Source: Prosopocoilus inquinatus (lineage: Eukaryota > Arthropoda > Insecta > Coleoptera > Lucanidae). From it: a DNA stretch of 64,000 nt. The translations under genes were made by a program, and so were the position numbers. The stretch's first letter is position 1. The number at the start of each line of letters is the position of its first letter. Below the pieces are notes generated by a model. It searched no databases. It was not told the DNA's origin and was given only the letters and a program-made list of their open reading frames with translations. Location: contig CM069875.1 in the NCBI GenBank assembly GCA_036172665.1, positions 23,095,806-23,159,805 on the forward strand, read 5' to 3'. Below are positions 1 to 64,000 of this stretch, one piece after another.

Positions 1-655
1 ACACGCATGGATAATTAAGTCGCTTACAATATGCTTTGTCTTAAAAATACAGTTTAACAGCTATAAAATGTAAATATTACTAAATGCGTAACAGAATGCG
101 TAACATATGAAGATATAAGAAAATTATGAAATTAAGTAACCAACAATCAAACAGGTGAAACTGATAATAATTATAAATTTGAAGAAGTAAAGAAATGTAA
201 TTATTGGAATTACAGTAACAAACAACTGGGATAAATAGACAGAAATTTATGAAAAAAAGTAGATTTTTTTTCTCAAACAAAAGAAATACCACAGAGCAGA
301 ACAATCAACAGAGAAAAGAAGATCAAAATCTATAAAACGGCAGTACACAGTAAAAATTTTTTACCGTGTATACATGCTTAGTAAAATAATTAGAGTAAAA
401 ACTCTAGCTCTTAGAAAAAATTTACTTCGCTTTATTAAAAATTAAATTTACTTTACAAAAGAAACAAATAACTCTTTTAAGGTATAACTACTTTAAAATC
501 AATAATTTTCTTCCTCATAAAATTTATTGCAATCTATACTAATTTCAGCCTTGTCAATCTTTTGAACACAGATTAGCAGCTGTTCAGTCACTTTTCTGCA
601 GTGTTGTTCCTTTACACGGAAACAATGTTTGTCTATTTTTACATGTAAACAGTGT
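1..655. other. AT-rich sequence without a recognisable gene
   Basis: Low-complexity AT-rich DNA. The open frames on either strand are short, rich in Phe, Leu, Lys and Asn, and show no domain signature. I see no RNA gene or repeat boundary here. Confidence 0.5.
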
Positions 656-709
656 GTAGACAATGTAGACAAAGTAGACAATGTAGACTAAGTAAATAAT
701 GTAGACAAT
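656..709 (+). repeat. Six-copy 9-bp tandem repeat
   Basis: Six consecutive 9-bp units close to GTAGACAAT, with small variants such as GTAGACTAA and GTAAATAAT. The array is exactly 54 bp. It gives the apparent Ser-Thr-Leu repeats of a short minus-strand frame, which is therefore not evidence of a gene. Confidence 0.85.
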
Positions 710-1584
710 CATTGCCCGTTAAAAGTCACTGTTGAGTTTATTTGTTCTATAACGCATCGATTTTCAGTTATTTTGGTTTCAGGAATGAAACGTATCAGAT
801 ATAAAAGTTACTGAAATCAGTCGAAACGTCTACTAACGTGAAAGCTAATTTAGTTGTGATGCAAACACCAACGCATTTTCCTTAAAAACCGCTTTGAATG
901 AATTATATTAGTGTTAATATGCTGCTTCCAGGCAGTCACAAAAACAAAACATTTGAAGAACTTTAATTACATAGGTTTGAACAAGTGCAAGGCGATGTGT
1001 AATTATTATGAAAAGAAATTATCCAACAGCTGTCGCTTTATAGGTTAACTGCGTACCGGTAAGTACTAGTAAATATTAGCTGTTTTTTTTCGCACATTAA
1101 AAGCGTTTGATTTGATCAGTAATGTTCTTTTGCTAGAAGTTATTCTGTCGAAACGGACCATGGATCCATAATCATCTTTCATGATCCATAATTCCCTCAG
1201 GATCACTGAATTTTTATGATTCAATAAACGGATCGTGATATATTGCTCTTATTATTTTAGTTAACTGTTTGAATTTGAAGTGACAAAAACTAAGAATAAT
1301 ACTCCTAATATTGTTTTCAATCAACTTTATGAAATAACGGTTTTCATTGAATCCAACGTATTTGCTGTTGTTTTCTTGTCATTTGAATCGTAGGTATTTG
1401 GATCACGATTGCAAAAACATGATCTTAAATTATTAGTGAAAGAATGCGTCTATTATTTTTGAAAAGTTCATATTTTTAAGTTTTTAAATTTGTATCTTAT
1501 AACTTTCTACGTTCAAAGTTTAAGAGCTAACGTAAAAAGTCTTATATTAGTGGAAACCTTAGTAAGGGATGTTTTAAACTATGT
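710..1584. other. Intergenic, nothing recognised
   Basis: No open frame with domain character on either strand, no tRNA-like structure and no terminal repeats that I could pair. Confidence 0.4.
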
Positions 1585-2027
1585 GTTCATATACAGAGCG
1601 TTCTATTTAATTTTTTTTAGAAAAATGGTAATTTGCGTTGTGAATCACCCTGTGTAAAGTACCCGGAAAAAATCGAGTTGATCATACATTTCTGTTTTCT
1701 ATTAGTTAAATAATGTATCCACCAAAATTCAAACAAAATATTTAAAAATAACTAATTTATTGAGTAACAAATTTTGCCATTTTTTTATCGGTAAATTGTC
1801 AATATCTGGAAAACAATAAACTTTAGGTCAAATAAAACTTTATATTATTTTCGTCCACTGATAATTAGGCATCTAATAATGCAATAATATATAGGGTGTT
1901 CCGTTTAGAAAAACATAAGTTAGGGATGTCATACTCTTACGGAACACTCTGTATAAGTGTAAATAATTTTCAATAGTAACGCCACAATCTTCCGCCCACG
2001 CACTGCTGGCTCACCCTATACACGTAG
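1585..2027 (+). repeat. Diverged single copy of the TA-flanked foldback family
   Basis: The order of landmark words matches the right arm of the foldback at 55993-58183: a GTGTTC word, then GAATCACCCTGTGTA, then GTCAATATCTGG, then a CGGAACACTCTGTATAA word, ending in a GCTCACCCTATAC terminus. The copy is considerably diverged and lacks the mirror arm. It is related by visual alignment only, so exact ends are uncertain. Confidence 0.5.
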
Positions 2028-2452
2028 TATCATCTGATAGTCCGAAAGTCCGAAAATTGTATGAAGCCGGTTCGTGGTCATGACAGGAAAAATAAAATTA
2101 TAGAGAAAGTCACATCATCATATTTTTGTTCATACGAACAGAAATGTAGTATAATATAATTAAAAGGTATTTGCTTCATATACATATACAGCAAAATTAA
2201 TAATAAAGTTGGCTGTTATTCGAAAATAATGAAGAAATAGTGCGAAAACAATTCATAATGAAATTTCGGTATATGAAAATAAATCATAATAAATATTCAA
2301 ACTCGTGTCATTCACTTTATAGCCGAAATAACACCGGTTTTAATAGCTGTATTCATTTTAGTTAACGCAATTTGCACCAAGTCATTGTGTCACTAAATTC
2401 ATAAAAAAAAGCATAAATGTTAAGACGTTTGCACGTCATTACCTTTAGTACA
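2028..2452. other. Intergenic flank of the macro-domain gypsy element
   Basis: AT-rich sequence with no gene-like frame. It ends in the left copy of the ATAT target duplication of the neighbouring retrotransposon. Confidence 0.4.
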
Positions 2453-2456
2453 ATAT

Positions 2457-2782
2457 TGTTACGTTTCTAGGGTTTATGTTTATTTATTTAAACGAATAAA
2501 ACACTCGGTAAAAACTTAATCGTAATTTAATAACGCTTACAAACTAATTTATTTGTAACAATTTATTTACACACTAAAATCTAACTTCGACGATCGCTGT
2601 TCGAATTCGACTGACTGGTGAGTCAACTCCGGGCGATTTTATATCATTCGTCGCCGTCTGGAACTCTCTACGCTGGAAGATTCCAGTCTGTTCGATGTAG
2701 GCTCCAGTGGCGTGACGGCCGATGACACATAACAGCGAACCGACTTCTTGACGCCTTGCGCTAAGCCGGTTGGCGCGCCACA
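2457..2782 (-). repeat. 3' LTR of the macro-domain gypsy element
   Basis: Matches 8553-8878 over the full 326 bp with three visible substitutions, in the segment around 2690-2710. The last open frame of the element runs into this LTR and stops at 2639-2641. Confidence 0.95.
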
Positions 2783-3700
2783 CTGCTCCCTTCTTAAAAA
2801 CGTTTCGTCTCGAAATGTTCCTGGTGATAGTCTTGAAGGAGGGTGTCGGAATCTACATGCTGGCCCATTCTTGCAACTTCCCGTCTGGAAGAAGTAACAG
2901 TCTACGGTTTTGCTGTTGCTGACTGTTGCCTGTGGGTGGTGGCTGCAGACTAGGACTTCAATTCCCGTTCTGTGGAAGATGACTTCCAGCATGCTTCGAA
3001 TTACTCTCCAGTCTAGTCCGTCCAATCCGCAGCCCAATTTGGGGATGGCTAACTTCATCTGATGGTTCTCTATTAGCTGTCTCCTCAGGCTATATAGGGC
3101 TCTCCACATACTTTGATAGTCAGGTTTACAGCTTGATGTCTTCTTAGTGACTAAATAATGCACGTGGCGCCTCCGATCTGCCGTCGAATCAATGATCCGC
3201 AAGCTCTTGCCTACCACGGGATGCTGTCTTCGTAGCTCCTCGATTTGGCCAAATTTCTTCCTAAACACCTGAGCGATTCCTTTGGACATTTTCAGGTCTT
3301 TTGCTACGCAGTGGGCCAGACTGTACTCCAGTGGCACTTTAAAGAGATCTTGTTGCTTCTCCGTGGTCACTCCAAACCGTGCCTTGCTTCCTTCGGCGTG
3401 ATGAGACATGAAGGTTTCGAAGTTCACTTCGGAAACTTGCGCCCTTTGTACTGTCCCTTCATCTGCTTCTCCATGGTAAGGGGCTATCCGGTTGAAGTGG
3501 ATTACTTTGGGTTTGCCACGGGGGACCTTCTTGATGCGGTAAACGACGTCGTTGATCCGTTTCATCACTTTGTAAGGACCTTCCCAAGAGGTCTGTAATT
3601 TTGGGGAGAGGCCTCGACGTCTTTGGTGGTTATAAAGCCAGACCAGTGCTCCAGGTTGGTATCCCCCGTGTTGAGCGTTGACGTCATAGTGCTCCTTCAT
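2639..3700 (-). CDS. Integrase C-terminus fused to OARD1-like macro domain and CCCH zinc finger
   Basis: This 353-codon frame is the end of the gypsy pol. Residues 1-75 are the integrase C-terminal domain (GYQPGALVWLY, SWEGPYKV, VIHFNRIAPY). Residues ~118-253 are a macro domain of the OARD1/TARG1 (ALC1-like) type: SLAHCVAKDLKMSKGIA, FRKKFG, YLVTKK and PKLGCGLDGLDW. The lysine of the RKKF stretch (148/149) and Asp227 of GCGLDG sit where the family has its catalytic Lys and Asp. Enzymes of this class remove ADP-ribose from acidic side chains, so activity here is an inference. A CCCH finger follows (C268-x7-C276-x5-C282-x3-H286), then a basic tail ending inside the 3' LTR. The first Met is not a true start: the frame begins just after a frameshift within the integrase, and the 4-base ATGA overlap with the upstream frame is a by-product. 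Confidence 0.85.
   Translation of the reverse strand: MKEHYDVNAQHGGYQPGALVWLYNHQRRRGLSPKLQTSWEGPYKVMKRINDVVYRIKKVPRGKPKVIHFNRIAPYHGEADEGTVQRAQVSEVNFETFMSHHAEGSKARFGVTTEKQQDLFKVPLEYSLAHCVAKDLKMSKGIAQVFRKKFGQIEELRRQHPVVGKSLRIIDSTADRRRHVHYLVTKKTSSCKPDYQSMWRALYSLRRQLIENHQMKLAIPKLGCGLDGLDWRVIRSMLEVIFHRTGIEVLVCSHHPQATVSNSKTVDCYFFQTGSCKNGPACRFRHPPSRLSPGTFRDETFLRREQCGAPTGLAQGVKKSVRCYVSSAVTPLEPTSNRLESSSVESSRRRRMI
2783..2795 (-). other. Polypurine tract of the macro-domain gypsy element
   Basis: On the minus strand AAGAAGGGAGCAG lies directly before the TGTGG start of the 3' LTR. This is the expected place for the plus-strand priming purine tract. Confidence 0.8.
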
Positions 3701-4734
3701 CCGATCGCTGGCCGTCTGTATATTGTGACTTGGTTGTGGATATCATCCATTTTCCTGCGTAATTTGCTCACGTAATCTTCGTCGGCAGAGACTTCGCCAG
3801 GCTTCACACCAAACTTCAGGTCGCAGGGCAGTCTCGGCTCTCGCCCGAATACCACTTTCGCGGGAGTCTCCCCTGTTGTCTCATGAACAGATGAGCGGTA
3901 TGCCATTAGAAACAGGGGGATGTACGTGTCCCAGTCCCTCTGATGATCGGAAACGACCTTGGACAAATGTCGGTTGATGGTTCTATTGAACCTTTCCACC
4001 ATTCCGTCCGACTGTGGGTGGAGTGCAGTTGTTCTCGTTTTTCGTACGCCGAGCAGAGTACACACGTTCTTGAACAAGGCCGATTCAAAGTTCCTTCCTT
4101 GGTCTGAATGCAGTTCCATAGGTGCACCATACCGACTGATCCATTCCCTGACAAGGACTTCCGCAATAGTGACTGCCTCTTGGTTAGGTAGGGCGTAAGC
4201 TTCAACCCACTTACTAAAGTAGTCCATTACCACGACGATGTACTTGTTTCCACCATTCGTTTCTGGAAACGGGCCGGCTACATCGATGGCAACTCTCTCA
4301 AAAGGACTTCCAACGTTGTACTGTCTCATGGGAGCCTTACCCCGCCTGTGGGGGCCGTTACTGGCTGCGCAGACTGCACACTTTCTGCACCAATCCTTCA
4401 CGTCTTCCTTACAGTTCACCCAGTAAAATCTTTCGCGCACCTTCTCCATAGTCTTCTTAACTCCCAGATGTCCTCCCGAAGTTCCATCGTGAAGTTCCCT
4501 CAGAACTTCTGGCACCCTATTCTTGGGGATTAGTAACTGTGTCTTCTCTTCCATGCCTTCAGAAGACCACGATCCAACACTATGGAGTCCCACTGCGCCC
4601 AGTATGATTTTACGGACGGTGCACATGGTGCTACCTCTTCCCAGGTAGGCCTCGCGTCCCTGCTTTTCCACTCTAGCACTAATTTCAAATCCGGGTCGTT
4701 CTCCTGGTCTCTTCGCAGTTCTTCGGCTTGCCAT
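3697..4734 (-). CDS. Gypsy integrase catalytic region (frameshifted part of pol)
   Basis: Carries the HHCC zinc-binding region (GGHLG ... WCRKCAVC) and the DDE core: VAIDVAGP, then LHSDQGRNF, then DGMVERFN, with exactly 35 residues between the second Asp and the Glu. It inserts the cDNA into host DNA. The meaningful integrase sequence begins near 4559; upstream of that the frame only overlaps the RNase H-linker frame and is not protein-like. The frame leaves the pol frame near 4550 and the integrase C-terminus continues in a third frame from about 3728. In intact gypsy elements these parts are one reading frame, so both changes look like single-base losses in this copy. Confidence 0.9.
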   Translation of the reverse strand: MASRRTAKRPGERPGFEISARVEKQGREAYLGRGSTMCTVRKIILGAVGLHSVGSWSSEGMEEKTQLLIPKNRVPEVLRELHDGTSGGHLGVKKTMEKVRERFYWVNCKEDVKDWCRKCAVCAASNGPHRRGKAPMRQYNVGSPFERVAIDVAGPFPETNGGNKYIVVVMDYFSKWVEAYALPNQEAVTIAEVLVREWISRYGAPMELHSDQGRNFESALFKNVCTLLGVRKTRTTALHPQSDGMVERFNRTINRHLSKVVSDHQRDWDTYIPLFLMAYRSSVHETTGETPAKVVFGREPRLPCDLKFGVKPGEVSADEDYVSKLRRKMDDIHNQVTIYRRPAIG

Positions 4735-7415
4735 TTGTCATCAGCAATGGCTGTCCTCGCAGTCGTGGCTACTTTCTCGTCCAAACGACTACAGTGCTTA
4801 CAGTCTTCGGCACAGGGTCTTCTCGACAAAGCATCGGCATTTCGATGGCTAGTTCCTGCCCGATGCTGAATTTCAAAATCGTACTCCTGAAGTCGTTCGA
4901 TCCATCGTGCAACTTGCCCTTCTGGGTTCTTGAAACGGAGAAGCCATTTTAGAGCGGCGTGGTCGGTTCTCAGCAGGAAGCGTCTACCATACAAGTACTT
5001 GTAGAGGTGTTCTATCGTTTTTACGACGGCTAGCAATTCCCTTCTTGTGACGCAATAGTTTCGTTCCGGCTTTGATAGGACTTTACTGAAGTAGCCGATC
5101 ACCTTCTCTTGCCCCTCTTGTATCTGGGAGAGTACGCCACCAATCCCAACGTTGCTAGCATCTGTGTCCACGACGAACTTGCCTTCGGGGAGAGGATAAC
5201 TCAGAATAGGAGCACTAATCAAGTACTGCTTTAGTTGTTCAAAGCCAATTTGACACTGTTGGTCCCATTCAAATGGACGACCTTCTTCAGTGAGTTTTGT
5301 CAACGGCTTAGCAATGTCTGCAAATCCAGGAACGTAGCGCCGATAGTAAGTGCACAGGCCAAGGAAACTCCTTATTTGGTGTTTATTTCTGGGAGTTGGC
5401 CAGTCTTTCACCACCTGAATCTTCACAGGGTCCACGGCGATTCCATTTCCATTAACAATGTGCCCCAGGTAATTCACTTCCTTCTGGAACAGGTGACACT
5501 TCTTGAGGCTAAGCTTTAGTCCAGCTCCGCGAAGCCGCTGGAACACTCCTTCCAGGTTCCTTAGGTGGTCGTCGAACGTCTTTCCCACGACAATTATGTC
5601 GTCAAGGTACACCATGCACGTTGTCCAGGACAGACCTTTCAGAACCGTCTCCATTAACCTCTCGAATGTCGCTGGGGCATTACATAATCCGAATGGCATC
5701 ACTGTGAACTGCCACAGACCCATACCAATGGAAAACGCCGTCTTTTCTCGATCTTCGGGCGCCAGCTCCACTTGCCAATATCCACTCTTTAAGTCCAAAG
5801 TTGAGAAGATCTTTGAGCCGGCCAGGGTGTCCAGGGTATCATCAATCCGTGGCAGGGGATAGCTGTCCTTCTTGGTGACATTATTGAGTAACCGGTAGTC
5901 TACACAGAACCTGGTGGACCCATCCTTCTTCTTCACAAGCACTACTGGTGACGCCCACGGGCTGCTTGATGGTTCTATTACATTATCCTTTTCCATCTCG
6001 CGAATAATGCGTTCCGCTTCCTCACGCTTCGCCAACGGTAATCGCCTTGGAGCTTGACGGATAGGTCTTTCTTCTCCAGTCTCTATTTTGTGTTTCACGA
6101 CATCCGTTCTTCCCTTGGATCCATTTTCTACCTCAAATACATCTTGATAGCGGCCGATCAGATTCTTTGCTTTTGTCTTCTGGTCTGGAGTCAATTCCTG
6201 GGCTGTTGACATAACCATTTCCCATAATTTCTTTGGGACTTTCGCTTCTGGCACGTTTGTTTCAAGTTGCCGGGAGATGGAGGACACCATGGTGCAGCTT
6301 CCCAAGATTGTTCCTTTCTTGATATTGACAGAGAAACAATTGACGTTCATCAGGCGGACAGGTACTTCCTTCTTCGCCGTCAACAACATTTTCCCAACGA
6401 GGACTCCTCTTCCAATCTTCTGATCATCTGTATTACGTTCAACCATAACGACCTGCCCATCTTGAAAAACACCGTTCAGTTTTGCGTCGACGATAACCTC
6501 AGTCCTGCTGGGTAATACAACGTCTTCAGAGAGGACTACTCGAGCGGCCACGTCTCCTCGTTGATGTAGAACCAACTCCTCATTATTGACCACCATTACG
6601 CCACGCTTTATGTCCAATTGAAACCCGTGGGCACACATGATGTCCATGCCCAAAATTGCCTCGTCCTCTATGTCCGCTACCAGTGCACGGTGCTTTATTG
6701 GAGTTGAACCAATGGTGATGATAACCTCTACTTCACCGTGGACAGTTGCTGATTTTCCAGTTGCAGTTTTCAGTCTCCACTTGGTCGGTTCAGTGCGTCC
6801 AGATGACTTAATGACGTCGGGTCTTAGGATGGTCTTCGTCGCACCCGTATCCAACAACATGGTGTGAGGAATGTCATCAATGGTAACATCCACGAAGACA
6901 CTGCTGGTTAACTTCCGTAGGGATATTACTTGTTTGGCTTTCGTCTTTGGGGGCCTTTGAATATGGATCGACGGTTGTCCCTCTGCACCGACCCGGCTTA
7001 GTTTAACTGTGGCTTTCTTGGATCCTGTCTGGACTTTGGACATCGCCTGCGAACATGTCCTTCCTCCTGGCCACACCAGCGGCTTCTTCTGCTTGAAGAC
7101 CTGTTCCACAATGCGGCGAACATCCTCGGCGGTGGCATATTCCTTGGATTGCCCCTTATTAGCAGATCCCACCTTGGCGTTGGCGGACTCTTCTTCTTCT
7201 TCCTCTTGGAAGTCCATAGCCGCTCGCACCTTGACATGCCCTCTTGAAACTCGTCTCGCCGCTTCAAATTCCAAGGCATAAGCCAATGCGTTCTTGGATG
7301 TCTTCGGATGGGTCATTCTCAATGCCTGCTGGTTGTCTAGGTCACGGATTCCATCTATGAAGGTCTGCACCGTCAAACATTTGAGGAATTCAACAGGAGC
7401 TGTGGGATATGCCAA
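4530..7415 (-). CDS. Gypsy gag C-terminus, protease, reverse transcriptase and RNase H
   Basis: A 961-codon frame. Residues 1-60 continue the capsid-like gag domain that starts in the preceding frame. An aspartic protease follows with its LLDTGAT active site at 187-193. Reverse transcriptase spans about 465-640, with FCVDYRLLNN, LDLKSGYWQ, MPFGLCNAPATF and the catalytic YLDD at 603-606. RNase H spans about 742-870 (FVVDTDAS, RRELLAV, RTDHAALKW, NADALSR). The frame is continuous with the upstream gag except for one TAG at 7416-7418. The first codon after that stop is TTG, so there is no real start here. No CCHC knuckle is present in this frame, but one is visible in another frame at 7030-7080. 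The frame ends out of phase with the integrase near 4550. Confidence 0.93.
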   Translation of the reverse strand: MAYPTAPVEFLKCLTVQTFIDGIRDLDNQQALRMTHPKTSKNALAYALEFEAARRVSRGHVKVRAAMDFQEEEEEESANAKVGSANKGQSKEYATAEDVRRIVEQVFKQKKPLVWPGGRTCSQAMSKVQTGSKKATVKLSRVGAEGQPSIHIQRPPKTKAKQVISLRKLTSSVFVDVTIDDIPHTMLLDTGATKTILRPDVIKSSGRTEPTKWRLKTATGKSATVHGEVEVIITIGSTPIKHRALVADIEDEAILGMDIMCAHGFQLDIKRGVMVVNNEELVLHQRGDVAARVVLSEDVVLPSRTEVIVDAKLNGVFQDGQVVMVERNTDDQKIGRGVLVGKMLLTAKKEVPVRLMNVNCFSVNIKKGTILGSCTMVSSISRQLETNVPEAKVPKKLWEMVMSTAQELTPDQKTKAKNLIGRYQDVFEVENGSKGRTDVVKHKIETGEERPIRQAPRRLPLAKREEAERIIREMEKDNVIEPSSSPWASPVVLVKKKDGSTRFCVDYRLLNNVTKKDSYPLPRIDDTLDTLAGSKIFSTLDLKSGYWQVELAPEDREKTAFSIGMGLWQFTVMPFGLCNAPATFERLMETVLKGLSWTTCMVYLDDIIVVGKTFDDHLRNLEGVFQRLRGAGLKLSLKKCHLFQKEVNYLGHIVNGNGIAVDPVKIQVVKDWPTPRNKHQIRSFLGLCTYYRRYVPGFADIAKPLTKLTEEGRPFEWDQQCQIGFEQLKQYLISAPILSYPLPEGKFVVDTDASNVGIGGVLSQIQEGQEKVIGYFSKVLSKPERNYCVTRRELLAVVKTIEHLYKYLYGRRFLLRTDHAALKWLLRFKNPEGQVARWIERLQEYDFEIQHRAGTSHRNADALSRRPCAEDCKHCSRLDEKVATTARTAIADDKWQAEELRRDQENDPDLKLVLEWKSRDARPTWEEVAPCAPSVKSYWAQWDSIVLDRGLLKAWKRRHSY

Positions 7416-8453
7416 CTAGGCCAGACGCGCAACGTCTGCTTCGAATTCCTGAAGACTTTCTCCGGATTTCTGACAGCGATTCCTCAATTGCGCATGGTAT
7501 ACCTCGGTCAGATGGGCCTGTCCGTAACGCATTTCCATCCTATTCACCAGCTTGTCGAAGTCTTCTTGTTCCTCTGGCGGCATCGTCTGTAGCACATCGA
7601 TTGCGTCCCCTCTCAAGGCCACAATTAACGAAGTGGCTTTTTCGCTGGCCGTCCATCTGTTCGCCTTTGCTGCTGCTTCGAACTGTTTGAAGTAGTTGGG
7701 CCAAGAAGACTTTCCATCGAACGTTGGTGGTTTTATTTTTAATTTCGAATTTTCTGCTGGTCCTTCCACAATTCGGGTTTCATTATTTTCTAGTACTTCT
7801 ACTGGTGGCTGATCCCCGAACACTCGCAACCCCGCCATGATTTGTTCCAAATTTTTGATTTTGTTATCCTGCTGGAATATTATTTCTTCCACATTTTCTT
7901 GCAGGTTTCTTGTTTCTTCCGATATTTTTACCACTAGTTTATCTTCGAGTCCTTTCGTCTGTTCTAGAAATTCACCCTTCAAATTTCCGGACTGTTCTAG
8001 AAGTTTCTCGTCGAAATTTCTGGATTGCTCTAGAAATTTCTCGTCTAAGTCTCTAGATTGTTCCAACAATTTATTCTGTAATTTATCGAAATTTCCAGAT
8101 TGTTCTAGAAGCTTCTCCTCTAAATTTCTAGATTGTTCTCGAAGTTCGTCCTTGAAATTTCCAGATTGTTCTCGAAGTTCGTCCTTGAAATTTCCAGATT
8201 GTTCTAGAAGCTTTTGCTCTAAATTTCTGGATTGTTCTCGAAGTTCATCTTTCAGGATTTTATTAAAATCGGCGGGACCACACGAAATTTCGAAAAGGAA
8301 GGTCTTTGGATCTTCGCCAGCTGTCAACAAATCGGATCGGAGACGCTGTTGAAGTGCGCCTTTCAAACCACAGGTTTCTAACTCTCGTTCTTCCAATTCG
8401 GTTTTTAATTCGGCCACTTTTAAGTCTTTCAACAACACTTTTCTCGTAGCCAT
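7416..8453 (-). CDS. Gypsy gag N-terminus: SAP-like motif, hendecad coiled coil, capsid start
   Basis: 345 codons starting at an ATG about 100 bp inside the 5' LTR. Residues ~8-40 resemble a SAP motif (LKVAELKTELEER ... LKGALQQRL), a helix-extended-helix DNA-binding fold. Residues ~67-165 are about nine 11-residue repeats of the LREQSGNFKDE kind, predicted as a coiled coil and encoded by an imperfect 33-bp repeat at about 7959-8255. From ~226 on comes the Retrotrans_gag capsid domain (PPTFDGKSSWPNYFKQF). That domain is cut by TAG at 7416-7418 and resumes in the same frame right after, so the stop looks like a nonsense mutation and not a natural gag end. Programmed readthrough cannot be excluded but would be in an unusual place. 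Confidence 0.88.
   Translation of the reverse strand: MATRKVLLKDLKVAELKTELEERELETCGLKGALQQRLRSDLLTAGEDPKTFLFEISCGPADFNKILKDELREQSRNLEQKLLEQSGNFKDELREQSGNFKDELREQSRNLEEKLLEQSGNFDKLQNKLLEQSRDLDEKFLEQSRNFDEKLLEQSGNLKGEFLEQTKGLEDKLVVKISEETRNLQENVEEIIFQQDNKIKNLEQIMAGLRVFGDQPPVEVLENNETRIVEGPAENSKLKIKPPTFDGKSSWPNYFKQFEAAAKANRWTASEKATSLIVALRGDAIDVLQTMPPEEQEDFDKLVNRMEMRYGQAHLTEVYHAQLRNRCQKSGESLQEFEADVARLA
7959..8255 (-). repeat. 33-bp imperfect tandem repeat inside gag
   Basis: About nine units of 33 bp, each encoding 11 residues such as LEQSGNFKDEL. On the plus strand the recurring words are TTTCCAGATTGTTCT and TTTCTAGATTGTTC. One unit is out of register (FDKLQNK). Confidence 0.85.
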
Positions 8454-8533
8454 TGTTTTTTTTTTCGATACTGTACTTATTTAATAATCTGGTTAAATTT
8501 AATTTACTTTAAATTGTTTATTTATTTGCACAA

Positions 8534-8551
8534 ACCCCACACCTGACACCA
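8534..8551 (-). other. Primer-binding site, tRNA-Leu-like
   Basis: One base after the 5' LTR end the minus strand reads TGGTGTCAGGTGTGGGG. This closely resembles the complement of the 3' end of animal tRNA-Leu, with one or two mismatches as I recall that tRNA. The position is secure; the tRNA identity is moderately sure. Confidence 0.65.
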
Positions 8552-8552
8552 C

Positions 8553-8878
8553 TGTTACGTTTCTAGGGTTTATGTTTATTTATTTAAACGAATAAAACAC
8601 TCGGTAAAAACTTAATCGTAATTTAATAACGCTTACAAACTAATTTATTTGTAACAATTTATTTACACACTAAAATCTAACTTCGACGATCGCTGTTCGA
8701 ATTCGACTGACTGGTGAGTCAACTCCGGGCGATTTTATATCATTCGTCGCCGTCTGGAACTCTCTACGCTGGAAGATTCCAGTCTATTCGATGTAGGCCC
8801 CGGTGGCGTGACGGCCGATGACACATAACAGCGAACCGACTTCTTGACGCCTTGCGCTAAGCCGGTTGGCGCGCCACA
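8553..8878 (-). repeat. 5' LTR of the macro-domain gypsy element
   Basis: The 326-bp partner of 2457-2782. Read on the minus strand it starts TGTGGCGCGCC and ends GTAACA. Confidence 0.95.
8705..8740 (-). promoter_or_regulatory. Candidate LTR core promoter: TATA box and initiator
   Basis: On the minus strand ATATAAAATC (8731-8740) is followed about 30 bp downstream by GTCAGTCG (around 8708). This is TATA-plus-TCAGT initiator spacing typical of arthropod promoters. The same pair occurs in the 3' LTR. Confidence 0.5.
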
Positions 8879-9115
8879 ATATCTTTCCGCAATCTGTATT
8901 TTTATTGTTTACGCTCAACTTTCTGATTTATTTTCATTTCATTGGGCTTTCAAACTGCACCCAACCGTCCTTAGAATTTAAGAAAAGTTTATTATTGGGG
9001 TGTAGATGTGCGGCTAAGAAGTACCCTTAAAACCGCTCGTATAATTGGCCTGCGTGCACTTGCTAAAATAATTTTCTGTATTATATTTCTGGTGAATTCT
9101 ATCGTAGTTTAATTT

Positions 9116-10029
9116 TATACAGTCTGTTTTAATTTGGCTGTCACGGCCAGATATGTCGACTACTGTTTGAGATACGACAAAATTTTATAGAAGAAAATTT
9201 TTTCTACATTTAATTTTAAATAGAATATACTCAATTTTATTACGTTTTCTAAAACCGTAAAAAAATCTCTTTACAACTGTATGTAACTTGCTATAGTTAT
9301 CTAATTAACTAGAAACATAAATCGATAATTAACAAATGCATGCTTACGAAATTTGGAGCTTTATTCGAAAAAGTAGGCGGTGAAATAAATGAAATTATTT
9401 TTCTGCTTCCAATTGAACAATGTTCCTTAATACTTACTGTCTTGACAACATGTGCTATTCAACATAATACTACATAACAACACAAAGTAACAATAAATTA
9501 ATGAAGTAGCACAAAATGGCTGATAGTTGCAAAGAATGGAGGTCACTTTGACCAAATACTGTAAATATTATGAACTGAAATTTCAAACTTCATTTACGTA
9601 TTCATTTATTGTTACTTTGTTCATGTTCTTGTGTTGTATTTATGTTGAATAGCATATGTTTTCAAGACAGTATTAAGAAACATTGTTACAAAAGCTGAAA
9701 AGTAACTCCATTTGTTTCACTGTGCACTTTTTCAAATAAAATTCTCGCGCATTTGTTATTTAATTATCGATTTATGTTTTTAATTGGTTACATAACTAAG
9801 ACATGTGCTGTATCTTTGTAAAGATAATATTTTACAGTTTCAGTAATCGTAATAAAATTGGGTACGTTCCATTTAAAATTTCGAATGTATTTGCTACGTC
9901 TAACACATTTGCTGTTTAATAGTTTTTCCGTCTAAGGCAAATAATAAAAGTAGACCAACTTTCTACAACATTTTTTAGTATCTTTAATAATAGCCAAGCT
10001 GTGACAACTAAAATCAAACAAACTGTATA
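9116..10029. mobile_element. Foldback element, about 0.9 kb
   Basis: The two halves are inverted copies around a centre near 9550. Outer ends are TATACAGTCTGTTTTAATT at 9116 and its complement AAACTGTATA ending at 10029. Inner landmarks are TTGGCTGTCACGG against AGCTGTGACAAC, and GACAACATGTGCTATTCAAC against TTGAATAGCATATGTTTTCA. The arms have diverged. Flanking TA dinucleotides fit a Tc1/mariner-mobilised element. No transposase frame is left. Confidence 0.75.
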
Positions 10030-11051
10030 TGCTATTTGCTAATATTAGGTAACATTCAAGTTTATTAATTTTTCATGCAAGTTGTTTTCTATGGCCTAAC
10101 AAAATCGATACGATATGCAATTATCATATGTATAAATACCACCATTTATAAGTAAGTCTTTAAAGATTCATTATCCAGTGGGATTTAAGACAAAATTAGA
10201 AAAGTTTATGTATCCGAAGGTTGTAGCTGTAGGTATACCGCCCGCTCGTTTGTTTCCAAGTCGAAATAGGAATTTAACAAGGTAACGTTTTCTAGTTCAC
10301 GTTTCTTGCTACTGAATTAACTAAATGCTAAATGTTAGCAGCCTTATTACTTAATACTTATTTATTATGTTATAGAAATAACGTCAAAGAGCGCCAAAAT
10401 TTAATATTTATATTAATTACGAATATTCAACTTTGAGAGTGGGCACTTCGTATATCTAAAAAAATAAAGAATTGAATTGAATTGAATCGTAAAAATAAAG
10501 AATTGACTTTCAAATAAATTATTTTTCATAAAATAATTGCAGTTTGCGTGAAATTTAATGAGCCCTCTAACACAGATTGGTGTGAGATTTCCTCAGGGTC
10601 GAATATAAATGCTTAATCTAAGTAAACATAAACAACCGAATATAAGTGCTTAATTTAAGTAAGCATAAACAATGGTAAGCAGTGATGTTTTGGTTAAGGA
10701 TGTCTTTAATCAGGTGTATACAAAATCCTTCCCCTTTAAGATAATGCGTGCTCCGCTTTTGCAACCGTTGTATTAATATGTAATCTTATTCTTAAATACA
10801 TAATAATAACACAGTATATTATAAAATATACACATAGAACAGAAAATTTCCATGACTAAAGAAGTTACAGATAAATATATTACATTTACTAAGAATATAC
10901 TTTTAAAACTTTAAACGGACTAATGGAAGTCGGCTCTTGTCCGATGAAAATTATACGTAAACATTAACCGGACAGAATTAAATTGGAAAATGGCACTCAA
11001 CGTATCACTGTCGATTAATAGCTTCGTCAAGAGTAAAAAAAGTAAGTAAGT
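10030..11051. other. Intergenic; short tandem repeats only
   Basis: No gene-like frame. A short GAATT pentamer run lies at about 10472-10487, and a 37-bp duplication is listed separately. Confidence 0.4.
10601..10674 (+). repeat. 37-bp tandem duplication
   Basis: Two adjacent 37-bp units starting GAATATAAATGCTTAAT and GAATATAAGTGCTTAAT, with few differences between them. Confidence 0.8.
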
Positions 11052-11056
11052 CTTCA

Positions 11057-11227
11057 TGTAATGTAGTAGAAAGAACCCTAGAGGGCGTATGCGTACACAG
11101 TCAGTTTTAGATGCGACGCCATGCGGGAGTCTATTCATAGCACTAGGTTAGCGAAGATGTACATGGTGTTGTTTGCCCGAAAGAAATAAATAAAAACATG
11201 TATAAAACATTATTACACTTTATTACA
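11057..11227 (+). repeat. 5' LTR of the Mag-like element
   Basis: 171 bp, apparently identical to 15461-15631. It starts TGTAATG and ends TTACA, with an AATAAA signal in the AAGAAATAAATAAAAAC stretch near its end. Confidence 0.95.
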
Positions 11228-11228
11228 T

Positions 11229-11246
11229 TGGCGACGAGGTAAAAGC
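11229..11246 (+). other. Primer-binding site of the Mag-like element
   Basis: One base after the LTR the sequence is TGGCGACGAGGTAAAAGC. The TGG start and position mark it as the primer site. The first seven bases fit tRNA-Arg-type sites, but I cannot fix the tRNA. Confidence 0.6.
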
Positions 11247-11349
11247 AACAAAAAGAAGAAAGTTCATTAAGTAAGCAGGGCGTTTATTTAAGGAAAATTT
11301 TAAGTGCACAAGGTGTGTATCGAATTAGTGTATCCATTTTTGAAGTAAC

Positions 11350-14300
11350 ATGGCGGAACAAGAGGGAACCCGAATGCAAGTTTGCGGGAACATTGGGAGT
11401 TTGAGAGAATACAACACATCAGAAAATTGGAAATTGTATTTTGAGAGGTTAGATCAGTATTTACTTGCCAATTATGTTGCAGAAGATAGAAAAGTGGCAG
11501 TTTTGCTAACATCTATAGGGGATGAGGCTTACAGAATTTTGAGGGATTTATGTGACCCGATTCTTCCCAAGGATAAAAGTTACAGGGAACTTTGTGAAAT
11601 TTTGGACCGTCAGTTTTCGCCAAGAGTTTCGGTATACAGGAAAAGAATTGAATTTTACAATATTAAGCAAAACACTAATGAAAGCGTGAATGAATATTAT
11701 GTTCGTATTAAAAATGCAGCTGCTTTGTGTAAATTTGGTAACAGATTGCAAGAAATATTAGCCGATAAGTTTGTAACGGGATTAGCGAATAGGAAAGTGC
11801 TCGATAGACTGTGTGAGGAAGATGAAAGTAAAAAATTAGAAGATTTGATGGAAATTGCTCTCAAAAGAGAAGCAGCGGCCAAGGTGGAGGCAACGGAGGT
11901 AAATCGTTTAGAATTTAAGAAGAAACCAGCAAAGGAGTGCAGCTTTACGAAGAAGGAGCAGGGTGCAAACAGTGTAAAGGAAATGAACCAAAAGGAACAT
12001 TTTCAAAACTCTAAAGTGCGATGCAAAGCATGTGGAAAGGGGGCGCACAATTTTGCAAACTGTAAGTACAAACAGTACATATGTAAAATTTGCAAAAAAA
12101 AGGGACACTTAGCAGTAGTATGTAACAGTGTTGCAAAGAATCATTTTGTTGAGGTAGAAGGACAGATTAGTAACGATGAAGATGAAAAGATAATCGACAT
12201 GTTTCATGTAAATGCGTCTGAAATTGTAAAACCAATTACGGTTAAATTAGCCATTGAAAATGTACCCATTTACATGGAAGTAGATTCAGGAGCAGGGGTG
12301 TCATTATTGCCAGAAAATGTTTACGAGGAAAAATTTTCACACATAAAATTGTTAACTACGGCAGTTAAATTAAGAACATATGATGGAAACTGTATTAAAC
12401 CAGTAGGCGAAATTTTTGCAGAAGTTAAATATAAAAATAGTCAGAAACGTTGTAGATTTATAATAGTAAAAGACGGTAGTAAACCCTTATTAGGTAGAGA
12501 TCTTTTAAAATCATTTAATATGATAGATGCTATTACACAAACCGTAGCAAGCATTCAAGTTGTAGAGAAAGAAAATCCATTAAATTTAGATATATTGTTA
12601 AGTGAATTCCAGGATTTATTTAAGGTCGAATTAGGTAGTTTTAAGTATAAAAAAATTAGCTTAAATTTAAGAGAAAATGTAACGCCTGTATTTCATAAAC
12701 CTAGACCGATACCTTTTGCTTTTAAGGACAAAGTAAATGCGGAATTAGATAAATTAGAAAAAGAAGGAGTAATAGTAAAAATTGAGAGTAGCGAGTGGGG
12801 TACGCCTTTAGTGCCGGTGATAAAACCAAATAACGTTTTGAGACTCTGTGCAGATTATAAAGTCACAATAAATAAATTTATTGAAGATTGTCAATATCCT
12901 CTTCCAAGGATTGAAGAAATTTTTGCGGCATTACAAGGAGGTCAAGAATTTACCAAGCTAGATTTTAGAAATGCTTATAATCAGTTATTAGTAAGTGAAG
13001 ACACTGGTAAACTCTTAGCCTGGAGTACACATCGCGGTATATATGCATTAAATAGATTACCATATGGGACCAAGCCAGCTTGTGGTATTTTTCAAAAGGT
13101 GGTCGAGAAAGTTTTGCAAGGAGCAAAAGGGGTAGTAAATTTTATGGACGACATTGTGGTAACAGGTAAAACAAAGAAAGAGCATCTGGAGAATTTAAAG
13201 GCAGTTTTTATTCGATTAAATGATGCAGGATTTAGATTGAATTTAAAAAAATGTAGCTTTTTCGAAACAAAAATAAATTACTTAGGACACATTATTAGTG
13301 CAGAAGGCTTACAAAAAGATCCATTAAAAGTAAAAGCAATTTTAGACTCACCTAAGCCAACAGATATTAACGAAATTCGAAGCTATGTAGGGATGGTTAA
13401 CTACTATGGAAAATTTTGTCCAAAGCTCAGTGGAGTATTAGAACCTTTGTATCAATTGTTAAAAGCAAATACACCATTCAAGTGGACTAAGGAATGTGAG
13501 TTAGCGTTCAAGACGTCAAAAGAAATGATAACTTCAGATATGGTATTAGTACATTATAATCCCGATTTTCCATTAAAATTGGCTTGTGATGCATCATCCA
13601 AGGGAATCGGAGCTGTTCTATTGCATGTTTTTCCCGATAACATAGAAAAGCCTGTTTGTTTTGCTTCACGTGTTTTGAATAACGCAGAAAGAAGATATTC
13701 GGTGATTCATAAGGAAGCACTAGCGTTATATTGGGGCGTCAAGAAATTCCATCAGTATTTAGCAGGACGTAAATTTATCTTGGCGACCGACCACAAACCA
13801 CTTTTAGCACTTTTCGGAGAGGAAAAAGGAATTCCTACAATGACAGCTGGAAGACTGCAGAGATGGGCAGCATACATAGCGGAATTTAATTATACATTGA
13901 AATACATTAAAGGATGCAAAAATGCAGGAGCAGATGGTCTCTCACGTTTACCCTTAGATGTAAAAGATGAGGAAGAAATGAAGAATGATTATCTACATTT
14001 CATAGAAGGATCGATGCCAATAGATGCATTAAAAGTGAGAAGTGAAACCAGAAATGATCCTATTTTGAAAAAAGTCTACGAATTTATCAATGGAGGATGG
14101 CCAGAAAAGGTAACAGAAGAATTAAGACCATATACAAAAAGAAAACTCGAACTCAGCATTGATAAAGGAATTATCATGTGGGGATACAGAGTGGTCGTAC
14201 CAAGGAAACTACAAAAAGCTTTACTAGATAATGTTCACAGCACACACATGGGAATGACTAAAATGAAGACATTAGTTCGTTCTTACTTTTGGTTTCCAGG

Positions 14301-15444
14301 AGTGGATAAGCAGATTGAATACCTAGTGAATGGTTGTTCAGCGTGCGTTTCTGTAAGACCCGAACCAGAAAAAGCTAAATTAATAAAATGGGAACAAGCA
14401 GAAAGACCATTTGATAGAGTTCATTTAGACTTTTTTGGACCGGTGGAAGGAAAGATCTATTTAATTTTGATCGATACGTTTACGAAGTGGCCAGAAGTAA
14501 TAGAAATGCAGAGGACAGACACGAATACGACAATCGAGAAATTACGAGAGATTTTTGCGAGATTTGGGTTACCTAGGAAAATAATAACAGACAATGGTAG
14601 ACAATTTACTTCTTCAGAATTCATGACATTTTGTTCTAAAAATAAAATAAAATTTATCACGTCACCGCCTTACCATCCAGCGACTAACGGAGCTGCCGAG
14701 AATACAGTAAAATCTGTGAAACGAGGGATATTTAAAGCGTTAAAGGATAAAAGGAATCGCAATGTTTCTTTAAGTACCATAATTAGCAGATATTTATTGA
14801 CTTATAGAAATACACCTCATTGCGAAACACAGGAAAGTCCGGCAGTGCTGATGTTTGGAAGAAGACTTCAAACACATTTAGACTTCTTAAATAGTAGAAA
14901 CTTGTTAAGTCAGGGTACGCAGGAATTGTATTTTAAAGGAAAAAGAGAAGTAAGTTTTGAAGAAGGTGAAGAAGTGTATGCAAGGGATTACAGAAATCCA
15001 AACAAAAAAGGGTGGAAGAAAGCAAAAATAGTAGAAGTGTTAGGTCTGAGAACATATTTAGTGAAAGTTATGGAAGAAAATTTAGTGTGGAAAAGGCACA
15101 GTGATCAGTTACTAAAAAGCAATGACTGTAATAAAGACATAGATGTAAGTTTAGAGAGTAAGGAGACTTCAGAGAGTAATAGGGAAGTTAATGTAATACC
15201 AGTACCAATCTTACCCTTATTTAATGACAGATTAAACACAAGCAAAAAGGTAGCTAGTATTACAGAAACTGCTCCAATGGAAAAAGAAAAAGTGAACGTA
15301 GCTGAAAAAGAGATTAAGAGTAAAGTAGAATCTAAAGATAATGAAGAGAATAGGAAAATTGAAAATGTGTCAAAATCGAAAATCGATATAGTATTGTCGC
15401 GACCAAAACGTACAATTAAACCGCCAAATCGTTTAAATTTGTAA
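11350..15444 (+). CDS. Complete gag-pol polyprotein of the Mag-like element
   Basis: 1364 codons from an ATG 122 bp after the LTR to TAA at 15442-15444, with no stop or frameshift. In order: capsid-type gag (about 1-190); two CCHC knuckles (CKACGKGAHNFANC at 225-238, CKICKKKGHLAVVC at 245-258); aspartic protease with VDSGAG (D312-G314); RT with LCADYK, LDFRNAYNQ, LPYGTKPACGIFQ and the catalytic FMDD at 598-601; RNase H (ACDASSKG with D747, ATDHKPL with D814); integrase HHCC (H963, H966, C996, C999) and DD35E core (D1027, D1081, E1117). A Lys/Glu-rich tail closes with RPKRTIKPP. All catalytic residues are present, so the enzyme set looks complete. Confidence 0.96.
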   Translation: MAEQEGTRMQVCGNIGSLREYNTSENWKLYFERLDQYLLANYVAEDRKVAVLLTSIGDEAYRILRDLCDPILPKDKSYRELCEILDRQFSPRVSVYRKRIEFYNIKQNTNESVNEYYVRIKNAAALCKFGNRLQEILADKFVTGLANRKVLDRLCEEDESKKLEDLMEIALKREAAAKVEATEVNRLEFKKKPAKECSFTKKEQGANSVKEMNQKEHFQNSKVRCKACGKGAHNFANCKYKQYICKICKKKGHLAVVCNSVAKNHFVEVEGQISNDEDEKIIDMFHVNASEIVKPITVKLAIENVPIYMEVDSGAGVSLLPENVYEEKFSHIKLLTTAVKLRTYDGNCIKPVGEIFAEVKYKNSQKRCRFIIVKDGSKPLLGRDLLKSFNMIDAITQTVASIQVVEKENPLNLDILLSEFQDLFKVELGSFKYKKISLNLRENVTPVFHKPRPIPFAFKDKVNAELDKLEKEGVIVKIESSEWGTPLVPVIKPNNVLRLCADYKVTINKFIEDCQYPLPRIEEIFAALQGGQEFTKLDFRNAYNQLLVSEDTGKLLAWSTHRGIYALNRLPYGTKPACGIFQKVVEKVLQGAKGVVNFMDDIVVTGKTKKEHLENLKAVFIRLNDAGFRLNLKKCSFFETKINYLGHIISAEGLQKDPLKVKAILDSPKPTDINEIRSYVGMVNYYGKFCPKLSGVLEPLYQLLKANTPFKWTKECELAFKTSKEMITSDMVLVHYNPDFPLKLACDASSKGIGAVLLHVFPDNIEKPVCFASRVLNNAERRYSVIHKEALALYWGVKKFHQYLAGRKFILATDHKPLLALFGEEKGIPTMTAGRLQRWAAYIAEFNYTLKYIKGCKNAGADGLSRLPLDVKDEEEMKNDYLHFIEGSMPIDALKVRSETRNDPILKKVYEFINGGWPEKVTEELRPYTKRKLELSIDKGIIMWGYRVVVPRKLQKALLDNVHSTHMGMTKMKTLVRSYFWFPGVDKQIEYLVNGCSACVSVRPEPEKAKLIKWEQAERPFDRVHLDFFGPVEGKIYLILIDTFTKWPEVIEMQRTDTNTTIEKLREIFARFGLPRKIITDNGRQFTSSEFMTFCSKNKIKFITSPPYHPATNGAAENTVKSVKRGIFKALKDKRNRNVSLSTIISRYLLTYRNTPHCETQESPAVLMFGRRLQTHLDFLNSRNLLSQGTQELYFKGKREVSFEEGEEVYARDYRNPNKKGWKKAKIVEVLGLRTYLVKVMEENLVWKRHSDQLLKSNDCNKDIDVSLESKETSESNREVNVIPVPILPLFNDRLNTSKKVASITETAPMEKEKVNVAEKEIKSKVESKDNEENRKIENVSKSKIDIVLSRPKRTIKPPNRLNL

Positions 15445-15447
15445 TCT

Positions 15448-15460
15448 AGGGAGGAAGGGA
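15448..15460 (+). other. Polypurine tract of the Mag-like element
   Basis: AGGGAGGAAGGGA lies directly before the TGTAATG start of the 3' LTR, four bases after the gag-pol stop codon. Confidence 0.85.
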
Positions 15461-15631
15461 TGTAATGTAGTAGAAAGAACCCTAGAGGGCGTATGCGTAC
15501 ACAGTCAGTTTTAGATGCGACGCCATGCGGGAGTCTATTCATAGCACTAGGTTAGCGAAGATGTACATGGTGTTGTTTGCCCGAAAGAAATAAATAAAAA
15601 CATGTATAAAACATTATTACACTTTATTACA
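15461..15631 (+). repeat. 3' LTR of the Mag-like element
   Basis: 171 bp, apparently identical to the 5' LTR, followed by the second CTTCA target duplication. Confidence 0.95.
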
Positions 15632-15651
15632 CTTCACTCAATCAAAGATAT

Positions 15652-15936
15652 TTTAATTTTCTTTTTTATCTGTGGTGTTTACCAAACGGGGTCCTAAGTC
15701 ATTGACTTGTCAGGACCTCAGGAGCGGAAGTGTATTTTTGTGTGCGTAAAGTGTTCCATGGCTTTATTACTCCCAAACCTCACCATTGAAGGGGAAACAG
15801 TGTCGAATTGAATCCCCAACACTGAATGGCACCCGAAGTAAGTAACGACCACCCCCTAGAAATATCTCGAACGGAATGCGAACCTACGACCTTACGATTG
15901 CATGGCCGCTCCATTACCGCTTGGACCGGTCAGGCG
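15652..15936 (-). mobile_element. tRNA-derived SINE, copy 1
   Basis: Reads on the minus strand from a tRNA-like head (CCGGTCCAAGCGGTAATGG, resembling an A box; B-box-like GGTTCGCATTC at 15874-15884) through a unique body to an A-rich tail near 15655. It shares the same order of words with 18432-18709: TCAGGACCTCAGGAGCGGAAG, TTCCATGGCTTT and CCCCAACACTGAA on the plus strand. It lies just outside the Mag-like element. Confidence 0.8.
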
Positions 15937-17563
15937 TTTAATAATTTTCATTTTCACATAAAATCAATGAATTCTAATTTAAATGGACCAAACTGTATTG
16001 ATGATGAGGTTTTCAATACTGGCAGATTATGCAGAATCGTAGTTTGCTGAAGATTTATGTGCGTTATAAAATCTATGCAAAGACGTTGAGTGGAGTGAAA
16101 AATTTACTAACGTTTAGACGTATGAAACTTTTTACGAATATTACTTATTCGAGCAAGGTGCAGCATAGAAATATTAAGAAACTTGAGTGAATAAGTTTTG
16201 CACTTTCATATTCATTTTTGCTGCAGAGGAAGCAGACGCTGCGCGTCGAGCAGAGTGGTTGCATTCTTTTTCTCATATTTATTTGAGTATCTGACGAGAA
16301 CCTCCTTAGTTTTAAAATGTAAATGGCACTTTAAAAGTTCAGATAATGCTGTTTATAATGCGAAGCAATAATTCTTTAAAGAACTGGAGAAGGAACTAAT
16401 CTAATCAGATCCAGCGATGTTGTGAATGTCGGAATAGACCGGGTAATTTTGAATTTTTTAATTGGATTAAGCTATGATTTTACAAAGGTTGTCGGCAATT
16501 CTAGAAAAACAACTAAAGTTTTGAAAGTAAATTTGTGATGAATAAACCGGACCCAAATGTAATTAAATCTTAGATTAGGTAAGAGAGGGGCACGCCATAT
16601 CTATCGCAAGCGTGAAAATTGCTACCAGAAAAGACATTTAAACGTAGGAAAACACCAAAGCGGACGATTTCCTATGTTGCGTTTCAAATTGCAGTACCGT
16701 GTATAATACAAAATTGAAATGAATTGAATATGATTTACATTAGTTGTAACATTGTGTTCAGTACCCTATATAAATGCAGCACATGTGGTATTAAAATGTT
16801 TTAAATTTCATAATCTTTCTGATTGTCCCATTAATTCAAATAAATTTATTCAGGTAGATAATATAAGGCGATTTCTATTTCTCCATAGTAACCCTTATGC
16901 CTTATAACTTTAGATTTTTTTTTCATTTCAGCTTAATCATTTTTTAATATACCTCAATATTTGCTGTATATTGTAGTTTTACTGTTTCTTTGTACTGATT
17001 TGCTGATACATGTTTCATATTTTTTTCGCCACCATTAGGTATTAGCCTACTTTAATGCGCTAACGCGTCGGTTTATTCTAAGAGGGTCAGCGCGCTGCTC
17101 ATGGTGTCTTTGCTTTGGACCCTTTTGGTAACAGATGTTCCTCGCTTGTATGTCATCCACCGAAATCATTTCGCATTTACATTCAAGATAAATATTTTGC
17201 CCTTCCACACATTTTATCGTAATGAAAAAATGTACTAAAGTAAGAGTTGAATTGCATACCGTACAACTATTTTAAAATGCAACAAAATCTAGATAGATAT
17301 ATTAGAAACATTGTGTGTAGGATTAAAACAGAAAACAAAAAGTAAAATATGACATGTTAAAAATAAAAATTCATCGTGTTTCTGAGAAGTAATTCAAAAG
17401 GACAAAATAAAACAAAAATAAATAAAGAATCGAGAAATGGAGACTACCGACATATCCCTATGTTGCGTTTTAAAATAACATCATTATGTGCAGTCGCGAT
17501 CATCCTAATTGAGACCGTTGTAAGCTAATTGCGTTCTTATTGACGTTGGTAGTAAGAAAAAAA
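15937..17563. other. Intergenic, no gene recognised
   Basis: Only short unsupported frames. A word ACATATCCCTATGTTGCG around 17450 recurs at about 54737 as ACATATCCCTATGTTGCT with similar following bases, so a small dispersed repeat is present. Confidence 0.4.
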
Positions 17564-18226
17564 TTTGTTGCAAATCGTTTTTGATTGCAGTGAAAACCTC
17601 GAACAGCCTCTGTACAGCTGTTTCAGCCCTGTTTGAGGCTTCATCAGCAGAGACGTAGCTCACATTCCCACTGCAGACCAAAAACGACTGGTCCAATTTA
17701 TTCGCAATTGCTATGTAATAGTGATGAGCGGATAAAACAGCGACATCCTACGATCGCTTTTTGACCTGACATTGCAGTAGGGTAGACAAATTGAAGCGGA
17801 TTTGCTCCTAATAAGTCCCCCACGCAAGGCGGCCATGCTTGCTGTCAAAGCATAATGAAAGTTTTAAAATTTTTTGTTGCAAATCGTTTTTGATTGCAGT
17901 GAAAACCTCGAGCAGCCTCTGTACAGCTGTTTCAGCCCTGTTTGGGGCTTCATCAGCAGAGACGTAGCTCGACATTCCCACTGTAGACCAAAAACTGCCG
18001 ATGAAGCCCCAAACAGGGCTGAAACAGCTGTACAGAGGCTGCTCGAGGTTTTCACTGCAATCAAAAACGATTTGCAACATCTTTTTTTAAACTTTCAGCA
18101 AGCATGGCCGCCTTGCATGGGGGCGTGATAGGGGACTTATTATGTAGCAAACCCGCTTCAATTTGTCTATTCTACTGCAATGTCAGGTCAAAAGGCGATC
18201 ATAAGATGTTGCTGTTTTATCCATTC
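17564..18226. mobile_element. Composite foldback repeat (family R), three unit parts
   Basis: Built from copies of the unit seen singly at 62748-63062. 17564-17716 is a truncated minus-strand unit. 17722-17990 is a further minus-strand unit in tandem. 17996-18226 is an inverted unit, so 17722-18226 folds on itself with almost no loop. Outer-arm word: CGACATCCTACGATCGC, mirrored near 18200. Each unit holds a segment that would encode SYVSADEAPNRAETAV. This segment stays open in all unit copies, but no start, stop or known domain supports a protein. Confidence 0.8.
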
Positions 18227-18431
18227 GTTACAATGAATGTAAATAGCTAGGCAAACATGTAGTTCAATTATTATTTCATTGTATTTTTCCGTTTCGCTAC
18301 GTAAGTATGTTACGTGGATGTAAACGAGGCTTTAAGAATTTCAATCTTAACATAAATATCGCCCAGCGATAAGCTAACGCGAGGAAATCATTTCGACAAA
18401 GCATTGGGCGACGCTTGAATCAAGTGTTTTT

Positions 18432-18709
18432 AGAATTTTTTTTTCTGAGGTGTTTGTCCAACGGTGTCCTAAGTCATGGACTTGTCAGGACCTCAGGAGC
18501 GGAAGTGTATTTTTGTGTGTGTAAAGTGTTCCATGGCTTTGTTACTTCCAAACCTCCTCGCCGTTGAAGGGGAAGCAGTGTCGAATTTTCTCCCCAACAC
18601 TGAAGGGTACCTGAATTGAGTAACGATCCCCGAGAAATATCCCGAGTGGGTGCGAACCCACGACCTTACGATTACAAGGCCGGTCCCTTAACACTGGACC
18701 GTTCAGGCG
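18432..18709 (-). mobile_element. tRNA-derived SINE, copy 2
   Basis: The better preserved copy. On the minus strand the head reads CGGTCCAGTGTTAAGGGAC, like a tRNA A box and D arm, then GGTTCGCACCC (18648-18658), a near-canonical B box for RNA polymerase III. It ends in an A-rich tail at about 18432. It matches copy 1 through most of its length with many substitutions, so the family is old. Confidence 0.85.
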
Positions 18710-19334
18710 TGGCAAATGGCAAGTTAGGATAAGTTATTTTATCATTATTTTAACTGGAAACCCCTTGCTTGCTTGCAAAATTCACAAAATGTCAAATGGC
18801 CCTTTTGTTCATGCCGAAGCATAGGCCTAGCAAATGGCGTAGCAATGCACTTACCATTTAACCAGCTCCTTAAAGTAACAGCACATCATGCACAGCAATT
18901 ATCAGGGGTCTACAACTTCATTTTTAATTTAAAACAGAGCTTATATGTTTTTTCTATTAAAGGTGTAACATTCAACCACGCCTGAACAGTTCCCTGAATA
19001 GCGGATTTTCCACATACATAACAAAAACTAGTATTACTGTCATATAAACTGACAGAATTTGAGTTGAGTAACCTGAGTGTAGGGTCTTTATTCCTTGATT
19101 TGATTGGTTCCAAAAGAAAAGAGAGGAGTGGTTTAAGGACTATGACGTAGAACCCAAGTCAGACACGTTCAATTATTTTCGGACATGTCCGTTAAAATGA
19201 GAAACTTTTAATATTGTGTTAATTTACTAATAAAAGAAAGCCTCTTAAGATTTAATACTTACTTAAACATTGGGTCTTCCTGCCATTAGGTTTCACGTTT
19301 CGGTTTTGTATATCTCCTTCCATTAATTTCTGTT
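18710..19334. other. Intergenic, nothing recognised
   Basis: No frame with domain character on either strand and no pairable repeats. Confidence 0.35.
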
Positions 19335-20385
19335 CATTGCTGGGTCTATTGCTTCTTCCCATGTTATTTCTCTCTTTTGTAGATGTTTTCTCATCCGTTC
19401 TTCCCGTGTTTTCCGTGGTCTGCCACTTCTTTCTAAACAGGTTGTTTAGCTACATATACTATCTTTGCTTGTGTTCGTAATATATGTCCGAATCATCTTA
19501 TTTGTTATTCTTCTATTTTATCTAATATTGGTGTTATGTTAAACTGTTCTCTGATTGGTTTATTTCGTATCTATCCTTTCTCTTCTTGTTTACTATTTGT
19601 CATAAAAACCTCATTTCACCCTACTTGTTGTTTTTCTGGTAAGCACTCAACTTTCTGAGCCATAGATTATGATTGGCATTGCCAACTTTTTGTAAATTTC
19701 CGGTCTTGACTTTCTCCGGTATTTCCTTCTTTGTCAGTATGAACGTCCAGATTGCTTTAAATAATCTTCCTGCGGCCTCTGTTCGTGCATTAATCTCCTC
19801 GTCTATTCGGTTTCCCTGGTTTGTTAGTACCCCTAAGTAGTCGTGTACTTGTTCAAGCTTGTTTCCTTTGGCGTAGATTTGATATTTTCTTTGTTCTTTC
19901 AATATTATCATCTTTTTTTTTTCTACATTTACAGTTTCACACCTATTTTTTCCTTCAAGTTTTTCTATAGCCCTTTTTCTGATTTTACTAATAATGCAAT
20001 GTTATCTGCAAACGCCATCTCGTTAATATCGACTGCTTGTAAATTTCTGCCATGCATAGTAATTTGTTAGTGTTAGTTTGCACTCGTTGATTATGTCATC
20101 CATCACCAAGCTAAACAGGAGTGAGCTAAGATTACATCCTTGTCTGACGCCTTCCCTTGTGCTAAATGCCCTCGACGTTTCATGTCTTATTCTTACAACG
20201 TAGTTGCTTTCTTCATATAATCTTTTAACCGCTCTTATTATTTCTAATTGTATCCTCCTCTGTACTAAGCTTTTCTATATCTCTTTCCTTTTTAATCTGT
20301 CGAATGCTTTCTCTAAATCTGTGAAGCATATATGCACCTGCTTGTCATCCTTATTGATCTTCCTCCTAATTGTTTATTTGTAAAA
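19335..20385 (-). pseudogene. Decayed non-LTR retrotransposon reverse transcriptase
   Basis: Minus-strand fragments in several frames spell reverse-transcriptase motifs in order: CFTDLEKAFDRLK (near 20310), TREGVRQGCNLSSLLFS (near 20140), MAFADNIALL (near 20015, a FADD-box variant), then LEQVHDYLGVL and RTEAAGRLFKAIW, and finally RSGRPRKTREERMRKH (near 19420). This order and the GRPRKT tail are typical of arthropod endonuclease-reverse transcriptase elements (RTE/craft-like). Frames shift and stops interrupt, and the 5' half with the endonuclease is missing, so it is a dead 5'-truncated copy. Confidence 0.8.
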
Positions 20386-21757
20386 AGATGTAGACTCAAT
20401 ATATATATTTAAAAAAAAAAATTTCTCAAAAATCACAGGAGATGGCCAATTTCTGAAAATATTTTCAAAATATTTTCAAACTGAAAAATTACGTAAAATA
20501 CACGTACGAGAATGTAAGAAAAAAAACTCTGTTGACCAGTGTTATCTAAAGAGCCAAGGATTTGAAGTGTGGATGTTTTTTTCAGAATTTTTCCGAGATC
20601 AGTGATGTTTTGGGTGTAAAAAAAGTTTTTGTGAATTGTCTGAAGAGCGTACATTTTAATATGTAAACAACGGCTGTCGCGGCTAATTAATCTTCGCTGA
20701 ATCCTTTGCGTACTACATGTATGTGAATGTTCTTTGGAATTTTTCTGAGAGCAACGATATGTTGTAATGCAGTTTTTGTGAAATACTTATTTAAAGGAAA
20801 TGAGTGCTTTAAAATTAAAAGCTCCATGCTATGAAATCTCCGTTACTGAATTCTATCCCTCTTAAAACTAGAAGTAAGTATTGCCTTAAAATACCTAAAT
20901 TGTGCAGATCTTTGTCTTTAATTTACGATTTAAGTCGTTTTCCACAGCTTTAGAATTTGGAAAAACTTCGAGGCCTCCGACAATGAAATATGTAACTCAA
21001 GTAAGTAAAGGAATGAAGATGATTCCTTTTCATGTATTTGCGCATCGGTTCGAGATACTTAAATACCGCGGCTACGGTAAAGATGGCTTAACAACAGAGA
21101 AAATTCTTATCTTTCACCCCGATACGACCCTTCTTAAACTGACCAAGTAATTAGAAACTCGTGTGAGCGTTACTAAATCTCTTTTAACTATTACATAAGT
21201 TTAAGAGTAAAGTGCGTTTCAATATAACAATTAGGGTGCACTATGTGCACTCATAACGTTTTCGATTGGGGTGCACCGATTGGGGTGCACTATGTGCACT
21301 AAGTGTGTCTTCATCTCGTTTTATTCCATGAGGTTACAACGAGATGAAAATACACTCACTGCAGAAAGAGCATCCTAATCGAGAGCGCTATTAATAACTG
21401 TACAATCGAAATTCAAGTATTTTAAAAAGCTTTAAGTCTGCCAGTCGTATTGACTTCGTTATGAAAGTTAATTTTTGTGTTATTTACGTAATACCTACGT
21501 AAACACTATTTTTAATGTGTGCGAACGAAATGCTTTAGTTAATTTTGACGAACTACATGATTAATAATATTTTAAAGCTTTTAGACTATGAAAACACCGA
21601 ATGTAAAGTTGTTAAGATTTTCACGGTATATGAATCGCAGCCTGTTTATAACCATAACAACAAATTACGGTTTTCAATTAACTGAAACAAATCTGTTTCG
21701 TTATGAAAAGTAATTGTCAATTTAAAACTTACTTTGATTATATATTCTAGTTAGGTA
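20386..21757. other. Intergenic, no gene recognised
   Basis: Short frames only. A small direct repeat GGGTGCACTATGTGCACT occurs twice between 21234 and 21301. Confidence 0.4.
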
Positions 21758-21853
21758 CAACGCTCAACTTAAATGATACCATTTGACAGTTTCGTAGCCC
21801 TTATGGTGAATATTCTTAAGGGTGTGGTTCGCATGCATTTAAATTGAGCGTTG
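21758..21853. mobile_element. 96-bp TA-flanked miniature inverted-repeat element
   Basis: Terminal inverted repeats CAACGCTCAACTTAAATG and CATTTAAATTGAGCGTTG (one mismatch), bounded by TA on both sides. This fits a Tc1/mariner-type MITE. It has no coding capacity. Confidence 0.7.
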
Positions 21854-22677
21854 TAGTACATCATGATATGATATGCAAAATTTACTATTTATAATTTATA
21901 ATACCTATTATTCCACGCTAAAATGTGTAAAGGGTTAAGAGAACAAGAGATTAACAATGATTTTACACCACTCTCACGTTCTTCCTTGACTATTCTTGAC
22001 TACTTTAAAATTATTATCAGTTATGAAGAGTATGTAGATTTTCTGATTTTGCTGTTCAGTTTTCTACAAACTCGGTAATTTATTGTCAGTACGTTCTTGC
22101 CCAATAAGTGAAATGCGTTACGTTTGAAATTAAAATGTATTTTTTGATCCTCACACGCGAGTTGCACAAGGCCGGAAAACATTTGTTTGTTTGAAAAATA
22201 ACTTGTTTGTTGTGAATATAAATTTGACCTTTTTAGGAAACGGCAAGTTCGGGATGGTTACAACTTACCCCGGGATATCACGTAACAATATACACACTAT
22301 CCCTTTCAAGCTGGTCCGCTATAAATTCCAACCTTTTCTTCTTTCAGGGGCTCTATTGTTAACTGTGAAAAGATGCAGGATAATAAAGGAATAGAGTAAG
22401 TTGGATTACATCGGACGCCATGATAGTAGACAAACACATAAAGTGAACTTAATAAAATTTTAATAATAAATTTTAGAATATGATTTATCCAATTTTAATA
22501 AGAGAAAGCTGTGAGAAAATCTGAAATAATAAACTTCAAATTTTCGGAGATTATTTCCAGCAGCTCTTAATTTTTGGAAAGGAAAGTTTCCTAAATCGTA
22601 ATTTCACATTTAAATTGCAGTAGGTATAGTAAGTTGTGCTTTATTAAGTCGTAGTTTCACATTGAAATTGCAGTAGA
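21854..22677. other. Intergenic, nothing recognised
   Basis: AT-rich. The short plus-strand frame around 22191 has no recognisable domain. Confidence 0.35.
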
Positions 22678-23360
22678 AGAAGATATAGCAGTATCTTTAC
22701 AAGAAAGTCCCAAATGGGTCATAAAAACGCCTACATTCAATTTATAAAAATTTTCGAGTCCTCGTGGATTAATTTATACTCCGTCGTACATACATGACAG
22801 AAAGAGAAATTGTAATGTTATTAACTAATCACATAACAAAATCTAGAAATGATAGATCACGGATGAATACAATTATATCTCCAGAGCACACTTTTTCCTT
22901 TAACTGAGATGGTGCGTCCGTAAAGAGGTTGTAAATTCTTTTGTTGGCTGCCGCTTTTCTTTGTGAAACGCGAAATTGTGAAACTGAGACTTACGTATAC
23001 GTCGAAGTATATAAGAAGATATAGCAGTATTTTTTTATAAAAAAATGATTAGGACATAAAAATGCCTCCATTTAATTTATACATGTAAACTAATTTGTAC
23101 GCCATCGTATCTAAAAGAAAGACAGATCCATTAACGTCATTAGCCAATTATATAACAAAATCTACAAATTATGATCAAATATTCACCTTTGATCTATCTT
23201 TTTCTATCATTTCTATGTCCATAAATAACATATTCTTTTCTTTAACTGGGATTAATTGAAAAGCGTTGCGTCCACATAGATGTCGTAAACTTTTTTGTTG
23301 GCTGCCGCTTTCCTTGGTGAAGTGCGAAATTGTAAAACTATAACTGGCTAAATTACATGG
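22678..23360. repeat. Diverged tandem duplication, period about 335 bp
   Basis: Two successive copies begin GAAGATATAGCAGTAT (22678 and about 23013) and share TCATTAACTAATCA-like words, TTTTCCTTTAACTGAGAT, and TTGTTGGCTGCCGCTTTTCTT. On the minus strand both contain a similar SFTIS-FTK-SGSQQK segment, so the unit may come from a coding exon. No complete gene can be built from it. Confidence 0.7.
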
Positions 23361-23462
23361 AACTGTACATGGTATCCCCTTTCTAAAAATATAAAGCATT
23401 TTGACGTAAAGCTACTCTTAATATTTTTTGACACCGCATTTAACGTTCAGATTCATCGACTT

Positions 23463-23760
23463 TATTATACTCCTAAAATTTTTTGATGTTTCGGCAAGAC
23501 TACTGGGTTTGGGTAAAATCGGTTCAATACGCTTACCAAATATCTTATAAGCTTCTTCATGATCTGCTAAAGAAAAAACTTAGAACGAATACTGCATCTT
23601 TTTAAGAAATAATAAAAATCTTAGAAGATAGACCAAGTTTCGGCAAAATTACTGGGTTTGGTAAATACGGTTCAATGAAGTTTCCAAGTATCTCATAAGC
23701 TTCTTCATGGTCTACTAAAGAAACTTCGCTTAGAATTAATACTGCATCTTTTTAAAAAAC
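23463..23760. repeat. Diverged tandem duplication, period about 160 bp
   Basis: Two copies share TTTCGGCAAGACTACTGGG, ATAAGCTTCTTCATGATCT and AATACTGCATCTTTTTAA. On the minus strand one copy reads DHEEAYKIFGKRIEPILPK and the other DHEEAYEILGNFIEPYLP, which looks exon-like. The first is preceded by TTTTTTCTTTAGCAG, a possible splice acceptor, and runs to a TAA near 23418. I do not recognise the protein. Confidence 0.6.
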
Positions 23761-23910
23761 AATTGTCAAAATTTTAAGTTTTAAACTCCAAATGTAGTTT
23801 ATCAGGTAAATTATCAAAGTTGTAACTCAGCGTATACATATATGTAGTTGAAACTAGTCGAAATTAAAAAAAAAGCATAGATCAGCATAAATATTATATC
23901 CAAAAAGAGA

Positions 23911-24129
23911 ATGAGTCATTCAATGTTAGTAGAACATTCACTTCTAACTAAACATATTTTTGATTTTGAAAATGCTAAAATTCTTTATCAGGAGTCTAAC
24001 ACGTTTAAACGTAGATTTATTGATATGTGTAAAATACAAATATGGAATAATTCAATTAATAAAAGAACAGATTTTGCAAATTTGAACTGTATATTTTGTA
24101 GTTTTCTAATTTCATTAAATGAGACATAA
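23911..24129 (+). pseudogene. Probable GIY-YIG endonuclease tail of a Penelope-like element
   Basis: The frame reads SHSMLVEHSLLTKHIFDFEN, then KILYQESNTFKRRFIDMC and SINKRTDFANLN, and ends at a stop. The pattern EH...H.FDFE..KIL..E.N..KR..IE...I and SINK.TD...L is what I know from the C-terminal GIY-YIG nuclease region of Penelope-like retroelements. The upstream reverse transcriptase is absent, so this is a 5'-truncated end. The assignment is by motif memory and moderately sure. Confidence 0.5.
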
Positions 24130-24919
24130 TAATCGGAAACTTCCCTGTTTATTTATTAGAAAAACTATATTATTATTATGTTATTTTATTGTTTTATTAT
24201 TGTCAGAATTGTTGTAATTTTTGTTACAACAATTTATTTGCATTTAGGTTTTTCCTAACTCTTGCAGTAAATACTGGAGTATATGTTAAGACGGGCCTGG
24301 CCGCATCAGTAATGATATTCTTGTTTTCCAAGTTATATCTTTGCTGATAATTTTTTTTTTAACCACCAACAATCTCTTCACAATTAATTTAAAAAAATAT
24401 TAGGCTAAATTGTTTATATTTCCGTTATTCACTTTTGATAAAGCAAATAATTGTGTTTGCGAAACGTCAAGTAAGTCAATAAATTACTCTTTCAGCTCGT
24501 TTTTAAAAAGCTTTTTGATTTGTTTCATATTCTCTGCAACTCTCACGAGTTACTATCCAAAAATAAAAAATTATTATTATTATTATGTAATGAATTACTT
24601 TTGCTAAATATCTTTGATTATTGGATTTTTGCATTAATCGGTGCACGTAAATATTTAAAAAAAAATTAATATATTTTACAGTCGTTCTGTAACAATTATT
24701 TCTGTAACAATGGTGTAATGAATATGTTTATATTCGAAGGTTCCAGTTTAAAAAGCCCGGGTCCTCTGGCCCGAGATTTATAAACATCAAGTTATGCTAA
24801 CAGTTCTTAAGTACAACGTTTTATTTTTCCAGTAAAAAAATTGATTAAAAAGCTTGCAGGTAGCTTATAATGTGAAATAAAGACAAGGCAGCTTTGTCTG
24901 TGCACTTTGTTTTGTCTCC
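24130..24919. other. Intergenic with simple repeats
   Basis: Contains runs of ATT triplets (about 24165-24185 and 24570-24588) and a GC patch AAGCCCGGGTCCTCTGG near 24755. No gene. Confidence 0.4.
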
Positions 24920-24975
24920 GACAAAGGAGTGATAATACCCTGGGGCGTAATGAAGGGTATAATCACTCCTTTGTC
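24920..24975. other. Strong stem-loop
   Basis: A 22-bp stem with one mismatch: GACAAAGGAGTGATAATACC pairs with the mirrored GGTATAATCACTCCTTTGTC, around a 12-base loop. No U-run or coding neighbour explains it. It may be a compact palindromic element. Confidence 0.75.
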
Positions 24976-25078
24976 AATTAATACGTGTAGCTCGTATCGC
25001 AGACGTAAACAGTGAGGAATAAACAAGTGAAAAATAAATTATATTTACCAATGCTTTAACTGTATTCTAATAGCAAAC

Positions 25079-25189
25079 AACAAATTTCTCATCAACAAAG
25101 CTTTACTAAGACATGACCGTTTTTCTATTGATGAACAAATTTCTCATCAACAAAGCTTTACTAAGACGTGACCGTATTTTCTATTGATG
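25079..25189 (+). repeat. 55-bp tandem duplication
   Basis: Two adjacent copies start AACAAATTTCTCATCAACA (25079 and 25134) and end CTATTGATG. Only a few bases differ. Confidence 0.85.
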
Positions 25190-25913
25190 AGAGAGAATCA
25201 GTTATCTGCTTCTGCTTTAAATTGTATCTCAATTCGATCCTGCTAAATTGTCAGTGTATCTCCACTCAGTAAATAAAGAATCATCAGATCAACTAAACTT
25301 CTGTTCAGCAAAGTTTCACTTTAACATTTCCTATCCCAAGTTTTTAATTTTTCATTATAATTTAAACTTCGTTAGTTTTGTTCAAAAACTCCTCTAAATA
25401 TTACATTTTCCTAGAAATTACTTCTTTATTACGCCAATTTTTAATTTCATATGTAAGCAATTTGTTTAAATCAACGTCACAGGAAATTTTAAGTTTCCCG
25501 GTTTGAATTGAGGTTTATTTCGGTGCTTCCTGCAGCCCTCCTGGGAACTAAAGTTAAACGAAAACTTCTTCCACTAAGAGCTTGAAGGTATATACTTATT
25601 ATGTCGGTTTGTGTTTTTATATCAACTTCAGGTGTCACATTTTATTCAATTTAAAAGTTCTAATTTTGAAGAATTATGTTTATCGTTTATGGTGTGCAAG
25701 AAGTTGAAATTATAAGTAAGTTATTCTTTTGTAAAAATATATATTTTCGAATCGATAAAGTAACAGTAATTTAATTTTTGGTTTTGTTTTCATCTACTTT
25801 TATAACAAATGGTTTATTAATTTTTCACAGGTCTGTAAATAAAGAAAACGTATGAATAAAATACCCATACCAAGTTGAGAGTTAAAGTTACCATTATGAA
25901 TATTAAACATTTT
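25190..25913. other. Intergenic, nothing recognised
   Basis: AT-rich sequence without gene-like frames or pairable repeats. Confidence 0.35.
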
Positions 25914-26617
25914 ATACACTGTGAACGTTTAGTAAATAGGGTAAACCTATTTTCATTAGCGCGAATATTTTTTAGTCATTTTTTTTTCCACCCCCACCCC
26001 TTTGCGCAATGACGTCATTGACATTTTTTTTAAATAGCACGCCCCCAATTTTCTAGCAGATTCGGGTAGATTTAAAAATTCTGATTTCATCAATATGCAT
26101 AATTTGACATTCGCACCGACGGTATCCGAGATATTAATTACGAAAGATTCACACAAAAAATGGAGGTTCCACGGAAGAACAATTATCAAGAACTGTCAAA
26201 TTTACTTGATGATACTTTTTAACATTTATTTCAACTAAGGCGTTGAAACAAATGATTATTTGCCGATTCGTGCATCAGTTGTTCACTTGTCTCAAATAAA
26301 CCGTAGAAAATTTTCTATTTTTTTGTTTTTTTTTCATAATTAATATCTCGGGTGCCGTCAATGCGAATGTCAAATTATGCATATTGATGAAATCAAAATT
26401 CTCAAATCTACCCAAATCTGGAAGAAAATTGGGGGCCTGCTATTAGAAAAAAATGTCAATGACGTCATTGCGGAAAGGGGTGGGAGTGGAAAAAAAAGAT
26501 AACTTTAAAAAAATATTCGCGGTAATGAAAATAGGTTTACCTGTCCGAGGATTTTAGCTGCAGATGATCGGGTACTTGTTTATATGGATTGTTCCATTCT
26601 AAACGTTCACAGTGTAT
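25914..26617. mobile_element. 704-bp inverted-repeat element
   Basis: Termini ATACACTGTGAACGTTTA and TAAACGTTCACAGTGTAT are perfect 18-bp inverted repeats. Inside, the arms continue to match: TAAACCTATTTTCATTA with its mirror, CAATGACGTCATTGACAT with its mirror, and CATCAATATGCATAATTTGACATT with its mirror. Arms are roughly 250-290 bp with a short centre near 26160-26330. It is non-coding and likely a MITE or foldback; the superfamily is not determined. Confidence 0.8.
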
Positions 26618-26884
26618 ATTATTAAACACTACTGTTACAATTAATTCTTAACGATGGCAAGTCTAATCCACCATCTTCGGGTTGTAAGGTCGAACAGGTA
26701 TGTAATTGAGTTTGTTAGTGATAGTTCGTTGAAATCAAGGGCGCTTGGAATAATCAACATTTATTTTATATACCTGATGGCACTAACACAGAAATTATGC
26801 AAGACTAAAAACTAATTAACACTAAAATCACATTCTAAAAGTGAATTGTAACTAGTTTTTTTTTGCATGGTTTTATTTTCAGGA

Positions 26885-28090
26885 CTATTCTTCAGGGTTC
26901 GAAAATGCTCACTTATGTGCGCACATGAACCAATGAATCTACTCACAGTTCACTCACGGACGTTGCTAAACGCGAAAATGAGCAATACGTTCTTTCGCTT
27001 TTCTTCAGGTTCATGAGCAGCTCGTGGACGCTCGCATGCGCTCATTCCGGTACATCAAGACCAAGGCCTTAGTAACAGGCTTTTAGTTCTTTTTTTTAAT
27101 TTATGAATCAATCTCTATAAAATTTGGGAATATTTCTCTCCGAATATTTCTCTATCACAAAAATATGTAAGCGGTTGTTCATTGTGCAGGGCAAGCCTAT
27201 TGTTTAATATTATAATAAGGCTTATTTTGGTATTAAGCTTAATGATAGATGATAATTGTGCATTGTTCATCGATTTAAATTCGGGAAACGAACGGCACCA
27301 TCTGATATTGTCGAGGTTTTTCAACAGCTTGCCTGCACACTGCACGTAAACACGTACATACTATCCCCTGAGTAACTCGTGTGCGGTTGCCGTCCCCTCT
27401 CTGATGAGTAAGGCCTCGAATCTGAGGGTCCAAACTCAGAGGCGTTGTATTCCACGCGCGGCGGGGCTCGATTTCTCGCTGCATTTCCGATAGGCACAGG
27501 GATTCTATGATCGAATTATGCGTCTCATTAATTTTGATTTTGACCATTCGACATTTACTTGATTGCTCAGTTTCTCCGTAAATATTGAAGACTTCAAAAT
27601 TTACTTACAGAAAGCGGCTCTCACAATATGTTATATTGAGAGATCATTTTCTCGTTTTAAAAGACAAGACATTCTCACGGCAAATCGAAACGAACGAACG
27701 AACGAAAATTTGGAACGTTATTTAATAATTAATTTTAATAACAATTAATAGCTGAGAAATTTTAGTATTTTTTTCCCTATTCGAATTTCGAATACCTGAG
27801 ATTACTCAACAACGCGCGTCTCTGTTAAACCGGGCAGTCGAACGATGCAGATCTACGCTACACCGGGGGTGTTACGATACGTAATCGGCATTTGGGAGAC
27901 TGGACGGGCTATTTTCCTCGATGCTGTACTCATGAGTCATGAGCTCTTACGGAATGAGTTTTAAGTATTCGTTCATGTGCGCACACGAAACGTTAATTTC
28001 ACGAACATGAACATTTTCTTTCGAGCACATTTTTCAATACTCACTCGCGAGGTGGTTCGTGAGTGAGCGTTTCCGAACCCTGCTATTCTT
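26885..28090 (+). mobile_element. Internally deleted hAT transposon with perfect 8-bp target duplication
   Basis: Element 26893-28082 begins CAGGGTTCGAAAATGCTCAC and ends in the mirror of CAGGGTTCGGAAACGCTCAC (two mismatches in 20). CTATTCTT flanks it on both sides (26885-26892 and 28083-28090), the 8-bp duplication diagnostic of hAT. Subterminal GTGCGCACATGAAC-type words also recur in inverted orientation near 27975. It keeps only the end of a transposase, so it would depend on an enzyme from elsewhere. Confidence 0.9.
27611..27748 (+). pseudogene. hAT transposase C-terminal remnant
   Basis: After a possible splice acceptor (TTACTTACAG ending at 27610) the frame reads ERSFSRFKRQDILTANRNE, then TNENLERYLIINFN, to a stop. 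This matches the shape of the hAT C-terminal dimerisation region (ERSFS..K.....R....ENLE..L). The rest of the transposase is missing. Confidence 0.65.
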
Positions 28091-28209
28091 TACTTTCAAG
28101 TGTATCTTACGAACTGGAACGACAGCGTCTTGCTTAAATCGCGTGGCCTCGCTAACTGCGTCTTGTAGGTATTTCCAACCCTGTCCGATATACATGAAAC
28201 CCAATAGTA

Positions 28210-28329
28210 CAGCAGTGCTTAAAAGAAATGCGACGAAATGTAATAAAATCGTTCAAATCGGATCGTTATTTAAACTAACCATACCGCCAGGTCACTTGCC
28301 GAGAGTTGAATTTCTTTTAAGCACTACTG
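28210..28329. mobile_element. 120-bp TA-flanked miniature inverted-repeat element
   Basis: Ends CAGCAGTGCTTAAAAGAAAT and ATTTCTTTTAAGCACTACTG are inverted repeats with one mismatch, and TA dinucleotides flank both sides (28208-28209, 28330-28331). This is typical of Tc1/mariner-mobilised MITEs. Confidence 0.8.
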
Positions 28330-29088
28330 TACATACTTGTTTAAAGCAAACAAGAACAACCTATACACAATAAGAACGCACGAAACAAATGAACGAAAAC
28401 CAACAAAAGTTGTCCGTTCACGCAGTGCTGCGAAGCAAATGATTGCTTGTTTCAGAAAAAGATGGAGATACCTACTGTCGTCTGTCTCTGATGGCTACGG
28501 CGCCAGCAATGCAAGTTATATGAAGTGTTGCCAATCAACAAAACCAACAATTCTTTTTTCAGCGTACAGTATTTCTCTAGAATTTCCCCTAAATTAATCG
28601 GGTAAATTTAAGTAGGAGGTTAAAGTAATTCCAATAAAACAATAAAAGAATATTTAATATGTATACATTTCTAATTTATTTCTGCAATTAACTGTTAAAA
28701 TATGTGAGAAAGAAAAGTATTAAAACAACCTAACCTTGTACCTAATTTGATGCACTTTGCAGCAGCAATCAAAAGCAGTGTTACCAACTCATCAAGTTTC
28801 TTTTTTTAGAGATAAATCAAATTTAATTTTATTATTAAAAATAAGGAAAAGAATCTGAAACAAAAAAATTTTACTGAATACTGAATGTAACGCGATCGTC
28901 ACATATTTTTGGATTATTGTTTTAAATTTTAAATTAATTCCCAAACGTTTCCGTCTCTATTTGAATTTTTTTCTTGCGATCGTCACTTGTTTCAATCTTC
29001 GAATATTTCTTTCACTTTCTGATTTTTTTGTTGTTACTCCCGTTATTGTTTGAAAGAAGACTGTCTCGCAGTGTAGTTTCTAATGAAC
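28330..29088. other. Intergenic; T-rich sequence with GCGATCGTCAC words
   Basis: No supported gene. The word GCGATCGTCAC(A/T)T recurs (near 28892 and 28976) amid T-rich DNA, continuing as ACGATCGTCATTTG and ACGATCATCATTTG past 29220. This hints at an old tandem array. Confidence 0.4.
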
Positions 29089-29179
29089 CCAGACGGCACA
29101 AAATTCAAGAGGATGACATAAAGATGGTTTTTGTAAGTTTGTGAAAAGATGCCTTCCTTTTGAATTTTGTGCCGTCTGG
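29089..29179. mobile_element. 91-bp miniature palindromic element
   Basis: CCAGACGGCACAAAATTCAA at the left is mirrored by TTGAATTTTGTGCCGTCTGG at the right, a perfect 20-bp inverted repeat around about 50 bp. It is non-coding. Confidence 0.7.
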
Positions 29180-30395
29180 AAATGACTCTTTTACTCTTGA
29201 AATTATTTCTTTTCTTTTCGTAAATATTACGATCGTCATTTGCTTTTATTTGTGGCATTCCGTCGTGAAATTTACGATCATCATTTGTTTTTTTCCTTAC
29301 ATTTGTTTTTTTTTTCTAATTTCTGCAGAAATTTTAATTTCGTAAATAAGTATTATGTTAGCGGTTTGTTTTTGTTTGTTGGTTTTTGTGAAGTTCAAAT
29401 TATATTCAATGTTCATTATTATTATTTTTTTAATTTAAAATCTACAATTCTTCTAAGCCCTTTTCTTCTATATGCACCGCCATTTGTATTTTTTTACTTT
29501 TGTCAGGAATATTTGTTTCTCGTTTGTCAAACACGTTTTTCGTTTTCCTTTTAAACTGCTGTCAGTTTTTCAGAAATTAAATAATTATAATTATAATTTC
29601 TTTGAAAATTTTATTTTTCCACTCCCATCATATTTCTTCAATCATTAATCGTCATCAAAAATGTTCGTTGTTTTTCTCGTTTATGTCCTATTCTCACAAA
29701 ATGTAGTGGCGATTCCCTTTTGTTCCCTCTCTGTCTTTTGTTAATTTGTGAATTTACTTAGCATAATTATACATATGATTTTGAAAATGAAATTGTACAT
29801 CCTACCAATTGCTAAGTAATTGTACTAGGATGACTATAATCATGCTGTTGGCAATATCGATCAAAAGCAACTTTACTGATCGAACCAGCGCGTTAACTTT
29901 GCTAACATTTGGCAGTTTGGCTTGACCAGAGAGCTTGGCTTGACCAACTTTGAAAAATGATAACTTCAAAACGAAACATATTTTTTCGAAAAATTCAACC
30001 AAAAAGTTGAAAAATTCTCTAGATTGTAATGAGTTTTTGCAATTTTTCCCTTTTTCCCTTTTGCTTAAATTTGTCCCTAGATTTAACGACTTTTTCCCTA
30101 AGCTAGCAATACTGGTTAAATGATCGTTGCCTTTCCCGTTCGTAAAACTATGCATATTTAGAAACATGTCAATGATTCTTCTATGAGTTATGTAACTGCA
30201 CTTCTTGTAACTGCCACGCACCTCTTGTAACTGCCCAAAACTCGCCACCTTGAGGACTTTAAAACATTTTGATAATAATAATTGTAGGAATAAAAAATAC
30301 TCCTGTCATATTTGTTTCTGCTTATGTAGGTCAGTATTAGAATAACAAGAAACTATCTATTCGCGGTAAGATACACTTTCTGTGAATTTAGATTA
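29180..30395. other. Intergenic, no gene recognised
   Basis: T-rich to 29800. A 148-codon minus-strand frame at 29802-30248 has no recognisable domain, and part of it is a short duplication (GGCTTGACCA twice near 29920-29945). I do not call it a gene. Confidence 0.4.
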
Positions 30396-33090
30396 GTTAA
30401 CAGGACCGATGAGAAGTTAGCAATAAAATTCCAGCAATAAAATTATGAAATTTCAAAACGCTGCCACCGCTAAAATAACGATCACAGATCAATAATATTT
30501 AATCTATTACAAAGAGTATAATGTGTAGATTCCCCTCATATGAAGAAACTGAAAAAATATTTGATATTAAGTTAACTATGACTATTTAAACCAGCATAAG
30601 TCATTATTCATATATCGCACCAAAACAATTGCTTTCACTGAAAATTTTCACGTAGTCATAAAGTAAACATACATATCTGTTTAATAATGCCTTCAGAAAG
30701 TTTTAACCGGTTGATTTGAAGTAATTAGAAATTAATTAAAAGTGGCGCTCGGAGCAATGAAACAGTACCAATTTCAAATGTTCATAACTTTTCTCAGAGA
30801 ACTTGCATAAAAATTCTGTTTGCGGAATATTAAAGCACGGATCGAAATCTATCGTTTAAACCACCCTCTGAGTTTTAGCCAGTTGGTTTGAAGTAATTAG
30901 AAATTAATAAATTGAGACGTTTGCAACAATAAAAAAAAAACTTTACTTTGCGCTTTGTGAATTATGGCCAAGGTCTGAAGTTTGCATTGAGTACACAGGG
31001 TGTTCAAAGTTTTTGTTATAGGCACACAACAACTTCGTTATTATGGAAGGTACGAAGTCGTTCAAATTGGCAAAAATATACTGCTTTTACTCAAGATTAG
31101 TAATTAAGCATTGTCCATGCGTAAGCTGACCGGATCAGTCAGATTACGGTGGGATTCTCGATATATTCTTCTTCTGATGAGGCCTCGATTAGGGCCGAAA
31201 TCGCTATGAGAACCCTGTTGCAAGCAGTAGCAGATTTTTAATGTTTTTTTTTTAATGATGAGTACAAATATCGCAATAACTCCTTTATTATTTGTTCTGA
31301 GGTTAAGTAGTAAAGAGTACTTTATATTTAGAATTTACTCTTCTTTCGTTTCACAACAAAAAATACGGAATATTTCATTAAAGAAAAGTTTACATGTGAA
31401 GATATTATGAGAACGCGATGCGTAATTGTTTTTTTGGTATCGCCGCTTAATTGTGGGTTCATTGTTGCTGATGATTTGAACAATTTCGTACCTTAATAAT
31501 TATGAAGTTATTGTATGTATACAGTGTTTCCCGAAAGTAAAGGATAAATTCTATAAAATGGTTAAGAAAAGGAAGAATTCTCAGGTCGATTTTTATTTTT
31601 AAATCATCATTTGAGGATGTAATTTTCAATCCCAAATCTCTAAGCTATAACAACCCCAACTTTAAAAATTCAAGTAGCAAAGTACCTCTTGTGAGAACAC
31701 TTTTAATGCTGAAAATTTCTTAAAACTTGCGGTTTATATTGGATTTTCTCTTAATTCAGAAGGGCATTATTCGAATCGTGAATTGATATTTTTAGACATC
31801 TATCTCCAACCATCTTTTCTATACACACTCTATATTCGAAACTTTGATCACAGACTGTTTAAAAATAACTCGGCACTATTGCAAACTATTTTATTATTAA
31901 AGTTACAGATACAATTAAATTAGCAAACTAGTAGTATCTTTCGTCCTGATTGCAACGATGCATTCACAAAAAACAATTGAACATCGCATTTATGAAATAA
32001 AAGGAAAAGAACACTTTTTTTTAAATAGAACACCCTATATATTATTTGACCAATCGATAGAGAATAAAATTCTGAATTAAAATTATTCTTTATCATTTTA
32101 TCGGAAATTAATAAATAAAGAAGATATTTTGATTTTTTAAAAATTCATTAAGATGGCTGTGTTTCAAGAACAAAACATTTGAAAGCCGTGTATGTATTTG
32201 AAAACATTAATTTTGGTTTATTTGTTTATTATAAAAGGTGTTTTTGTCTGAGTTTTGTAAAAATCTTTTAATAACAAGAATTTTTATATTTTGTTTGTAC
32301 AAATTTCGATTTTTTAAGTACAAAATAATTCAGAAGGGACAATGTAAAGTTAATATTGTTTTACTCTTGTCAATGTCACAACTTATTACTTTGTAATAAT
32401 TGGTACTGTTTCATTGATCTGAGAGTCACTTTTAATTAATTTCTAATTACTTCAAACCAACCGGCTAAAACTCAGAGGGTGGTTTAAACGATAGATTTCG
32501 ATACGTGCTTTAATATTCTGCAAACAGAATTTTTATGCAAGTTCTCTGAGAAAAGTTATGAACATTTGAAGTTGGTCTGTGCGTCACTTTTAATTAATTT
32601 CTAATTACTTCAAACCAACCGGCTAAAACTCAGAGGGTGGTTTAAACGATAGATTTCGATCCGTGCTTTAATATTCTGCAAACAGAATTTTTATGCAAGT
32701 TCTCTGAGAAAAGTTATGAACATTTGAAATTGGTCCGAGCGCCACTTTTAATTAATTTCTAATTACTTCAAATCAACCGGTTAAAACTTTCTGAAGGCAT
32801 TATTAAACAGATATGTATGTTTACTTTATGACTACGTGAAAATTTTCAGTGAAAGCAATTGTTTTGGTGCGATATATGAATAATGACTTATGCTGGTTTA
32901 AATAGTCATAGTTAACTTAATATCAAATATTTTTTCAGTTTCTTCATATGAGGGGAATATACACATTATACTCTTTGTAATAGATTAAATATTATTGATC
33001 TGTGATCGTTATTTTAGCGGTGGCAGCGTTTTGAAATTTCATAATTTTATTGCTGGAATTTTATTGCTAACTTCTCATCGGTGTTAACAG
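30396..33090. mobile_element. Large foldback element, 2.7 kb
   Basis: Outer ends GTTAACAGGACCGATGAGAA and the mirror of GTTAACACCGATGAGAAG enclose arms that stay highly similar over about 500-660 bp (30396-30920 and about 32425-33090). A 158-bp segment is tandemly repeated in the right arm (unit starts near 32427, 32585 and partly 32743), while the left arm has about one and a half units. The loop holds a second nested inverted pair (AACTTCGTTATTATGGAAGG near 31030, mirrored near 31490). No transposase frame was found. Confidence 0.85.
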
Positions 33091-34523
33091 GGCTTGAGCA
33101 TTTTCACGAACGAACGTATACCTGGCAAAAACATAATAAACGCATTACGTGAAAGATGCATCCCTTGTGGGTCTAGTAACACGAGTAGATCGGCTACTTA
33201 TAAGAAATTAAAAGCACCCGACAAAATTACAAGGATTTCTGAATGTATTGCAGATGTCTATTTGTGAAAACTTAAATAAAATTTACAAGAGCGTGTAAAG
33301 GTTGGTTTTTATTATACTAATTTATGTTACAAGAAATAGCACCAAAAAATATTAGCATATGAAACGAACACAAATACATCTGTTTCTGTACGATTTTATG
33401 GTGCCATAATTTGTTTTACTATTTTACACTATCCTAAAACTTCTTGTATCATTTTATCTGATAATGTAAAACACGTTTAACGTTGAAAGAAATTAATTTA
33501 CAAAAATATAAAAGCGCTACGCTAAAATCAACGCTAAAATTATACAACGAAAAAGAAATAAGAATGATTATTTTAGTTTGTAGCCAAACAACTATCTATT
33601 GATTATCTGATGAGTGCTTATATGACATTGGACAACTGGGAATTACCAAAATCACAAACAGTCTTTTAATTTCTCTTAGTACATTCAATTTTTAATTAAC
33701 ATAGGCGCGTTTTTCCTTGTTTACAACACATATTTTTATTTCCTTATTATAATAGATGCTTTATTATACAATTCTTCTTTAATGATTATGATGACTAATA
33801 AATTCTTTTATTGTTTATTGCTTCATCTAATAAGCTGTAAAGTAAAATTTTCAGTGCCCTATTAAATTTAAAATGATCTGGATATTGCATGGAGATACAA
33901 TAAAGGCCAATAAAATTCCGAAATTGCAGGACCATATAATAGCCATGAAAGATTAAATAAAAACTCTACTTGTATCCATCTCGAATATATGCTTGCAAGT
34001 CCCTGTACAGGTTCTAGTTTTGTGTTTATGGATTATTCTTTATTCTGTTTCAGTTATAATTATTAGGAAGAGTATTTTCAAACAGTTATCGATTTTACTT
34101 TCTATTCTATGTATATCCTATGACCACGTATAACTATATTTAAGAACATTGTTATAATTTGTTAATTAGTAACAGCACCTTTAGTTAGGTACAACTATTT
34201 TTAATTATTCATTTTACAACTCTATGTAATACTCAGAACACGAAACTAAATCTCTGTTATATTTAATTATTACCATTTCTTAAATTTTCTGTGGGGTCTG
34301 ATTTGTTTTCGACATTTTACTTCAGCGTTCTACATTGTCTATAGCCTTGACCTTTTTATTTTTAATATCTTTTTTCCTAATACTAAACTCTAATTTTATT
34401 TGCCCAATTCTTTTGATAATGCTGCTTAATTTTTGCGGTTGTGTCGGGATACTTATGTCCGAATATATGCCATCTGCGAACGTGCCATTTGCGTAAAAAA
34501 ATTATTTTAGTACCTGTTGCGTA
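33091..34523. other. Intergenic, nothing recognised
   Basis: AT-rich. No gene-like frame or repeat boundary until the CACG target duplication of the errantivirus at 34524. Confidence 0.4.
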
Positions 34524-34527
34524 CACG

Positions 34528-34757
34528 AATTATGTTTTTTATAAACACGTTAATGTTTTTTTAAAACATTTATTAAAGTTACAGATGGGCAGAGTAACGG
34601 TTACAAGTTCTGCAGATATGACTAAACTAAAGTTCTGACCCTAATATATATGCTATAGTTTGTATATTTAGTAAAGATAACGATAAATGAGTGGACAATA
34701 ACAATGCGTCACTTGTTTATATTACTAATCAGGGGTCATAGAGCGTTTAACATAACT
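34528..34757 (-). repeat. 3' LTR of the errantivirus
   Basis: 230 bp, one visible difference from 49279-49508 (in the T-run near 34558). The env frame ends 11 bp inside it. Confidence 0.95.
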
Positions 34758-36456
34758 CCTCCCTTTTTAAATTGGAAAATAATAGTGAAGTATTATTTTC
34801 ATCCCTCGCTTCCTCTGATTTATCGCTTTTTCTTACTTTTGATTGTTTTTGGGTCTTTCTATATTTGAGTATGATGAACACGAAAACAAAGCATATTATT
34901 ATTAAAACTAGGTTGCTCAAAAAGAAGGAAATCTTCAGGGGGTGCCATTCTCTGGTTCTAGAAGTTGGCTGCATACTGGATTGTCGTTGTAACTTCGAGA
35001 TGTCATCCAGGTTCAAGTCCTCTAAGTGCAGGTGTTCTAGATTTGGGAGTTCTTGTATTTCCTCTGTTTTCATTTTAGGTAGAATGAAGGGTTCTCCTTG
35101 AATGATTTTTTCTTCATTGATGATTTTGAAGCTTCCGTCCATTACTTGACAATGGAAAGGGATTTTGACGAGGCTTGGTTTTTCTATTATGTTGTATCCA
35201 GTAGTTTTACATTTTTTCTGTAATTTTATTGGCAATTTGGCAGGTACAATTATTATGTAGTTCTTGTTGATTTGTTCATAAATGGTATTACTCGTAGATA
35301 TGGGAGTCAATTGACATTTAGTAGTCTTGATATTCTGAATGATGGATGTCACACAGTCTTCCTCTTTTATAAAGGGTCTATTATTACAGATGTAGGTATT
35401 TTCAATCGTTGGACATTCTTCATCTTCATATTGATGGCCTTGGTTATTGAGTATCAGGTAAGGACTTTTTGGTACAAGGGTAAAATTATTTTGAGGAACA
35501 GGAAATATATGGTAATATTCAAATTGTATAGGACTGAAGACAGGAATATGCATAAGGAAGATTACTTTGTCATTATGAACAGTCACCTTTGAGTTAGCTA
35601 AATTGTAATAAGAATGAATGTTTTTGAATTTAAGAATTTTATTTTCTTCGTAAAGTTTAACTAATGTATCTATCATATTGTTCATGTCTTCAAATGATAT
35701 GACAGAGTTATGTAAGGTATTTAATCTAGCAAAAACCACTGCGTTTTCCAAATTGTCTAGAAATCTTAATAAGTTTTGGCAATTTAGTAAGACTTGATCA
35801 AGAGTATTTTGAGCCCTTATAAATGCAGAAATGTCATTAATTATTTTTTGTACATTGTCTTGAAAGTAATTAAGTCTCTGTTCTATTAGTTCTTGATTTT
35901 TCTTAAGAGTGCTGATAGAATGATTATAGTTTTCTATTAATCTTTTGGTCAGGGACATTTGGTATTGCATTTGATTTTCTAATGCATTTTGGTTACGTGA
36001 TAGAATTTCTAAAGCATTATTAAAGTTTTCTTCATCGTCTGAGTCTAATGTTCCAAATAAGAATTTAGACGTTTTTCCTACGATGTTCAATAGTCCTCTT
36101 TTATTTCTTACCTGTGGCATAAGATTGTTTAGTTTATATTCTGCCTCTGAGATAAGATAGTGGACATGTGTCAAGGTATTTTTTAGGACATTAGTATACG
36201 TTAGTGTTCTAAGTGATGGTGAATTATAAATAGTATCGTTAATAGTTTTGAAATAATCAATGTTGTTATTTAGTAACTCAATTAATGGTTTAATTTCTAC
36301 ATAATGGACAAAGGTATGCTTGGTTTCTATGATTCTACATGGACCAAGGTGGAACGGAAGGATGTGGGAATTTATGGTAGTGATTTCTATGTCGTCATTT
36401 GCTGTGGCTGTCATTATCGTTAGCTGTATTAGGGATAGGGTCGTTATCAGAATCAT
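34747..36456 (-). CDS. env: Errantivirus envelope glycoprotein, open frame intact
   Basis: 569 codons. An N-terminal hydrophobic signal (MILITTLSLIQLTIMTATA) is followed by an ectodomain with a furin-type RNKR at 117-120. A Gly-rich apolar stretch (GLLNIVGKTSKFLFG) directly behind it fits a fusion peptide, as in baculovirus F-like envelopes. A long helical, Asn-rich region follows. A transmembrane segment lies at about 508-530 (SNLVLIIICFVFVFIIL), then a basic cytoplasmic tail. It would sit in the cell or particle membrane and serve entry; function is inferred from the family. The start overlaps the integrase end by 62 bp in another frame. In errantiviruses env is made from a spliced RNA, and I did not locate the splice sites. 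Confidence 0.88.
   Translation of the reverse strand: MILITTLSLIQLTIMTATANDDIEITTINSHILPFHLGPCRIIETKHTFVHYVEIKPLIELLNNNIDYFKTINDTIYNSPSLRTLTYTNVLKNTLTHVHYLISEAEYKLNNLMPQVRNKRGLLNIVGKTSKFLFGTLDSDDEENFNNALEILSRNQNALENQMQYQMSLTKRLIENYNHSISTLKKNQELIEQRLNYFQDNVQKIINDISAFIRAQNTLDQVLLNCQNLLRFLDNLENAVVFARLNTLHNSVISFEDMNNMIDTLVKLYEENKILKFKNIHSYYNLANSKVTVHNDKVIFLMHIPVFSPIQFEYYHIFPVPQNNFTLVPKSPYLILNNQGHQYEDEECPTIENTYICNNRPFIKEEDCVTSIIQNIKTTKCQLTPISTSNTIYEQINKNYIIIVPAKLPIKLQKKCKTTGYNIIEKPSLVKIPFHCQVMDGSFKIINEEKIIQGEPFILPKMKTEEIQELPNLEHLHLEDLNLDDISKLQRQSSMQPTSRTREWHPLKISFFLSNLVLIIICFVFVFIILKYRKTQKQSKVRKSDKSEEARDENNTSLLFSNLKREELC
34758..34768 (-). other. Polypurine tract of the errantivirus
   Basis: AAAAAGGGAGG on the minus strand directly precedes the AGTTATG start of the 3' LTR. 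It lies inside the env coding frame. Confidence 0.8.
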
Positions 36457-37462
36457 TTTCCTGTGATTCCTGTAACAAAGATTTTTTATAGGTTTTCTTA
36501 GGTTTTTTGATAGTTGATTTATGATAGATGCCTAATTTTGTTCTTAATTTTTCACCTTCATCTACTACAATTTTTGTTTGTGTAAATTTTGGTTTAGCTT
36601 TATTTCTTTCTTTTGTTTTAATGTATGCATATTCTTTGTTTTGATATGACTCTGGTTCTTGTCTCTTTTCATTGAGTTTTTTTATTACGGATTCTTTCCT
36701 ATCGTTATTTTTTTGTTTAATTCTGTCGTATAATGACTTTGTTTTTTCTTTGTGGTTTTGTACATAGTTAGAGATAATTTTTTCATCAGATAATTCAAAG
36801 GGATCGTCTGAATGGATGTGTCCTTTAACTACTTCGAATGGTGTATGACCTGTGACAGAATGAATAGTGTTGTTGTAACTGAAGATAGCGTATTTCATTA
36901 AAGTGTTAGTGTTTTCATTAGGTTTTTCCAATTTCAAACATCGAATTTCTTCAGCAATTGTGGAATGAAATCGTTCAACTGGGGAATTACTATTTGAGTT
37001 CTTTGAAGTGGTGTAGTGAAGTTCTATTTTATGTAATTTACAAAGATCTTCAAAATTGTTATTTTTAAATTCACTTCCACGATCGACAGTAATTCTATAA
37101 GGGAGTCCATGATGTGTCATGAAAGTTAAAGTGTTGTCAATTATATTTAATGATGAATTTGATTGGATGGGGTATGCTTGACCATATCGCGAGAAGGAAT
37201 CTAGTATAGTAAAATATGAATGGTTTAATATTTTGAATGTATCTGCGTGTATATGTTCGAACGGTCTACTGGCTGTAGGTGTAAGATTAAATTTTATTAC
37301 GGGTGGATTTCTATCGTATTTTGCCATTTGACAGATTTTGCAATTATTAACAAAGTTCGTGATGTCTTTAATCATATCGGGCCAGTAGTAGTTCCTACTT
37401 AAGGATGTTTTCATTTCATTTATTCCTTTGTGGCAAGTTTTACCGTTATGGTGGTATTCCAA
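36395..37462 (-). CDS. Errantivirus integrase (3' part of the gag-pol frame)
   Basis: 355 codons with the zinc-binding HHCC region (HNGKTCHKG ... NNCKICQMA) and a DD35E core: D74 in IHADTF, D127 in VDRGSEF, E163 in SPVERFHS, with 35 residues between the last two. A Lys-rich C-terminal tail follows. The apparent start is a TTG and is not biological. The frame stays open upstream to the insertion point at 37524, where it has the same phase as the gag-protease frame across the BEL insertion. Before BEL arrived, the two parts formed one polyprotein. Confidence 0.9.
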   Translation of the reverse strand: MEYHHNGKTCHKGINEMKTSLSRNYYWPDMIKDITNFVNNCKICQMAKYDRNPPVIKFNLTPTASRPFEHIHADTFKILNHSYFTILDSFSRYGQAYPIQSNSSLNIIDNTLTFMTHHGLPYRITVDRGSEFKNNNFEDLCKLHKIELHYTTSKNSNSNSPVERFHSTIAEEIRCLKLEKPNENTNTLMKYAIFSYNNTIHSVTGHTPFEVVKGHIHSDDPFELSDEKIISNYVQNHKEKTKSLYDRIKQKNNDRKESVIKKLNEKRQEPESYQNKEYAYIKTKERNKAKPKFTQTKIVVDEGEKLRTKLGIYHKSTIKKPKKTYKKSLLQESQENDSDNDPIPNTANDNDSHSK

Positions 37463-37503
37463 CTTTAATTTTTGTTCATCAAGATCGATTATATCTTGGA
37501 GGA

Positions 37504-39534
37504 TTACGTTGGTTCTAATGAATTTGTTTCGTATTCGCGTGATTCTCCAAGCTCCAGTGCATCAGGTTTTATTGGAAGAGAGACTATAAATCTACCTTCT
37601 GCGTCTCTTTTGTAGGTACTGTTAAAAAGATTTTCACAAAATTGTTCTTCTAGTGAAAGTGAAACTGATCCCGGACAGGTTTCCACTTCCCAGAATTTCG
37701 TGAGGTTTGCATCAAGCTGATCGTTCGTAATCATGTTACACATAACTGTTTTTATTTTCAATCGAGATGGATTAAGATGGCCGGAAAGTACCCAACCGAG
37801 CAGTGTTTTCTGTAAAGTTGGTTGTCCTTTACCTGTATTTATTTGTCCGACGCACAACAGCTTATAAAATAAGTCGGCCCCGATTAGCATATCAATAGGT
37901 CGAGACATATGAAAATCTAGATCTGCTAATTGAATATTTGCTGGTATTGTAACGCTAGCTTTTGGGAAAGAGATTAGTGGAATGTGTTCTGAAATAGCGT
38001 TCAAAACTAAACATTCAATATTTGCTTCGAATTTATTAAGCATTGCTCCTATTCTTACGTTAACAAGGTGAGATACAGTAGTTGTGGTTTGATTAATTCC
38101 TGTGATTGCTATTTGTGACACTTTTCGTGGAAGGTGTAATCGATTTGCTAAGTCTTGAGTAATAAGGTTACTCTGTGAACCGCTATCCAAAAGAACACGA
38201 CAATTGAAAGTGCGGCCCTTATTATCGTATACCTTAATCATCGCTGTAGATAATAAAACTTGGGATGTCAAATGGTAAATGGAAGTGCAAGTAGTTAAGG
38301 ACGTCATCCCTTGTACCTGAGGTTGTTCCTTAATCTCCACCAGCTGATTTGTCACTTTCTCCTTGTGCAGTAAAGTATTGTGTTTCTGAGAACAAGTCCT
38401 ACAGTTTCCAGCTGAGCATTTGGCTACTGAATGACCTGGTTGTAAGCAATTGAAGCACAACCCTTTGTTTTTAACTTCACGCAATTTATCATCTATTGCG
38501 AGGTTTAGAAATTGTTTGCAGGAATAGATTTTGTGCGCCTTATTACACAGCGGACATGATAGTGCTGTCGTACTAATGTTTGTTAATGACTTCTTGTAAT
38601 GATTCGACTTGCTTATTGATGACGCAACGACACTACTTGATTTCTGAATTGCTTCCAGCGCATTACATTTTTGCGTGAGAAAATCTACAATTTGTTTGAA
38701 ACTCGGAAGTTCATTCGCAGGTAGACTTGATTCCCATTCTTTCACAGTGGTACTATCTAATTTGGATGTTACGAGATAAATTAGTAAATCACACCAAGTT
38801 TGCGTAGGCCGTTTCATCGCGGTCAATGCTCGAACGTGCTTTAATACTCCATCAAGTATTGTCCGAATTGCCGAAAAACTCTCTTTACCTGCCGCAGGTA
38901 GTTCGTGCATTGCCTGAATGTGCTTATGTACTATGATGCGCTTATTATCATATCTATCGCGTAACATTTGCCAAGCGTCATTATAATTAGCAGGAGATAT
39001 TTCAAGTGAATCAACTAACGCAGACGCATTTCCGCGTAAAGCACTTTTCAGATAATGAAATTTGTATGTGTCCGAAATGGTTTCATTTAAGTGGATTAAT
39101 GAGTTGAAGGTGTCATAAAACGGAAGCCAGTCTTCGTAATTTCCAGAAAACGTAGGTAAATGGATGACGGGTAGTTTTATCGGTAGCTTATTACCGAAAA
39201 ATGCTCCGGAGGAATTTAAATTTGTTGTGTTGCTGCTGTGAGATACGATTGTTTGATCGCCGCTAAGAATCAACGTCTCCGCTTGTTTCATTATCGCGAA
39301 ATATTCGTTTTCAAATGATTCGCGTTCACGATTTGCAGGATTTATTTCTGTTTCATCTACTAGCTCTATTTCTAACTGAATTTTCTCGAATTCGTCCAAA
39401 ATACTTTCAAGCTGACTTCGTCTATTTCTTATTTCTAAGTGATCGTTTTCCGTGGCATTTTCAAGGAAGGTTCTGTAACGCGTTAATTTTGCTTTTAACG
39501 CGCTGCGTTGAAGCTTTAGTTTCTTTAGCGTCAT
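37504..39534 (-). pseudogene. Truncated second BEL gag (runs out into the errantivirus)
   Basis: 676 codons, identical to the N-terminal 667 residues of the complete BEL polyprotein through LELGESRE. It includes the DUF1759-type gag, the zinc-knuckle region and the DSGS aspartic protease. At 37534 it joins the 13-bp LTR stub, passes the GAATT duplication and stops at 37504, adding nine unrelated residues. RT, RNase H and integrase of this second unit are deleted. Confidence 0.9.
37525..37537 (-). repeat. 13-bp remnant of a third BEL LTR
   Basis: TGTTTCGTATTCG equals the low-coordinate end of the BEL LTRs (39803 and 45943) and abuts the GAATT duplication. The last four bases, TTCG, are shared with the gag sequence it is fused to. 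Confidence 0.85.
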
Positions 39535-39784
39535 TGTATGATGTAAAATGAATTAGAAATGATAGCAACGGATAAGAATAAAGCGATTTTGGACAAATGA
39601 GGATTAGAAAGGCAATTGATTGGAGACTCACCTTTCCACTGTGTGATATTCTTCTCGGGACCCCTACGGACGGTTGGCACGATGCTGTCGAACTCCTTCC
39701 GCTCGTCTTCCAGGGAAATATCTTGATATAACACGATGGGTTCGTGTTATCACTTTGCACATTAGTCACTTAATTTTTTAATTA

Positions 39785-39802
39785 ATCCGGCTCGAAGGAC
39801 CA
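39785..39802 (-). other. BEL primer-binding site, second unit (tRNA-Tyr)
   Basis: Plus-strand ATCCGGCTCGAAGGACCA is the 3' end of animal tRNA-Tyr including CCA, as I know it. It lies directly inside the LTR and is identical to 45925-45942. Confidence 0.85.
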
Positions 39803-40447
39803 TGTTTCGTATTCGTTTAATTTAACGAACCCGGTGATGCAACCACCGTATGCAAAATTAATCCACGCGGCCTGGAAGGTTGTAAGGCTTCTTTAAAACG
39901 GTTCGCGAGAATTAATTACAAATGTTTGTCGCCGGCACAAGGATAAAAAACCAAGTGGTAACTTAAAACGTATTTAATTTGATTATTTACATAAAAGAGG
40001 AGATGTGTGAAATGCAATGAGTTGCGGGCCTTAGAGTCTGCAGGGCATCCAACCGTCCTGGACAAGTCGCTACGTACAACTGAATTCTGAAATGAAATAT
40101 TCAAAGAGCCTAAAAATTTCTCTGAAAAACTAAATGGAAGTGACGCGTAAACCTTGATTGGTTAGGAAATATTTTCCCAGGGCGGCTGCATAGCAATGTT
40201 GTTCCCAGACCTTCCAAAAAGCAATTTACTTAAACCTTTTCGGAAGAGAAATATAAAATTTTACAAGTTAACAATCTGAGAACTGAATCTAAATGAATAC
40301 TGACGAAAATCTCAGAAGGTGGCCTGTGAGTAACATAGCCTGGACATCTGGTATTTGCGGGCAACTCTGTTGTGAGAAACGACTAAATTCTACGTAAATG
40401 ATATTCTAACATTAAATCTTAATAACTAAAAAAATGAGTTCGTAACA
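39803..40447 (-). repeat. BEL LTR (3' LTR of the complete unit)
   Basis: 645 bp, starts TGTTACGAAC and ends GAAACA on the minus strand, apparently identical to 45943-46587. Confidence 0.95.
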
Positions 40448-40461
40448 TATCCGCCCGCCTT
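40448..40461 (-). other. Polypurine tract of the complete BEL unit
   Basis: AAGGCGGGCGGATA on the minus strand lies directly before the TGTTACG start of the LTR, about 50 bp after the polyprotein stop. Confidence 0.75.
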
Positions 40462-40508
40462 GAAAGCTCGTGCTTTCAACCGAACACACACTGAGTGTCT
40501 GACACGCA

Positions 40509-43500
40509 CTAAACAACTGGCAACACGCACAGCTTTGATGCTCCTCTTCGGATGGTTCCTCCAGCGGTTTTGACTGTGGCTGCACGGGAAACGCCATCGT
40601 TGCCTGGAAAAACCTCTTCGATCCGTCCAACGCGCCACTGAAGTGGAGGAACATTATCCTCACGTACAAGGACTAATGCACCACGTTCCAGTTGAGGACC
40701 TGCGCTAGACTTCCACTTGCCCTTTGCCTGGAGCTGACCTAGGTATTCCTTTGCCCACCTTCGCCAAAAGTGTTGTTGAATCTGCTGAACATACTGCCAC
40801 CTTGATAAACAATTTACATGCAGATGGGTCAAATCGGGTTCTACAGTACTAATTAGCGAGCCTCCAATCAGGAAATGAGCCGGGGTAAGGACAGAAAGGT
40901 CATTTGGATCATTGGATGCCGGGGATAATGGGCGTGAATTTAAAATCGCTTCAATTTGTATGAGCAAAGTGAGCATTTCTTCGTATGTAAGTGAGGTATT
41001 GCCCATTACACGCGTTAAATGACGCTTTACCGATTTTACGGCCGCTTCCCAGAGTCCGCCAAAGTGAGGAGTGCGAGGTGGAATAAAATGCCAGTTAATC
41101 TTTTCGTTGGATAGGTAATTTTGTACTCTTGAGATTCCCTGTTGTGAATGGACTGACGTTAAAAGCGCTTTGAGTTCGCGATCAGCTCCGACAAATTGGG
41201 TGCCATTGTCGGAATATAAATTTGACACTTTTCCGCGGCGAGACATGAAGCGTTTTAGGGCTGCCAAGAAAGATTCAGTCGTTAGATCACTTGCTAACTC
41301 CAAATGTATGGCCTTCGTCGCGAAACAAACAAAAACCACACCGTAAGTTTTGATTATACGACTATTTTTGCGTTTGCCTTCTTTGATTTTGATTGGCCCA
41401 AAGTAATCAACGCCAGAGTTCTCGAAAGGTCGACAAGGTGTGACACGATTTTTCGGTAAATTGCCCATGATTTGGTGACCTTGAAGAGGATTGACCTTGA
41501 AACAAGGAATACATCTTCTCAATATTCCCTTGACTGTGCTTCTTGCTGCTAAAGGCCAATACCTTTCTCGAACATAATGAACTGTTGCTTGAACTCCTGC
41601 GTGCAGATGCTTAAGATGTTCCTTCCTAATAATCAGCTCAGTCAGTGGATGCTTGGAAGGTAAGAGAATTTGATGCTCTTGCTGATATGGTATATCAGAT
41701 TGTGCTAGCCGTCCCCCCACTCGAATTAAACCATCTTTATCGATGAAAGGGCTCAGTGACGATATGTGGCTCTTAACATCCAAGCCTTCCTGACTTCTCA
41801 TCTGTTTTACTTCTTTCGCAAAGGATTCTTGTTGCGCTGCCCTGATTAAAGTAGTCAAAGCGATGTTTAATTCGTCGACCATTAATGGGCCACTGCGACA
41901 GAGAGTATTGTTTGAAGCAGTGCGGAACTTTACGTTGTGCTGAAACCGTATACAAAAAGCCAAAACTCGAATTAGCTTGTTGAGGTCCGAGTATTTCGTG
42001 AACAGATCTCTAAAGAATGAATTGTTCTTTTCCTTCATGTCACTACTAAAAAATACAGCTCGTCTTTCAAGAACCTCATTGTCATGCTCAGGAAGTTTAT
42101 TGGTGACTGGCCAGTGTACTTCTGATTGACAAAGCCATTCAGGACCATTCCACCAAAGATGAGAATTTTGTAAAATGGTTGGTGAACTACCTCGGGAAAC
42201 TATGTCAGCTGGGTTATCTTGAGTACGAACATGTCGCCAATCCAGGACTTGAGTTAACTCTTGGATTTCGCTTATTCGATTGGCTACGAATGTTTTCCAC
42301 GTTTTGGATGAAGCTCGCAACCACGCCAGTACAATAGTCGAGTCAGTCCAGTAGCAGATCCTGTCAATTTTTAATGTTAGTGTACATGCTATTTTATTCA
42401 TCAATTGTGCTAATAATAATGCACCGCAAAGTTCCAGCCGGGGTAGAGAAGTCGCCTTCAAGGGAGCAACTCTTGATTTTGCGCAGAGGAGATTGCAGGA
42501 AGTATCGCCCTTCTTGTCGATTGTCCTGATGTATATACATGCTCCGTATGCTTGTTCACTTGCATCACAGAATCCGTGTATCTCGGTAACTTCTGGTTCA
42601 TTAATATCGATGACGCGACGAGGAATCTTAAAATGTTTGATATCCAGAAGTTGACATTCGTATTGTGACCATTCTGTATGTAGATCATGTGGTAAAGACT
42701 CGTCCCAATCTATAGACAATGCCCACAATTTTTGCATGAATAATTTAGCATTGACTGTAAAAGGCGAAATGAGTCCCAGAGGATCAAAGATTTTTGACAT
42801 CGATGATAATACACTTCGTTTTGACGCTCTCTTTTGCACAGTGGGAGCGTGCACAGAAAATTGCAATGTATCGGTACTTGAATTCCATTGAAGTCCTAGT
42901 GTCTTGATGGTTTCCGATTTGTCAATTTCAGTAATTGTATCATTACCATGTGTATTGAAGTCTTCCCTCGGCAAAAGATCGCTGCAATTGGATCCCCATT
43001 TCCTTAAATGAAATTTTCCCATTGAGAGCAATTTACTGACGTCGTCTCTAATGGCTATTGCATCCTCTAAGGTGTTGGCACCGGTCAAAAGGTCGTCCAC
43101 ATAAAAATCTCGCATAACGATCTCGGAACCTATGGGATGTTTGTGTTTTTCATCAAGAGCAAGTTGTTGCAGTGCCTTGATTGCCAAATATGATGCAGAT
43201 GCCGTGCCGTAGGTAACAGTAGTCAGTTCAAAGGTTTTTATTGGTTCTGAACGATCTTCGCGCCATAAAATTCTCTGAAGCGGTGTTTGTGAATTTGAGA
43301 CAAGAACCTGACGGTACATTTTGGCTATGTCGGCGGTTAACGCAAATTTAAACGTTCGGAATCTTGCAACTATTTCAAACAGATCTTGCTGAAGCTTCGG
43401 ACCTACTGCCAATGTATCGTTTAGAGAGATTCCAGAGGATGATCTTGCGGAACCGTCAAATACCACGCGTACCCTTGTAGTGGCACTGCTTTCCTTCACG

Positions 43501-45674
43501 ACTGCGTGATGCGGTAAATAAAAATGAGCAACTCCTTTTGATTGTTCTTCTGGCGGTATCAACTTCATGTGCCCCAATTCTAAGTATTCTCTTAGAAATT
43601 CCTTGTAATCAGCCATCAGCCGTGGTTGTTTATTTAATTTTCTTTCTAAGGCGTACAGTCTCTTTTCAGCTTGTTCGCGTGATTCTCCAAGCTCCAGTGC
43701 ATCAGGTTTTATTGGAAGAGAGACTATAAATCTACCTTCTGCGTCTCTTTTGTAGGTACTGTTAAAAAGATTTTCACAAAATTGTTCTTCTAGTGAAAGT
43801 GAAACTGATCCCGGACAGGTTTCCACTTCCCAGAATTTCGTGAGGTTTGCATCAAGCTGATCGTTCGTAATCATGTTACACATAACTGTTTTTATTTTCA
43901 ATCGAGATGGATTAAGATGGCCGGAAAGTACCCAACCGAGCAGTGTTTTCTGTAAAGTTGGTTGTCCTTTACCTGTATTTATTTGTCCGACGCACAACAG
44001 CTTATAAAATAAGTCGGCCCCGATTAGCATATCAATAGGTCGAGACATATGAAAATCTAGATCTGCTAATTGAATATTTGCTGGTATTGTAACGCTAGCT
44101 TTTGGGAAAGAGATTAGTGGAATGTGTTCTGAAATAGCGTTCAAAACTAAACATTCAATATTTGCTTCGAATTTATTAAGCATTGCTCCTATTCTTACGT
44201 TAACAAGGTGAGATACAGTAGTTGTGGTTTGATTAATTCCTGTGATTGCTATTTGTGACACTTTTCGTGGAAGGTGTAATCGATTTGCTAAGTCTTGAGT
44301 AATAAGGTTACTCTGTGAACCGCTATCCAAAAGAACACGACAATTGAAAGTGCGGCCCTTATTATCGTATACCTTAATCATCGCTGTAGATAATAAAACT
44401 TGGGATGTCAAATGGTAAATGGAAGTGCAAGTAGTTAAGGACGTCATCCCTTGTACCTGAGGTTGTTCCTTAATCTCCACCAGCTGATTTGTCACTTTCT
44501 CCTTGTGCAGTAAAGTATTGTGTTTCTGAGAACAAGTCCTACAGTTTCCAGCTGAGCATTTGGCTACTGAATGACCTGGTTGTAAGCAATTGAAGCACAA
44601 CCCTTTGTTTTTAACTTCACGCAATTTATCATCTATTGCGAGGTTTAGAAATTGTTTGCAGGAATAGATTTTGTGCGCCTTATTACACAGCGGACATGAT
44701 AGTGCTGTCGTACTAATGTTTGTTAATGACTTCTTGTAATGATTCGACTTGCTTATTGATGACGCAACGACACTACTTGATTTCTGAATTGCTTCCAGCG
44801 CATTACATTTTTGCGTGAGAAAATCTACAATTTGTTTGAAACTCGGAAGTTCATTCGCAGGTAGACTTGATTCCCATTCTTTCACAGTGGTACTATCTAA
44901 TTTGGATGTTACGAGATAAATTAGTAAATCACACCAAGTTTGCGTAGGCCGTTTCATCGCGGTCAATGCTCGAACGTGCTTTAATACTCCATCAAGTATT
45001 GTCCGAATTGCCGAAAAACTCTCTTTACCTGCCGCAGGTAGTTCGTGCATTGCCTGAATGTGCTTATGTACTATGATGCGCTTATTATCATATCTATCGC
45101 GTAACATTTGCCAAGCGTCATTATAATTAGCAGGAGATATTTCAAGTGAATCAACTAACGCAGACGCATTTCCGCGTAAAGCACTTTTCAGATAATGAAA
45201 TTTGTATGTGTCCGAAATGGTTTCATTTAAGTGGATTAATGAGTTGAAGGTGTCATAAAACGGAAGCCAGTCTTCGTAATTTCCAGAAAACGTAGGTAAA
45301 TGGATGACGGGTAGTTTTATCGGTAGCTTATTACCGAAAAATGCTCCGGAGGAATTTAAATTTGTTGTGTTGCTGCTGTGAGATACGATTGTTTGATCGC
45401 CGCTAAGAATCAACGTCTCCGCTTGTTTCATTATCGCGAAATATTCGTTTTCAAATGATTCGCGTTCACGATTTGCAGGATTTATTTCTGTTTCATCTAC
45501 TAGCTCTATTTCTAACTGAATTTTCTCGAATTCGTCCAAAATACTTTCAAGCTGACTTCGTCTATTTCTTATTTCTAAGTGATCGTTTTCCGTGGCATTT
45601 TCAAGGAAGGTTCTGTAACGCGTTAATTTTGCTTTTAACGCGCTGCGTTGAAGCTTTAGTTTCTTTAGCGTCAT
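40509..45674 (-). CDS. Complete BEL/Pao polyprotein
   Basis: 1721 codons without interruption, from ATG 268 bp inside the 5' LTR. Order: coiled N-terminus; DUF1759-type gag (HLPTFSGNYEDWLPFYDTF, ~125-280); a knuckle CFNCLQPGHSVAKC (C360-C363-H368-C373) with extra Cys/His around it; retropepsin-like DUF1758 protease (LLDSGSQSNLI, D450); RT (RVVFDGSARS, LTADIAKMYRQV, TVTYGTASASYLA, catalytic YVDD at 858-861); Pao-type RNase H (HGFCDASEQAYGA); integrase with zinc region (HLHAGVQ ... RRCIPCFK) and DDE core (GVDYFGPI, YSDNGTQF, GLWEAAVKS); and a C-terminal DUF5641 (LVREDNVPPLQWRVGRI). This domain order is diagnostic of BEL/Pao. All catalytic motifs are intact. Confidence 0.96.
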   Translation of the reverse strand: MTLKKLKLQRSALKAKLTRYRTFLENATENDHLEIRNRRSQLESILDEFEKIQLEIELVDETEINPANRERESFENEYFAIMKQAETLILSGDQTIVSHSSNTTNLNSSGAFFGNKLPIKLPVIHLPTFSGNYEDWLPFYDTFNSLIHLNETISDTYKFHYLKSALRGNASALVDSLEISPANYNDAWQMLRDRYDNKRIIVHKHIQAMHELPAAGKESFSAIRTILDGVLKHVRALTAMKRPTQTWCDLLIYLVTSKLDSTTVKEWESSLPANELPSFKQIVDFLTQKCNALEAIQKSSSVVASSISKSNHYKKSLTNISTTALSCPLCNKAHKIYSCKQFLNLAIDDKLREVKNKGLCFNCLQPGHSVAKCSAGNCRTCSQKHNTLLHKEKVTNQLVEIKEQPQVQGMTSLTTCTSIYHLTSQVLLSTAMIKVYDNKGRTFNCRVLLDSGSQSNLITQDLANRLHLPRKVSQIAITGINQTTTTVSHLVNVRIGAMLNKFEANIECLVLNAISEHIPLISFPKASVTIPANIQLADLDFHMSRPIDMLIGADLFYKLLCVGQINTGKGQPTLQKTLLGWVLSGHLNPSRLKIKTVMCNMITNDQLDANLTKFWEVETCPGSVSLSLEEQFCENLFNSTYKRDAEGRFIVSLPIKPDALELGESREQAEKRLYALERKLNKQPRLMADYKEFLREYLELGHMKLIPPEEQSKGVAHFYLPHHAVVKESSATTRVRVVFDGSARSSSGISLNDTLAVGPKLQQDLFEIVARFRTFKFALTADIAKMYRQVLVSNSQTPLQRILWREDRSEPIKTFELTTVTYGTASASYLAIKALQQLALDEKHKHPIGSEIVMRDFYVDDLLTGANTLEDAIAIRDDVSKLLSMGKFHLRKWGSNCSDLLPREDFNTHGNDTITEIDKSETIKTLGLQWNSSTDTLQFSVHAPTVQKRASKRSVLSSMSKIFDPLGLISPFTVNAKLFMQKLWALSIDWDESLPHDLHTEWSQYECQLLDIKHFKIPRRVIDINEPEVTEIHGFCDASEQAYGACIYIRTIDKKGDTSCNLLCAKSRVAPLKATSLPRLELCGALLLAQLMNKIACTLTLKIDRICYWTDSTIVLAWLRASSKTWKTFVANRISEIQELTQVLDWRHVRTQDNPADIVSRGSSPTILQNSHLWWNGPEWLCQSEVHWPVTNKLPEHDNEVLERRAVFFSSDMKEKNNSFFRDLFTKYSDLNKLIRVLAFCIRFQHNVKFRTASNNTLCRSGPLMVDELNIALTTLIRAAQQESFAKEVKQMRSQEGLDVKSHISSLSPFIDKDGLIRVGGRLAQSDIPYQQEHQILLPSKHPLTELIIRKEHLKHLHAGVQATVHYVRERYWPLAARSTVKGILRRCIPCFKVNPLQGHQIMGNLPKNRVTPCRPFENSGVDYFGPIKIKEGKRKNSRIIKTYGVVFVCFATKAIHLELASDLTTESFLAALKRFMSRRGKVSNLYSDNGTQFVGADRELKALLTSVHSQQGISRVQNYLSNEKINWHFIPPRTPHFGGLWEAAVKSVKRHLTRVMGNTSLTYEEMLTLLIQIEAILNSRPLSPASNDPNDLSVLTPAHFLIGGSLISTVEPDLTHLHVNCLSRWQYVQQIQQHFWRRWAKEYLGQLQAKGKWKSSAGPQLERGALVLVREDNVPPLQWRVGRIEEVFPGNDGVSRAATVKTAGGTIRRGASKLCVLPVV

Positions 45675-45924
45675 TGTATGATGTAAAATGAATTAGAAAT
45701 GATAGCAACGGATAAGAATAAAGCGATTTTGGACAAATGAGGATTAGAAAGGCAATTGATTGGAGACTCACCTTTCCACTGTGTGATATTCTTCTCGGGA
45801 CCCCTACGGACGGTTGGCACGATGCTGTCGAACTCCTTCCGCTCGTCTTCCAGGGAAATATCTTGATATAACACGATGGGTTCGTGTTATCACTTTGCAC
45901 ATTAGTCACTTAATTTTTTAATTA

Positions 45925-45942
45925 ATCCGGCTCGAAGGACCA
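45925..45942 (-). other. BEL primer-binding site, complete unit (tRNA-Tyr)
   Basis: An 18-nt match to the 3' end of tRNA-Tyr with CCA, starting at the first base after the 5' LTR on the minus strand. Confidence 0.88.
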
Positions 45943-46587
45943 TGTTTCGTATTCGTTTAATTTAACGAACCCGGTGATGCAACCACCGTATGCAAAATTA
46001 ATCCACGCGGCCTGGAAGGTTGTAAGGCTTCTTTAAAACGGTTCGCGAGAATTAATTACAAATGTTTGTCGCCGGCACAAGGATAAAAAACCAAGTGGTA
46101 ACTTAAAACGTATTTAATTTGATTATTTACATAAAAGAGGAGATGTGTGAAATGCAATGAGTTGCGGGCCTTAGAGTCTGCAGGGCATCCAACCGTCCTG
46201 GACAAGTCGCTACGTACAACTGAATTCTGAAATGAAATATTCAAAGAGCCTAAAAATTTCTCTGAAAAACTAAATGGAAGTGACGCGTAAACCTTGATTG
46301 GTTAGGAAATATTTTCCCAGGGCGGCTGCATAGCAATGTTGTTCCCAGACCTTCCAAAAAGCAATTTACTTAAACCTTTTCGGAAGAGAAATATAAAATT
46401 TTACAAGTTAACAATCTGAGAACTGAATCTAAATGAATACTGACGAAAATCTCAGAAGGTGGCCTGTGAGTAACATAGCCTGGACATCTGGTATTTGCGG
46501 GCAACTCTGTTGTGAGAAACGACTAAATTCTACGTAAATGATATTCTAACATTAAATCTTAATAACTAAAAAAATGAGTTCGTAACA
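45943..46587 (-). repeat. BEL 5' LTR
   Basis: 645 bp, partner of 39803-40447. It abuts the errantivirus at the GAATT duplication. The gag-protease frame of the errantivirus runs 36 bp into it before stopping. Confidence 0.95.
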
Positions 46588-49020
46588 GAATTTGAAAGAT
46601 GAATTTGTTAAAAGATTTTGTACTGTGTTGGTAAACAAGATTGCTATACTTGGATTTTTTGAGTATACTGCATACGTTTGTTTTGGTTGACAGTAGGTTT
46701 TTATAATATCTATTAATTTCGTTTCGAAATCATTTAGTGGAATTGAGATTATTAGGCGAGACTTGTTAAAAAACATTTTTCTTTCTGCTTTAGGCTGTAA
46801 AATGTCGTTTGATCCGTGAATAATGATCTGATTTTTAAATTGATTCAAAGATTTTTCAGATATTTGAATTTCTAATACAGGGTTTTCTAGAGATGAATGT
46901 ATCGTTTCATTGTCTGATAGTTCCAATTGTGGAGGTTTCAGTTGAATATCAGAAACTATGTTAACTTTAGGAGTTTTGGAAGAAACGTCACCTAGAACAG
47001 AGTGGAGAGAAGGACTATCTGGTACGGTTATTAATTCGGGGTTATTGAGATAGAGGTTGATAGTCTCAATCGCGTCACCAGGGTTTCCAATTGTAGAGAG
47101 AGTTTCGTCAATATCTTCTATAGCGTTTGTTTCAAGGCGTGACAATGAATTTACAGGAATTTTAGTTTTTAAAATTTCGTGGGTGTTAACACTAATTGTA
47201 AAAGAGTTTTCTTTAGGCAATCTGTAGTAGAAAGGAATGATTGTATTACTGTTACTTAAATTCTTCTCTGCAAGATTAATTGATATTCCTAGGTTTCTGA
47301 GGTCTTCTAATCCTAATATGCCATCGTAGAAATCATGAAAATCAAAAAGAATAAAAGTAATTACTTTGTCAGTTGCTAATTCTTTAAATGCTGGAATGTG
47401 AGCTTTAAATTTAATTTTCTTTTCTCCTATGGGTGTTTTAATTATTGATGTTTCTTGAGAGATTTTATTTGGGAAGTATTTTTCTGCAATAGAAGGTCTG
47501 ATAATAGATTTATAACATCCGGTATCAATAAGTAATTTAATAGGTGGATTCTGAATTTTAATATACGGTAGTGAATTATCACAAGTCGTGTTGTTGATTT
47601 CGTAAATTACGTCGCGTCTTCTGTTGAGTGAGTCATCCGAAAATTTTTGAAAGTTGTTTATTTGGGATTCGTCATTAATCTCTTCGTCAGTCTCATTATT
47701 TACATTGTTAAGTTCATAGTTTTGCTCATTGCAAATATTGTTATCGTAATGATCAGGGATGTTTAAAGAAGGATCAGGGTACGTTTCTGTATGCTCGTGA
47801 TTACAGTAATTATTTTCCATGAGATTTAATTCCTCTGAAATAAAATTTCTTGATGTTGGTATAGTGTTTTTAAAATAATTATTATAATTATTATGTTGTC
47901 TAATTGTTGGGATTCTGGATGTGGTTGACATTGGTTCCGGTTTGTTTGTTGGGATTTGTCCTGTTGGTTTAAAGACATTTTTCGGAGTACCAAAAACTTG
48001 AGAGTTAGTAAATTGTTTTTGTTGAACTACTCTTGGTCTCACGTCAATAGGTTGACTAGGGAATTGGTTAGAAGTCCAGGGTCTTGGATTTTGGTTATAG
48101 AAATTTCGTGGCCATTGTGTAAGAGGTGTTTGATGAATTTGCATGTTAGATCTTTGAGGATATTGATTAAATGATGTAGGTACGTGTGAATATTGTGGAA
48201 ATGAGTTGAACGTCTTAGGTAACATTTGAGGTTGCGTTTTGATTTGGTTAGAAGAGCTTTTATTATTATGTAATATATTAGGAAGATTTTGAGTATACAT
48301 AAAGTTCTCTTCTTCTATTACATAGGCCATTGCATTTTCTAGTGATATAGGGTTTCTTAGTCTTACAATGCTTTGGAAGTTACCCGATAAACCACGAAGG
48401 AAGGTTTTTAATGCTAGATTGTCATATTGTTTAGAATATACTAATTTTGTGGCTTGTGGTATTTCCGTTGTACTAATTGAGTTTAATTTTGCAGACAATC
48501 TACTACGTAATATTTGTATTCGTTTGCCGAATTCTAATGGTGGTTCATTTTTTGAAGGTGTTAATGTGATTAAGTCTTGTTCGAGACAATCTAAATTTCT
48601 CTGATCACCGAAACTAGTTCTTAAAGCATTTTTTATTAAAGGCCAAGTATTTAATTCGTTCCTAGTGCCAATTAAGATTTGTGCGTGATCTTTTAATTTA
48701 CCAATTACTACTCTAATTAAATATGAAGTTATTTGAGGGTCGTTGTTACTAATTTCATTGAACAAATAGTCGCAGGACGCTATGAAAATTTCTAATGAAT
48801 TTTGGTCACCATTGTATGATGGAATTGTGTCTACATATAATTTTAATAATTGATAATTTACTTCTGGCATTTTTGCTTGGATTACAGTTGGTTTAGATAG
48901 ATTAATACTATTATTAAATGTTTCGATTAAAGAATCTAAATCTAAGTTATTTACTGAATTGCTGTTCATATAAGACAAGAAATCAGGTAAATAATGGAAA
49001 AAATTAGACGGGATACTCAA
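46552..49020 (-). CDS. Errantivirus gag-protease with RT/RNase H deleted, cut by BEL
   Basis: 822 codons, of which the last 11 are read from the BEL LTR. Residues ~50-250 are capsid-type gag (YVDTIPSYNGDQNSLEIFI, AMAYVIEEENFMYTQ). A Gln/Asn/Pro-rich segment follows to ~470. The protease active site LLIDTGCYKSIIRP lies at 497-510 (D499-T500-G501). Around residue 623 (near 47150) the sequence passes directly from a post-protease linker to NSLSRLETNA and FKNQIII, which I recognise as the region that normally follows RNase H. The roughly 450-500 residues of RT and RNase H expected between them are missing without loss of frame. The ATG at 49018-49020 is about 240 bp after the primer site. Confidence 0.88.
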   Translation of the reverse strand: MSIPSNFFHYLPDFLSYMNSNSVNNLDLDSLIETFNNSINLSKPTVIQAKMPEVNYQLLKLYVDTIPSYNGDQNSLEIFIASCDYLFNEISNNDPQITSYLIRVVIGKLKDHAQILIGTRNELNTWPLIKNALRTSFGDQRNLDCLEQDLITLTPSKNEPPLEFGKRIQILRSRLSAKLNSISTTEIPQATKLVYSKQYDNLALKTFLRGLSGNFQSIVRLRNPISLENAMAYVIEEENFMYTQNLPNILHNNKSSSNQIKTQPQMLPKTFNSFPQYSHVPTSFNQYPQRSNMQIHQTPLTQWPRNFYNQNPRPWTSNQFPSQPIDVRPRVVQQKQFTNSQVFGTPKNVFKPTGQIPTNKPEPMSTTSRIPTIRQHNNYNNYFKNTIPTSRNFISEELNLMENNYCNHEHTETYPDPSLNIPDHYDNNICNEQNYELNNVNNETDEEINDESQINNFQKFSDDSLNRRRDVIYEINNTTCDNSLPYIKIQNPPIKLLIDTGCYKSIIRPSIAEKYFPNKISQETSIIKTPIGEKKIKFKAHIPAFKELATDKVITFILFDFHDFYDGILGLEDLRNLGISINLAEKNLSNSNTIIPFYYRLPKENSFTISVNTHEILKTKIPVNSLSRLETNAIEDIDETLSTIGNPGDAIETINLYLNNPELITVPDSPSLHSVLGDVSSKTPKVNIVSDIQLKPPQLELSDNETIHSSLENPVLEIQISEKSLNQFKNQIIIHGSNDILQPKAERKMFFNKSRLIISIPLNDFETKLIDIIKTYCQPKQTYAVYSKNPSIAILFTNTVQNLLTNSSFKFCYELIFLVIKI

Positions 49021-49261
49021 AATTTGGTCTCACCAAATCCGGGAATTGCCAGTCGTCTATTTTGTGAAAGGTTGATATCTGCGTTGCCCAGAGCTGTGGA
49101 TCTCCTCTATGGATTGGAAGACGAATGGTATCTTCAGAGCCTTACACGATGTATTTCTCTTGAAGTTTCTTCGTCCAGGGTTCTTTTGGGTAGTACTGAA
49201 GGAACTGGAGTCCCAAATCGCGATTTTAATTTGCACGATGCACCTTTTTCGCGACCGCACT

Positions 49262-49279
49262 ATCCTACTGACTGCGCCA
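49262..49279 (-). other. Errantivirus primer-binding site
   Basis: TGGCGCAGTCAGTAGGATA on the minus strand, overlapping the last base of the LTR, which is usual for errantiviruses. The TGGCGCAGTC start resembles sites assigned to tRNA-Ser in related elements. Confidence 0.7.
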
Positions 49280-49508
49280 ATTATGTTTTTTATAAACACG
49301 TTAATGTTTTTGTAAAACATTTATTAAAGTTACAGATGGGCAGAGTAACGGTTACAAGTTCTGCAGATATGACTAAACTAAAGTTCTGACCCTAATATAT
49401 ATGCTATAGTTTGTATATTTAGTAAAGATAACGATAAATGAGTGGACAATAACAATGCGTCACTTGTTTATATTACTAATCAGGGGTCATAGAGCGTTTA
49501 ACATAACT
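49279..49508 (-). repeat. 5' LTR of the errantivirus
   Basis: 230 bp, one visible difference from 34528-34757, followed by the CACG duplication at 49509-49512. Confidence 0.95.
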
Positions 49509-49512
49509 CACG

Positions 49513-50123
49513 GGCCAGTTAATTGGGGTAATAATTGGTAGTGCCATTTGCAAACATCTAAAATACAATTGTTCGATATTTAGTGTACTTACATGAACTT
49601 AGGAATTCATAAAAGATACTTTCAAACATGTAAACTAAAAGCGGTAAAGCAAAAAAACCCCTCCAACCCAAACTTTTTTTTTATAGAGGTTGGAGAATAT
49701 TTAAAAGATATCTTGCTCCAAAAATACGGATGTGTTTGATCAGTTAACTCTTGTCAAATGCCCACCAACCTTTCCTCTTTTTTCCACTTACGGCATTTCA
49801 TCCTTTACGCATGATGTCTCTGTTAGTCTTCTCCGTACTCTTCCATCCTCTTCCTATCACCCTCTTCTCTCTTATCCCATCTTCTTCCTTCATCTTCCTT
49901 TCTCATCACTCCCCTTCTTTCCTCTTTTTCATCCTCTTCGCCTCTCCTTTTTCCTCTCCAATTCTCTTCCTGCTCCACCTCCTTTTCAAAACCTCTTTCT
50001 ACGCCTTCACTCGTCTTTACACTTTTTTTGTCATAATTCCTCTCAGCATATTTCTAACTATAGATCACGCATTAACCTGTCTTAACATAACATTTCCTGT
50101 GTTCTATTTTCCTGTCTCCATGC
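49513..50123. other. Intergenic with a long pyrimidine-rich tract
   Basis: From about 49765 to 50040 the plus strand is overwhelmingly C and T. The tract lies just downstream, in minus-strand sense, of the R1-like remnant and may be its decayed 3' sequence. Open plus-strand frames here are products of the biased composition and not genes. Confidence 0.55.
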
Positions 50124-50350
50124 TTAGGCGGACCTCCTCCATCTTGAACACACAAAGATTGTATTTTCCAGAGAGTCGTCTTGCTCCTCACAGTAGTAAC
50201 GGCTGACAAAGTCTCTCTTTCTTATTTCTTTCAGGTACCTCCCGAACCTGCCATGTCCAGTTAGCACCTGCATTGCATAATAATCAACTTCTCCCTTCTT
50301 TCTGGTACACCACCTCTCAACATCTCTGATAAAGATCTTGGCCCAACCAT
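50124..50350 (-). pseudogene. C-terminal remnant of an R1/Jockey-like non-LTR retrotransposon
   Basis: The minus strand reads YYAMQVLTGHGRFGRYLK, then RYYCEEQDDSLENTIFVC and SRWRR to a stop at 50124-50126. The TGHG.F..YL pattern followed by C...E...H/N.IF.C..W is the usual end of R1-clade ORF2 proteins. The expected HxxC-type pair is partly lost (YYCEEQDD). All upstream RT sequence is missing. Confidence 0.7.
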
Positions 50351-51544
50351 GACAACCATCATACTGGTTCTATCTCTCTTGTCAGAATACGTAAAACCCT
50401 TTGCTTGCCAAGGCCTTTACTTGTCCTTCTGTGTATATTTTTATGCGTTCTGCGATATGCAAATTGCAGTACCAATAGTTACCCCGACTACCTGGCCGGG
50501 CATAAATTCTATCCATGTACGCAAATGGGACTAAAACTAATTTGTACGCAAATTCGATAGATTTGCGGATATAAAACAAAAGATACCTGAAATTTGCTAG
50601 ATAAAAAAGATTTTATATTTGCTGATTGAGGTTTAATTGCTCGCGGCAAAGCGGAACAATTCTTCTCTTGTTGATATAATTTAAAAGTGAAACACTGAAT
50701 AGATTTCGTACTTTAATGTACTAAAATCTACATACTACATAACATTACAAGTTTAAAACAAGTACACGTAAGTAAATTAGACCGAATAGTGTCGAGGATG
50801 TTGTAGTAATGCCTTCTCTTGACGTTAAAGAATTTATATATATTCTCAAACAGAGAGGCGAATAGAAAAATACGTAAGTGATTCACGGAATTAATAAAAT
50901 GAGAACAGGGGAGGTTTGGTTGTGATAAAATTCAAAGAAGTTCTCAGAGTTATCGTTGCATTAATAGAGTGGACAAATGCTCTTAATGCTTGTTCCGTGA
51001 ATAGGTAAAAAAAAGCTGGTCCTCGATATCTTCGAGCGTCTAAGGAACAGGTGTAGTCCCTTGTTTATCGCACGAGTATATTTAATACGAAGAAAATATG
51101 ACGCTTAAGTTGTAGGTTTTAAGTGGTTTTCAGAATTAGATCATTCAAAGTGTTCGGATAAAAAAAAGAATAGATTGGTGTGAATTGAGTGGAACCTTAG
51201 CATTAATGCATACGCGGAAAGGTAAAGTCACAATTTCAATTAAGACTTTACTCGGAAGGACTGGCGATAGGAAGAATGCGTAACATATCTAAGGAGATTG
51301 AACTAAATGAGTATAGAGGTATTATCCTAACAAATACCTAAGAAAATTTACATGAAATAAAGTGCATTCTTAAATATAATTAATACATAGGAGTATTTGA
51401 ATAAAATAATGATACACACTAGTAATTTTCTGAACACTAAAAAGAAAAATATAAAGACAAGTTTAAGAATCTTCGCTTACATTCAAAACTATGTACCTCT
51501 GTACTATCGAGAGCTAAATATTTGTAAATACTGGAAATACAAGG
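50351..51544. other. Intergenic, nothing recognised
   Basis: AT-rich. No supported frame on either strand. Confidence 0.35.
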
Positions 51545-51960
51545 TGCGTCAGTAGTACGTAATAGTAATAGTAACGTCTTTATTAATACAGATTTTTAAA
51601 ATCTGTTTTCACTATTACTGACGTATGATACAGGTGCATGATTTAAAATTGGTTACAATTACAAAAATCACAACTTTGGTTTTGGCACACCTACACCACT
51701 TGGAGCATATTGTATATTACAGTTTATTTCAATTTAATGCAGCTTTTATTTCTTACTTAGAGTTCATGGCTGCCTAGATATTTTGAAAAAATTGAATTTT
51801 TACAATTTCGTTAAATGGATATAGGTAGGTTATTCTTAATTTTAAAGAAAAGTTATAAAGAAAAAAGTTGTACTGAATTATGTTTTTAATTAAGTAGTGC
51901 AACTAAATCTTCCATGTAAATTCGTATTTTTGAGTTATGACATAAACTTCGGTTTTTCTG
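51545..51960 (+). repeat. Diverged partial copy of the TA-flanked foldback family
   Basis: ACAGATTTTTAAAATCTG, then GGTGCATGATTTAAAATT and TACAATTA, appear in the same order as at 56040-56115 in the foldback. The 3' part is diverged and no mirror arm was found. Confidence 0.6.
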
Positions 51961-52111
51961 AATGAAAACCCTAGTAGGCCAAGGTTAAAAAAATTGGCAT
52001 TTTTGTTTACCTTTCCAACGATGTATCACTCGATATGTTTATTTAAAGAAATAACAGAGATTCGGTAGTTTTTGTTAATATGGTTGGCCATGGAAATTTT
52101 TATTTGTATAA

Positions 52112-52385
52112 GTAAAACAGCGACATCCTACGATCGCTTTTTGATGTAATATAGTAGTAGGATAGTCAAATTGAAGCGGATTTGCTACATAATAAGTCAC
52201 TCTATGCAAGACAGCCATGCATGCTGTCAAAGCATAATGAAAGTTTGAAAAATATTGTTGCAAATCGTTTTTAATTGCAGTGTTTGGGGCTTCTTCAGCA
52301 GAAACGTAGCTTAAAATTTCTGCTGAAGAAGCCCCAAATAGGGCTTTACAGAGGCTACAATCAAAAACGATTTGCAACAAAAGTT
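52112..52385. mobile_element. Composite foldback repeat (family R), rearranged copy
   Basis: Shares CGACATCCTACGATCGC, AGCATAATGAAAGTTT and TTGTTGCAAATCGTTTTT with the other copies. The inner segments at about 52257-52310 and 52317-52380 form a hairpin: GGGGCTTCTTCAGCAGA is mirrored by TCTGCTGAAGAAGCCCC. The ORF-like segment is partly deleted here. Confidence 0.8.
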
Positions 52386-55300
52386 TTTTTGTATGTTTAA
52401 ATTACTTTGTGGGAGAAATACGAAGTAACGAAACCTTGAAAGATCATTCTTGTGGTTCTGAGAAGAACCTTTCGAAATTTACCGGATGAACTATGGCTCC
52501 GCGGCAAAAGATGATTATGTAACTTGAGGCGAATTTTGCTAGACAGTTCTTTCAGGCCATAAAGACATGTCAATACTTGTTAAACTAATGTTTGGGGACG
52601 AAAATAAAGCTGAGACATATCTGCTTTTGTCACAATATATATGCCAAATTCATTATCACATCATACCCAAGCTCATTGTGGACATATCTTCATTGAAGCC
52701 TCGAAATCTAAAAAAATGACATATCAGCTTTTGAAACCAAGAACTGCAAGTATGAGTACCAAAGTCGGAGAATAGGACTTTCGTATTACAAATCTAAATT
52801 ATGAAGAACAAAAATAAACTAAAAATATTTCTCAAGATGTTCAATTATTTGTAATACACATATTACTCCTCTTTAAAATCGAATTGACTATTTTCTAGTA
52901 GAACGTCTGTCAAATTGGCAAAAGCTTCTAGTACACCTTCTCTCAAGCCTTCTATTGTCGTACTTAACCTTCGGATAGACCCTATCTTTTCTAGCTCCGC
53001 AATTTAATTCGTCCAATATTTTCTCAAAATCATTTGTAAAAAATGAAGATAACGGTCACAATGAAGTACCATTAAAAATTGTTCATTTCATATTAAAATA
53101 TGAAGCAGAAAAAATTTATAAAATCAAAAAATATTAAATCAAAGTGTCGAGGATATTCGTCGAAATTGTACATTTTAAAAAATAACAAATTTATTTTATA
53201 ACGCACCGTATAATTATAAAATTTTTATGTTTCCTCAACATTTTAAAATGACATAATAAAATATCTAATAAAAATAATATATTTGAAACGAATATATTTG
53301 AAATTTCTGTTCGAGGCTGTTTCTATAATTTGACATTTTTTTATTCTCTGTTCGACTTTTCTTACCCCTAACTATATCGATCTGTGATCAGTGCTTTACA
53401 GATGGTGTGGACGGTTTTATGTGAAAGCTTTCTGAATTGATGAATGAGAACCGATTTATGTCAATTTAAATCTATTCGAATCTATCGATGCATCGCTTGA
53501 ATCTACAAGTGAAACTCGATTCAAATTGATGTTAGTCGAGTCGATTCGTTTGATGCATCGTTTACAAAGAATTGATTTTACTATAAATCGAGTCGAGTTT
53601 GAATTTAAGTGTGAATAAAATAGTGTCTGAACATGTGCTCACGATTTAAAATGAACACATGTATTAAATAAATGTATTTCAACCTGTTCAGTGGCCAATA
53701 AACAGGTGTGGAGATCACGTATTACACTTGCTAGCTAAAAAAAAAGTTTTAAATACAAACATTTAAAATAAGTGAATAAATTAAGACAGACAAACAAATC
53801 AGCAAGTAGTAAACAAATGTAAATAAAACACATGAAATAGAATTCATTGCGTGTTTGTTTACCTGTTAGATAGCGGCTTAAAGTTTTATTGGGGAGACAT
53901 TATTTTTAATTATGACTGTGCATACATGTCTAACAAAATTAAACGTATACGAGCCTGCATTTTATGAATATGCAGTTTATAATGCTATATCAACGAAAAA
54001 CTTCAACTCGATAAAAATGCAGGCTAGTATACTTACGAGCAGATACAATATTGACACAAAGGAGGAGTAGGTAGTAGTTAAATACTGTTTACATACCTGC
54101 TTGTGTTTATTGTATAGATGCAGGTAAAATTAACGAAACTTAATATTTTACAGTACTCCATGAAATATATCTGTATTATTGTGTATAAATACGTACAATT
54201 TGCATTACTTCTGTGAATATCTGTGTCATAGCTTCATTCATCCTGAAATTATCATTTCTGCACCGCAAGAATTACCCTCAAGTTTCCAGTTTTAATGCGC
54301 GTCCTTACGTGTTATTTATACCGCCTTAAATTATAAAACTTATCTCTAAGTTGCTTCTGCAAATGAGGTACCCGAGTTTAAATTACGTTTTTATAAGCTA
54401 AACCTGGAACCTCGGGTACTTAGCACAAATTGTGGGATATTGATCGACCAAACGTGCATGTTCTGTTCAATAGTACAGCCTTAAAAGGTGATGCGAATTG
54501 AATCTCGGAGTTAATTGCATCTTCTGTGGTTACTAGAGAACAAATTTGTTTAGTCCGCGTAGATAAAGTGGCTTTTCAAGGAGTAACCTAATCATACTCG
54601 TCTCGTAGGTAGTTGTCACTTATCTTTTACCGAATTTATTTATGCTAACTGCGAGATATTGTGTCATACAGATGATAATTACTTTATAGAATTCAGATAT
54701 GATATACGTACAGTGACATTATTATATTATGCAACATATCCCTATGTTGCTTTTTAAAATAATCATGTTAAAGCATAGGCAGCTAATACCGCTAATTCAT
54801 ATAATCTAAATGTCTAGCACACTTTGAAATAAAACTTTCCTAAAATAAAGATGCTGTATAAACCAAGTTTTATAAATAAGTTATAGATTTTAGAATTTTA
54901 ACGAAGATTTTCTGAGGCTTTATTGGCTCGACATTGGATATCGATTTGTGTACGTGTTTCTTCGGGGCTAAACTTGTTTAGACTTTAGTAGTTACTTGAA
55001 TTACTGCAATGATTTAACTCGTCAAAAAACAAAAACATATTAATTGATTTCCTCAATAAAAGTTTAGTGTGCCTTTATGTACTTTTTATGCTAAATACTG
55101 CATCGAAACTTCTGAAACTAGTCAGGAATTATGAACTTTGATTTCGCAAGCAGGAGTTGGAATAATTCCAGGACACCGTGTAGTGCAAAGAACTTTCCTA
55201 AACACTCGGATCTCTCTTTGTTTAGGTAGTTAAAAGTCTATGCATGGAAACTTAGCATAATTATACAACATGTAACTTTAATGAGGGGGACAAACTTCAA

Positions 55301-55992
55301 GGGTTTAAGTCATAGGTCATAGTTTTTCAGATATAAGAGACATTTCTATTAATACATCGCTGTGCGCACTGAGTAAACTCATTTTGATCTTAATCAAGTA
55401 GGTATCATTTTTCCAGAACCCATTAGAAATGTCAGATTTGCTTCTTTAGTCGTTTGTTTATTTGAGAGTTATTTTTGTTTCCCCCAAACTAGACTTGACC
55501 AACTACTCATTTCGTGAAAAGGCAGATATGATATTCACGTCGGTCATGCTAATTGTAATGGGTGTCAAACTGCAAAGCTGTACTAAACATATTTTTTTCT
55601 CTTCGTGTTTCGGTGTGAGAAACTAGCCCTTGACATTTGTCCCCTCATAAAAGTTACACCCTGTATAATTCTATTTATTTTATATTTTTGTTTTGATTTT
55701 AATTTTTTATGATTCTGTTTCAATTCTATTTTGTGGTGGAATTATATTCCATACATTCTGCTGAACGTGTTACTGACTCAGCTGGTGTTTAATAAGGCTG
55801 AGGCTGCGAAGCTAAGAAAAAGTTGTAGATGACAAAAAAAATAGCAAATTAAAAAATACATATATTAAAAATAAATAATTATTATTTTTACGTTTAAAAA
55901 GTTAATAGATTTTAAAAACGCATTTAGAAAATATTAATTTCTGGTGTATTCGCCAATTAATTTTATTATCTAACACTTTCTAGAAAAATATA
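52386..55992. other. Long intergenic stretch, no gene established
   Basis: Mostly AT-rich. Minus-strand 53020-52880 looks mildly protein-like in two competing frames (NDFEKILDELNCGARKD, and LREGVLEAFANLTDVLLEN ending at TAA near 52873), but neither is recognisable. Near 53450-53640 words such as GATGCATCG and GAGTCGA recur, possibly an old repeat. AAGTACCCGAGGTTCC-type inverted words flank 54366-54420. Confidence 0.4.
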
Positions 55993-58185
55993 CAGGGTGG
56001 GCCAATAGTGCGTATTCGGTAGATAGCGTCTATGTTAATGCAGATTTTTAAAATCTGTTTCCGCTATTACTTACCTGTGGTATGGATGCATGATTTAAAA
56101 TTAGTTACAATTATACAGGCTGTTCCGTGTGATTGTGCCAGACCAAAGTTGTTTTTTTTTTTAAATGGAAGGTACTGTATATTATGGTTTATTTCGATTC
56201 GTCTTTAAGAGTAGATAAATTTACTATAAGGATGTTATTATGTACCTAAACCTAATAGTTTTTGAGACATTGACATTTCAATGTAAAAAAATGGTATTAT
56301 TTGATGTTTTACAAATTAGATGTTTATTAAAATTCCGCATTTAAATTTTACAGTAACATTACATAACCTCTATGCAACAGAAAAGAATTTCAATCTCGAA
56401 CATATTCCTATTATTTTATACAAGCTGATTCATAACTCCGATGTTTCTTTTACTCGGTTAGATTAAATGAAACACCCTATATTTTATGACTGAATTTAAT
56501 AGGTCCCTTGATTAAGCTTTACAATGATATAGGGTTCAGTATGTGTTACACAATAAGCCTACACACAGTACGATGTCAAAATCATATATTCATAAATCAG
56601 CATTTATTCTATCTTCCAATGGAATATTTTGCCTATAATTTAGTTAGTTTTAATAAAAAAATCTGTATTGAGACTGTTTGTACTTTTTTGTCTGTTAATA
56701 ATTTACATTTATTTGATCTGTAACATAAAAAATCGTATGCATACTTTTATTTAATACCACCCTAGCTCCAAGCTTTCTGGTTTGTCGCAGAGTTGTAATG
56801 GTTGGTACTTATGATCATTAACTGTGACTGCGACCGACTTACTGCATGCTTACTTTCACCTTCTTTACCTTACAAACCAGAGAAATGCAGAAACACCAGT
56901 TCGAACAAATTTAACCGAAACAATAACCGACAGATGAAAATTCCATCCCTCACCTAGAATGCACTGACAGTAGGAACCGAATCTACGCCTGAAGATGCCC
57001 CCCCCCCCCTCCCCTCTAAGTGTCAGTTCCGTTGCATGCGAAACTAATGCTTAACTCCTAAAATTTTAATTTTAATTTTATCGACACTATCTGATTATTT
57101 TAAATAAAATAACACTCACCAACAATAACAATACCAATAAAGGTATAAATAAAGATACCAACAGAAATAACAGTAATAATATAAAGAAGTTGATTTAAAT
57201 GTGAATCAATCTCCTTGTCGTAGAAAACGATGAGAGGAGCACCACGGTTATCATTTTGAAAATTTTCTATGTTGTTATTAATGTTAAATCAGTTGTTATT
57301 ATTATTATTATTATGGTTATAATTTTACAGTTATTTTAATTGGTATTGTTATTGTCGTTTGTTGCATTCCTTAGCGTTACTTAATCTTACTTAAAATAAT
57401 CAGGCAATGTTGGTAAAATAAAAACTAAGTATGCGTATCGTCTGTGATGTCATAATTCAAATGAGTGTTATTTCTAACAGACTAGAAACTAGTAAAAGAC
57501 TCAATACAAATTTTCTAAATAAAATCAACGATATTATATACAAAATATTCCATTAGAAAATGGAATAACGCTGTTTTATGAATTTATAAATTTGACATCT
57601 TACTGTGTTTAGGCTTGTTGTGTAACACGTATTGAACCTTATACCATTGTAAAGTTTAATCAAAGACTTGTTAAATTCATTATTCATAAAATATAGGGTG
57701 TTCAATTTAAACTAACCGAGTAAAATAAACATCAGAGTTATGAATCACCCTTTGTAAAATAATAGGAATATGTTCGAGATGGAAATTGTTTTCTGTTGCA
57801 TAGAGGTTATGCAATGTTACTGTAAAATTTAAATGCACAATTTTAATAAACATCTAATCTGTAAAACATCAAATAATACCATTTTTTACATTTAAATGTC
57901 AATATCTCAAAAACTATTAGGTTTAGGTACATAATAACATCCTTATAATAAATTTATCTACTCTTGAAGACGAATCGAAATAAACCATAATATACTGTAT
58001 GTTCAATTTAAAAAAAAAAAAACATAATTTTGGTCTGGCACAGCCACACGAAACACTCTGTATAATTGTAACTAATTTTAAATCATGCATCTATACCATA
58101 GGTAAGTAATAGCGAAAACAGATATTAACATTCTGCATTAATATAGGCGCTATCTACCGAATACGCACTATTGGCCCACCCTGTA
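55991..58185. mobile_element. 2.2-kb TA-flanked foldback element
   Basis: Termini CAGGGTGGGCCAATAGTGCG (55993) and its mirror CGCACTATTGGCCCACCCTG (ending 58183) are perfect over 20 bp, with TA on both sides. The arms remain similar for about 690 bp (55993-56685 against 57485-58183), by landmarks such as GTAACATTACATAACCTCTATGCAA and its mirror. The roughly 800-bp loop holds a C homopolymer of about 14 at 57000 and AT/ATT simple repeats. No transposase frame was found. The TA flanks suggest a Tc1/mariner-type mover. Confidence 0.88.
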
Positions 58186-58805
58186 CAAATAAAAGATTTG
58201 AACTAATATTTGATGAAATTACCTACCAAAAAATGAAATATAACTGTTTAACACAAAAAACCTGTAACAACAAGAAAAGGAGTACAGATTAGAAGACTGA
58301 ATGTTGTTGCAATAACCAATGGATTCTCTCTTGAGAGCAGCAACACTAGTACAGCAATGCGACAGACAAGATCAACCCGCATTAATTCCAGCCAAGGATA
58401 AAATTTATAATTAAACACATTCGCCAGGAAAATAAAGAAAATGAAAGAGAATTTTTGGCATCGGTGGCAAGAGAAAAGTAATTGTCGACGTACGTTTCGG
58501 TTTTATTAGATCTCGTTAGGAGAGTATAACCAAGATGTAAACTGCTCACAACTTGAAGATAAATAACAACAAAAGGAGTAGAGTATAGACCAGGTTGACC
58601 GAATGTTTGATGGCACTGTAACTTTTACTATTTTGGAACCCTTATGGATGACAGAAAAGAAATACCTATTGTTTATATGAATTTCTGAGACGCACTGTAT
58701 CTATAGGGTGTTCTTTTACTGTGTGCAAATATTTAAACCTGTAATATATCACCATAAATGGCAACGATTGAACTTATATGTTCTTAACAAAAATTTTATA
58801 AAATT
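58186..58805. other. Intergenic, nothing recognised
   Basis: No gene-like frame or pairable repeat. Confidence 0.35.
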
Positions 58806-59302
58806 TTTTTTTGTGCAAATCGTTCTTGATTGCAGTGAAAACCTCGAGCAGCCTCTGGACAGCTGTTTCAGCCCTGCTTGGGGCTTCTTCAGCAGAGACG
58901 TAGCTCGACATTCCCACTGCAGACCAAAAACGACTTGCCCAATTTATTCGCAATTGTGATGTAAGAATGATGAACAGATAAAATAGCGACATCTTACTAT
59001 CGCTTTTTGACCTGACACTGCAGTAGGATAGACAAATTGAAGCGGAAATGTCGAGCTACGTCTCTGCTGAAGAAGCCCCAAGCAGGGCTGAAACAGCTGT
59101 CCAGAGGCTGCTCGAGGTTTTCACTGCAATCAAGAACGATTTGCACAAAATTTTTCTAAAAACTTTCATTATGCTTTGACAGCAAGCATGGCCGCCTTAC
59201 AAGGGGGACTTATTAGGAGCAAATCCCGCTTCAATTTGTCTATCCTACTGCAATGTCAGGTCAAAAAGCGATAGTAAGATGTCGCTATTTTATCTGTTCA
59301 AC
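58806..59302. mobile_element. Composite foldback repeat (family R), three unit parts
   Basis: A minus-strand unit part (58806-58960), an outer-arm segment (58970-59043) and an inverted, near-complete unit (59046-59302). TAGCGACATCTTACTATCGC at 58984 is mirrored at 59270-59290. The segment encoding SSYVSAEEAPSRAETAVQRL is present in both orientations and open in both. Confidence 0.8.
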
Positions 59303-62300
59303 AAATTTATAGTTTTCGAGAAAAATGCAGTGACAGATTTTCACTAAACCGTTTGAGAACTGCTAGCACAGCTAAAAGTGGAACGCGGCCGCCTCTTCAA
59401 TTATGACCCGAAGCCGAAGTAGACCAGGGTCGGTCAGTTCACTAGATCTTGAGCTCGAACGACGTAAATCAGCCGCTCCTATCAGCTGGTCAGTCAAAAC
59501 GTTTACAATTTAAATTAACTTCACTGCAAGTAATTACAGTTTAAGTATTTATAAATAAAAATTTAGTGCAATTCAAGAAGCTGGGGTTCGTAACTGCCGA
59601 ACAAATTAAAAGCGAGGTACAAACAAATTGTAATTTCTCATTGCACATTATTTTTAACAGACTTATAAAAATTTGACATTTACTTTTTTCCATGGACCGT
59701 AAGTAGTAATACTTTCATAGCTAGCAGCGAGATTACAGCAAAAGTTTACTTACGTAAAAGGGTGAAGGAAGAACATTTTTAACACGCTTGCTTAATTGGT
59801 GCATAAATTTTCGAATTTATTCGTTGACAGTTGATATCGTAAAACATATTATTTCGCTCAGTGAATTAAAATTTTAAATAAAATAATTAATAAACGATAT
59901 CAGTGATTATTATTACGAAACGCTGCCTTGCGGTATCGGTGGGCGTGTTCATACCGAGAGGAAGGCGAAGTTAACCTTCCTATCTTTCTCGAACATTTCA
60001 GTAGTTCCAGACAAGTGGTCCACTGAAATTTTTTAGCTATGATAAGGTAGCCACCAAAAAATACCCACAGAAGGTAGCATTTCGTGTACTTATACTGAGG
60101 TTTTTTTATTTGCTCATAGTAAAAGAACAGCCTGTATATGTAACCCTTCTACTTGTTTCATAAAGCAACTACTTCGTATTACATATTGTTTTATTATCCT
60201 GGCAATATTTCATCATCATCAATGAAACGGCAAAGGCTTTGATATCAAACCAACCGTTGCTATTTTATTAAATTTTTATTTCGTTTTGGCATTAATGCAG
60301 CTTCGCCGTTCGTTTAGCGTTTCGTATATACCTACATGCCGGAGCTTGCACATGCATTTTAAATTGTGATCCGCTTCACTGCACGGAAAATTGCTATACT
60401 TGACGTGTGTATCTGTATTAGGGAGCAAGCACATGGCGTGTTCAATGAATGAATAAATCCGGGAAAATCTTGAGGGTCTCTCTAAACAGACCTGGGAAAT
60501 GCGTTTTCACTGGAGATTAGATTTAGTTGCAGACAGTCACTTCGGATTCGGATTGAGTTGATTCGATAAGACTCCATGTCGGAGGATGTTTATTGTTCTG
60601 TCCGAGTTGTAATATATTCTAACCACGTATTTAACGTTCGCTGGTGGTACACTTCTTGATAATGACGGATAACGTTGCATTCATAATTTCATTTAATTAT
60701 ATTGTTAATTTCGCCGATTTTTGTGGGTAATTTTCCGTATATCAACACCCACGTTTTCGGCAAAATTTCAGTCTTCCATTAGTCATATTCATTCAATCGT
60801 CTAGTTAACTTCCAGTATCATCATGGTAAGAAATTGCAAATTATAACTTGTAAAATTTTATACTTTTGTATCGTGAGAAGTTAGATGCATTTTCTAGCTT
60901 TACTGAAATTTTTAAAGTTCGATGTACACAACACAATAACATAACAGTTTGTTGAAATACCAAGGCGTCAGAATAATTTCTGCATTGTGTATTTCTCAAA
61001 TGATTCAATGATATGTGTATTAGAATACTAGAGAATAACTATCTGGATTCTAATATAATTTCATTTCGTTACATAACACACCATAAACCAAATACCTGAA
61101 CGTCAGTAAAATTTGCTGCACTGGGTATATTCATCAAGTACACAATTTTGCGAACATTTGCCTGACAAGTATAAGTTGCATTATTTCAAAACTATTATTG
61201 ACGATATTTTTCAATATAATAAAATATTTACCATAACCTAGGGTTTGACATTATTTTTTTATCAGATATTTTCATGTTTGTATGTTGGTACAACTTCAGA
61301 TACTTTATAATAAATGTGTTACATTTGGTTCTTGCGTTTTACTTACCTGTTTCATATATGAGTCATAGTTAGTGATCAATCATGCAAAAATATGTCCTTT
61401 TACACGTTATATTTTAATGAAACACTACATTGCAGATTTCTTTAAATACACGCGCCCTCTATTAAGCAAACTGTATAAGAACCCCGTACAGTCCACTATA
61501 AGAGTCTGTCGAGAAATTTTTCAATTAGGCCCTGAGATAAATAAATTTTTAATCAACAAATAAATACTTTTGCTCAAATTCATAGCAATATGTATGATTC
61601 CCCAAGCCTAACCCTTATCAGGGAAATGTGTTCCAGTTGGCAACTCTTATTGCTTGTAGGGGCTGCGACAATTTTTCTGTATTTCTTTTCCTGCATTTAG
61701 CTTAAAGGAAATGCAGAAAACCTAAATCCAATGAGCCGGTATAAATCTGAAACAGAATGCAAGATATGAGTGCATAGTTGCCTGGCCAAGCGTCAAACCG
61801 TTGCCAGCGCTAGTGGCGTAATTGGTGTAAGAATCCGAAAACTTCAACCTGTATAATGTAAAAAATATTCAACTTCTTTCCTGTATCATGAAGACGTTAA
61901 GAAGCCTGGGATCTGCTTCGACGGTGGTTTTCACGGGAAAAAGTTGTATTATTTCTTATCTTTCACGTACTCAATGCTATACTTTTTTTTCTAAAATCCT
62001 TAAGTTTCATTTACTGTTTAATCTTGCACGTACTGTCGAATCAGCATCCTAGGCCCAGGTCTGAGAGCGTGGGAAGTTTAGAAAAAACAAGGCAAAATGG
62101 CTTAGTTACACCATCTAGTTTCGAGAGCGTCTTGAATAGAAGCACGACCTAGGTACGCGGGGGGAAAGTCGCGAGATAATTCATAAAAAACGTTAACATT
62201 TGACTTTGCAGTCATTAATTCGCGGACCTTCTTTCAGCTTCAGAAAAGCTCGTGTTTCTTCCTCGTACCAGGTGATTTTAATTTGGACTTCAATTTTAAC

Positions 62301-62747
62301 TTAATTTTTATTTAAAATAAGAGTCAGTAAATGTTCCCCAAGTTTGAAATTCGCTTACGGAAGGCAAAAGCTTTCCCCGTGTAGTGAATTACTGTGTACT
62401 TAAAACCGTCCGAACTGTGTATCATTATTTTTGCTTTATGTAAAATAATTGTATTTCCTTAAGTTTTGTTTTGGATTACGAGAAGACCTTTCGATTCAGT
62501 TTGGTAAGCTAACAAACCGCTTGAAAACTAATCACTGCAATCGAAAGTTCAATCCTTGTCTCTCTTCCCCTTTTTTTTAGTTATTTTTTATGGATAAAGT
62601 TTGTTTTTCCAGTCATTTTCTTTTCTTTTGTATTTTGTTTTTTTGTCATTTTAGTTTTGTTGTTTTATTTCTTGTTTTCGTTTTCTTATTTTTTTTAATA
62701 GACTGGTTAAAATTTATCAGACTCTTTTATTTATTAATTTTTAGGGA
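59303..62747. other. Long non-repetitive stretch; possible promoter and first-exon signals
   Basis: No supported coding gene. 59370-59500 is unusually GC-rich for this window and contains two TCAGTY initiator-like words (GGTCAGTTCACT, GGTCAGTCAAAA). At 60823-60830 an ATG is directly followed by GTAAG, the form of a short first coding exon meeting a splice donor. A frame at 61372-61563 has no known domain. These hints do not amount to a gene call. Confidence 0.3.
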
Positions 62748-63062
62748 GGAAGGATTACATCGCAATTGCGAATAAATTGGACGAGTCGTTTTTGGTTTGC
62801 AGTGGGAATGTCGAGCTATGTCTCTGCTGACGAAGCCCCAATCAGGGCTGAAGCAGCTGTACAGAGGCTGCTCGATGTTTTCATTGCAATCAAAAATGAT
62901 TTGCAACAAAACTTTTAAAACTTTCATTATGCTTTGACAGCAAGCATGGCCGCCTTGCATGGTGGACTTATTAGATAACAAATCAGCTTCAATTTGTCTA
63001 CCCTATTGCAACGTCAGGTCAAAAAGCGATCGTAGGATGTCACTGTTTTATCTGTTCATCTA
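62748..63062 (+). mobile_element. Family R repeat, single linear unit
   Basis: The only copy without a mirror arm, so it shows the basic unit of about 310 bp: start TTACATCGCAATTGCGAATA, the segment GTCGAGCTATGTCTCTGCTG, then TGATTTGCAACAAAAC, AAGCATGGCCGCCTTGCATG, and the end GATCGTAGGATGTCACTG followed by TTTTATCTGTTCATC. It has no tRNA-like promoter and no clear terminal inverted repeats. The superfamily is unknown. Confidence 0.8.
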
Positions 63063-63431
63063 AATTTGAAATGTCTACGACAACCTGTATTCCAGTTTTA
63101 ATTAGTCAGCGATTCTAAATAAATTTCTAAATAAATTGCGGCGATGCCTTAATCTTTTTATCAGGTATCTTCTCAAAATATACATATTAAATTGTTGCGA
63201 ATGGTCAGGTATATATTTTAATCCTCTTGTAAATTTCGGCGATGGATATTTAATTATTGTACTCAGAAATTAAAAAAATTTAAATGAAAATAATTTAGAA
63301 ATAGGGGTGGTAAGCTTTATACATGATATTCCACTTACAGCAATTTCTTTCTTGTCCCTTTTGTAATTAATTTTTCAAAAAAAAGTTTCAAATGAAAGTA
63401 TGAAATATTACGAAATATTAAAAAAAAAGCT
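63063..63431. other. Intergenic, nothing recognised
   Basis: AT-rich spacer between the family R repeat and the FLYWCH-like frame. Confidence 0.35.
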
Positions 63432-63824
63432 TTGTTGTATAGAGAATATTCTGTTTGTTTCGGGCGTTATGTCGATGATTCTAAATTAACGGGTTTTTGC
63501 ATTTTGAGATTTCTCAGTGATGGAAAAATTGGACAATGCACTGCAAAACTATATACGATTGGAGAGAGTTCTGATCGAAGATTGTTAAGAAAGAATGTCG
63601 AGCATAGCCATCAGGTCGATGCCAGGAAAATTCAAAAACAAATTATCAGTATTTCTTGCAAACGTAAAGCTACGGAAGATCTTTCGATAAAACCTTTAAA
63701 AATATGTTACACTACTTTAAAAACAGTACCAGTGCTTGCCCTGAATGTTGCGGATATAAATGACATTAAAAGACTATTTACAGTGCTGGACGACGAGAAT
63801 TTCCACCATTACCAAAATCAATAA
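63432..63824 (+). CDS. FLYWCH/MULE-like zinc-finger fragment
   Basis: A 130-codon frame starting from TTG, so the true start or exon edge is uncertain. YVDDSKLTGFCILRF, then IGQCTAKLYTIG and NVEHSHQVDARKIQ, give a C-x(n)-C-x(n)-HxH arrangement like FLYWCH fingers, found in chromatin proteins and in MULE-type transposases. The family's Trp before the first Cys appears as Phe. The later part (RLFTVLDDENF) is unassigned. It may be one exon of a gene continuing off the window or a transposase remnant. The upstream poly-A stretch shows no obvious splice acceptor. Confidence 0.4.
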   Translation: MLYREYSVCFGRYVDDSKLTGFCILRFLSDGKIGQCTAKLYTIGESSDRRLLRKNVEHSHQVDARKIQKQIISISCKRKATEDLSIKPLKICYTTLKTVPVLALNVADINDIKRLFTVLDDENFHHYQNQ

Positions 63825-64000
63825 TGGATATTCACGCTGCTTTGGACTCAACACAGTAGACAACAAATCTGGGTTAAAATTTCGTATAAAATAAATGTAA
63901 AATAATGAAGATAGTCTAATAATATTTTAATGTATAACAAGAAATTTAACATTATTTTGTAATTCCTGTGAAATTATTTATGTCGATGTTACATTTTCAT

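What the first reader, a model, noticed from the sequence alone, without database searches (positions are those of the whole stretch)
2639..3700. A gypsy retrotransposon whose pol ends in a deADP-ribosylase-like macro domain plus a CCCH zinc finger
The frame that completes the integrase continues into an OARD1/TARG1-type macro domain with the GIA...KKFG and PKLGCGLDGLDW motifs, then C-x7-C-x5-C-x3-H, and ends inside the LTR. Seen directly: motif order and reading frame. Known: this macro class hydrolyses ADP-ribose esters on acidic residues, and CCCH fingers bind RNA or ADP-ribosylated factors in PARP12/13-type antiviral proteins. Inferred: the element captured a host macro-domain gene, possibly to counter ADP-ribosylation-based defence or to act on PARP-marked chromatin at integration. 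I do not know of a described gypsy lineage with this pair.
Basis: partly seen in the sequence, partly recalled or inferred. Interest (0 to 1): 0.88.

Follow-up and report, generated by a model that had tools for sequence, protein, structure and literature searches.

The report
Gypsy retrotransposons carrying a TARG1 macrodomain
A jumping gene in this genome, like relatives of it in several beetles, carries a captured copy of a host enzyme domain that removes ADP-ribose tags, fused to the tail of the protein that inserts the element into DNA, which hints at an unexplored conflict between such elements and their hosts.

The parts
2457..2782 (-). 3' LTR (element sense), 326 bp
   Evidence: 323 of 326 identical to 8553-8878; flanked by ATAT
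2639..3742 (-). open frame: integrase C-terminus, macrodomain, CCCH finger, 47-codon tail coded by the LTR (P0001, 367 aa)
3467..3736 (-). integrase C-terminal domain (residues 3-92; PF22938 at 55-88)
   Evidence: PF22938 3.3e-12
2939..3385 (-). TARG1/OARD1-type macrodomain (residues 120-268); K200 at 3143-3145, D241 at 3020-3022
2834..2914 (-). CCCH zinc finger region (residues 277-303; C282 C290 C296 H300)
   Evidence: PF00642 1.2e-6; exact spacing in 24 of 41 element rows, some of the others being fragments
3700..4737 (-). integrase zinc-binding and core domains, in a different frame in this copy
   Evidence: PF17921 1.1e-20, PF00665 5e-13
4533..7415 (-). protease, reverse transcriptase, RNase H
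   Evidence: PF13650 3.1e-10, PF00078 7.3e-38, PF17917 3.7e-33
7419..8480 (-). gag with SAP domain and 33-nt repeats; ends at a stop in the same frame as 4533-7415
   Evidence: PF02037 1.7e-6; repeats; frames
8553..8878 (-). 5' LTR (element sense), 326 bp
2453..2456 (.). target-site duplication ATAT, left
8879..8882 (.). target-site duplication ATAT, right

Best explanation
A Ty3/gypsy lineage of insects captured a host TARG1/OARD1-type gene, most likely once and long ago, and fixed it behind the integrase C-terminal domain of its polyprotein, followed in many members by a single CCCH finger. Shown: domain identity, predicted fold, conserved catalytic Lys/Asp in most members examined, one macro clade, co-variation with the reverse transcriptase, recently inserted copies that carry it. 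Inferred: the domain is an active ADP-ribosyl hydrolase that travels with integrase and the cDNA complex and removes ADP-ribose which host PARP-type enzymes place on integrase, on chromatin proteins (Asp/Glu) or on the DNA during integration or silencing; the finger adds RNA contact.
For: Fold and sequence. Catalytic pair complete in 32 of 40 element rows with data (Lys in 36, Asp in 33) and in 40 of 40 host-type rows; invariant in 30 of 30 own-genome loci. One macro clade, 100/99, 41 rows. RT search: 18 of the 26 best hits carry it, 0 of the other 94 listed; the 18 and the window lie in one 28-row RT clade, SH-aLRT 99. Mantel r 0.55 between RT and macro identities of 18 rows, 0 of 9999 permutations as high. 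Nonsynonymous/synonymous ratio 0.48 in macro and 0.45 in the integrase C-terminus, 30 loci. Known: TARG1 cleaves ADP-ribose from Asp/Glu and reverses thymidine ADP-ribosylation of DNA (PMC9411070, passages). In Drosophila without PARP-1 mobile elements, many of the gypsy superfamily, mainly go up (PMC7712786, passages). Macro folds also turn up in arthropod virus proteins.
Against: No activity, expression or phenotype is shown. 8 of 40 element macrodomains lack one or both catalytic residues in the alignment (two of them uncertain), and five of these group together; the Diabrotica one is still modelled as TARG1, so catalysis is not always kept. In PMC7712786 most of the gypsy-superfamily changes were not significant and may be indirect. 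The ratio 0.48 is biased because the 30 loci were the best protein matches, and the LTR-coded tail is also below 1 (0.67, p 0.16).
Confidence: 0.5

Rival explanations
1. Reader, not eraser: the macrodomain sits where chromoviruses carry a chromodomain and steers integrase to ADP-ribosylated chromatin such as breaks or heterochromatin.
Against: Catalytic pair kept in 32 of 40. Mid-contig accumulation is common for LTR elements (recalled), the contigs are not known to be chromosomes, and a control element could not be run. The target preference RTAY is what an ordinary gypsy integrase may show (recalled).
Confidence: 0.27
2. Nucleic-acid processing: the domain cleans ADP-ribose or related adducts from cDNA or RNA ends inside the particle, with the CCCH finger holding RNA.
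For: TARG1 acts on ADP-ribosylated phosphate ends and on thymidine-ADP-ribose. Exact finger spacing in 24 of 41 rows. A NADAR domain in Ectocarpus gypsy Pol was given a similar suggested role.
Against: 7 of 17 macro-bearing, near-full-length Pol proteins have no exact CCCH finger; I know of no ADP-ribosylated retroelement nucleic acid (recalled).
Confidence: 0.15
3. Passenger: a captured sequence with no function, carried along.
For: Three of 28 rows of the RT clade end before it or have lost it (P0161, P0167, P0172).
Against: Open and alignable at a median 50% identity among 18 rows, about as constrained as the protease (median identity to the window 52% and 50%).
Confidence: 0.04

Closest known systems
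TARG1/OARD1 (C6orf130), ALC1-like macrodomain hydrolases
   Same: Sequence, fold, Lys/Asp pair
   Different: Fused to a retroelement integrase; element clade separate from host-type genes; pair degraded in some members; activity untested
Chromoviruses and other gypsy elements with integrase-linked chromodomain or Tudor domain (PMC12477816, passages)
   Same: Foreign module at the C-terminus of integrase
   Different: Module is an ADP-ribose macrodomain, often followed by CCCH; insect lineage
Ectocarpus gypsy elements with NADAR domain (PMC12477816, passages)
   Same: Gypsy Pol carrying an ADP-ribose-related domain
   Different: NADAR, not macro; [quoted passage not shown] possibly of bacterial origin
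Fish epsilon-like endogenous retroviruses with macro domain ORFs (Basta 2009, seen only through the review PMC4977317)
   Same: LTR retroelement with a captured macro domain
   Different: Vertebrate retroviruses, additional ORFs; no integrase fusion mentioned in the section I read
DarG antitoxin macrodomain
   Different: Bacterial; only the Lys of the pair is kept (PMC9411070)

Membership tests
Ty3/gypsy LTR retrotransposon | Flanking LTRs with short target duplication | tested here: met
   ATAT on both sides; 12 of 12 other resolved copies match, 20 tried
Ty3/gypsy LTR retrotransposon | Order protease, RT, RNase H, integrase | tested here: met
   Pfam matches in that order, over two frames plus the module's frame
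Errantivirus-type gypsy (with env) | env ORF after pol | tested here: not met
   The module's frame runs directly into the 3' LTR, leaving no room for another ORF
TARG1/OARD1 macrodomain | Sequence similarity and ALC1-like macro fold | tested here: met
TARG1/OARD1 macrodomain | Catalytic Lys84/Asp125 pair | tested here: met
   K200/D241 in the window; 32 of 40 element rows
TARG1/OARD1 macrodomain | ADP-ribosyl ester or thymidine-ADPr hydrolysis | not testable with these tools
   needs an enzyme assay
CCCH zinc finger | C-x7/8-C-x5-C-x3-H | tested here: met
   PF00642 28.7 bits against a cut-off of 20.5
PARP12/13-type antiviral protein | Tandem CCCH fingers with WWE and PARP domains | tested here: not met
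   single finger, no WWE or PARP match; definition recalled
Chromovirus | Chromodomain at the integrase C-terminus | tested here: not met
   no chromodomain match in P0001; a macrodomain occupies the place

The most novel reading that the evidence does not exclude
A whole insect gypsy clade carries an integrase-tethered eraser of ADP-ribosylation because beetles and other insects defend their genomes by ADP-ribosylating retroelement proteins, chromatin or cDNA, an anti-transposon pathway not yet described; the Diabrotica-type sublineage has turned the eraser into a reader.
Probability: 0.25. Interest if true: 0.92.

Novelty: new variant of a known kind. Interest (0 to 1): 0.73.

Why it matters
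LTR retrotransposons are known to fuse histone-reader domains to integrase; a fusion to an ADP-ribosyl-hydrolase-type domain, kept over a whole clade, points to ADP-ribosylation as a battleground between insects and retroelements, or as an integration cue. The domain is small, with a well-known human relative, so binding and hydrolysis can be tested at once, and relatives without it, without the finger or without the catalytic pair give natural controls. It may have been overlooked because Pfam's Macro model mostly does not report it: it is listed for 1 of the 35 proteins and for none of the 18 carriers; in a fresh scan two of five longer carriers just reach the cut-off.

Tried and rejected
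Rejected: chance motif match (2.3e-28); one-off fusion (111 places in the genome; other species); host gene beside an element (same frame as the integrase C-terminus here; Harmonia P0017 holds integrase core, C-terminal domain and CCCH by Pfam, and matches the window's macro-CCCH part at 1.2e-64); several independent captures (one macro clade); domesticated single-copy gene (12 of 12 resolved copies have LTRs and matching target duplications).

Led nowhere: viral-contig scan (3 pattern matches, none confirmed); the host OARD1 gene, diverged families and a control element in the same genome (genome search did not complete); Basta 2009 itself (not held); a bacterial-type promoter and terminator scan of the LTR, not informative. 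A regular expression for the integrase end proved too strict (it missed carriers) and is not used; the count of Pol proteins that reach the integrase end comes from the Pfam column. The VIA-align lists cover the macro part only, so nothing is claimed for other parts; the finger has low model confidence in the window's protein (block means 48-66).

Weak or partial: codon ratio in the finger, p 0.20. 8 of 20 copies showed no 5' LTR in the stretch fetched and were left out of the LTR dating; one resolved pair differs at 22 of 322 sites and is counted. An LTR end was found in 29 of 30 loci. The position test used 84 of 111 places, those on seven contigs of known length. In one search one host row (P0046) was labelled element by mistake; counts here are from the corrected. 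In P0056 and P0026 a short deletion makes the Asp position uncertain. The first macro tree used 63 of 153 proteins at hand, the second 81 rows; the RT tree used 72 of 120 listed proteins plus the window piece, 8 of them truncated before the integrase end. Lists were capped: one search showed 120 of 7601, 120 of 1529, one search scored 111 of 3573 candidates. Literature listings were partial too: 20 of 31 papers, 10 of 905, 8 of 28.

Full report
What is there. On the minus strand a gypsy-type LTR retrotransposon spans 2457-8878. Its LTRs (326 bp) differ at 3 sites and the element is flanked by ATAT. Gag has a SAP domain; protease, RT, RNase H and integrase follow. This copy is damaged: an in-frame stop in gag, and changes of frame between 7415-4533, 4737-3700 and 3742-2639. 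The last frame encodes the integrase C-terminal domain, a macrodomain and a CCCH finger, and its final 47 codons are LTR sequence.

Not a one-off. The window's own genome (649.6 Mb, 173 contigs, unnamed) gave 111 scored matches to the module, the window included, at 92-100% identity; 93 of the 111 have no stop inside (hand count). In 30 loci the module has no insertion or deletion, K200, D241 and C282 never vary, and the median pairwise difference is 1.05%. Twelve of 20 copies tried gave both LTRs, with identical 4-bp target duplications in 12 of 12 and median LTR divergence 0.6%. The preferred target is RTAY: T at position 2 in 28 of 29, A at position 3 in 29 of 29. So this is a family with recent insertions. 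Long open copies exist; none is singled out here.

Distribution. Searching with the macro-CCCH part gave 35 proteins, 21 of them with the integrase C-terminal domain (hand count of the Pfam column). Fusions in one protein are seen in Aromia and Exocentrus, Harmonia, Diabrotica and Leptinotarsa, and Callosobruchus. Element-type macrodomains on shorter gene models come from Pyrocoelia, Holotrichia, Brassicogethes and Gonioctena, and from the leafhopper Macrosteles, where no Pol piece is shown in the same protein. Family names for seven of these species were looked up: Cerambycidae, Coccinellidae, Lampyridae, Chrysomelidae, Scarabaeidae, Nitidulidae and, for Macrosteles, the hemipteran Cicadellidae. 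One carrier bears the name of the powdery mildew Erysiphe pulchra and is probably contamination (inference).

Gain of the module. An RT-based search, blind to the macrodomain, listed 120 of 7601 matches. Eighteen of the best 26 carry it, five of those 26 are truncated before it and three lack it; none of the other 94 carries it, of which 79 do hold the integrase C-terminal domain (hand count). In the RT tree the carriers fall in one 28-row clade (SH-aLRT 99), and 0 of the 45 rows outside have it, two of those being truncated. One of the three exceptions, P0167, keeps finger-like and tail sequence without the macrodomain, which points to a secondary loss. Element macrodomains form one clade against host-type OARD1 (23 rows 100/100; 41 rows 100/99), and their divergence tracks that of RT (Mantel r 0.55, 0 of 9999). 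One ancient capture with vertical inheritance within the element lineage fits best; which host lineage gave it is unresolved.

Constraint. Between the window and 17 related Pol proteins the median identity is 80% in RT, 68% in the integrase C-terminus, 52% in macro and 50% in protease (15 values). Among 30 genomic loci the nonsynonymous/synonymous ratio is 0.48 in macro (p 0.019) and 0.45 in the integrase C-terminus; these loci were the best protein matches, so the value is biased low.

How it may work (inference). TARG1 removes ADP-ribose from Asp/Glu and can reverse thymidine ADP-ribosylation of DNA. In Drosophila without PARP-1, mobile elements, many of the gypsy superfamily, mainly go up, though most single changes were not significant and may be indirect. 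Macro folds were also found in arthropod virus proteins, for example Kadipiro virus VP8 (3.9e-17, 27% identity) and a woodlouse iridescent virus (35% identity over 112 columns), which suggests repeated capture of this fold by arthropod parasites; their subclass was not tested. I favour an integrase-borne eraser. A reader in the chromodomain slot is the main rival, helped by the sublineage with a degraded pair and by the mid-contig concentration of copies (68 of 84; no control element).

Known context. Ectocarpus gypsy elements fuse chromodomains or a Tudor domain to integrase, and one lineage has a NADAR domain in Pol (PMC12477816, passages). Fish epsilon-like retroviruses can include macro domain ORFs (PMC4977317, one section read, citing Basta 2009, not seen). 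The listings held no description of an integrase-macro gypsy lineage; most subscription papers and Repbase were out of reach.

Noticed in passing
34747-49029: Env-like ORF with Baculo_F domain (34747-36531) and an integrase piece (36395-37561), with a gag-like ORF without Pfam match (46552-49029) beyond two BEL/Pao-type ORFs that share the same start (37504-39552 and 40509-45692); looks like an errantivirus-like element interrupted by BEL/Pao insertions.
   Followed up: partly
11344-15444: Uninterrupted 1366-aa gypsy gag-pol ORF without a macrodomain match in Pfam.
   Followed up: partly
7927-8245: 33-nt direct repeats in gag, which also has a SAP domain.
   Followed up: no
9212-9880: Inverted repeats, 143-nt arms, 74% complementary, beside the element.
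   Followed up: no
related proteins P0019, P0140, P0162, P0165, P0026: Sublineage of element macrodomains with a degraded catalytic pair; fold still predicted for P0019.
   Followed up: partly
related protein P0175: Record named Erysiphe pulchra falls inside the insect macro-bearing clade; probable contamination.
   Followed up: no
own genome, 84 copies on seven long contigs: Copies concentrate mid-contig, 68 of 84 in the middle half; no control.
   Followed up: partly
BFVD structure matches: Macro folds in Kadipiro virus VP8, thrips-associated virga-, flavi- and negev-like virus proteins and a woodlouse iridescent virus.
   Followed up: no
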